The notes under the pieces are model-generated. The model searched no databases. It had not been told where the DNA came from and worked only from the letters and a program-made list of their open reading frames with translations. DNA of 32,812 bases from Bacteroidota bacterium (GTDB taxonomy: Bacteria; Bacteroidota; Bacteroidia; Chitinophagales; Saprospiraceae): assembly GCA_014190515.1 (NCBI GenBank), contig BJGN01000021.1, forward strand, positions 1-32,812, in the 5' to 3' direction. Shown here in pieces: positions 1 to 32,812 of this stretch (position 1 is its first letter; each line of letters starts with the position of its first letter). Position numbers and translations under genes: made by a program.

Positions 1-169
1 CCATAAAATCGGAAGTGGCTGATTTTTTTATTTTATTAGACTTAACGGCACCGGCCACTTGGATAGCACCTCCGAAAAGGAGCAGCTTTTCAGTAAGGGT
101 CGTTTTTCCCGCATCGGGGTGACTTACTATTCCAAAGGTTTTCCGCTTATTAATCTCCAGTTCATTCAT
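1..169 (-). CDS. prfC: Peptide chain release factor 3, N-terminal fragment
   Basis: The first 56 codons of a GTPase that recycles RF1/RF2 from the ribosome after translation termination; the rest lies left of the window. The start is ATG at 169 (reads [13 protein letters not shown]). The P-loop G1 motif SHPDAGKTT is followed by [20 protein letters not shown] and then ATSDFM, the order found in RF3 rather than in EF-G or LepA (RF3 has HPDAGKTT and the AGAVK stretch before switch I). It is divergent from the TetR-family gene at 284, with 114 bp between. No clear -7 box was found for it. Family assignment is confident despite the short length; completeness cannot be judged. Confidence 0.9.
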
Positions 170-225
170 TAAAATAAATTTTCATTTGTAAAATCGAATG
201 CGAAATTAAAGATTTAAATTATCCT

Positions 226-252
226 TTTGATAAAAAATTTAGTCGTAATTTG
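226..252 (+). promoter_or_regulatory. Weak candidate promoter for the TetR-family gene
   Basis: TTTG at 226-229 and TAATTTG at 246-252 resemble the Bacteroidota -33 TTTG / -7 TAnnTTTG elements, but the -7 box has one spacer base too few and the spacing (16) is short. It lies about 30 bp ahead of the ATG at 284, in the only stretch available for a promoter. A weak match; inference only. Confidence 0.3.
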
Positions 253-283
253 CACTTTTAAAATCTGTAAACCCTAAAATAAA

Positions 284-955
284 ATGCCGGTAAACATTCA
301 TAGTGGATTATACCTAAGGGACCCAAGAGAAACCACTTTAGGACAAAGTATATTAAAATATTCCATTATTCTTATTGATGAGCTAGGTTTTGAACATTTT
401 ACGTTTAAAAAATTAGCCGCTAAAATAAATTCAACCGAAGCATCTATATATAGATATTTTGAAAATAAACACTTGCTACTGGTTTATTTGTCCAATTGGT
501 ATTGGGAATATATGTATGTAAATATTCAAAATAAAGTAGAAAATATTAATTCTCCAACGGAGAGGTTAAAAATTGCCATAGCCGGCATACTAGATAGTAT
601 GACAAAAAACGATGAAATTTCCTACATTGATGAAGATATCTTGCATAGTATTATGGTAAGTCAAGCGGATAAAGTATATAGAATTAAGGAAGTAACCGAA
701 GAAAATAAAAATGGATTTTTTTTAGCATACAAAAAAGTAGTTCGCTTTATTTCTGACATCATGCTTGAGGTTAATCCCGATTTTCCTTATGCCAGAATTC
801 TTGCCAGTACATTGACAGAAATGCCAAATCAACAACTTTATTACGCAAAGAACTTACCTTCATTAACAAGTCTTGCGGATCAAAAAGATAACCAAATAGA
901 ACTACAAAAGGTCATGGAAAACATGGCATTTGCATGGATAAAAGCCTATAAATAA
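284..955 (+). CDS. TetR/AcrR-family transcriptional regulator
   Basis: A 223-residue DNA-binding repressor-type protein. The helix-turn-helix covers about residues 20-68 and shows the family pattern: GFEHFTFKKLAAKINSTEAS, then IYRYFENKHLLLVYL (the usual 'lYrYFksKe.Ll' recognition-helix end). The all-helical C-terminal ligand domain (about 75-223) is not recognisably matched to a known ligand class, though SQADKVYRIKEVTEENKNGF and the rest resemble unassigned Bacteroidota TetR proteins. The start at ATG 284 leaves a 20-residue leader before the HTH. It is alone on the plus strand and converges on the minus-strand gene ending at 961 with a 5-bp gap. Its target is unknown; divergent prfC is a less likely target than a distant operon or itself. 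Confidence 0.85.
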   Translation: MPVNIHSGLYLRDPRETTLGQSILKYSIILIDELGFEHFTFKKLAAKINSTEASIYRYFENKHLLLVYLSNWYWEYMYVNIQNKVENINSPTERLKIAIAGILDSMTKNDEISYIDEDILHSIMVSQADKVYRIKEVTEENKNGFFLAYKKVVRFISDIMLEVNPDFPYARILASTLTEMPNQQLYYAKNLPSLTSLADQKDNQIELQKVMENMAFAWIKAYK

Positions 956-960
956 AATAA

Positions 961-1539
961 CTAAGGCTTAACAGGCATTACTCCAGCTGCTTCTCCTACA
1001 CAACGGATGATATGCTGAAACTTTTTTTGTTGTTCGATAAACAAAGAAACGGTTCTTTTTATGCCACTTTTATATTGTAACCTGATTTTATCAATTTTGA
1101 AATGAGCCAAGGCATAGTATAAATCGATGGGGAGGACACAGACTGCCTCATATCTTCTCATGTTTGTTTTTTTATCCAGCGTTCCCCTATCCTCAACGGT
1201 ATTTAGCTTTAAAATACTACCATTTTCCAGTAGAAGCATTACATTTTCTCCCGCTTCGAGCACCTGATATTCCCATTCCATTAAAGCCAGGGTAATAAAA
1301 AACGACTCAATTGAATCTTTTTCGGCATAAGAAACTAATAATTTAGCTTCCTCCACCATTTTATTTCCCTCTTCCACTTCAAAATTAGAAGTGACTAACC
1401 CGCCAATGTTTAAAGGTTTATCGTAAATCACCCTCGTACTATCAAATGCATCTGTTTCTATTTTAACCGAGGTACATTGTCCGGACAATTTAAAACAGGG
1501 CAATAAAAACAAAATAAAAATTAAAAATCTATTCAGCAC
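961..1539 (-). CDS. Small secreted protein of unknown function, last gene of the surface-adhesin locus
   Basis: A 192-residue protein with a clear signal peptide (residues 1-21, LIFILFLLPCF core, cleavage probably after GQ, leaving Cys22 as the first mature residue; the -1 Gln argues against a true lipobox). The start appears to be GTG at 1539, since no in-frame ATG lies near and the signal sequence begins right there. The mature part alternates beta-like segments and ends with VSLFIEQQKKFQHIIRCVGEAA, a pattern I have seen in small periplasmic Bacteroidota proteins but cannot name. It begins 32 bp after the 1312-aa adhesin stop, so it is probably co-transcribed. Function not assigned. Confidence 0.75.
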   Translation of the reverse strand: MLNRFLIFILFLLPCFKLSGQCTSVKIETDAFDSTRVIYDKPLNIGGLVTSNFEVEEGNKMVEEAKLLVSYAEKDSIESFFITLALMEWEYQVLEAGENVMLLLENGSILKLNTVEDRGTLDKKTNMRRYEAVCVLPIDLYYALAHFKIDKIRLQYKSGIKRTVSLFIEQQKKFQHIIRCVGEAAGVMPVKP

Positions 1540-1571
1540 CTTATTGAGAATTTTTGCAAATATACAACGTC

Positions 1572-4500
1572 TTATTTAATTAACGTTACGTTTCCACGTT
1601 TGGCAAAATTTCCACCATCCAGGCACCTAACAGTGAGATAGTAGCCAAAAACATCGGGACCCAGATCTTTGCCTTTGTATGTGCCATCCCAACCTTCTAA
1701 CTGATTATTGGTGGTAAACAGTTCCTGTCCATATCTATTATATACCACAAACCGAAGGGAAGTTATCCAACGTCCTCTAACGAGCAACTCATCGTTATTA
1801 CCATCATTATTCGGTGTGAATGCATTGGGAACAAAAATATTTGGTTCATCACATTGAACATCATCGACGTTAATTCTTATGGTTCCTGTAACAGAACACC
1901 CCTGTTTACTGGCAATTACCTTGTAAATAGTTGTATCATTAGGCATGGCAATAACTATACTATCCGTTAAACTATTCAGGGTATTAAAAGGAGACCATAT
2001 ATACTTACAACCTTCACATCCACTGACCTTTATGGTAGCCTTATCTCCCTTGTTTTTAATTAATGTTTCGACATCTGCTGAAAGTTTTACTGCAGGATTA
2101 ATTAGGGTTAATTTTGTTCTTAGCGTAGATTCACACCCATACTTATTCATTAATAAAACCGATACCGTAGTATCTTTTGTAATCTGAGCCAATGCGATGG
2201 GACCTTCTAAAGGATCAGATTTAATTACCCCATTTGGCGCCCACAAATAATTTAAAAACTGAGAAGTATCGCTATCTGTCACTTGAATTTTTATAGTATC
2301 GGAAGGCAAACAAACAGAATAATTATCTGGCAATGAAGCAGCTATAGGAAATACAAATAATTTGATAGTATCCAGATACACACATTTATCCGTATTTTCT
2401 CCTCTAACGTATAACGTATTTATACCCCGGTCAAGAGAATAATTTATTTTATTCCCAGTTGATAAAATGGCATTAAAAATTGGAGATTTCGACCAGATAG
2501 GCTGAACCGAAATATTAGAATTAACTTTAATTTCAATACTTCCCAAAGAACATAATGTACTATCTCTGCCTGCTGAGAAGGTTACGGGAATGCCATTATT
2601 AGAAAGAGAAATCTGCGTATTGAGTTCTTTTCTACATCCATATTGATTTTGAAGTGAAACGCTAACTCTACCCGAGTCTCGCATTAAAAATTTACCCTCT
2701 GCACTATTCAGCGGATTCTGGAATGTTCCTCCTTTAGGAAACCAATTGTAACTTAATATTTGCAGGGAATCCAGGTTCTTTACATTAACTATCGCTGTAT
2801 CTGGTTGTTTACAAAGAACGAGAGAAGACGGCATGGTCGCCATTATAGAAGAAAACCTGATTTGGATAGAATCTGTCAAAACACAACCAATCGTATCTGT
2901 TGCTTTTACAAAAAATGTATTTAATCCTTGATTTAAAACAGTAGAAACCAATTTTCCTGTTCCAATGTTTGTATTAAAATTTGCGTCCTTTGACCAACTG
3001 TACGAAATACCATTTGTCAAACCATTGACAGATAGTGAATACTTATCTATATCACATATAGTCGTATCATTTCCCAGACTAATTTGGTTAGGTAAACCCT
3101 TTTTTACGGCCACTTCCTTGAATACTTTACAATTATTGAATGGATTGGTAACAATAACTTTATAATTTCTATTTACGGAAGATAAAAATATTGGATTCCC
3201 AATAGAGTTACTGCTTAAACCGAAACCTGGGGACCATAGATAAGTATATGACTTATTAAATCCTGGATTTAAAACGATGGGAGATGATGCACAAGCAATA
3301 ATTAATGTGTCTAAAGCAGGATCGAATGTCTGCGCATTTAAGTTAAAATCCTTATTGATTGAACACCCCACGGTATTGGTAATGTTTAGTTTTAGGTTCG
3401 ATGATTTGTCTGTCAATATAACTATGGCTGGAGATCCTTGCCCTTCTTTAATTACATTTACAGGCGACCATAGATACTTATTCTCATAAGGAGAAGAAAA
3501 GGTTTTCACCTCTAATTTGAACTCATTATTCGCACATAATTTAATAGAATCAGGGGGAAAAGGAGGTAAAAAACTAATCTTCCCAGGTATCAATTTTACT
3601 GAATCAAGTTTTTCACAGCCCAAAGAATTTAACATTTTTACATACGCAAAATTAGCTGATAATGGATAGCCAAAGGTTGGAGCAGCAGATGTATCATTTA
3701 AAATTCCCTTCTCATTGGAAGTCCATTTTAAACGTAAAAGTTCCGAACCATTCGAAGAGATTGGTGTAATTTTTTTTGCTAACGAATCACAAAAAACCAA
3801 AGAATCAGGATAATTGAGGTTAAATGGGATATGAGTTAAAGTACTTATAGAAAGAATCAAAGTATCTTTACAACCCAAATTATTTATGGCAACTAATTTG
3901 GAGGGCCTGATTGCAGACCAGGACAAAGAAATGGGGTTACCCGAAGCAATGACCTTATTCTCATTATTCAACCATAAAATTTCATTTACAGGCAAGCTTG
4001 AATTTACCTTTAGAACCATTGAATCTAGGCATTGATCTACCTTATTCATAGCTAAATTAAAATCACTTCCTGAAGATGGACCAGTAGTAAACGCTCTGGT
4101 TATGCTATCGATGCAATTTGAGGCAATCACCTTTAAAGTAATGTTACCTGTAGAACCTAAAGGAATATCAAAAACAGGCGATTTTAAGGTGCTTGTCAAT
4201 ATGCTATTTCCAAAAGATACTGTCCATAAATATTTTGGGGTGACTATATCATTAGTAACAGAAATATCATTTAAAGAAAAGCGTGAAAAATTTTCACAGA
4301 AAAAATCCAGTTTATTGACAGAAAAATCAACCTCAGTGCCAATAACTTGAAAACGACGAGTCTGAGTGCTTTCACAAAATTGACCTTTATCAGTTATTAA
4401 GGTAAGTACATAAAACCCAATTTCATTAAACTTCAATTTTATAGCAAAATCCCTACTGATTAGCTCCCTATCTTCTCCTTCCCCTAAATACCACTCAAAA

Positions 4501-5510
4501 GTGCTAGCTTCAGGATTTTCCCGAAAAACGGTAACCTCCGAATTTTTACAAATTTTGTCAGGTAAACTAAATGCAGCATTGGAACCTGCACAATTCACCA
4601 CATTATACTGAAAATCTCTTCTTGTTTCTGAGAGTAATGCTTTAGTTACTTTATCATATTCTTCGATACAAACACCAACGACAAACTGACCCAATGTTTG
4701 AGGCACCCCTGACATTATTCCTGTTTTTGAGTCAATAACAAGAGGGAAACTTCCGCCTAACATATTTGACAAACTATAGGTAGGATTAACCCAAACCACT
4801 GTGTCATAAGGAGGGCCATCAGGAGGAACTGGCTGAGGTATAGCAAAAGTAGCTCCTTGAAATGGGGTACAGAATTTGTAAACTAAAGAATCGAAATTTT
4901 CATCGGTAGCTTTTGAATTAACCAGTAAGGGTCTGTTATTACATATATAAACAGGGGGCCAGGCATTGATAACAGGACTCGAATTACAATCTTTCATAGC
5001 TGCTTCCGTGAGCAAAATATCGAAAGTGGCGCCTGTTTCCAGCGGATTTATGATATTGACAATGGTCTGATTTCTACAACAGCGCTGATAAACAAATCGG
5101 TATCCACCTAACCTTGGCAGTAGATTTATGGTATCCTTATAGGTTGTGGTATGTACGCAAACTGGTGTGGAAATGGTGAGACAAGGATCGGAACCTTCAC
5201 TTAGGGTATCATTACCAATAGGACTTAAGGTGAAAGTAGAGATCAGAATACCCTCTCTGTTATAAACCCCGATGGTAGCTGGATCATCAAAATAAGCACC
5301 TTCAGCAGCATTGAAACAATCCCTAAAAACTCGTAATGTAATTTCAAAATTATTATTTCCAAGACACCTGTAACCTATTTCACCCCCGACAATATGGGTA
5401 GCAAATAGAGAACTTGAAAAAATAAAAAAGGAAAAAAACAGAATAATAAGACGATATGTTGACTTATTATTCGCAAAAGAGTAAAACCAACTTTTGTTTA
5501 TGCTCCCCAT
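1572..5510 (-). CDS. Large T9SS-secreted adhesin-like protein with type B C-terminal sorting domain (paralogue 2)
   Basis: A 1312-residue cell-surface protein. It has a signal peptide (1-37, cleaved before THIVGGEI), an N-terminal region to about residue 310 that is nearly collinear with the 1056-aa neighbour (GEIGYRCLG, LRVFRDCFN, YQRCCRN, ILLTEAAM, GQFVV..CIEEYD, RRDFQYNVVNC), then a long array of Ig/PKD-like beta domains rich in paired Cys and YxWxP motifs. It ends at 1220-1312 with IFVPNAFTPNNDGNND, the hallmark of the gliding-motility-associated/type B T9SS sorting domain. It is therefore exported by T9SS and held at the surface, probably through the PorP/SprF partner upstream. Residues 810-1139 hold a duplicated two-domain module. 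It has its own promoter (5576-5583) after the terminator of the upstream gene. The binding target is not visible. Confidence 0.88.
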   Translation of the reverse strand: MGSINKSWFYSFANNKSTYRLIILFFSFFIFSSSLFATHIVGGEIGYRCLGNNNFEITLRVFRDCFNAAEGAYFDDPATIGVYNREGILISTFTLSPIGNDTLSEGSDPCLTISTPVCVHTTTYKDTINLLPRLGGYRFVYQRCCRNQTIVNIINPLETGATFDILLTEAAMKDCNSSPVINAWPPVYICNNRPLLVNSKATDENFDSLVYKFCTPFQGATFAIPQPVPPDGPPYDTVVWVNPTYSLSNMLGGSFPLVIDSKTGIMSGVPQTLGQFVVGVCIEEYDKVTKALLSETRRDFQYNVVNCAGSNAAFSLPDKICKNSEVTVFRENPEASTFEWYLGEGEDRELISRDFAIKLKFNEIGFYVLTLITDKGQFCESTQTRRFQVIGTEVDFSVNKLDFFCENFSRFSLNDISVTNDIVTPKYLWTVSFGNSILTSTLKSPVFDIPLGSTGNITLKVIASNCIDSITRAFTTGPSSGSDFNLAMNKVDQCLDSMVLKVNSSLPVNEILWLNNENKVIASGNPISLSWSAIRPSKLVAINNLGCKDTLILSISTLTHIPFNLNYPDSLVFCDSLAKKITPISSNGSELLRLKWTSNEKGILNDTSAAPTFGYPLSANFAYVKMLNSLGCEKLDSVKLIPGKISFLPPFPPDSIKLCANNEFKLEVKTFSSPYENKYLWSPVNVIKEGQGSPAIVILTDKSSNLKLNITNTVGCSINKDFNLNAQTFDPALDTLIIACASSPIVLNPGFNKSYTYLWSPGFGLSSNSIGNPIFLSSVNRNYKVIVTNPFNNCKVFKEVAVKKGLPNQISLGNDTTICDIDKYSLSVNGLTNGISYSWSKDANFNTNIGTGKLVSTVLNQGLNTFFVKATDTIGCVLTDSIQIRFSSIMATMPSSLVLCKQPDTAIVNVKNLDSLQILSYNWFPKGGTFQNPLNSAEGKFLMRDSGRVSVSLQNQYGCRKELNTQISLSNNGIPVTFSAGRDSTLCSLGSIEIKVNSNISVQPIWSKSPIFNAILSTGNKINYSLDRGINTLYVRGENTDKCVYLDTIKLFVFPIAASLPDNYSVCLPSDTIKIQVTDSDTSQFLNYLWAPNGVIKSDPLEGPIALAQITKDTTVSVLLMNKYGCESTLRTKLTLINPAVKLSADVETLIKNKGDKATIKVSGCEGCKYIWSPFNTLNSLTDSIVIAMPNDTTIYKVIASKQGCSVTGTIRINVDDVQCDEPNIFVPNAFTPNNDGNNDELLVRGRWITSLRFVVYNRYGQELFTTNNQLEGWDGTYKGKDLGPDVFGYYLTVRCLDGGNFAKRGNVTLIK
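2094..3083 (-). repeat. Tandem duplication of a ~168-residue two-domain module in the 1312-aa adhesin
   Basis: Residues 810-971 and 978-1139 of the 1312-aa protein align with a period of 167-168: GNDTTIC/GRDSTLC (813, 981), YNW/YLW (921, 1088), NQYGC/NKYGC (955, 1122), QISLSN/KLTLIN. The 1056-aa paralogue carries one copy of the same module (AGRDTTLC ... ENKYGCKKTL). The copies are clearly diverged at the protein level, so the duplication is old. Confidence 0.75.
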
Positions 5511-5532
5511 ATTGTAGTTTTCCTTTATTAGA

Positions 5533-5553
5533 TTAAGATCTAAAAGACCTTAA
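5533..5553 (-). promoter_or_regulatory. Leader hairpin in the 5' UTR of the 1312-aa adhesin gene
   Basis: On the minus strand, TTAAGGTCT and AGATCTTAA pair over nine positions (one G-U) around a 3-nt loop, between the predicted transcription start near 5570 and the ATG at 5510. No U-run follows, so it is not an intrinsic terminator. It could affect mRNA stability or translation; function is inferred. Confidence 0.4.
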
Positions 5554-5575
5554 CAGCTTATCATCAATATAATTA

Positions 5576-5583
5576 CAAATATA
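5576..5583 (-). promoter_or_regulatory. Promoter -7 box for the 1312-aa adhesin gene
   Basis: TATATTTG on the minus strand is a perfect match to the Bacteroidota -7 consensus TAnnTTTG. It lies 66 bp upstream of the ATG at 5510 and downstream of the terminator at 5637-5662, just where an independent promoter would be needed. No clear TTTG is seen at -33. Confidence 0.55.
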
Positions 5584-5636
5584 CGAATTTTATTTAATAT
5601 AAAACAGGATGAAAATGTAATGTGTTCGAAAAATGA

Positions 5637-5662
5637 AAAATGGCAACCGAGGCTGCCATTTT
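5637..5662 (-). terminator. Intrinsic terminator after the 1056-aa adhesin gene
   Basis: AAAATGGCA and TGCCATTTT form a 9-bp stem around an 8-nt loop, 30 bp past the stop of the 1056-aa adhesin gene. On the minus strand it is followed by a T-rich run (TTTTTCATTTTT). It would at least partly separate the two adhesin genes. Confidence 0.7.
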
Positions 5663-5692
5663 CCAAAGATTATCAAAAAATGATCATTCAAA

Positions 5693-8600
5693 TCATTTAA
5701 TCAGAGTAGTATTTCCTCTTTTCATAAAAGTTTTATTATCCAGACAAGTAACCTGAAGGAAATAATTATAAACATCGGGAGCCACTTCATTTCCTTTGTA
5801 AACACCATTCCATCCATTATTTAAATCTGTAGTTGTAAACATCTCTTGTCCCCATCTATTATAGACAACAAATTGAAGTTTTGAAATCCATCTACCCCTT
5901 ACTTTAAGAATATCATTATTGCCATCATTATTGGGAGTAAAGGCATTGGGGACAAAAATATTTGGTTCGCCGCAATTCACATTATCTACATTGATACGAA
6001 TTGTTTTCTCCTCCTTACAACCCTTTTTTGAAACGACCACCTTATAAATAGTAGTATCCTGTGGTGTAGCCCTTACAGAAGCTGTATTTGTTGCATTTAA
6101 ACCCGTAGTAGGGGTCCATGCATAAGCACAATCGGTACAACCTGTCACCGAAATATTTGCTATCTCATTATTTCCTTTTATTAGTGTTTCCCTATCAGTA
6201 GTGACATTCACCTTAATATCTATCAATTCCAACTGAGTTTCCAAGGTTTTCTTACAGCCATATTTGTTTTCAAAATTAACATTCACCAGCGAGGTTGCGT
6301 TTATTTTGTAGATAGCAGTAGGCCCTTCATTTGGTTTAGTAGTCAGAGAATTTACAGGGAACCAGCTATAATTTTTCAATCCCTGATTTGGATCATTATC
6401 TTTAATGGTCACTGTAGTCAAATCGACTGGTTTACAAACCACATAATTATCTTGCATAGTTGCCTCAACTGGAAACGCGCTAATTACCACGGTATCTCTC
6501 CAGAAGCAGCCTTTAGCGTCAGAAGCTTTAAGATAAAAAGTATTTTCAGCTCTACTCAAGGTATCTCTTTTTAAGGTAGCCTGATTACCCAGATTGTTGG
6601 AAAAATCTGGTAACCTTGACCATTGGAAAGTAAGGGGAATGGAAGAAGTTGCTGTCAAGGTATAAGGTCCATAATTACAAAGTGTAGTATCTCTGCCCGC
6701 AGAAATAGTTGCTTCAGGACTTACCTGTGCAGTTACTTTCCATACCAGATTACAATTCGTTTTGGGATCTGTAATCTTTACAGTATATATTTGATTAGTA
6801 TTTAAAGTAAACGTAGGATTAGCCACATTAGCATTATCCAGGCCCGTTGAAGGAGACCATAAATAGGTCACTAATGTGCTTTCAGGAAGATTAACCTTTT
6901 TGGGGATACCAGGACAAAAATTCAGTGTGGTATCCAATTCCACTACGGGAAGCATAGGACTCACCTCTACGCGCACAGAAACTGTAGTATCACAACCAGA
7001 GGCAGGATTCTGAATTTTCACAGAGTAAGTCATTGATTCTTTTAACTTTACCGTAGGATTACCTTTGGTAGTTTCACTCAGGCCAGTGGCTGGACTCCAG
7101 GAATAAATCAATTTATCATTAAACTTTGGATTAATCTGCTTTCCTACATTATAACAAACCGTTGACAGGCTGTCAATACCAGTTTCCGCACCAAAAGGTT
7201 TGACTATGGCATTAAATGAAATTGTGGTATCACATTTAGTTTCCGCATTAGTAATTTTTACGGAATAGATTTGACTGCTTTTCAGCGTTATGACAGGATT
7301 ACCAATATTTGGATTACTTAGTCCATTTTGTGGCAACCAACTATATGAAAGATTTTTATTAAAATTTTCATTGGTTACCGTTGGCACATCTCTACATAAT
7401 TGAACACCCGAATTTATATTTGATTGAATGGAAGCGTGTATTGCCACTGGAAAAATCAAAGTAGATTTACAGCCGAGGGCATTGGAGAGATTGAGGGTAA
7501 TAAGGGTTGGTGCATCCATTTTAAAGGTAGCTAAAGAAGTACCTTGCCCTGAAACGAAATTTCCATTGGTTTGCCAATTGTAGGTTAGCGCCCGATTCAT
7601 GTCTTTATTTTGAATATTTATTTCAAAATTAGAACCTCTACAAACTACTGAGTTTTGACCTGCTACAGGTAAAGAAATAACATCTATTGCAACCGCATCA
7701 ATAACGGTTGAAAAAGTACTTTGGCAAGCAGTTCCTTTTTCATAATATAAGGTAATTCTATTTTTACCCGATGAGGTGAAAGTCAAATTAACTGAATCAC
7801 CCTTCGCTATCAGCTTTTCAGCACCCGGTTCTCCCAGGTACCATTCTACAGATTTTGCCCCTGTATTCCCTCGCTTTAAGTTAAGTTTTGAACCTACGCA
7901 TACCTCTGCGGGAGCTTCAAAAGTAGCTTGAGGCACCGTACAATTCACCACATTGTATTGAAAATCACGTCGAACGACAGATAATAAATTTTTAGATGAT
8001 CTATCATATTCCTCAATACAAACAGCCACCACAAATTGACCCAAAACAGGAGGTACCCCCTTCATAATACCTGTGTTAACATCAATGGTTAAAGGATTAT
8101 TCCCTCCAAGAACATTGGCTAAAGAATAGGTTGGACCTAACCAGGTAACGGGTTGAAAAGGGGGTGCGGTGGGAGGTATAGGTTGAGGTCTTTGAAGAGT
8201 TCCACCTACCAATGGTGCACAAATTTTATAAGCAATGGAATCGTTATTCACATCGGTAGCGGTAGAATTTACATTGAGTTCCTGATTGGCACAAACATAA
8301 ACGGGAGGCCAACGATTCACCACTGGACTTGAATTACATTTTTGCATAGCGGCCTCGGTAAGCAATATATCATAAGTTGCCCCAGCCTCTGTAGGATTGA
8401 CAATATTAGAAATAGTGGTATTACGGCAGCAACGTTGATATACAAAATGATATCCCCCTACCCTAGGATTTAATGTAATTACAGATTTGTAAACGGTAGT
8501 ATGAACACAAACACTATTTATAAAAGAGGTATAACAAGAGTCCAGTCCCTCCCTTAATGTATCATTCCCAATAGGTCTAAGTGAAATATTATTTAGCCTT

Positions 8601-8863
8601 AAACCATTTGAAGCATAAACCCCAATAATGCCCGGATCATCAAAAAAAGCCGTTGGATTGGCATTAAAACAATCTCTAAAAACCCTCAATGTTATTTCAT
8701 ACTGATTGCCACCAAGACATCTGTAGCCAATTTCACCACCTACAATATGGGTGGCATTGACAGTGAAAGGAACCATAAATAATATGGCAGGTATAAGAAA
8801 CGTTAATTTTAAACGCAAGCACGTTATAAAATCATGTTTTTTATTTATATTATGTTGATTCAT
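5693..8863 (-). CDS. T9SS-secreted adhesin-like protein with type B C-terminal sorting domain (paralogue 1)
   Basis: A 1056-residue surface protein. Residues 1-37 are a signal peptide cleaved before THIVGGEI. Residues 38-310 form the conserved N-terminal region shared with the 1312-aa paralogue. Residues 320-480 are Ig-like. Residues 482-720 are three tandem 80-residue Ig/PKD-like repeats (YSW..P..GL..NP..YsVKI). A module around 718-880 matches the one duplicated in the paralogue, and 965-1056 is the type B sorting domain (IFVPNAFTPNNDGNND, YNRWGQEMF, DVYNYFLQV). The gene follows the OmpA-family gene by only 8 bp and ends at an intrinsic terminator. Family knowledge: proteins of this architecture are SprB-like adhesins or matrix proteins carried by T9SS. 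Whether this organism glides cannot be told from the window. Confidence 0.88.
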   Translation of the reverse strand: MNQHNINKKHDFITCLRLKLTFLIPAILFMVPFTVNATHIVGGEIGYRCLGGNQYEITLRVFRDCFNANPTAFFDDPGIIGVYASNGLRLNNISLRPIGNDTLREGLDSCYTSFINSVCVHTTVYKSVITLNPRVGGYHFVYQRCCRNTTISNIVNPTEAGATYDILLTEAAMQKCNSSPVVNRWPPVYVCANQELNVNSTATDVNNDSIAYKICAPLVGGTLQRPQPIPPTAPPFQPVTWLGPTYSLANVLGGNNPLTIDVNTGIMKGVPPVLGQFVVAVCIEEYDRSSKNLLSVVRRDFQYNVVNCTVPQATFEAPAEVCVGSKLNLKRGNTGAKSVEWYLGEPGAEKLIAKGDSVNLTFTSSGKNRITLYYEKGTACQSTFSTVIDAVAIDVISLPVAGQNSVVCRGSNFEINIQNKDMNRALTYNWQTNGNFVSGQGTSLATFKMDAPTLITLNLSNALGCKSTLIFPVAIHASIQSNINSGVQLCRDVPTVTNENFNKNLSYSWLPQNGLSNPNIGNPVITLKSSQIYSVKITNAETKCDTTISFNAIVKPFGAETGIDSLSTVCYNVGKQINPKFNDKLIYSWSPATGLSETTKGNPTVKLKESMTYSVKIQNPASGCDTTVSVRVEVSPMLPVVELDTTLNFCPGIPKKVNLPESTLVTYLWSPSTGLDNANVANPTFTLNTNQIYTVKITDPKTNCNLVWKVTAQVSPEATISAGRDTTLCNYGPYTLTATSSIPLTFQWSRLPDFSNNLGNQATLKRDTLSRAENTFYLKASDAKGCFWRDTVVISAFPVEATMQDNYVVCKPVDLTTVTIKDNDPNQGLKNYSWFPVNSLTTKPNEGPTAIYKINATSLVNVNFENKYGCKKTLETQLELIDIKVNVTTDRETLIKGNNEIANISVTGCTDCAYAWTPTTGLNATNTASVRATPQDTTIYKVVVSKKGCKEEKTIRINVDNVNCGEPNIFVPNAFTPNNDGNNDILKVRGRWISKLQFVVYNRWGQEMFTTTDLNNGWNGVYKGNEVAPDVYNYFLQVTCLDNKTFMKRGNTTLIK
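6700..7420 (-). repeat. Three tandem 240-bp (80-residue) Ig/PKD-like repeats in the 1056-aa adhesin
   Basis: The conserved Trp recurs at residues 509, 589 and 669, and the YsVKI/YtVKI strand recurs with the same 80-residue step. Each unit reads YxWxP..GL......NP...L.....Y.VKI......C. The third unit is the most diverged. Confidence 0.75.
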
Positions 8864-8871
8864 AGCTCTAT

Positions 8872-11316
8872 TTAATTAAGAATTTTTACTAAAATTTCAA
8901 CTCTTCGCTCAACAGAAGCTACCAGGCTGAAAACAGAATTCCTCTTATCCATCGGATTATCCGACACCTGCTTTTTTGATTTATTCTCACCGTAAGCAGA
9001 AGTAATAAACTTCAATTGTCCATTTTTAACAGACTCAGCTAATTTGCCCTGATTACTTTGCAGCAGATAATTTTGTATGGTTTTAATACGTCGATCGCTC
9101 AATAATTTATTAGAAGAGGCACTTCCCAATGGACTGGCAAATCCACTTAAGGTGATTTCCAGCTTCTTACCATCACCTAACTTTGCCACAATGGCTTTTG
9201 ACAAATATTCAAGACTTACCGTACCCATTTTCACTTCCCTGTTAAAGAACAAATCATACTGTTCATTTAAAATAAATTTCTCATCTTCGGGAAGTACCTT
9301 TGTAAAATTAGAAATAAAAGATTCCTTTTGATTAAAGTAGGTATTTGAAAGTTCTACATAATTCTCTGTCCCCTTTATCTTCATTTCCTTCGCCTTTGGT
9401 ATGTCATTATCAAAATATAAGGCAACAGGCGTAGATAAAGGTGGCTTAAGATAGACTTCAATGGTTATTTTTTTACCTAAACCCTTTACATCACTAAAAG
9501 TAAAACTTATGTCCTTTTCAACTGATTCATAATTATCTTTACTTGCTACCAATTTATATTTATGATTCTGAATAACTGAGAAAGTAAAGGAATTACCCTT
9601 CTCATTCGTTTGAATATTGTCCACAGAATTCTTTGTGTCTATCCATTTTAAAAGATTAACTGTTGTACCATTTAGTGCTTCCTTTGTTCTGTCATCAAAG
9701 GTTAAAACCTGGAGTTCTATCACAGTAGGATTTAAATAAACCTCAATAACCACCGTATCTCCTGTAAATGGATATCCCGCAATATTTAGTTCTCCCTGAT
9801 AAGAGTCAAAACCATCACTTTGGACTCCTACGGCATAATTTTCAGAAGAATTCCAAGAAAAATATGGCCAGTTGCCGTAAGAAACATCCACTTTTTCTGT
9901 TGTTCCAGAAGTAAGGCTTTGAACGGAAAGATTAGCCTCTCTGATTGTAGAAGAATCACTTGCATTACGAGCTAAAATTTTAACTTTTCTCAATGGCATT
10001 TCCCAGCTAACCAGGTTATAACAGCAAGCGTCAGGAACTTCCGTGGTACACGAACTTCCTTTTTCACCACGAACGGTTAACCAACCATTAGTTCCCTTTT
10101 CACTGAGGGAGAAAAATAAATCATCAGAAGAGGCATTCATCTGTACACCCATATTCATTGGGTTGGTCCAGCCATTTAAAGTTGGCGAAGAAGCGTAAAC
10201 ATCATAACCTCCAAAAGTAAATCTGCCCTGTGTGCTAAAATAAAGCCGTTGGGTTGTTGAATGAAAGAATGGCGTAATATCTTCTTCAGACGTATTCAGC
10301 GTTACCAAATTTTCTGGTACATCCACCTCACCATTTTCTAACACTGCGGCGCGATATAAATCATCTTTACCCTTACCACCGGGTCTGTTGGAAGAAAAAT
10401 ATAACCATAATTTTCCGTTATTATCTTTTCCAACCGCAGGATGCTGTGTTGAAAATCCACTGACATTAGCGGAAATTTTTAAAGGTTCCCCTATGCCACC
10501 ATTCTCATTATATTTTCTAAAAAAAATATCACACCGAACCTCCATTAAATTTACTTTATCACACAAACAATAGTATAAACCAGTATTTTCAGGAAGGAAA
10601 GTAACGCCAGAAATTAATTTATTGGGTACTGCCAATTGAGGCAACCAATTGGTATCGCCCTGACTATTCATTAACCTTAAATTTGAAACAAAAGCAATGC
10701 TGTCTTTATTTGAGGTTACTCTGTCATTTTCAGAAAATTTGGCATAAACAAAATCATTTTTATAAGCAACGGCACCAAATTCCGCTTCCAAACAATCATT
10801 AGAGGTAGATATTTTTTTGGTTTGTCCAGGAACATTTGTATAATTAGCGTATTCCTTTATGATCCGGCTGCAACTACCTTCCATCATTAACGCTTTATTT
10901 TTTAAAGGATCTCCCTCTTTAGCTTTTCTAAAATAGGATTGAAGGTTCTTTTGTGCACTATTATAATCTGCTAACCTCACATAAATCCATGCTGAATAAA
11001 AATAATTTTCAGCGGTAATCACAGAATCTGGAAAACGAAGAACCTTGTCGTAAATGGATCTGGCTGTTTGCAACCCTTGCATATTCCGTGCAGATTCGGC
11101 CATTTTCACCCATATATCCACCCTGGTAGAATCATAATTTGTTGCTGCCTGATAAAAATTAAAAGCTGTTCGATAGTCCTTTTCTACATAGAAGGACTGG
11201 TCAGCTGCTTTCAACCAGTTTTCTAATTTTTGACCAAAGGAATTAATTTGAAAAGTGCCTATCAATAAAAAGCTAAATAGCAGCTTATAAAAGGTATGAG
11301 TATTAAAATTTCGCAT
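8872..11316 (-). CDS. OmpA-family protein with TPR, PD40 and carboxypeptidase-regulatory-like domains (T9SS adhesin partner)
   Basis: An 814-residue envelope protein. The signal peptide ends about residue 28 (SFGQ). TPR-like helices cover about 30-130 (FNFYQAATNYDSTRVDIWVKMA). PD40/beta-propeller blades cover about 185-430, with LYFSSNRPGGKGKDDLY and YFSTQGRFTFGGYDVYA. Two carboxypeptidase-regulatory-like folds follow (about 450-640), then a C-terminal OmpA domain (668-814) with GFASPLGSASSNKLLSDRRI. The usual GHTD of OmpA is replaced by GFAS, a variant I associate with T9SS-linked OmpA proteins. This architecture matches PorE-like periplasmic proteins that tether T9SS cargo or anchors to peptidoglycan. 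It sits between the PorP/SprF-like gene (55 bp upstream) and the adhesin (8 bp downstream), so it very likely serves the same surface complex. Confidence 0.85.
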   Translation of the reverse strand: MRNFNTHTFYKLLFSFLLIGTFQINSFGQKLENWLKAADQSFYVEKDYRTAFNFYQAATNYDSTRVDIWVKMAESARNMQGLQTARSIYDKVLRFPDSVITAENYFYSAWIYVRLADYNSAQKNLQSYFRKAKEGDPLKNKALMMEGSCSRIIKEYANYTNVPGQTKKISTSNDCLEAEFGAVAYKNDFVYAKFSENDRVTSNKDSIAFVSNLRLMNSQGDTNWLPQLAVPNKLISGVTFLPENTGLYYCLCDKVNLMEVRCDIFFRKYNENGGIGEPLKISANVSGFSTQHPAVGKDNNGKLWLYFSSNRPGGKGKDDLYRAAVLENGEVDVPENLVTLNTSEEDITPFFHSTTQRLYFSTQGRFTFGGYDVYASSPTLNGWTNPMNMGVQMNASSDDLFFSLSEKGTNGWLTVRGEKGSSCTTEVPDACCYNLVSWEMPLRKVKILARNASDSSTIREANLSVQSLTSGTTEKVDVSYGNWPYFSWNSSENYAVGVQSDGFDSYQGELNIAGYPFTGDTVVIEVYLNPTVIELQVLTFDDRTKEALNGTTVNLLKWIDTKNSVDNIQTNEKGNSFTFSVIQNHKYKLVASKDNYESVEKDISFTFSDVKGLGKKITIEVYLKPPLSTPVALYFDNDIPKAKEMKIKGTENYVELSNTYFNQKESFISNFTKVLPEDEKFILNEQYDLFFNREVKMGTVSLEYLSKAIVAKLGDGKKLEITLSGFASPLGSASSNKLLSDRRIKTIQNYLLQSNQGKLAESVKNGQLKFITSAYGENKSKKQVSDNPMDKRNSVFSLVASVERRVEILVKILN

Positions 11317-11371
11317 TATTGGTAATTTTTTACATCTGTATTAAACAGATTAGGAAAATAAATTCTTTACA

Positions 11372-12445
11372 TCAAATCAATGGACAAACCCTTACCGTTT
11401 TGAAACGAGGTATTTTCTTGATTATATAATGCACAAAAATTTCAGGATCTGCCTGACCCGTTGGCAAAACGCCTGTCTTTGTTAAATTAATATCATAGCT
11501 AAATCCGGCTCTGACATTACGATATAGCATTTCAATAGACGGGGCAATCCTATTACCTATTTCCCGTTGTTGATAGTTAACATTTAAGTCAATGGCAAAG
11601 GTATTTCCTGGGTTCTTATCTAAATAAACGCGAAATCCAGCGCTAGCCATCCACTCATTATAAGCTGCCTGTGCTACATAAATAAGATTTGAAGTAAGAT
11701 CAATATTATTTGAAACCTGTAAAACACCCATTACATAAGGATTTAATCGCATGGGAATTTTTGACACAGCGTCAGGAAAGAAACTGGTATTTGGTGAAAA
11801 TAAATGATGAACACCTACGCCAATATCTAACTTACTTCTTTTATTCAAAAGATCAACTAATTGTCCCTTTTGATCTGCCTGGATTCTAATATTTGCTCCC
11901 ATTCCAGCATCTAAAAATATTTTCGATAAATCCCAAAGTCCTTCTCCATTCGGAGCAGAAGCATTCACACCATTAATGGATGGGTCATATTGACGGTCAA
12001 ATAACAATGCACCGGGGTCAAAACCTCTTTGATTTCCACTAAGGTTAAATCCAATAGTACCAAAAACTTTTGGGCTGAATTTTTTTGTGTACCCCCCACC
12101 TACAAATATCCCTGTTTGTTGTAAACGTGAATCTCCCGCCAAATCATAGGTTAACCCACCATTTAATGACCAGAATTTATCATCTTCCAAGTAGGAAGGT
12201 AATTTAGTATCAAAGGAAAGCGTTACCGTTTTGTAATCAACAGGAATTTCCCTCCATTGATTTCTGGCCTGAAACATCAATCTCGTATCACCATTGAACA
12301 CACCTGATAAACCAGGTGAAACTTGCAAAGGGTTTCTAAAAAATTGAGTGAAATGGATATCTTGAGCAATTACCTTTACAGATAAAAACATCAAAAACCA
12401 AAACAAGGAAAATAATTTTGAATTCTTTTTGTAAATTTTCATCAT
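11372..12445 (-). CDS. PorP/SprF-family outer-membrane protein
   Basis: A 357-residue outer-membrane barrel. The signal peptide ends at VIAQ (residue 28). The mature N-terminus DIHFTQFFRNPLQVSPGLSG, followed by FNGDTRLMFQARNQW, is the PorP/SprF signature (DiHFSQFy..PL..NPA..G.f.Gd.R....YrnQW). The alternating amphipathic strands and SAGFRVYL/IAPSIEMLYRNVRAGFSYDINL near the C-terminus fit a beta-barrel. Known family role: PorP/SprF proteins hold type B-sorted T9SS adhesins at the cell surface. As first gene of this locus it is well placed to anchor one or both adhesins downstream. ATG at 12445 was chosen because it places the signal peptide correctly; the second ATG directly after it would serve equally. 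Confidence 0.9.
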   Translation of the reverse strand: MMKIYKKNSKLFSLFWFLMFLSVKVIAQDIHFTQFFRNPLQVSPGLSGVFNGDTRLMFQARNQWREIPVDYKTVTLSFDTKLPSYLEDDKFWSLNGGLTYDLAGDSRLQQTGIFVGGGYTKKFSPKVFGTIGFNLSGNQRGFDPGALLFDRQYDPSINGVNASAPNGEGLWDLSKIFLDAGMGANIRIQADQKGQLVDLLNKRSKLDIGVGVHHLFSPNTSFFPDAVSKIPMRLNPYVMGVLQVSNNIDLTSNLIYVAQAAYNEWMASAGFRVYLDKNPGNTFAIDLNVNYQQREIGNRIAPSIEMLYRNVRAGFSYDINLTKTGVLPTGQADPEIFVHYIIKKIPRFKTVRVCPLI

Positions 12446-12530
12446 GGAGTAAATATTAGTATGTTACAGCAAATAAAGCAAGTGTAAAATACAAATTTTA
12501 AATCTAATTTAAAAATAAAAAAAACGATCT

Positions 12531-12538
12531 CAAACATA
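12531..12538 (-). promoter_or_regulatory. Candidate promoter -7 box for the PorP-OmpA-adhesin operon
   Basis: TATGTTTG on the minus strand fits TAnnTTTG exactly and lies 86 bp upstream of the ATG at 12445. No good -33 TTTG was found at the expected distance, so support is moderate. Confidence 0.4.
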
Positions 12539-12549
12539 TATAAATAAAT

Positions 12550-12563
12550 CGCTATATTTAGCG
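12550..12563. promoter_or_regulatory. Inverted repeat in a divergent promoter region
   Basis: CGCTA-TATT-TAGCG is a near-palindrome in the 159-bp divergent region between the PorP-led operon and the beta-helix gene. It contains TATATTTA (12553-12560), one mismatch from a plus-strand -7 box, and lies just upstream of the minus-strand -7 box. It could be an operator shared by both directions; this is inferred from position only. Confidence 0.3.
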
Positions 12564-12604
12564 TTGATAGAATATTGTCATTTAATCAACATAGCTTAGG
12601 ATCA

Positions 12605-13642
12605 ATGAAGATAATAACTAATAAACTATTCTTTCTCTGTGCATTATTCTTCATTTTGGAAGGAAATGCGAAGACTATATTTGTAAAAACGGATGGGAAA
12701 GGGAACGGGGAAAGTTGGGAAAATGCCCTATCTAACCTTCAACTTGCTATTGACATTGCAACGGAATCAGACCAAATTTGGGTAAAAACAGGTATTTATT
12801 ATCCAACAAAAACTAATAATAGGCAAATTCCATTTTTAATTGATAAATCAGTAAAAATTTTTGGAGGTTTTTCAGGCAGTGAAAAGGCATTGAAAGAAAG
12901 AGATTTCGAACAATTTCAAACCATAATTTCTGGAGAAATAGGCGATAAAACCACGCTCCTGGACAACTCGCACAATATTTTTTTAATTGATATTGAAAAG
13001 GGAGATATTATTTTAGACGGTATTACAATACAACGTGGAATGGCAAATATTTCATCCAATGCCTCTAATAGAAAAGCGTCGGGAGCGGGAATATTTTATA
13101 TCAGCAGTGGCAATAAAAGTAGTCTCTGGGTATCTAATTGTTTGTTTATTGATAATCAAGCTCTTTACGGAGGTGCCATTTCTGCCTTCACTATAGAGGG
13201 AGGCGATGGGACTATTCACATAGAAAATTGTGCTTTTCATAATAATATAGCCGAAATTGAAGGTGGGGCTATTTACCATCTTGCATCAAAAGGCAGTAAA
13301 GATTTATTAGAAATTCAACACACCACTTTTACTCAAAATATCGCCACCTTTGGTGGAGCCATTTACCACAAAGCGGATAAAGGATCAATCTCATCCACAC
13401 GGGTTAGTTTTTCAGATTTTACTGCCAATATTGCCTACGTAAGAGGTTCTTGTATTTATAATCAGATAGACGATGATGAATCAGGAAGTCCCTTATTTAT
13501 AGATTGTAGTTTTTTTGAGAACAAGGAAACGGTTGGTAATGCTATCGGTGATTCCAATAACATTCAAAAAAGCCAAAATAATGCTGACCGTATGATCATT
13601 AGACCGACGCTACGCCCCATTTTAAAAAGGAAGATTCCCTAA
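12605..13642 (+). CDS. Secreted right-handed beta-helix protein with PMP-like GGAI repeats
   Basis: The better start is ATG 12605, giving 345 residues and a clean signal peptide (KIITNKLFFLCALFFILEGNAK); the ORF also opens 30 bp earlier at an ATG with a poor N-terminus. The mature protein begins TIFVKTDGKGNGESWENALSNLQLAID, the standard entry to a parallel beta-helix of the 'choice-of-anchor'/PMP type. It then shows repeats of about 45-50 residues: FIDNQALYGGAISAF, FHNNIAEIEGGAIYH, FTQNIATFGGAIYHK, FTANIAYVRGSCIYN. Such proteins usually end in a T9SS sorting domain, but none is visible; the C-terminus is a basic tail that overlaps the convergent racemase-like gene by 21 bp. It may be C-terminally truncated. 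Role unknown, probably carbohydrate or surface binding. Confidence 0.75.
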   Translation: MKIITNKLFFLCALFFILEGNAKTIFVKTDGKGNGESWENALSNLQLAIDIATESDQIWVKTGIYYPTKTNNRQIPFLIDKSVKIFGGFSGSEKALKERDFEQFQTIISGEIGDKTTLLDNSHNIFLIDIEKGDIILDGITIQRGMANISSNASNRKASGAGIFYISSGNKSSLWVSNCLFIDNQALYGGAISAFTIEGGDGTIHIENCAFHNNIAEIEGGAIYHLASKGSKDLLEIQHTTFTQNIATFGGAIYHKADKGSISSTRVSFSDFTANIAYVRGSCIYNQIDDDESGSPLFIDCSFFENKETVGNAIGDSNNIQKSQNNADRMIIRPTLRPILKRKIP

Positions 13643-14578
13643 ATCTACATTCCCTCCTGTGAGTATTACTCCTACCTTTTTCCCTCTAAAGGTTTCCTTA
13701 TTGGCCAGTATGGCGGCCAAAGGTACTGCGCAGGAAGGTTCAATGATAATTTTCATTCTCTCCCATATTAATCTCATGGCCTGAACAATTTCCTCCTCTT
13801 CTGCGGTAAAAATATCGGTAACATGCCTTTTTATAATATCGAGCGTTAAAGGTCCCAGGGTTGTTCGTAAGCCGTCTGCAATGGTATCAGTCCTTTCATT
13901 TTGTTCAATATGCCCACTTCTGAGAGACCTAAGAGCATCATCCACCCTTTGTGGTTCAGCCCCTAAAACCATAATTTCAGGATTAATATAATGTGTGGCC
14001 AGTGAGGTTCCGCTCAACAATCCACCGCCGCCAACAGGAGCTACCACAATATCTAACTGAGGAAAATCTTCTAATAACTCTAAAGTAGCGGTTGACTGCC
14101 CGGCAATCACATCATAATTATCATAAGGGTGAATAAAATGAGCCCCTGTTTTTCTTACTACATCCGCCAAGGTACTTTCTCTTGCCATTTGATTTGGTTC
14201 ACAGAAAATGATTTCTGCTCCATAAGCGCGCGTTCCTTCCACTTTTATTTTAGGAGCATTATTGGGCATAACGATATAAGCGGGAATACCTAAAAATTGA
14301 GCAGCTTTAGCTACGGCCTGAGCATGATTTCCCGATGAATGCGTAGCAATTCCAAAATTTTTAACCTCGCCTTGTAATCTCAAAGAAGCGCTCGCTGCAC
14401 CTCTCATTTTAAAGGCACCTATTTTTTGGAAATTTTCACATTTAAAATAAATAGAACAACCAGCCATACCATTTAAATATTGGTTTGTCAGCACAGGTGT
14501 TCTATGAATCATCGATTTGATGGCGTCTTGGGTCAGCCTTAAATCAGATAATGTGGGAATATTTGAAAGTGATTTCAT
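13622..14578 (-). CDS. PLP-dependent serine racemase / threonine (serine) dehydratase-like enzyme
   Basis: A 318-residue fold-type II PLP enzyme without an ACT regulatory domain. The Schiff-base Lys is Lys57 in KCENFQKIGAFKMRGA. SSGNHAQ (81-87) binds the substrate carboxylate, the glycine loop VGGGGLLSG (182-190) binds the PLP phosphate, and ILTGGNVD near the end is the cofactor N1 region. The sequence THSSGNHAQA, with Ser at the position used as second catalytic base in serine racemases, favours serine racemase over biosynthetic threonine deaminase, which has AAGNHAQG and an ACT tail. Both racemization and alpha,beta-elimination of Ser/Thr are possible. It starts 9 bp after the stop of the DD-carboxypeptidase gene, so the two are probably co-transcribed. 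Confidence 0.85.
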   Translation of the reverse strand: MKSLSNIPTLSDLRLTQDAIKSMIHRTPVLTNQYLNGMAGCSIYFKCENFQKIGAFKMRGAASASLRLQGEVKNFGIATHSSGNHAQAVAKAAQFLGIPAYIVMPNNAPKIKVEGTRAYGAEIIFCEPNQMARESTLADVVRKTGAHFIHPYDNYDVIAGQSTATLELLEDFPQLDIVVAPVGGGGLLSGTSLATHYINPEIMVLGAEPQRVDDALRSLRSGHIEQNERTDTIADGLRTTLGPLTLDIIKRHVTDIFTAEEEEIVQAMRLIWERMKIIIEPSCAVPLAAILANKETFRGKKVGVILTGGNVDLGNLPF

Positions 14579-14587
14579 TTCTTATAT

Positions 14588-15919
14588 TTAAAAGTTATCT
14601 CTCAGAAAGGTTAATACCTTATTCATCTCATTTTTAACCACGGCACTCCCTTCTACAAAATGATTATTCATAAAACTAAATACTAAAGTATTACCTTTAT
14701 TTGTTACCACATATCCGCTGAGGCAATGGTTATTAGATAGTGATCCAGTTTTAGCAAAAACAAAAGGCTTTCCCTTACCTTTGTAAGAACCTGAGATGGT
14801 ACCCGATACCCCACCTGCGGGCAGTAAGCTAAAAAGTCTTTCTTGTGGCATCATTTTAAGTAACTTTTTTAAAATAAAAACCATATCCATCGGTGAAAAA
14901 AGATTGTACCTTGAAAGACCTGAGCCGTCTGCCCAAACTGGTTTTTGCGGCCAATCAGTAACTAAAGAATCTCTAGCATACCCAATAAATTTTTCTGGAT
15001 CGAGATAACCAAACTGTTTATCTGAACATAATATCAATAATTGTTCTCCTATAAAATTATCACTTTCCTGTAAAAAAAATCGATAAAGGGTATCTGGAAT
15101 GGGGACTTTATAATTTATAAAAGAAACGTTTTCCTCATTTAGTTTTATTTGAGAAACAGGTTGCTGAATATCCTCTCTAAAAACACCTAACACTGTTTCT
15201 ACATCGGTGCGAAATGGAATGAGTAAACTAAAAGTAGTATCAAAAGCTACTTTATTGGCATAAAATTTATTTTCAAATTCATCTCTGTATATTTTGGGTT
15301 TTTTACCCTTATCTGAATCATCGAAAGTTAAATGATCCAACCAAAAACCGGGTGTGGTCAACCACTTACCCACGCTATCTTTTTTAAATTGCACATAATT
15401 TCCATGTATAGGAATGGAGCTTCTTTCAACCTGGTAATAATAGGGATAATCTGCCCACGACCATCCTGAACCAAACCGATTCCCTTTCCAATTATCAAAA
15501 GAGAGCTTTACCGGCAGATTTGATTCTTTCCATGGCTCTGGTTGTTCCACTGACAAAAAAGCCGGGTGCCGCCACATTGGATTTCCCGTCCCCTGTATTA
15601 CAAGTTGTCCCTCTTTTTCAGCTACTCGCCAAACATTCAAACTATCTCCTAATACCTTTAACGCAGCGTAAAGGGTAACTAATTTAACATTAGAGGCGGG
15701 TGTAAAATGTTTGTCTGCCTCTCTTTTTAATAATATTTCCCCCGATTCTGCATCTTCAATCATTAATCCACTAAAATGCTGATTAAATACTGCAGAATTA
15801 TGAACCAGATTATCTAATTCTTTTACCTGCTTTTTATGTGCTTTTTGGCCTGAAACGGAAGCAACAAATAAAAAAGAAATAACTATAATCCCTAAAAAAG
15901 AAACATAGATTTTTGTCAT
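14588..15919 (-). CDS. dacB: D-alanyl-D-alanine carboxypeptidase/endopeptidase, PBP4 (S13) family
   Basis: A 443-residue periplasmic penicillin-binding protein that trims or cleaves peptidoglycan peptides. The signal peptide ends at SGQ (25). The three serine-penicilloyl motifs are present: SxxK at Ser76-Lys79 (PASNVK), SDN at 286-288 (QESDNFIGEQLL) and KTG at 390-392 (FAKTGSLSNN). DGSGLSRYNLFSP (331-343) is the S13 family signature, and TGNPMW (111-116) and related blocks fit the inserted PBP4 domain. Length is normal for the family. It leads a two-gene minus-strand operon with the racemase-like gene and is divergent from the serine hydrolase gene at 16015. Confidence 0.92.
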   Translation of the reverse strand: MTKIYVSFLGIIVISFLFVASVSGQKAHKKQVKELDNLVHNSAVFNQHFSGLMIEDAESGEILLKREADKHFTPASNVKLVTLYAALKVLGDSLNVWRVAEKEGQLVIQGTGNPMWRHPAFLSVEQPEPWKESNLPVKLSFDNWKGNRFGSGWSWADYPYYYQVERSSIPIHGNYVQFKKDSVGKWLTTPGFWLDHLTFDDSDKGKKPKIYRDEFENKFYANKVAFDTTFSLLIPFRTDVETVLGVFREDIQQPVSQIKLNEENVSFINYKVPIPDTLYRFFLQESDNFIGEQLLILCSDKQFGYLDPEKFIGYARDSLVTDWPQKPVWADGSGLSRYNLFSPMDMVFILKKLLKMMPQERLFSLLPAGGVSGTISGSYKGKGKPFVFAKTGSLSNNHCLSGYVVTNKGNTLVFSFMNNHFVEGSAVVKNEMNKVLTFLRDNF

Positions 15920-16014
15920 TGCGATATATTTTTTCTAAAAAATTGATTTGAAAGGGTTACAAATCCTTACTAATTCGTACTTTTCAGCTAAGTTAAAAAA
16001 AAATACCCTTGAAA

Positions 16015-17856
16015 ATGTCATTCCTCAAATACACCTCCATCATTTTTCTGTCATTGATCGTTTCAAACGTTGTGTTTGGTCAGATAAACAACCACGATTC
16101 TTATCAGTTTGCCCTACAACAAATAAGATTGACTTCTACTGAAAAATCAATTATTCCATTTAAAAAACTGGAGCAATTATCTATAACACACCTTGTATTG
16201 GGCACTCCTAAAGTTCAAACCAACGTTTTTAGTGAGCAATTAGATAAATATACCTCTGTAAATCATTACCAGCTACCTTTTCAAGACGATTTTAAAAATC
16301 TTGAAAACTGGTTAAAATCCAGAAAATCTGCAGGTGATAATGCCTTTATTATCGAAATCTGGACTGATGAAGATTTTAAATCAGATAAATTAAATCAAGT
16401 AAAAACATTATTTGAAGGCATTCCTGTAGTTCTTGTAAACTTTGAGTCAAAATATTTTGACCGTAAGGACGATACTGGAAATGTTTTAAAATTTGACATT
16501 CAATCCCTTTCCGGTTACTGGCACCAATCTTTAGCGGCACAACTTATTTTTGGAGGCGTAAGTATAGAAGATGGTAAGGAATCAAAAGGCGTCCGACTTG
16601 GATATTCACCCATCGCCAGTGTTGGGATGAATTCGAATATCCTACATGACAGCATTAAATCTATCATAGAACAAGGTATTGCAGCTAAAGCATTTCCTGG
16701 TGCTCAGGTGCTTGTGGCAAGAAAGGGGAAAATTGTTTATCATGAGGCATTCGGCAAACACACTTATGAAGGGGAACAAAATCTATCTACCAATGATATT
16801 TACGATATGGCCTCTGTTACTAAAGTTAGTAGCGGCCTTGCGGCGTTAATGAAGTGGTATGGTGAAGACAAATTAAATTTAGATGCTCCATTAAGCACTT
16901 ATTTGCCGGAAGCAAAAGGAACCAATAAAGCGAATTTAAAGATGAGGGATATACTCACTCATCAAGCCAGATTAAGGGCCTGGATTCCCTTTTGGAAAGG
17001 TACTTTGGTGGGAAATAGCAGAAACCCATGGCAAAAAAACTGGAACAATAATCGAAATAATGATTACAGATTCAAGCCAAAAACATTCAAGTTACAAGCA
17101 TCAAAAAATTATTCAATTGAAGTTCCTGGTGGCTTATGGTTACACAAAAATTATCCAGATAAAATGGCCTCGTATATTTTTAAGTCGCCCCTAAATGCTA
17201 AACCTGGCTATGTTTATTCCGATTTCTTTTTCATACTCATGCCCAGGTTGGTTAAAGCGCAGACGGGGCAAGAATTTGAAAGCTATATTAAAACGCAGTT
17301 TTACAAACCATTGGGCGCTAACACCTTAACATGGAACCCATTGCGTTTTTTTGATACCACTCGAATGGTGCCTACTGAAAGAGACACATTTTTTAGAATG
17401 ACCCTCTTACAAGGTAAGGTACACGACGAAGGTGCCGGCATGTTAAATGGTATTTCGGGTCATGCCGGATTATTTGGCTCCGCCAATGACTTAGCTAAAT
17501 TAATGCAGTTATATCTTAATAAAGGCATTTATGGTGGAGAAAGACTCATCGGGGAAAAAGCTTTTGATGAGTTTACCCGCTGTCAATTCTGCCCTGATAA
17601 TTATCGGGGTATAGGTTTTGACAAACCATTGGTCCAATACATTCCCGGTAAAAGTTCCATAGCCAAAGATGCTTCTCCAGAAAGCTACGGTCATAGCGGT
17701 TATACAGGTACCTTTGTTTGGATAGACCCCAAAGAAGAGCTTATTTACATTTTCTTATCCAACCGAGTGTATCCTACCAGAGAAAGCAGGGCCATTTACG
17801 ATTTGAATATTAGACCGCGCATCCAACAATCTATTTATGACGCATTGAAAAATTAA
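16015..17856 (+). CDS. Serine hydrolase (beta-lactamase/class C fold) with a GH3 C-terminal-like N-terminal domain
   Basis: The start is best placed at ATG 16015 (613 aa); the ORF can open at TTG 16009 two codons earlier. The signal peptide ends at VFGQ. About residues 28-200 resemble the C-terminal domain of GH3 N-acetylglucosaminidases (KSIIPFKKLEQLSITHLVLG, then QSLAAQLIFGGV). From about 205 a class C beta-lactamase-type domain follows, with SVTK (Ser267-Lys270), YSD (401-403) and HSG (560-562). Known Bacteroidota homologues are GH3-beta-lactamase fusions of about 1000 residues; here the catalytic GH3 TIM barrel is absent. The hydrolase part should act on peptidoglycan or related esters/amides in the periplasm, which fits the divergent DD-carboxypeptidase neighbour. 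Substrate is not shown by sequence. Confidence 0.85.
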   Translation: MSFLKYTSIIFLSLIVSNVVFGQINNHDSYQFALQQIRLTSTEKSIIPFKKLEQLSITHLVLGTPKVQTNVFSEQLDKYTSVNHYQLPFQDDFKNLENWLKSRKSAGDNAFIIEIWTDEDFKSDKLNQVKTLFEGIPVVLVNFESKYFDRKDDTGNVLKFDIQSLSGYWHQSLAAQLIFGGVSIEDGKESKGVRLGYSPIASVGMNSNILHDSIKSIIEQGIAAKAFPGAQVLVARKGKIVYHEAFGKHTYEGEQNLSTNDIYDMASVTKVSSGLAALMKWYGEDKLNLDAPLSTYLPEAKGTNKANLKMRDILTHQARLRAWIPFWKGTLVGNSRNPWQKNWNNNRNNDYRFKPKTFKLQASKNYSIEVPGGLWLHKNYPDKMASYIFKSPLNAKPGYVYSDFFFILMPRLVKAQTGQEFESYIKTQFYKPLGANTLTWNPLRFFDTTRMVPTERDTFFRMTLLQGKVHDEGAGMLNGISGHAGLFGSANDLAKLMQLYLNKGIYGGERLIGEKAFDEFTRCQFCPDNYRGIGFDKPLVQYIPGKSSIAKDASPESYGHSGYTGTFVWIDPKEELIYIFLSNRVYPTRESRAIYDLNIRPRIQQSIYDALKN

Positions 17857-17858
17857 GA

Positions 17859-19250
17859 TCAATTTTTGATGGGCTGAAAAAGATTTATTCTTACCCCCGA
17901 TTGAAAAGATACGGTCGAAATGCGGTCATTATATGGGCCTATACCTTTACTTACATGCCCCACAAAAGATTGATAACTCGATTGTGCGAAAATACTCATC
18001 CTTGGTGAGATCATCTTTTCAGCACCAACCCCCATGTCCATAGATAAATAAACATTATCAATAAGGGTTCCACCCTGCATTAATCCTTCTTCAAGATTTT
18101 GATAAACACTATTACTTTTACCTGTTAATGCAACAGAGGAAGGAAAAAATCCTGGGTGGACAATAAAGTAATTGGCGGAGAGAGTGACTTGAGCCGTAGC
18201 GCCCAATGTGGCATAAATACGCCAATTTTCTTTATGAACAATATTGAAGCGGGTAAATACCGGAATTTGTAAAAGATTTAACTGAATTTTCTTTAACTGC
18301 TCAGTAGTATATCCATCTCTTAGACTACCTTGTATAAAGGTAACCGCCGGCGCATTATACTCTTTATTGGCATAAATGAATCCAAAACCAGTTTCTAAAC
18401 GTTTTGCTCCTTCACTTAGCAAGAAACCAAGATGAAAACCTGATGAATTTCTAATGGTTTCAGGTACTTTAAATCTTGGGTAGGCTGGGGTAAAAACATT
18501 ATCACCATCTAATCCTGTCAATAATGTTAAATGCCATTTTCCAAAATCAAGTATATTATTAACATAAATTTTTCTTGTACTAATGGGAATGTGTCTTGAT
18601 GCTAAGGTGGGAATTTGACTTATTTCCGAGAAAGATTTAGAATAAATGGGGGCTGTTGCCATTTTAAGAACTGACGCAGGCGAGCTCGGAATAGGTTCAA
18701 TTTCTAACATAACTTTTTGGGGTAGTAGTTTATTTCTCCCTTCATCAGATTGATAATCTGATAACTTAGATAATATTCTATCTGTCTGAGCACTATAGCT
18801 TTTATTTTGAATGCCATTTTCTACTAAGTTAATTTCATTGGATGCAGAAGAATATTTATCAACCGACACTTTAGTTTTATTTTCAATATTGACCGATTGG
18901 GAGGCAGGTACCCGACGAATGACTCCTACATGCAAACAAGTAAAAAATAACAAAACGGCCATAGTAACTTCCATGGCTTTAAACCAAATAATCTTATTTT
19001 CATTACTTTTGATATGGGAATAATAGGAATGAAAATGAGCCCAGGCGTGACCTTCATTTGTAGAAAAAATGAATTGATTTAATTTTTCATAAATTTTTTG
19101 ATCAAATTTTTTTTCCTCAGCAGTCTGATCATCCAATAAAGTGTCATTCCATTTTTCAGAAAAATTTTTCCATGCATCTCTTGGAACCTTCGTTTCCAGA
19201 GATTCAAGTTTATTCTTCAAAAGTTGGTCTATTTTTTCCTCTTCTATCAT
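17859..19250 (-). CDS. Single-pass membrane protein, candidate anti-sigma factor with a beta-barrel-like C-terminal domain
   Basis: A 463-residue protein whose ATG overlaps the sigma factor stop (TAATG). The N-terminal cytoplasmic part (1-88) holds two copies of an AW motif, VPRDAWKNFSEKW (23-35) and EGHAWAHFHSYY (66-77), each preceded by a Lys/Leu-rich helix. A single membrane helix follows at about 89-111, then a low-complexity linker, then a C-terminal domain (about 215-463) of alternating strands (WHLTLLTGLDGD, FHLGFLLSEGAKRLETGFGF, MSIFAQSSYQSFVGHV, VSFQSGVRINL) that resembles an outer-membrane PorT-like barrel. No ZAS zinc motif or FecR domain is seen. Position and topology suggest it controls the sigma factor. 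Anti-sigma function is an inference; the barrel-like domain on an inner-membrane anchor is odd. Confidence 0.65.
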   Translation of the reverse strand: MIEEEKIDQLLKNKLESLETKVPRDAWKNFSEKWNDTLLDDQTAEEKKFDQKIYEKLNQFIFSTNEGHAWAHFHSYYSHIKSNENKIIWFKAMEVTMAVLLFFTCLHVGVIRRVPASQSVNIENKTKVSVDKYSSASNEINLVENGIQNKSYSAQTDRILSKLSDYQSDEGRNKLLPQKVMLEIEPIPSSPASVLKMATAPIYSKSFSEISQIPTLASRHIPISTRKIYVNNILDFGKWHLTLLTGLDGDNVFTPAYPRFKVPETIRNSSGFHLGFLLSEGAKRLETGFGFIYANKEYNAPAVTFIQGSLRDGYTTEQLKKIQLNLLQIPVFTRFNIVHKENWRIYATLGATAQVTLSANYFIVHPGFFPSSVALTGKSNSVYQNLEEGLMQGGTLIDNVYLSMDMGVGAEKMISPRMSIFAQSSYQSFVGHVSKGIGPYNDRISTVSFQSGVRINLFQPIKN

Positions 19251-19801
19251 TACCCCTGCTTCAATAAAATGTTTTGTAATTTGAGTCTTGCCTTCACCAA
19301 ATTTGATCTTGAAGTACTTTCATTAACATCAAGTAATTGGCTAATTTCTTTATGTGAATAACCTTCAATAACATATAAATTAAAAACTGCGCGATAGGAG
19401 GGAGAAAGTTGCTGCACGGCATTTAAAATTTCCAATTCAGAGAAACGGCTCACTGCATCAGCATCAAAGCTGGCTACGTTACTGGCCTCGTCCATATCAG
19501 AGGTCCTCCTGCGCATATTTGACCTATAATAATCAATGGAGGTATTTATCATTATGCGTCTAATCCAGGAAACTAAAGAAGTACCTGGCTGAAAGGAATG
19601 AATATTCCTTAATATTTTGATAAAACCCTCGTGCATAATGTCGAGAGCATCATTTTCATTATTAGCGTATCGCATACAAACCCCCATCATGCGCGCATAA
19701 TACTCTTCATAAAGGGCTTGTTGCGCCCATTTTTCTCTGCGTATGCAAGCTAAAACCACATTTTGTTCAGCATCCCAACTACCAGGAATTACTAATTCCA
19801 T
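19250..19801 (-). CDS. ECF-type RNA polymerase sigma-70 factor
   Basis: A 183-residue extracytoplasmic-function sigma factor. Region 2 lies at about 27-95, with LYEEYYARMMGVCMRYANNE, DALDIMHEGFIKILRNIHSF (core-binding/-10 recognition) and SWIRRIMINTSIDYYR. Region 4 lies at 127-178, with LSPSYRAVFNLYVIEGYSHK, EISQLLDVNESTSRSNLVKAR forming the -35 HTH. Regions 1 and 3 are absent, as usual for ECF factors. It is translationally coupled to the membrane protein downstream through a TAATG overlap, the usual sigma/anti-sigma arrangement. The gene lies 63 bp after the small metH-linked gene; TAATCTTG about 20 bp ahead of the ATG is one base from a -7 box but has no partner. Confidence 0.93.
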   Translation of the reverse strand: MELVIPGSWDAEQNVVLACIRREKWAQQALYEEYYARMMGVCMRYANNENDALDIMHEGFIKILRNIHSFQPGTSLVSWIRRIMINTSIDYYRSNMRRRTSDMDEASNVASFDADAVSRFSELEILNAVQQLSPSYRAVFNLYVIEGYSHKEISQLLDVNESTSRSNLVKARLKLQNILLKQG

Positions 19802-19864
19802 AAAATACGATTGAAAAATTGAATCAAGATTACTAATTTACTCTGTTATTTATAAAAACACCAA

Positions 19865-20245
19865 TTAATTAGCGTAATTTTTTAGCAGCACTTCATTTTC
19901 AGCATCAAGTCGTTTAAAAAAATGAATAATTTGTTCAATTAAATATCTTTCCTGGGCTTCAGGACCTTCCACCGGACTTTTTGTTACCCTGTCGTAATGT
20001 GGCCATCCGTCTGCATCTCTTCCTTTAAAAACATAAATTCCCTGTTGACTCAATAACTCACAAATAGCAATATGCATTAAATCTTGCTTTTCTTCCTTTG
20101 TATATGTTTTTTGCCACCGACCTAATATTTGAATGCCTACCAGCAACAAAACGGCATTGAGATCGGGAAGTTCCGGCTTCTTAAAAGCATCCTTTATTTG
20201 ATTTCTAATGCGTAGCCACTCAAAATTTATTTCCCATTCTTCCAT
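19865..20245 (-). CDS. Small conserved Bacteroidota protein of unknown function, co-transcribed with metH
   Basis: A 126-residue soluble, mostly helical protein with no signal peptide or membrane helix. Recognisable conserved blocks are LNAVLLLVGIQILGRWQKTY, KEEKQDLMHIAICELLSQQG, and DADGWPHYDRV. I recall proteins with the 'LIGvqelG...f.keeKqdLmHia...lLs..G.ye..g.D.dGWPh' pattern as widespread in Bacteroidota without known function; this is from memory, not a search. Its ATG is one base after the metH stop, so it is surely translated from the same mRNA. A role linked to methionine/cobalamin metabolism cannot be inferred from position alone. Confidence 0.75.
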   Translation of the reverse strand: MEEWEINFEWLRIRNQIKDAFKKPELPDLNAVLLLVGIQILGRWQKTYTKEEKQDLMHIAICELLSQQGIYVFKGRDADGWPHYDRVTKSPVEGPEAQERYLIEQIIHFFKRLDAENEVLLKNYAN

Positions 20246-20246
20246 A

Positions 20247-23200
20247 TTAGTTGTTATAATTTAGATTTGGAGAAAGCCATCTTTCAATAATCTCCAAAGA
20301 CATATTTTTTCTTTGTGCATAATTTTCTACCTGATCTTTAGATATCTGACCTACGCCAAAATAAGTAGAGGCAGGATTTGAAAAATACCAACCGCTTACT
20401 GAGGCAGCGGGATACATGGCAAAACTTTCGGTCAAAATAATACCCGTTCTTTTTTCCACCTCAAGCAGTTCCCACAATTTCTCTTTTTCAGTATGATCCG
20501 GGCAGGCAGGATAACCAGGGGCTGGTCTAATACCCTGAAAATTTTCTTTCAATAAATCGATGGTAGAATGATTTTCATCTTTAGCATACGCCCAGGTATC
20601 CATTCTTACCCATTCATGTAATTTTTCAGCCAGGGCTTCTGCTAATCTATCCGCTAGCGCTTTAAGTAAAATAGATTGATAATCATCTAAATTCTCCAGA
20701 AAATAGGCATCCATTTTCTCGATATTAAAGCCTGCAGAAACGGCAAAAGAGCCTATAAAATCGGATTTTCCTACCGGTGCAATGAAGTCGGAAAGGGATC
20801 TATTAGGTTGTCCAGGTGCTTTTTTAAGTTGTTGCCTCAAGCACTGCAAGCGCATTTTTTCAGTGGTTCTCTCTTCGTCGGAATAAATAATAATATCATC
20901 TTCCGTCCCTTGATTTGCAGGAAAAATACCCCAAACGGCTCTGGCCTCTAGCCATTTTTCATCCACTATTTTTTTGAGCATTGCATTTGCTTCGACAAAA
21001 AGTTTAGTTGCCTCCTCCCCTACGACAGCATCTGTGAGAATATCAGGATATTTACCTGCCAGTTCCCATGAACTAAAGAATGGTGTCCAATCGATATAAG
21101 GAACTAATTCTTCCAATGGAAAAGGAATTTTTTCCTGTATTCCAATCTTATCTGGCACCGGAGGCGTGTAAGTGGACCAGTCCATGGTCCATTTATTTTT
21201 CCTGGCTTCTGCAATAGGCAGAAATTGTTTTACCTGTTCTCTCCCTACTCTTTGCTCCCTAATTCTATTATTTTCAGCTCTGACATCTAAAATGAAATTA
21301 CTGCTAACATCACCTTGTTCACTGAGTAAATTACTTACTACACCTACAGCACGAGAGGCGTCTAATACATGGACTACAGGGCCTTTATATTTAGGTTCTA
21401 TTTTTACGGCAGTATGGGTTCGACTGGTTGTTGCACCACCGATCAATAAGGGAATAGTAAATCCAAGACGTTGCATTTCACTGGCAAGGTGAACCATTTC
21501 ATCTAAAGAAGGAGTAATAAGACCTGATAATCCAATTACATCAACTTTTTCCTCTTTTGCTCTTTGCAGTATTTTATCAGCGGGCACCATAACCCCCAGA
21601 TCTACAATATCATAATCATTACAACCGAGAACAACGCCTACAATATTTTTACCAATATCATGCACATCTCCCTTCACCGTCGCGAGCAAAATTTTACCTT
21701 TCGCCCGGCTATTTGCATTTTTATTTGCTTCAATATAAGGGGTAAGCCAGGCGACCGCCTTTTTCATTACCCTGGCACTTTTAACTACTTGGGGAAGAAA
21801 CATTTTACCTTCACCAAATAAATCACCAACATAATTCATGCCATCCATCAACGGTCCTTCAATGACTGCTAAAGGTTCGGCTACTTGCGTGCGTGCCTCT
21901 TCAACATCCTCGTCAATAAAGTCTGTAATTCCTTTTACTAAAGCATATTTAAGTCTTTCATTTACGGATTGATTTCTCCAGGAGAGATCTTTCTGAATCG
22001 ACTTTCCTGCATCACCTCTAAGAGACACCGCCAGGTCAGTTAATCGTTCAGTGGCATCGGGTCTTCTATTAAAGAGCACGTCTTCCACCTTTTCGAGTAA
22101 ATCAGGTTCAATATTGGAATAAATATCCATCATCCCCGCATTTACAATACCCATATCCATACCAGCACGAACAGCATGATAAAGAAAGGCGGTATGCATT
22201 GCCTCCCTGACCACTTCATTTCCCCTAAAAGAAAAAGAAATATTACTTACTCCGCCACTCACTTTAGCACCTGGGCAAAGTTTTTTTATTTGTCGGGTAG
22301 CTTCAATAAAATGAATAGCATAATCATTATGTTCCTCAATGCCCGTAGCTACGGCAAAAATATTAGGATCAAAGATGATATCTTCGGGAATGAACCCTAC
22401 CTTTTGGATAAGCAAATCATAGGCCCTTTTGCAAATGCTTACCTTTCGTTCCACTGTATCGGCCTGACCCACTTCATCGAAAGCCATAACTACAGCTGCC
22501 GCGCCATAACGACGAACCAATTTAGCTTGTTTTAAAAAGGCTTCTTCTCCTTCTTTTAATGAGATTGAATTTACGATACATTTGCCCTGAACGCACTTTA
22601 GTCCGGCCTCAATGACAGAAAACTTTGAAGAATCAATCATTATAGGAAGCTTTGCGATATCTGGTTCGGACATAACAAGATTTAAAAATTCCACCATAGC
22701 TTGTTCCGAATCGAGCAAGCCCTCATCCATATTTATATCAATGATCTGGGCTCCCCCCTCCACTTGTTGCTGAGCAACTTTTAGAGCTTCAGTGTAATTT
22801 TTCTCCCGAATTAACCTTGCAAATTGTTTGGAACCAGTAACATTTGTCCTTTCACCTACGTTAACGAAATTTGTTTCGGGACGAATAACAAGAGGTTCAA
22901 GGCCACTAAGGGTAGTAAAATGGCTTTTAGGAATAAGTTTCCTTGGAACAATACCCTTTACTGCTTCAGCCATGGCCTGAATGTGATCAGGTGTTGTTCC
23001 ACAGCATCCTCCCACAATATTTACGAAACCAGAGGAGGCAAATTCCTTTATGTACCGTTGCATTTCTGAGGCCCCCTGATCATATTCCCCAAACTCATTT
23101 GGCAAACCCGCATTAGGATAGGCGGAGATATAACAGTCTGCAATGTCAGATAATTCCTTAAGATAGGGTCTCATTTCCGTTGCTCCCAAAGCACAATTTA

Positions 23201-23924
23201 ACCCTACACTTAGGAGAGGAATATGATTGATGGAGGCCCAGAAAGCGCCAACAGTTTGTCCTGAAAGAGTTCTTCCGCTCGCATCGGTGATGGTACCGGA
23301 TATCATAACAGGAAGACGATCGCCTACCTCTTCAAATAATTCTTCGATGGCAAAGAGCGCAGCTTTTGCATTAAGAGTATCAAAGATGGTTTCCACGATC
23401 AGTGCATCACAACCACCATCCATTAATCCTTTGGCCTGTTCGTAATAAGCCTCTTTAAGTTCGTCAAAAGACACTCCTCTGAAACCAGGGTTATTTACAT
23501 CGGGAGAAAGCGATGCTGTTTTATTGGTTGGACCTATTGCTCCTGCAACAAAACGAGGTTTTTCAGGTGTTTTTATATTAAATTCATCTACTGCCTTTCT
23601 GGCTATTTTTGCAGCTTCAAGATTCATTTCGTAAGCCAGGCTTTCCAAATGATAATCGGCTTGTGCTATTTTTGTGGCACCGAAGGTATTTGTTTCCAGT
23701 ATATCGGCACCGGCCTCAAGATAGGCAAGATGAATAGCTTCAATTATATGCGGTTGGGTAAAAACGAGGATTTCATTATTACCTTGAATATCATAAGCAT
23801 GATTTGCAAATCGGGTACCCCGATAATCCTTCTCAGTTAGTTTATACTGTTGTATCATTGTGCCCATGGCACCATCAATAACTAGAATACGGTCTTTAAG
23901 TAAAGCTTCAAGCCTAATATTCAT
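20247..23924 (-). CDS. metH: Cobalamin-dependent methionine synthase
   Basis: A 1225-residue cytoplasmic enzyme (E. coli MetH is 1227) that transfers the methyl group of 5-methyl-THF to homocysteine through methylcobalamin. All four modules are present: the homocysteine domain (1-325) with zinc ligands Cys244 and Cys307/Cys308 ([14 protein letters not shown]); the pterin domain (about 345-630) with [14 protein letters not shown] and [11 protein letters not shown]; the cap plus cobalamin domain (about 650-890) with GDVHDIGKN, where His755 is the lower axial ligand; and the AdoMet activation domain (about 900-1225) with [12 protein letters not shown] and the VSGWYF stretch. No frameshift is seen. 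It is preceded by its own -7 box, and I see no cobalamin or SAM riboswitch in the short leader. Confidence 0.97.
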
Positions 23925-23957
23925 TTTCTATTTTAATTTGATGAAAAATTTAATACT

Positions 23958-23965
23958 CAAAGGTA
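23958..23965 (-). promoter_or_regulatory. Promoter -7 box for metH
   Basis: TACCTTTG on the minus strand is a perfect TAnnTTTG, 34 bp upstream of the metH ATG. It would give a leader of only about 27 nt, too short for a riboswitch. A TTTG further upstream is too distant (about 29 bp) to be a standard -33 element. Confidence 0.5.
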
Positions 23966-24018
23966 TAAGAAAAGTATGTAAACTTATAATTTGTCAAACG
24001 GTTCACTATTTTAATAAT

Positions 24019-24050
24019 AAAAAAAGCCTCCAATGAGGAAGCTTTTTTTT
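24019..24050 (-). terminator. Intrinsic terminator of the GMC-lipoprotein-TIM barrel operon
   Basis: A stem of AAAAAGC with GCTTTTT extended by TCC/GGA past one mismatch, loop AATGA, flanked by A-runs and T-runs on both sides. It lies 25 bp after the stop at 24075 and upstream of metH, so it should end the minus-strand operon. Confidence 0.75.
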
Positions 24051-24074
24051 AAAATATTTTACGTATTCTTTAAA

Positions 24075-24830
24075 TTAAACTGTACAGAGTTCCTTTGCCC
24101 TACGCAAACTTTCCAGGGGTTTCCCTGAAGTAGGTATAAATTCTTGCCCTAAAAAGCCATCATAACCCGTACCCTTTATGGTTTTGATGATATGAGGATA
24201 ATAGAGTTCCTGACTTTCATCGATTTCATTTCTGCCTGGAAGACCTGCCGTATGATAATGGCCAATCACCTCATGATATTTCAGGATATTATTACTAATA
24301 TTTCCCTCCATTACCTGCGCATGATAAATGTCGTACAATAATTTGAAGTTCGGTGAGCCCAATTTTTGCACTAAGGCTGCTCCCCAGGCGGTATGATCAC
24401 ATTGATAATCGGCATGATCGATATAACTATTCAACAGTTCAATAACTATTTTGACACCGTATTTTTCAGCTTCCTTTGTCACCATTTCCAAACCTCTGGC
24501 ACAATTTTCAAGTCCTTGCTCGTCCGAAATACCGTTTCTATTTCCAGAAAAACAAATAACGGAAGGAATTCCATTTTCACTCGCCTGCCTGATAAACCTC
24601 GCATAATTCTCTTGAAGGAAGGCATGATTTTTAGGATCATTAAATCCTTTAGAAATATTACAAAAGCTATCCATACCCACAGCACAAGTAAGACCTGCAT
24701 CTTTGACGACCTTCCAATCGGCAGGCCCTAAAATTTCTACCGATTCAAAACCTAATGCTTTAACCTCTTTACAAAACTCGGGTAAGGTATAAAAGGCGCG
24801 AAAACACCAGTAACAAACAGAATGTTTCAT
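24075..24830 (-). CDS. Hydroxypyruvate isomerase-family sugar isomerase/epimerase (TIM barrel)
   Basis: A 251-residue xylose-isomerase-like TIM barrel. Metal and catalytic residues fit the Hyi family: Glu131 in IVIELLNS, Asp167 in LLYDIYHAQ, His191/His193 in GHYHTAGLPGR, and Glu230 in GQEFIP. YHTAG.PGR.E is characteristic of Hyi rather than of DNA endonuclease IV or xylose isomerase. No signal peptide is seen, so it is cytoplasmic. It is the third gene of the operon, 55 bp after the lipoprotein gene, and ends at the terminator 24019-24050. The partners suggest its substrate is a keto-sugar or sugar-derived compound made by the GMC enzyme rather than hydroxypyruvate itself; that is inference. 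Confidence 0.8.
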   Translation of the reverse strand: MKHSVCYWCFRAFYTLPEFCKEVKALGFESVEILGPADWKVVKDAGLTCAVGMDSFCNISKGFNDPKNHAFLQENYARFIRQASENGIPSVICFSGNRNGISDEQGLENCARGLEMVTKEAEKYGVKIVIELLNSYIDHADYQCDHTAWGAALVQKLGSPNFKLLYDIYHAQVMEGNISNNILKYHEVIGHYHTAGLPGRNEIDESQELYYPHIIKTIKGTGYDGFLGQEFIPTSGKPLESLRRAKELCTV

Positions 24831-24885
24831 AAGATGGAACGATTAAAATGACTTAAACAATAACAAAATAGTTAATTAAAAACAA

Positions 24886-25509
24886 TCAGACAGGCGCATA
24901 AGCCAGGCCTTTTGTATCTGCTAAGGGAGTACACCCTTTAAAAACACCAGGAATAGGGTCATACACTAAAACTTCGGTACAAAGTTGTTCGTTTGCGAAA
25001 TAACCTTTATAGATGGTATCCTTAAGCAACATAAAAAACTGATGAGAAGGCAATGGCTTAGCACCGACCGGAAGCAGTTTAACGGCTTCTCTAATTTCAG
25101 TATTTAGCGCGTTTAAATAATCCGTACGTTCTGATTCCGTAAGAGCAACGAAAGATTTACCCATTTTTTCCTTTACCTTGACGTCAAAATTATCAAGACC
25201 GTTTAAAAAGAGTTGTTTTGTGTCCGGCGCAGCCCAATCTGAAAGAAGTAAATCTACAAATCTATCAACACCCAACTCTGAAGCAGAGGGGGTTTTTGTT
25301 TTGGGCAGCATAGTATCTGCAATCAAAGTAACCAAGGCAAACTGTTCTGTGGTGAGTGCAGTGGGAACCCAATTATCTTTTTCTTTACCCTCTGATGGGG
25401 CGTTTTCATTATTAGGTTTACAAGACGATACCAATCCAGCTAAGGATCCAGTGGCGGCTGTAAATCCAATAACCATCCCTGTATATTTTAAAAGTTCACG
25501 ACGTTGCAT
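24886..25509 (-). CDS. Gluconate 2-dehydrogenase subunit 3-family Tat lipoprotein
   Basis: A 207-residue small subunit of two-subunit GMC sugar dehydrogenases. The N-terminus MQRRELLKYTG has the twin-arginine motif (Arg3-Arg4), and VSSC (27-30) is a lipobox with Cys30 as the likely lipidated residue. The mature part begins after a charged linker with WVPTALTTEQFALVTLIADT, then MLPKTKTPSASELGVDRFVD, the standard opening of the family. It lies 18 bp downstream of the GMC gene. Known for the family: the small subunit carries the Tat signal and takes the signal-less catalytic subunit with it across the membrane, where it acts at the periplasmic face. Confidence 0.88.
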   Translation of the reverse strand: MQRRELLKYTGMVIGFTAATGSLAGLVSSCKPNNENAPSEGKEKDNWVPTALTTEQFALVTLIADTMLPKTKTPSASELGVDRFVDLLLSDWAAPDTKQLFLNGLDNFDVKVKEKMGKSFVALTESERTDYLNALNTEIREAVKLLPVGAKPLPSHQFFMLLKDTIYKGYFANEQLCTEVLVYDPIPGVFKGCTPLADTKGLAYAPV

Positions 25510-25527
25510 AGTGGCTATTATAAAGGT

Positions 25528-27255
25528 TTACAGATTGTTATTTTTCAATTGCTTAACAGCATAATCAACCGCTCTGGCTGTTAAAGCCATATAGGTTAAC
25601 GATGGATTAACGCAAGCGGCAGAGGTCATACAAGCGCCATCAGTCACGAAAACATTAGACACCTGATGCATTTGATTCCATTTATTCAGAATAGAAGTTT
25701 TGGGATCATTCCCCATTCTGGCCGTCCCCATTTCATGAATACCCAGACCGAGAGCATAACCATCGTCATAGGTGGTAATCTCTTTTAATCCGGCAGCTTC
25801 CAGCATTTCAGCTGCAGCATTCATCATATCAAGGCGCATATTTTTTTCATTCGTCTTTATGCCTGCATCAAATTTGAGCACTGGAAGACCCCATTTATCT
25901 AAGCGGCTGTAGTCGAGTTCGACTTTATTTTCATGGTAGGGCAGAGTCTCTCCAAAGCCAAGTAAATTCATAGACCATGGTCCAGGTTCTGCTAGTTGAT
26001 CTTTAGATTGAGCACCCATAAGGAAAGCCTCCTCGGCTACTAAAGCACCAAAGCTTTGCCTTCCACCACCACCTTGATACCCATAACCTCTAATGAAGTC
26101 CCTTCTTTTGGTTGCATTGTCAATATTTCTGAACCTGGGTACATATATTCCATTAGGTCTTCTGCCCTTAAAATATTTGTCACCAAATAATTCAGATTTA
26201 GCTCTGGCACCTGCTCTGAAATGGTGATCCATAATATTATGACCAAGTTCACCACTTAGATTCCCCAAACCATTCGGATGAGAATCGTACCTGGAATTCA
26301 ATAGAATATGGGTAGTTCCTAATGCAGAAGCACAACAGAAAATAACTTTAGCAAAAAACTCATGGACTTCCATGGTTTCCGCATCGATAATACGAACCCC
26401 TACTGCCTTTTGTGTTTTTTCATCCAAAATGATATTTTGAACAATAGAATGTGGCCTGAGCGTCATATTTCCAGTAGCTTCGGCAGCGGGTAAAGCAGCA
26501 GCATTGGAACTGTAATAAGCACCATAAGGACACCCTCTAATGCAGCGATTTCTGGACAGACACTGACCTCTTGTTCCATGGTACTCAGGATTTGGCTGAG
26601 TAAGATGAGCTGTTCTGCCTATCGTTATACGACGTTCAGGATATTTAGCTTCTGATTTTTCCTTTACAAATTCTTCTATGCAATTAAACTCCATGGGAGG
26701 CAAAAACTCACCATCGGGCAACTGATGTAGCCCTTCTTTCTGGCCACTCACCCCAATGTATCGCTCAACATAATCATACCAGGGAGCGATATCAGCATAT
26801 CTGATTGGCCAATCTACAGCAATACCGTCTTTTGCATTAGCTTCAAAATCCAGGTCACTCCATCGGTAACTTTGTCTTCCCCACATAATGGAACGTCCGC
26901 CCACATGGTATCCCCTCATCCAATCGAAGCGTTGAACTTCAGTATAAGGTTGTTCAGAATCTTTAACAAAAAAGTGTTTGGTTGATTCTTTTATGGTATA
27001 ACCTGTTCTTGATTGGTTGAAATAATGCTCTTTCACTTCAGCTTCTGGCACATTGTCCCCATTGGGCAATTCCCAGGGATCTAGAGAAGCTGTTGGATAA
27101 TCTACTACGTGTTTGACATCCCTACCTCTTTCGAGTACGAGCGTTTTAAGTCCCTTTTCACAGAGTTCTTTGGCGGCAAAACCTCCACTAATCCCTGATC
27201 CGATGACAATAGCATCATAAGTGACTTCTTTTTTACCTTCAGTGTTTACGTACAT
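25528..27255 (-). CDS. GMC-family FAD oxidoreductase, catalytic subunit of a sugar dehydrogenase
   Basis: A 575-residue flavoprotein. The Rossmann FAD motif IGSGISGG is at 18-25 with the ribose-binding Glu at LERG (42). GGRSIMWGR is the flavin-proximal loop. A Cys cluster follows in CLSRNRCIRGCPYG. The C-terminal catalytic block has HEMGTARMG (His507) and VNPSLTYMALT (Asn550), the His/Asn pair of pyranose-oxidase-like GMC enzymes. No signal peptide; export by hitchhiking on the Tat small subunit is expected. Substrate is probably a sugar or glycoside (2- or 3-position oxidation), from family knowledge and the isomerase neighbour; the exact sugar is unknown. First gene of its operon, divergent from the disrupted aconitase 5' region. 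Confidence 0.9.
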   Translation of the reverse strand: MYVNTEGKKEVTYDAIVIGSGISGGFAAKELCEKGLKTLVLERGRDVKHVVDYPTASLDPWELPNGDNVPEAEVKEHYFNQSRTGYTIKESTKHFFVKDSEQPYTEVQRFDWMRGYHVGGRSIMWGRQSYRWSDLDFEANAKDGIAVDWPIRYADIAPWYDYVERYIGVSGQKEGLHQLPDGEFLPPMEFNCIEEFVKEKSEAKYPERRITIGRTAHLTQPNPEYHGTRGQCLSRNRCIRGCPYGAYYSSNAAALPAAEATGNMTLRPHSIVQNIILDEKTQKAVGVRIIDAETMEVHEFFAKVIFCCASALGTTHILLNSRYDSHPNGLGNLSGELGHNIMDHHFRAGARAKSELFGDKYFKGRRPNGIYVPRFRNIDNATKRRDFIRGYGYQGGGGRQSFGALVAEEAFLMGAQSKDQLAEPGPWSMNLLGFGETLPYHENKVELDYSRLDKWGLPVLKFDAGIKTNEKNMRLDMMNAAAEMLEAAGLKEITTYDDGYALGLGIHEMGTARMGNDPKTSILNKWNQMHQVSNVFVTDGACMTSAACVNPSLTYMALTARAVDYAVKQLKNNNL

Positions 27256-27287
27256 TGTTGCTTTATGAAAATTTATTGAGTGATAAA

Positions 27288-27299
27288 CCTAAATTTAGG
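27288..27299. promoter_or_regulatory. 12-bp palindrome ahead of the GMC operon
   Basis: CCTAAATTTAGG is a perfect palindrome, 33 bp upstream of the GMC ATG. It includes TAAATTTA, one base from the TAnnTTTG -7 consensus in either direction. It may be an operator overlapping the promoter; chance occurrence in AT-rich DNA cannot be excluded. Confidence 0.35.
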
Positions 27300-27312
27300 G
27301 TATTTTAATTAT

Positions 27313-27385
27313 AAAAAAAACCTATTCCTAAAATTTAATTAAATATCATAAAATTTTCGGTAAATATCCTTCAATAGTTCTAAAT
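27313..27385 (+). repeat. Left copy of 73-bp direct repeat flanking the SusC/SusD cassette
   Basis: Matches 32686-32758 in the same orientation with three substitutions (left 27337, 27343, 27358) and no gaps. It includes the shared cores CCTATTCCTAAAATTT and ATATCCTTCAATAGTTCTAA. Identity stops exactly inside what is the -7 box of the right copy. The offset between copies is 5373 bp. Confidence 0.9.
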
Positions 27386-27393
27386 ACATTAAA

Positions 27394-27519
27394 TTGATTA
27401 AAGCATGGTATGCTGCATTACCACAACGCATTGCTGACTCAAGAAAAGTACTTGGAAGACCATTAAATCTTACCGAAAAAATACTTTATGCCCATCTTCA
27501 TAATGCTTCACCTTTACGA
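27394..27519 (+). pseudogene. Aconitase N-terminal fragment (about codons 6-47), disrupted
   Basis: Frame from 27394 reads LIKAWYAALPQRIADSRKV, then LGRPLNLTEKILYAHLHNASPLR. Aconitases of Bacteroidota start with a short leader, then 'IKkvYa.lp.ri..aR..vgRPLTLtEKILYsHL', which this follows closely. The start codon and first residues are missing on the left, where the 73-bp repeat joins it, and similarity ends abruptly at 27519, where the frame runs on to a TGA at 27553. It has no usable start and no promoter. It is a duplicated 5' end of an aconitase gene; the intact gene is probably the one opening at 32807. Confidence 0.78.
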
Positions 27520-27530
27520 AGTAAGATACT

Positions 27531-27625
27531 TACACCAGTCAGCATATTCGGCTGATGACAAATAGGTTTTTTATCTGAGCGAGCCATTCGGGTCATTCAA
27601 AGAATATCAGCTCAGTTTGGACAAC
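27531..27625 (+). mobile_element. Possible remnant of an IS21-like element end
   Basis: TCAGC-ATATTCG-GCTGA (27539-27555) and CTGAGC/GCTCAG (27575-27580, 27610-27615) are the kind of CAG/CTGA inverted repeats that I recall downstream of istB in Bacteroidota IS21-family elements, together with the GAGCCATTCGGGTCATTC wording. No transposase ORF remains. The call is from memory of such elements and is weak, but its place at the breakpoint of the aconitase fragment fits. Confidence 0.35.
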
Positions 27626-27897
27626 CCCTCGCGGGTTACTTAGGAAACACGGTTTTCTCTTCAACCTGTAGGGTTCCTCACTAAATCGAAGGCTGGAATC
27701 CTATGATTTAGCCAGGATAGCCAAATTTTCACCATTTGGGATGGTAGCACTAAAGAGGCAACTATAAAGATTGCCTGCATGATTCGGGAATTGGGTTAGG
27801 GGAAGCTGGAATTACTATGAAAAAGTAAGGAGGGGACCAGATCAGCAAAGGGAGAAGGTCGTATGCCTCCTGATGGCAGAAATCCGTTGAGCTATTT
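27626..27897. other. Non-coding stretch of unknown origin rich in inverted repeats
   Basis: No ORF over about 25 codons in any coherent frame. Several inverted repeats are visible: CTAAATC/GATTTAG (27681, 27705), GGCT/AGCC (27691, 27710), and AGGAGG/CCTCCT (27828-27833, 27866-27871) enclosing GACC/GGTC. GC content is higher than in the flanking left-hand DNA. It may be a structured RNA, a 3' part of the susCD transcript, or decayed mobile DNA. I could not match it to any RNA family. Confidence 0.5.
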
Positions 27898-27927
27898 GGG
27901 CCCGGGGAGTCTAATCACCCCGGGCCC
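27898..27927. terminator. Strong GC-rich hairpin after the SusC/SusD operon
   Basis: GGGCCCGGGG and CCCCGGGCCC make a perfect 10-bp stem around a 10-nt loop, 23 bp past the susD-like stop. On the plus strand it is followed by TCTTTATTT, on the minus strand by AAATAG, so the U-run favours plus-strand termination. It could still block or stabilise the 3' end of the minus-strand transcript. Confidence 0.6.
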
Positions 27928-27950
27928 TCTTTATTTGAGAACAGGATTGG

Positions 27951-29465
27951 TTAATCCTTGGTGTCCCACCATAAAGGCGTCTTCAGGCGTAAGGCGGGGG
28001 AATTGTCCCCAACATTAGCACCGTTGCGAACCTCCTCGTTGCCCTCCATAATCATTCCGCGAATCCATTCCCCTTCCGCGAAGAGGGGATTAAGATTTAT
28101 AGGACGGTTAAGGGAGGGTCCGTAAATATCCTTACTGTAGTCCATCCGGCGCATATCCACCCAAGTTTCTGGATTGAAAACCAGCGCGATATATTTTTGC
28201 CGCATGATATGGCTCAATCCAGAAGTCAGATTGTCAAAGTGCTGTTGCACCCCATTGGTGACCAGGCCGCTCCAGAAAGCGTCTATTTGCGCTGCCGGCA
28301 CACCCAAACGGCGCATATTTGCCCGAACACCTTCCTGATAGGCAGCTAGTGCAGCGGTCTTGTTTCCAGAGCGCAGGCGGGCTTCCGCTTCGATAAATTT
28401 CACCTCAGCATAAGTAATAAAGGGGTAAGGCGAAGTGGGCCGTGCATAAAATCCGCCGGTCACCCTACCGTAGTTATTTCCGTTTGCGGCCACCCCGCCT
28501 GGTACGCCCTGGCCGGGAATAAGTCCTCGAAACTGTCCATCAGAGGGTGCGGGATTCATGATAATGCCGATGCGGGGATCTTTCAGGGTAGCATTGGTTA
28601 CTGGGGTGGTGGACAAGAGATTGACGAAGAATTGGGTATAGGAGAAATATCGGGGTGCTGTTGCACTTGTAAATCCACCATAACCTTTGATGCTCCAGGG
28701 ATTAGCATCTGTAGCGGAGCCATTGTCTAGGTAGGGATATTCGGCATCCATACCATCAGCATTAAAGGCATTGGCGCAGGCATCAAGGACCGCCTGGGCA
28801 TTGTAGGCCTTCTTTTTGGTCAAGTGATTGAGATAGCGGGCTTTCAAAGCGTAAGCAAACCTCCGCCATTTGTTAATGTCCCCTTGATACATAATATCTC
28901 CCTTGTCGAGATTCAGGTTTTTCTTGTTCCCGGAATCATTAAAAAGGGCAATGGCCTCATCAAGTTTTTCAATAATCTGTTTGTACACGGCCTCTTGACT
29001 GTCAAAAGCTGGAGTAAGGCGGGCGGTGGTAATTCCGTCATATGCTTCTTTCACCGGAATACTACCATATTGATCGGTGAGCATGCCAAAGTTGAGTGCT
29101 TCCAGGGTACGACCTGCGGCAGCAAAATGGGGTGATCCTTCCGCTTTACCGAGTACAACCATGTCAACACAATTTGGAATGGCCCAGGTGTAGGCATTTT
29201 GCCAGAAAAAATTACTGGCGCTGAAGCGCCAGGTTTCCGCAGCATTGGTTGCGGTAGGAGCTGACGCATATTGGCAAACGGCAGCAATTTCTCGGGCTGC
29301 ACGCCACATGGATGCCCCATTTGACATGGTGATTGCACCTACAAGTCTGCTTTCCAAGGGGATAGCCTGTGGATTATTGGGATCGGCATTAACATCCAGG
29401 AAATCCTTACAAGAATTGCTGAGAAAGGCCAGTGAGAATAGGATGAAATATGTTAAACGTTTCAT
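27951..29465 (-). CDS. SusD/RagB-family outer-membrane nutrient-binding lipoprotein
   Basis: A 504-residue surface lipoprotein that captures oligosaccharides or peptides for its SusC partner. The lipoprotein signal ends at SNSC with Cys19 lipidated, followed by KDFLDVNADPNNPQAIP, a typical SusD start. The all-helical TPR core and the C-terminal blocks YPFITYAEVKFIEAEARLRS, QKYIALVFNPETWVDMRRMD and a final WW-containing tail fit the SusD-like-2 type. It starts 23 bp after the SusC-like stop and ends just before the hairpin at 27898. No glycoside hydrolase, sulfatase, peptidase or sensor lies nearby, so the nutrient cannot be deduced. Codon third positions are visibly richer in G/C than in the genes to the left. 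Confidence 0.93.
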   Translation of the reverse strand: MKRLTYFILFSLAFLSNSCKDFLDVNADPNNPQAIPLESRLVGAITMSNGASMWRAAREIAAVCQYASAPTATNAAETWRFSASNFFWQNAYTWAIPNCVDMVVLGKAEGSPHFAAAGRTLEALNFGMLTDQYGSIPVKEAYDGITTARLTPAFDSQEAVYKQIIEKLDEAIALFNDSGNKKNLNLDKGDIMYQGDINKWRRFAYALKARYLNHLTKKKAYNAQAVLDACANAFNADGMDAEYPYLDNGSATDANPWSIKGYGGFTSATAPRYFSYTQFFVNLLSTTPVTNATLKDPRIGIIMNPAPSDGQFRGLIPGQGVPGGVAANGNNYGRVTGGFYARPTSPYPFITYAEVKFIEAEARLRSGNKTAALAAYQEGVRANMRRLGVPAAQIDAFWSGLVTNGVQQHFDNLTSGLSHIMRQKYIALVFNPETWVDMRRMDYSKDIYGPSLNRPINLNPLFAEGEWIRGMIMEGNEEVRNGANVGDNSPALRLKTPLWWDTKD

Positions 29466-29488
29466 GACTTATATTTTAGCTTTAATAA

Positions 29489-32400
29489 TTAAAGGCTCAG
29501 ACGCAAACCGAAATCCAGTCCCCGAACTGCCGGGGTACCCAAATTATCCATACCCATGGAGCCCGTACCTACTACGCCGGCGCCTCCAGAACTTACCTCC
29601 GGATCAACCCCGGAATAGTTGGTAATAAGAAGGAGATTACGCCCAGTGGCATAAAATTCAAGACCTTTTATCTTGGCACGTTCTAACGTCTTATTTGGGA
29701 TACGGTAGGAAAGAGACACGTACCGCAACCTATACCAGGTGCCATCTTCCACGAATAGTGGTCCATCTCCCCTGGCAATTAGCTGAAAGTAGTTCTGGTC
29801 AAGTACCACTTCGCGGGTATTCTTTTCTCCGGTGGATTCAATTATGCCGTTAAATACCTTTTTGGTTCCCCTTTCCAGTGTTTTTGTGCTCAGACCACTA
29901 CGAATCATTGCATTTTCAGTAGCGTTATAGATATCCCCGCCGATACGGAAATCAAGAAGGAAAGAAAGGCTTAGGTTACCAAATTGGAAGGAGTTGGTCA
30001 GGCCAATCATGAAGTCGGGATTGCGATCTCCTATAATCTCTTTTATGGAGCTGATCTGAGGATACCCCTGATTGTTTAGCAGTAATTCTCCCTTGGCATT
30101 GCGCTTCCATACATCGCCGTTTATGCCAAAAAGGGACTTTCCGAGGAAGCCGGCTCCTTGGGCTGTAAATCCGTCAGTCGAGGCGTCCGATTGCTCCACC
30201 CTGTCCAGGGTGCCAGGCAAGGAAACCACAGTTGACCGGTTTCGGGAGAAATTCAGGTCAAAAGACCATTTGAATTTGTTTGTTTTTACTGGCGTAGCAT
30301 TGACCATCAACTCGACCCCCTCGTTTTCTATGCTTCCACCGTTCAGGTAGGATATGAAGGAGCTAGAAGAAGGAGGAACCCGGGTAAAAAGTATCTGGTC
30401 ATCGGAATTCATCTTGTAGTAGGTGAAGTCCACCCCCAGCTTACCCTTAAAGAACTGCAGGTCTATGCCTGTCTCTAAGGCATTGGTGAATTCTGGTCTA
30501 AGCGCGGGTGCACCAAAAGCATAAACGTTGGTGATGAATCCCCTGGGTCCGGCAGTGAATGAATTCGTGGTATTGAAATAGGTGTTTCCCAGTACATGCG
30601 GAGGAGCATCTTTACCCACTCGCGTCCACGATCCACGGATTTTGGCATAAGGCAAAAGGTTACTCTTGCCACTTGTCAGACCCATTTCGTTTAGTAAATC
30701 AGTCAGCACCACACTACCACTGAAGGACGGATAGAAGAAGGAGCGATTACTTACGGGAAGGGTGGAAGACCAATCGTTTCGTGCCCGAACATTAAGGAAA
30801 ACAATCGACTTCCAATCTGCATTGAAATCGGCGAATGCACCAACAATCCGTCGCCGAAAGCCCCCAACAGAAATGACGCGTTCGTTCTGAACCACATTAT
30901 TTATACTCGCAAAAGTAGGTACGATGAAATTGCGACCATACCATGTAGCTGTGTTATTTCTGGCCGATTCGACATTGTGGCCTAGGGCGAGGCTTGTATT
31001 AAAGTTACTGCCGATACGCTGGGAAAAAGTGGCCACCAGCGTGGATGTAGTTATTTGGTTGAAACGGTCCGTTTGGGTGATAGCCCCCTTTTCTTCGCCT
31101 CCAATCACCGTCCCGGCGCCCCGAATAGAAGTGAATTCCTCATTGAAAAAATCGGTTCCAGCCCGGTAAGTTACATTGAGGAAAGAAAACGGATTATAAT
31201 CCAAGTTTAGGGTGGTGATAATACGGTTGACATTACTCTTACTCGGATTGTTATAAACGCTCCAATAGGGATTGTCAATAAAAGCGGCATCGTTAGAAAC
31301 ACCCAAAATCGTGCGTTGCCGTCCATCTGCCGTAAGATAGTTACGGGGATCGTCATTCAATGGCCAATTATAAAGTCCCCGAATAGTACCGCCTCCGCCT
31401 CCGCCTGCAGCACTGACAACATTGGCATCAGCAATACCTGATCCGCCAAGGGTTGAGCGATTACGGGAATTGGTGTAGTTGACGGAACCGCCGGCCTTGA
31501 TTTTCTTGCCTATCTGGCTTTCATTAGAAAGCCTGAAGGAGGTGCGGTCGAATCCCGTGTTCGGAACAATACCGCTCTGGTCGAACCGGCTACCTGAGAG
31601 AAAGAACGTGCTGCGCTCTGTGCCTCCAGAGGCAGACAAGTCGTGCCGCTGGGTAAAGGCAGGCTCAAAGAAATTCCGCAAATTGTCGTAAATGGTTTCA
31701 TTTGACCCCAGTTCCGGTCCCCATGAACTTCGAGCATCAGGATTCTTTTTACCGTCTATCCCCTGTCCGAAGCGCGTCTGAAACACTGGGAGCTTATTTA
31801 CGACATCACGAGAAAAGGAATTGGTATAATTTATACGAAAGGTCCCTGCCTGGCCTCGCTTGGTAGTGATGATGATAGCGCCCCCTGAGGCACGAAGTCC
31901 ATACAAAACAGCAGCCGCAGGCCCCTTCAATACGGTCAGAGAGGCGATATCTTCGGGATTGATGTCTATCCCACGGTTACTATTGTTCGTATTCTGAGCA
32001 TTCAATCCTATTCCGCCACCCACTGGGGCACTGTTGTCAACCGGGATGCCATCCACTACGAAAAGGGGCTGATTACTTCCACTGAGAGAGGTTCCGCCAC
32101 GAATCATGATAACAGCAGCTGCACCTGGTGCACCGCTGGAGTTGTTTATCATCACGCCAGCTACCTTTCCCTGTAGGCTGTTTACCAAATTGGGCTGTTG
32201 GGCCTCAACTAAGGATTCGGCTTGGAGCGTCTGGACAGCGTAGGTAAGGGCTTTCTTGTCTTTTTTCATTCCCAAGGCTGTCACGACTACCTCACCTAAT
32301 TGCTCTTCATCTGCCGATAACTCCACATCGAGCGTGGTGGAAGCACCAGAAACTAGATCCTGAGTGAGATAGCCAATGTAGGAAAATCGAAGGGTAGCAC

Positions 32401-32611
32401 CTTCCGGCACATTAATACGGTAATTTCCATCAAGGTCTGTTATAGTTCCATTGGACGAGGAAACTTGTTGTACAGTGGCCCCAATGAGGGGTGTTCCCGT
32501 TCCTGCTTCTGTAACTTTTCCACTAATCTGTCGCTGACCAAAGGCAGCGGTGACTAAACTAATCCCAAACAAGCAAAGACAAAGGAACTTCCTTAAAAAT
32601 ACTTCTTTCAT
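29489..32611 (-). CDS. SusC/RagA-family TonB-dependent outer-membrane transporter
   Basis: A 1040-residue TonB-linked receptor. The signal peptide ends at AAFGQ (26). A carboxypeptidase-regulatory-like domain follows (about 28-105: ISGKVTEAGTGTPLIGATVQ, then DGNYRINVP, FSYIGYLTQ). The SusC signature EVVVTALGMKKDKK leads into the plug domain (about 108-230) with SLQGKVAGVMINNSSGAPG, IMIRGGTSLSG, PLFVVDGIPVDN and VLKGPAAAVLYGLRASGGAI. The 22-strand barrel fills the rest and ends with an aromatic/leucine strand (GLDFGLRLSL). Complete, with no frameshift. It is the promoter-proximal gene of the pair. Its GC content is near 50% by eye, well above the adhesin and metH regions, which suggests recent acquisition of the cassette. 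Confidence 0.95.
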   Translation of the reverse strand: MKEVFLRKFLCLCLFGISLVTAAFGQRQISGKVTEAGTGTPLIGATVQQVSSSNGTITDLDGNYRINVPEGATLRFSYIGYLTQDLVSGASTTLDVELSADEEQLGEVVVTALGMKKDKKALTYAVQTLQAESLVEAQQPNLVNSLQGKVAGVMINNSSGAPGAAAVIMIRGGTSLSGSNQPLFVVDGIPVDNSAPVGGGIGLNAQNTNNSNRGIDINPEDIASLTVLKGPAAAVLYGLRASGGAIIITTKRGQAGTFRINYTNSFSRDVVNKLPVFQTRFGQGIDGKKNPDARSSWGPELGSNETIYDNLRNFFEPAFTQRHDLSASGGTERSTFFLSGSRFDQSGIVPNTGFDRTSFRLSNESQIGKKIKAGGSVNYTNSRNRSTLGGSGIADANVVSAAGGGGGGTIRGLYNWPLNDDPRNYLTADGRQRTILGVSNDAAFIDNPYWSVYNNPSKSNVNRIITTLNLDYNPFSFLNVTYRAGTDFFNEEFTSIRGAGTVIGGEEKGAITQTDRFNQITTSTLVATFSQRIGSNFNTSLALGHNVESARNNTATWYGRNFIVPTFASINNVVQNERVISVGGFRRRIVGAFADFNADWKSIVFLNVRARNDWSSTLPVSNRSFFYPSFSGSVVLTDLLNEMGLTSGKSNLLPYAKIRGSWTRVGKDAPPHVLGNTYFNTTNSFTAGPRGFITNVYAFGAPALRPEFTNALETGIDLQFFKGKLGVDFTYYKMNSDDQILFTRVPPSSSSFISYLNGGSIENEGVELMVNATPVKTNKFKWSFDLNFSRNRSTVVSLPGTLDRVEQSDASTDGFTAQGAGFLGKSLFGINGDVWKRNAKGELLLNNQGYPQISSIKEIIGDRNPDFMIGLTNSFQFGNLSLSFLLDFRIGGDIYNATENAMIRSGLSTKTLERGTKKVFNGIIESTGEKNTREVVLDQNYFQLIARGDGPLFVEDGTWYRLRYVSLSYRIPNKTLERAKIKGLEFYATGRNLLLITNYSGVDPEVSSGGAGVVGTGSMGMDNLGTPAVRGLDFGLRLSL

Positions 32612-32685
32612 AGATAAATCATTTGGTTAAAAAAAAATGATAAAATTTAAAATACTGTCCAAGATAAAATATTTTAGTTTTTTTA

Positions 32686-32758
32686 AAAAAAAACCTATTC
32701 CTAAAATTTTATTAATTATCATAAAATTTTGGGTAAATATCCTTCAATAGTTCTAAAT
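32686..32758 (+). repeat. Right copy of 73-bp direct repeat flanking the SusC/SusD cassette
   Basis: Second copy of the sequence at 27313-27385, with three substitutions. It lies between the divergent susC-like start and a plus-strand promoter leading to the ATG at 32807. Its context looks native: an intact promoter and leader for a downstream gene. Confidence 0.9.
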
Positions 32759-32761
32759 TTG
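32728..32761 (+). promoter_or_regulatory. Intact promoter for the gene starting at 32807
   Basis: TTTG at 32728-32731 (-33) and TAAATTTG at 32754-32761 (-7, perfect TAnnTTTG) are separated by 22 bp, slightly long but within what is seen in Bacteroidota. The expected transcription start is near 32768. The homologous left copy reads TTTC and TAAATACA at these two places, so only this copy should be active. Confidence 0.6.
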
Positions 32762-32806
32762 GGCGAAATTTAAAAAACCAAAGCATAGACTAAATAACCA
32801 ACGATT

Positions 32807-32812
32807 ATGCCA
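32807..32812 (+). CDS. First two codons of a gene, predicted intact aconitase
   Basis: ATG CCA (Met-Pro) at the window edge, 46 bp after a perfect -7 box. The region upstream duplicates the sequence that precedes the aconitase fragment at 27394, so this is predicted to be the complete aconitase gene. Only two codons are visible; the identification rests on the repeat. Confidence 0.4.

Follow-up and report, generated by a model that had tools for sequence, protein, structure and literature searches.

Horizontally acquired SusC/SusD loci are known in Bacteroidota, and some of them lie on conjugative elements. The locus described here shares with them a pair gained by transfer, but its insert brought only that pair, with neither a conjugative element nor a carbohydrate-active enzyme gene. 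In anatomy it comes close to the Campbell-type single-crossover insertion-duplications at lacZ (PMC3240628). In that work, 56 of 60 Lac− clones gave a PCR product diagnostic of duplication, the 14 sequenced clones carried duplications of 109–950 bp, and the authors attributed these to a shortened circular molecule that had integrated by a single crossover. Our locus shares the direct target duplication of a few hundred base pairs and the lack of a transposase; it differs in being natural and old, with a decayed left copy and no circular intermediate seen. Homology-facilitated illegitimate recombination (HFIR), as far as it is treated in the same parts of PMC3240628, also leaves foreign DNA next to homologous sequence, the join at the other side being arbitrary. 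There, however, a similar-sized recipient deletion was generally seen. Alignment with empty sites reveals no recipient deletion at the illegitimate end of our insert and a duplicated target instead, and we rejected an HFIR product. Transformation of Streptococcus pneumoniae likewise turns DNA uptake into duplicated chromosomal segments, although the merodiploids in the corresponding parts of PMC3784515 are mainly large tandem duplications between pre-existing chromosomal repeats.

We analysed the occupied locus in a window of 32,812 nucleotides (the whole stretch of DNA, from genome G000), where an earlier note had pointed out a 73-bp repeat with three mismatches around a SusC/SusD pair, in the same orientation and 5373 bp apart. 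The repeat is as described, with 70 of 73 positions identical (96%), and it is the visible part of a direct duplication of ∼268 bp that comprises the aconitase upstream region and the first ∼49 codons. The features of the locus are as follows.

25528..27255, minus strand: GMC oxidoreductase gene, the native left neighbor (PF05199 and PF00732 matches)
27313..27385, plus strand: left repeat copy; native aconitase upstream region, ending inside the −7 box (TAAAT, then ACA)
27385..27386, plus strand: point of a 58-bp deletion that cost the left copy its start codon and 5′ leader along with the remaining −7 box bases
27388..27525, plus strand: truncated, decayed aconitase 5′ end, residues 5–50 (85% identity, E = 1.5e-19; alignment with empty sites)
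27547..27711, plus strand: insert-borne remnant of a foreign tricorn-protease-like gene, decayed (sequence comparison)
27951..29465, minus strand: SusD-like lipoprotein gene, 504 aa (PF12771, 194.2 bits; cut-off 27)
29489..32611, minus strand: SusC/RagA TonB-linked outer membrane protein gene, 1040 aa (TIGR04056, 614.6 bits; cut-off 368.25)
32612..32685, no strand: stretch upstream of SusC and A/T tract, the join of insert and right copy (alignment with empty sites)
32686..32758, plus strand: right repeat copy; start of the complete 268-bp copy, which runs on into contig C173
32729..32761, plus strand: putative promoter of aconitase (TTG, 22 bases, TAAATTTG), which only the right copy has in intact form
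32807..32812, plus strand: opening bases of the intact aconitase gene; contig C173 carries the gene onward (L005:122-2392)

When the whole own genome was searched with the repeat stretch, the copies matched each other at E = 1.9e-27 and nothing else matched except the overlapping end of a second contig, so the repeat is not due to chance; these E-values and the empty-site alignment together rule out coincidence. Following the sequence past position 32812 bore out the suggestion that the ATG at 32807 starts aconitase: an overlap of exactly 127 bases links the window end to contig C173, which encodes an intact aconitase of 756 aa (TIGR01340, 1115.5 bits; cut-off 825.35). The left copy is followed by a broken aconitase N terminus, also as proposed. 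In a base-by-base alignment with five empty sites, the right copy of the duplication is 268 bp long; the left measures 210 bp, being shorter by the 58-bp internal deletion. The empty-site sequence is fully kept at the occupied locus; the target was duplicated, and nothing is missing.

The comparison with relatives lacking the pair, which the earlier note had called for, uncovered an uninterrupted site in five of the six other same-genus genomes. There, the GMC and aconitase genes are divergent, the gap between them is 177–178 bp, and a single repeat copy is present. The GMC gene is 98–100% identical at the amino acid level in all six, being split over two contig pieces in G003. In the codon comparisons, G002 aligned over part of two genes (metH, 893 of 1225 codons; aconitase, 613 of 756). 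Copy number tracks the insert, with one uninterrupted copy in 5/5 empty genomes and two in 2/2 occupied ones. The second occupied genome, G001, has this insert too, on a single unbroken contig, and its left copy is truncated in the same way, the end points of the 58-bp deletion being identical. Because both occupied genomes share this truncated copy, a single insertion event in the genus is indicated. Recipient sequence directly repeated at both insert ends, with a single-copy empty site in relatives, is the anatomy of an insertion-duplication.

The insert (about 27526–32685, about 5.1 kb) is foreign in composition. Its GC content is 47–52%, and GC3 is 0.49–0.50 in SusC and SusD vs. 0.27–0.34 in seven native genes. 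The closest SusC relatives found outside the genus, at eight loci, are 68–78% identical (locus GC 38–55%). The two genes form a SusC/SusD (RagA/RagB) pair, with TIGR04056, PF13715, PF07715, and PF12771 above cut-off and the SusD partner downstream of SusC; the short SusC_RagA signature model TIGR04057 falls just below (43.4 of 46.2). Solved relatives of the pair include BT_2264 and BT_2263. With dN/dS of 0.04–0.05, both genes are under purifying selection, and they presumably make up a working uptake pair. Beyond them and the protease remnant, the insert carries no carbohydrate-active enzyme gene that would make it a polysaccharide utilization locus, and its only other ORFs of at least 100 aa (103 and 126 aa) are both antisense to SusC/SusD. 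The promoter motif TAnnTTTG was absent from the 250 bp upstream of SusC in the window and occurs upstream in one of nine homologous SusC loci (G001’s own included; start codons are partly alignment-inferred and inexact). In the noncoding left part, an RNA element search returned one sub-threshold Rfam match (19.2 bits vs. a gathering score of 90). Plasmid-borne SusD was dropped as a lead, there being a single match at 29.5% identity.

The protease fragment is convergent with the SusC–SusD pair, and its gene is cut at an arbitrary position by the left end of the insert. G001 lacks about 148 bp here (27537–27684). The longer remnant in G000 scores 106 and the shorter one in G001 scores 31, with shuffles reaching 37, so that only the former exceeds shuffles and the latter alone does no better. 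A short-homology join at this end was not borne out by the native protease gene. The donor search, with two candidates scored per genome among the matches listed, gave no convincing match in the other family genomes searched (247/248), with one 25-base match.

We consider it probable that the locus records one old integration of foreign chromosomal DNA with target duplication, followed by exchange within the genus. About 5.1 kb from a GC-richer bacterium, comprising a piece of a tricorn-like protease gene and a complete SusC–SusD pair, would have integrated once between GMC and aconitase in an ancestor within the genus, duplicating ∼268 bp of target. The step itself was most likely a single crossover inside these 268 bp, in which the chromosome recombined with a molecule joining foreign DNA to the aconitase stretch; this would need a circle or a chimeric molecule carrying genus-type aconitase DNA, of which none was seen. 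Because the target was duplicated, both neighbors keep their own upstream DNA: on the left, the sequence upstream of GMC is preserved, and on the right, aconitase still has its upstream region together with its start codon and coding sequence. The 58-bp deletion would later have taken the −7 box and start codon of the left copy while the protease fragment decayed; a possible benefit is that it would also end transcription antisense into SusD/SusC. The TTG-N22-TAAATTTG motif is present upstream of aconitase in 6/6 same-genus regions scanned; the right copy has it and the left copy lacks it (the scan covered 29 of 30 aconitase loci, the own locus L037 being set aside, with expectations from shuffles of single letters). 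The locus also illustrates how a spare copy of a putative promoter became disabled.

Allele patterns within the duplication can be read as the mark of a single crossover, among other readings. At promoter sites 25 and 31, the left copy resembles G003, G004, and G005 and the right copy G002 and G006. Set against sites 249–258, these fit reciprocal halves, although very few sites are involved, the G003 and G005 alleles permit another reading, and G001 fits at 258 only. Later recombination, or an old allele retained in the left copy, can also produce this pattern. The joining chemistry is unreadable, given the decay of the left join and the position of the right one within an A/T homopolymer. Of the earlier proposal that the cassette entered by recombination that duplicated its target, the ∼5-kb SusC/D segment between GMC and aconitase, the duplicated target, and the lack of a short target-site duplication all stand; the crossover itself is inferred.

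Homology in the incoming DNA would be unnecessary if nicks or breaks ∼268 bp apart, or a template switch between sister chromosomes, had caught a foreign fragment and fill-in had duplicated the interval. The arbitrary break of the protease gene accords with such a repair, and the A/T homopolymer at the right join is compatible with very-short-homology joining. No Ku protein was found in 7/7 genus genomes, two of them only 88–91% complete, in a search that did detect Ku in Bacillus subtilis, and classical (Ku-type) end joining is therefore unlikely. We regard this offset-break origin as possible but doubtful. Tandem duplication of the 268 bp, with the foreign segment entering between the copies later, should yield the same final anatomy, but it requires two events, and a tandem copy occurs in 0/5 empty genomes, making this order of events improbable.

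Some integrative islands insert at the 5′ end of a gene and restore it, much as seen at aconitase, and a 34-nt arm pair, 76% complementary, is present at 27327–27360 and 32700–32733. These arms, however, sit within the AT-rich, partly palindromic repeat copies. Att cores and target duplications are usually far shorter than 268 bp, no inverted repeat connects the two insert ends, and the restored aconitase 5′ end is genus-type sequence rather than foreign. SusC, SusD, and the two short antisense ORFs aside, the insert has no ORF of recombinase size: an integrative island was rejected for want of an integrase-sized ORF and for its genus-type 5′ end, and a transposon or insertion sequence for want of a transposase-sized ORF, terminal inverted repeats, or a short target duplication at the insert. 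A remnant of either that used the aconitase 5′ end as its attachment site is very improbable. A contig that ends at a repeat with an overlap is typical of an assembly-graph branch, and ours ends exactly at the repeat with the 127-base overlap. Since this order recurs on a single contig in G001 (flank 92.7% identical), the 58-bp deletion included, we rejected a misassembly of unrelated pieces, whose probability is negligible.

The wider hope attached to the repeat, a mobility route for orphan SusC/D pairs, was not sustained. The insert is a piece of foreign chromosome that ends, on one side, in a broken gene, one insertion event is indicated, and direct repeats of at least 40 bp within about 3 kb of the pair occur at 0/8 homologous SusC/D loci, a count in which L099 ends inside SusD without its right flank and older, decayed duplications could be missed. 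A recurrently mobile cassette or general mobility route is not supported; this is clearly an old gene-acquisition scar and not a new kind of mobile element. Its value is that of a clean natural case, with empty sites in close relatives, in which an uptake pair entered a chromosome, apparently unaided by any mobile element, and left the housekeeping aconitase unharmed; it reveals no general route of transfer for such pairs.

After integration under the insertion-duplication reading, we infer that the insert was exchanged, and perhaps also lost, within the genus. The flank of G000 is closest to that of the empty G004 (94.1% identity vs. 92.7% for the occupied G001), so loss or transfer is needed besides insertion; rpoB (the comparisons with G002, G005, and G006 fell in a wrong reading frame and are left out) places the three genomes about equally far apart (dS 0.21–0.23). 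The left part of the insert is 97–98% conserved between G000 and G001. A functional noncoding element there was rejected, and recent recombination is the better explanation, because the fourfold sites of the SusD C terminus are equally conserved, with 4/103 differences in codons 301–504 vs. 36/141 in codons 1–300 (Fisher p = 2.6e-6). The discordant distribution and this recently exchanged stretch point to alleles moving within the genus by homologous recombination. We tentatively suggest, as a less likely extension, that, through its 268 bp of flanking homology, the SusC/D segment is a reversible, recombination-borne module: an allele of the GMC–aconitase interval that passes from lineage to lineage in the genus and can be lost when its own flanks recombine, with occupied and empty chromosomes coexisting in one natural population.

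We found that the SusC/SusD segment at the end of the window was inserted between the genes for a GMC oxidoreductase and aconitase, since relatives without it have these genes divergent and carry a single repeat copy. This is the arrangement in five of the six other same-genus genomes (G002-G006), where the two start codons lie 177-178 bp apart; the sixth, G001, carries a truncated aconitase fragment, the SusC/SusD insert and an intact aconitase, in that order and all on one contig. The comparison with relatives that the earlier note had proposed thus bears out an insertion. The features are as follows.

27313-27385, 73-bp repeat, left copy
About 27526-32685, insert with the SusC/SusD pair
27547-27711, decayed piece of a tricorn-protease-type gene, at the left end of the insert
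32686-32758, 73-bp repeat, right copy, same orientation as the left
32686-32812, exact overlap with the start of contig C173 (L005:1-127)

The direct repeat described in the earlier note is real, with three mismatches and a spacing of 5373 bp, and its left copy does lead into a broken aconitase N-terminus (residues 5-50). The window is one entire contig, C21 of genome G000, and C173 of the same genome, which shares its last 127 bases, continues past the overlap into an intact aconitase of 756 aa; the ATG at 32807 is therefore that of aconitase, as the note had supposed. The two contigs break precisely where the repeat begins, at its first base. The cause may be an empty allele coexisting in the population, as a graph branch would then be expected there; a variable A/T homopolymer would have this effect too.

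In an alignment of both flanks with the five empty sites, the repeated stretch starts at an A8 tract ∼120 bp upstream of the aconitase ATG and extends into the gene as far as about codon 49. It measures 268 bp on the right and 210 bp on the left, and the difference is a single 58-bp deletion with identical end points in G000 and G001. Within G000 the left copy matches the right one at 195 of 210 positions (92.9%), and within G001 at 197 of 210 (93.8%); between the two genomes, left copies agree at 199 of 210 (94.8%) and right copies at 253 of 268 (94.4%). The simplest reading is that the insertion happened once and predates the split between G000 and G001.

The repeat consists of aconitase upstream DNA. 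All six same-genus loci scanned, and the right copy as well, have the motif TTG-N22-TAAATTTG at 78 to 46 bases upstream of the ATG. Its -7 word, TAnnTTTG, is the consensus at -7 for the main sigma factor of Flavobacterium psychrophilum (PMC9723704). Of 29 loci scanned, 25 have this word in the 250 bp upstream of aconitase (3.7 expected after shuffling of letters). Six of the 25 are same-genus loci and not independent; the other 19 belong to the 23 loci of other genera, where the distance varies. The two-part motif was present in 9 of the 29 (0.45 expected), 6 of the 9 from the same genus. The 58-bp deletion starts inside the -7 box and ends past the start codon, and the left copy consequently lacks both; selection against antisense transcription running into SusD and SusC may have favored the deletion. 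We identified no promoter for SusC.

Ordinary transposition leaves short target duplications and is at odds with one of 268 bp, in agreement with the earlier note's argument against a simple transposase. The observed picture would result if a molecule carrying the duplicated stretch integrated by a single crossover. In an E. coli conjugation experiment set up to detect homology-facilitated illegitimate recombination (HFIR), single-crossover duplication products were the majority (56 of 60 Lac- clones by PCR), with 109-950 bp duplicated in the 14 sequenced (PMC3240628); in HFIR proper, in contrast, recipient DNA is generally deleted (PMC3240628). At duplication sites 25 and 31, in the promoter, the left copy resembles G003, G004, and G005 and the right copy G002 and G006. 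At sites 249, 250, 252, and 258, the G000 right copy resembles G004, and the left copies resemble G002, G003, G005, and G006; the G001 right copy is G004-like at site 258 only. Such a pattern, over few sites, is what a single crossover would leave, but simple retention of an old G003- or G005-like allele in the left copy could also produce it. DprA is encoded in all seven genomes, which says little on competence, and Ku was found in none of the seven.

The insert itself is a piece of foreign chromosome cut inside a gene rather than a trimmed cassette, because its left end is the decayed protease piece. This remnant has 66% DNA identity to a tricorn-type gene elsewhere in G001 (Pfam PD40 and Tricorn_C1) and 70% over 84 bases to that of G000, with an alignment score of 106 against a maximum of 37 in 200 shuffles. 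G001 lacks ∼148 bp of it, a loss that occurred in G001, because the protease similarity spans that part in G000. GC content is 47-52% from 27501 to 32500 (500-base steps) and 30-44% elsewhere in the window; GC3 is 0.49 for SusC and 0.50 for SusD compared with 0.27-0.34 for seven native genes of the region. A genome scan with SusC, which detects close relatives only, returned 11 loci: G001's own (98%), two below 30% identity, and eight at 68-78% in Phaeodactylibacter, Saprospiraceae MAGs, Cyclobacterium, Lunatimonas, and related MAGs. In a sample of 248 family genomes that evidently lacked G001, four besides G000 matched most of the pair at 69-72% DNA identity, one match being shorter. Besides SusC and SusD, the insert holds two ORFs of at least 100 aa, both antisense to the pair. 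We found no inverted repeat linking the insert ends; a 34-nt, 76% inverted pair sits within the two AT-rich repeat copies themselves. A general mobility route for SusC/SusD pairs, which the earlier note had raised, is not supported. A literature search on horizontal transfer of SusC/SusD with direct repeats gave nothing on topic by title, and we do not claim that such insertions are undescribed.

By sequence, SusC and SusD are an ordinary importer pair. Among relatives of solved structure, BT_2264 ranks first for SusC, whereas BT_2263, the partner of BT_2264, belongs to the weaker ones of the 25 matches for SusD. The BT_2264/BT_2263 pair presumably carries peptides; given the adjoining protease remnant, peptide uptake by the window's pair is a guess only. 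In one Saprospiraceae MAG (L095), a homologous pair (7986-12651) lies 5.8 kb downstream of aconitase (1-2226) on the same strand. Aconitase is absent from the available flanks of three other homologous pairs (L094, L099, and L100), and its proximity in L095 is probably coincidence.

Comparison of G000 with G001 gave a synonymous divergence of 0.245 (SusC) and 0.157 (SusD), compared with 0.244-0.368 for seven nearby native genes and 0.211 for rpoB; dN is 0.012 and 0.007, respectively, and both genes are therefore under purifying selection. Fourfold sites differ at 4 of 103 positions toward the SusD C-terminus and at 36 of 141 in the rest of the gene, and this much younger divergence is a sign of later exchange. 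Very low divergence across 27685-28565, silent sites included, adjoins normally diverged sequence and is best explained by recent recombination between lineages. In the left-flank trees, built for two blocks, G000 and the empty G004 fell together (support 100/100 and 88/94), and G001 joined them next (78/80 and 96/96). The aconitase tree had the same order with weak support, the GMC tree did not resolve, and in rpoB the three genomes are roughly equidistant. Accordingly, either G004 lost the insert, whether the two copies recombined with each other or an empty allele was imported, or the G000 and G001 lineages exchanged it.

In the empty genome G002, aconitase (L068, G002:C115:28383-30585) is broken near the C-terminus with ∼65 bases missing, and metH (L117) lacks ∼90 bases, each through real decay or assembly error. 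Elsewhere in the window, 1572-5510 and 5693-8863 encode two large adjoining paralogous proteins with shared diverged repeats (142 nt at 76% and 94 nt at 78%).
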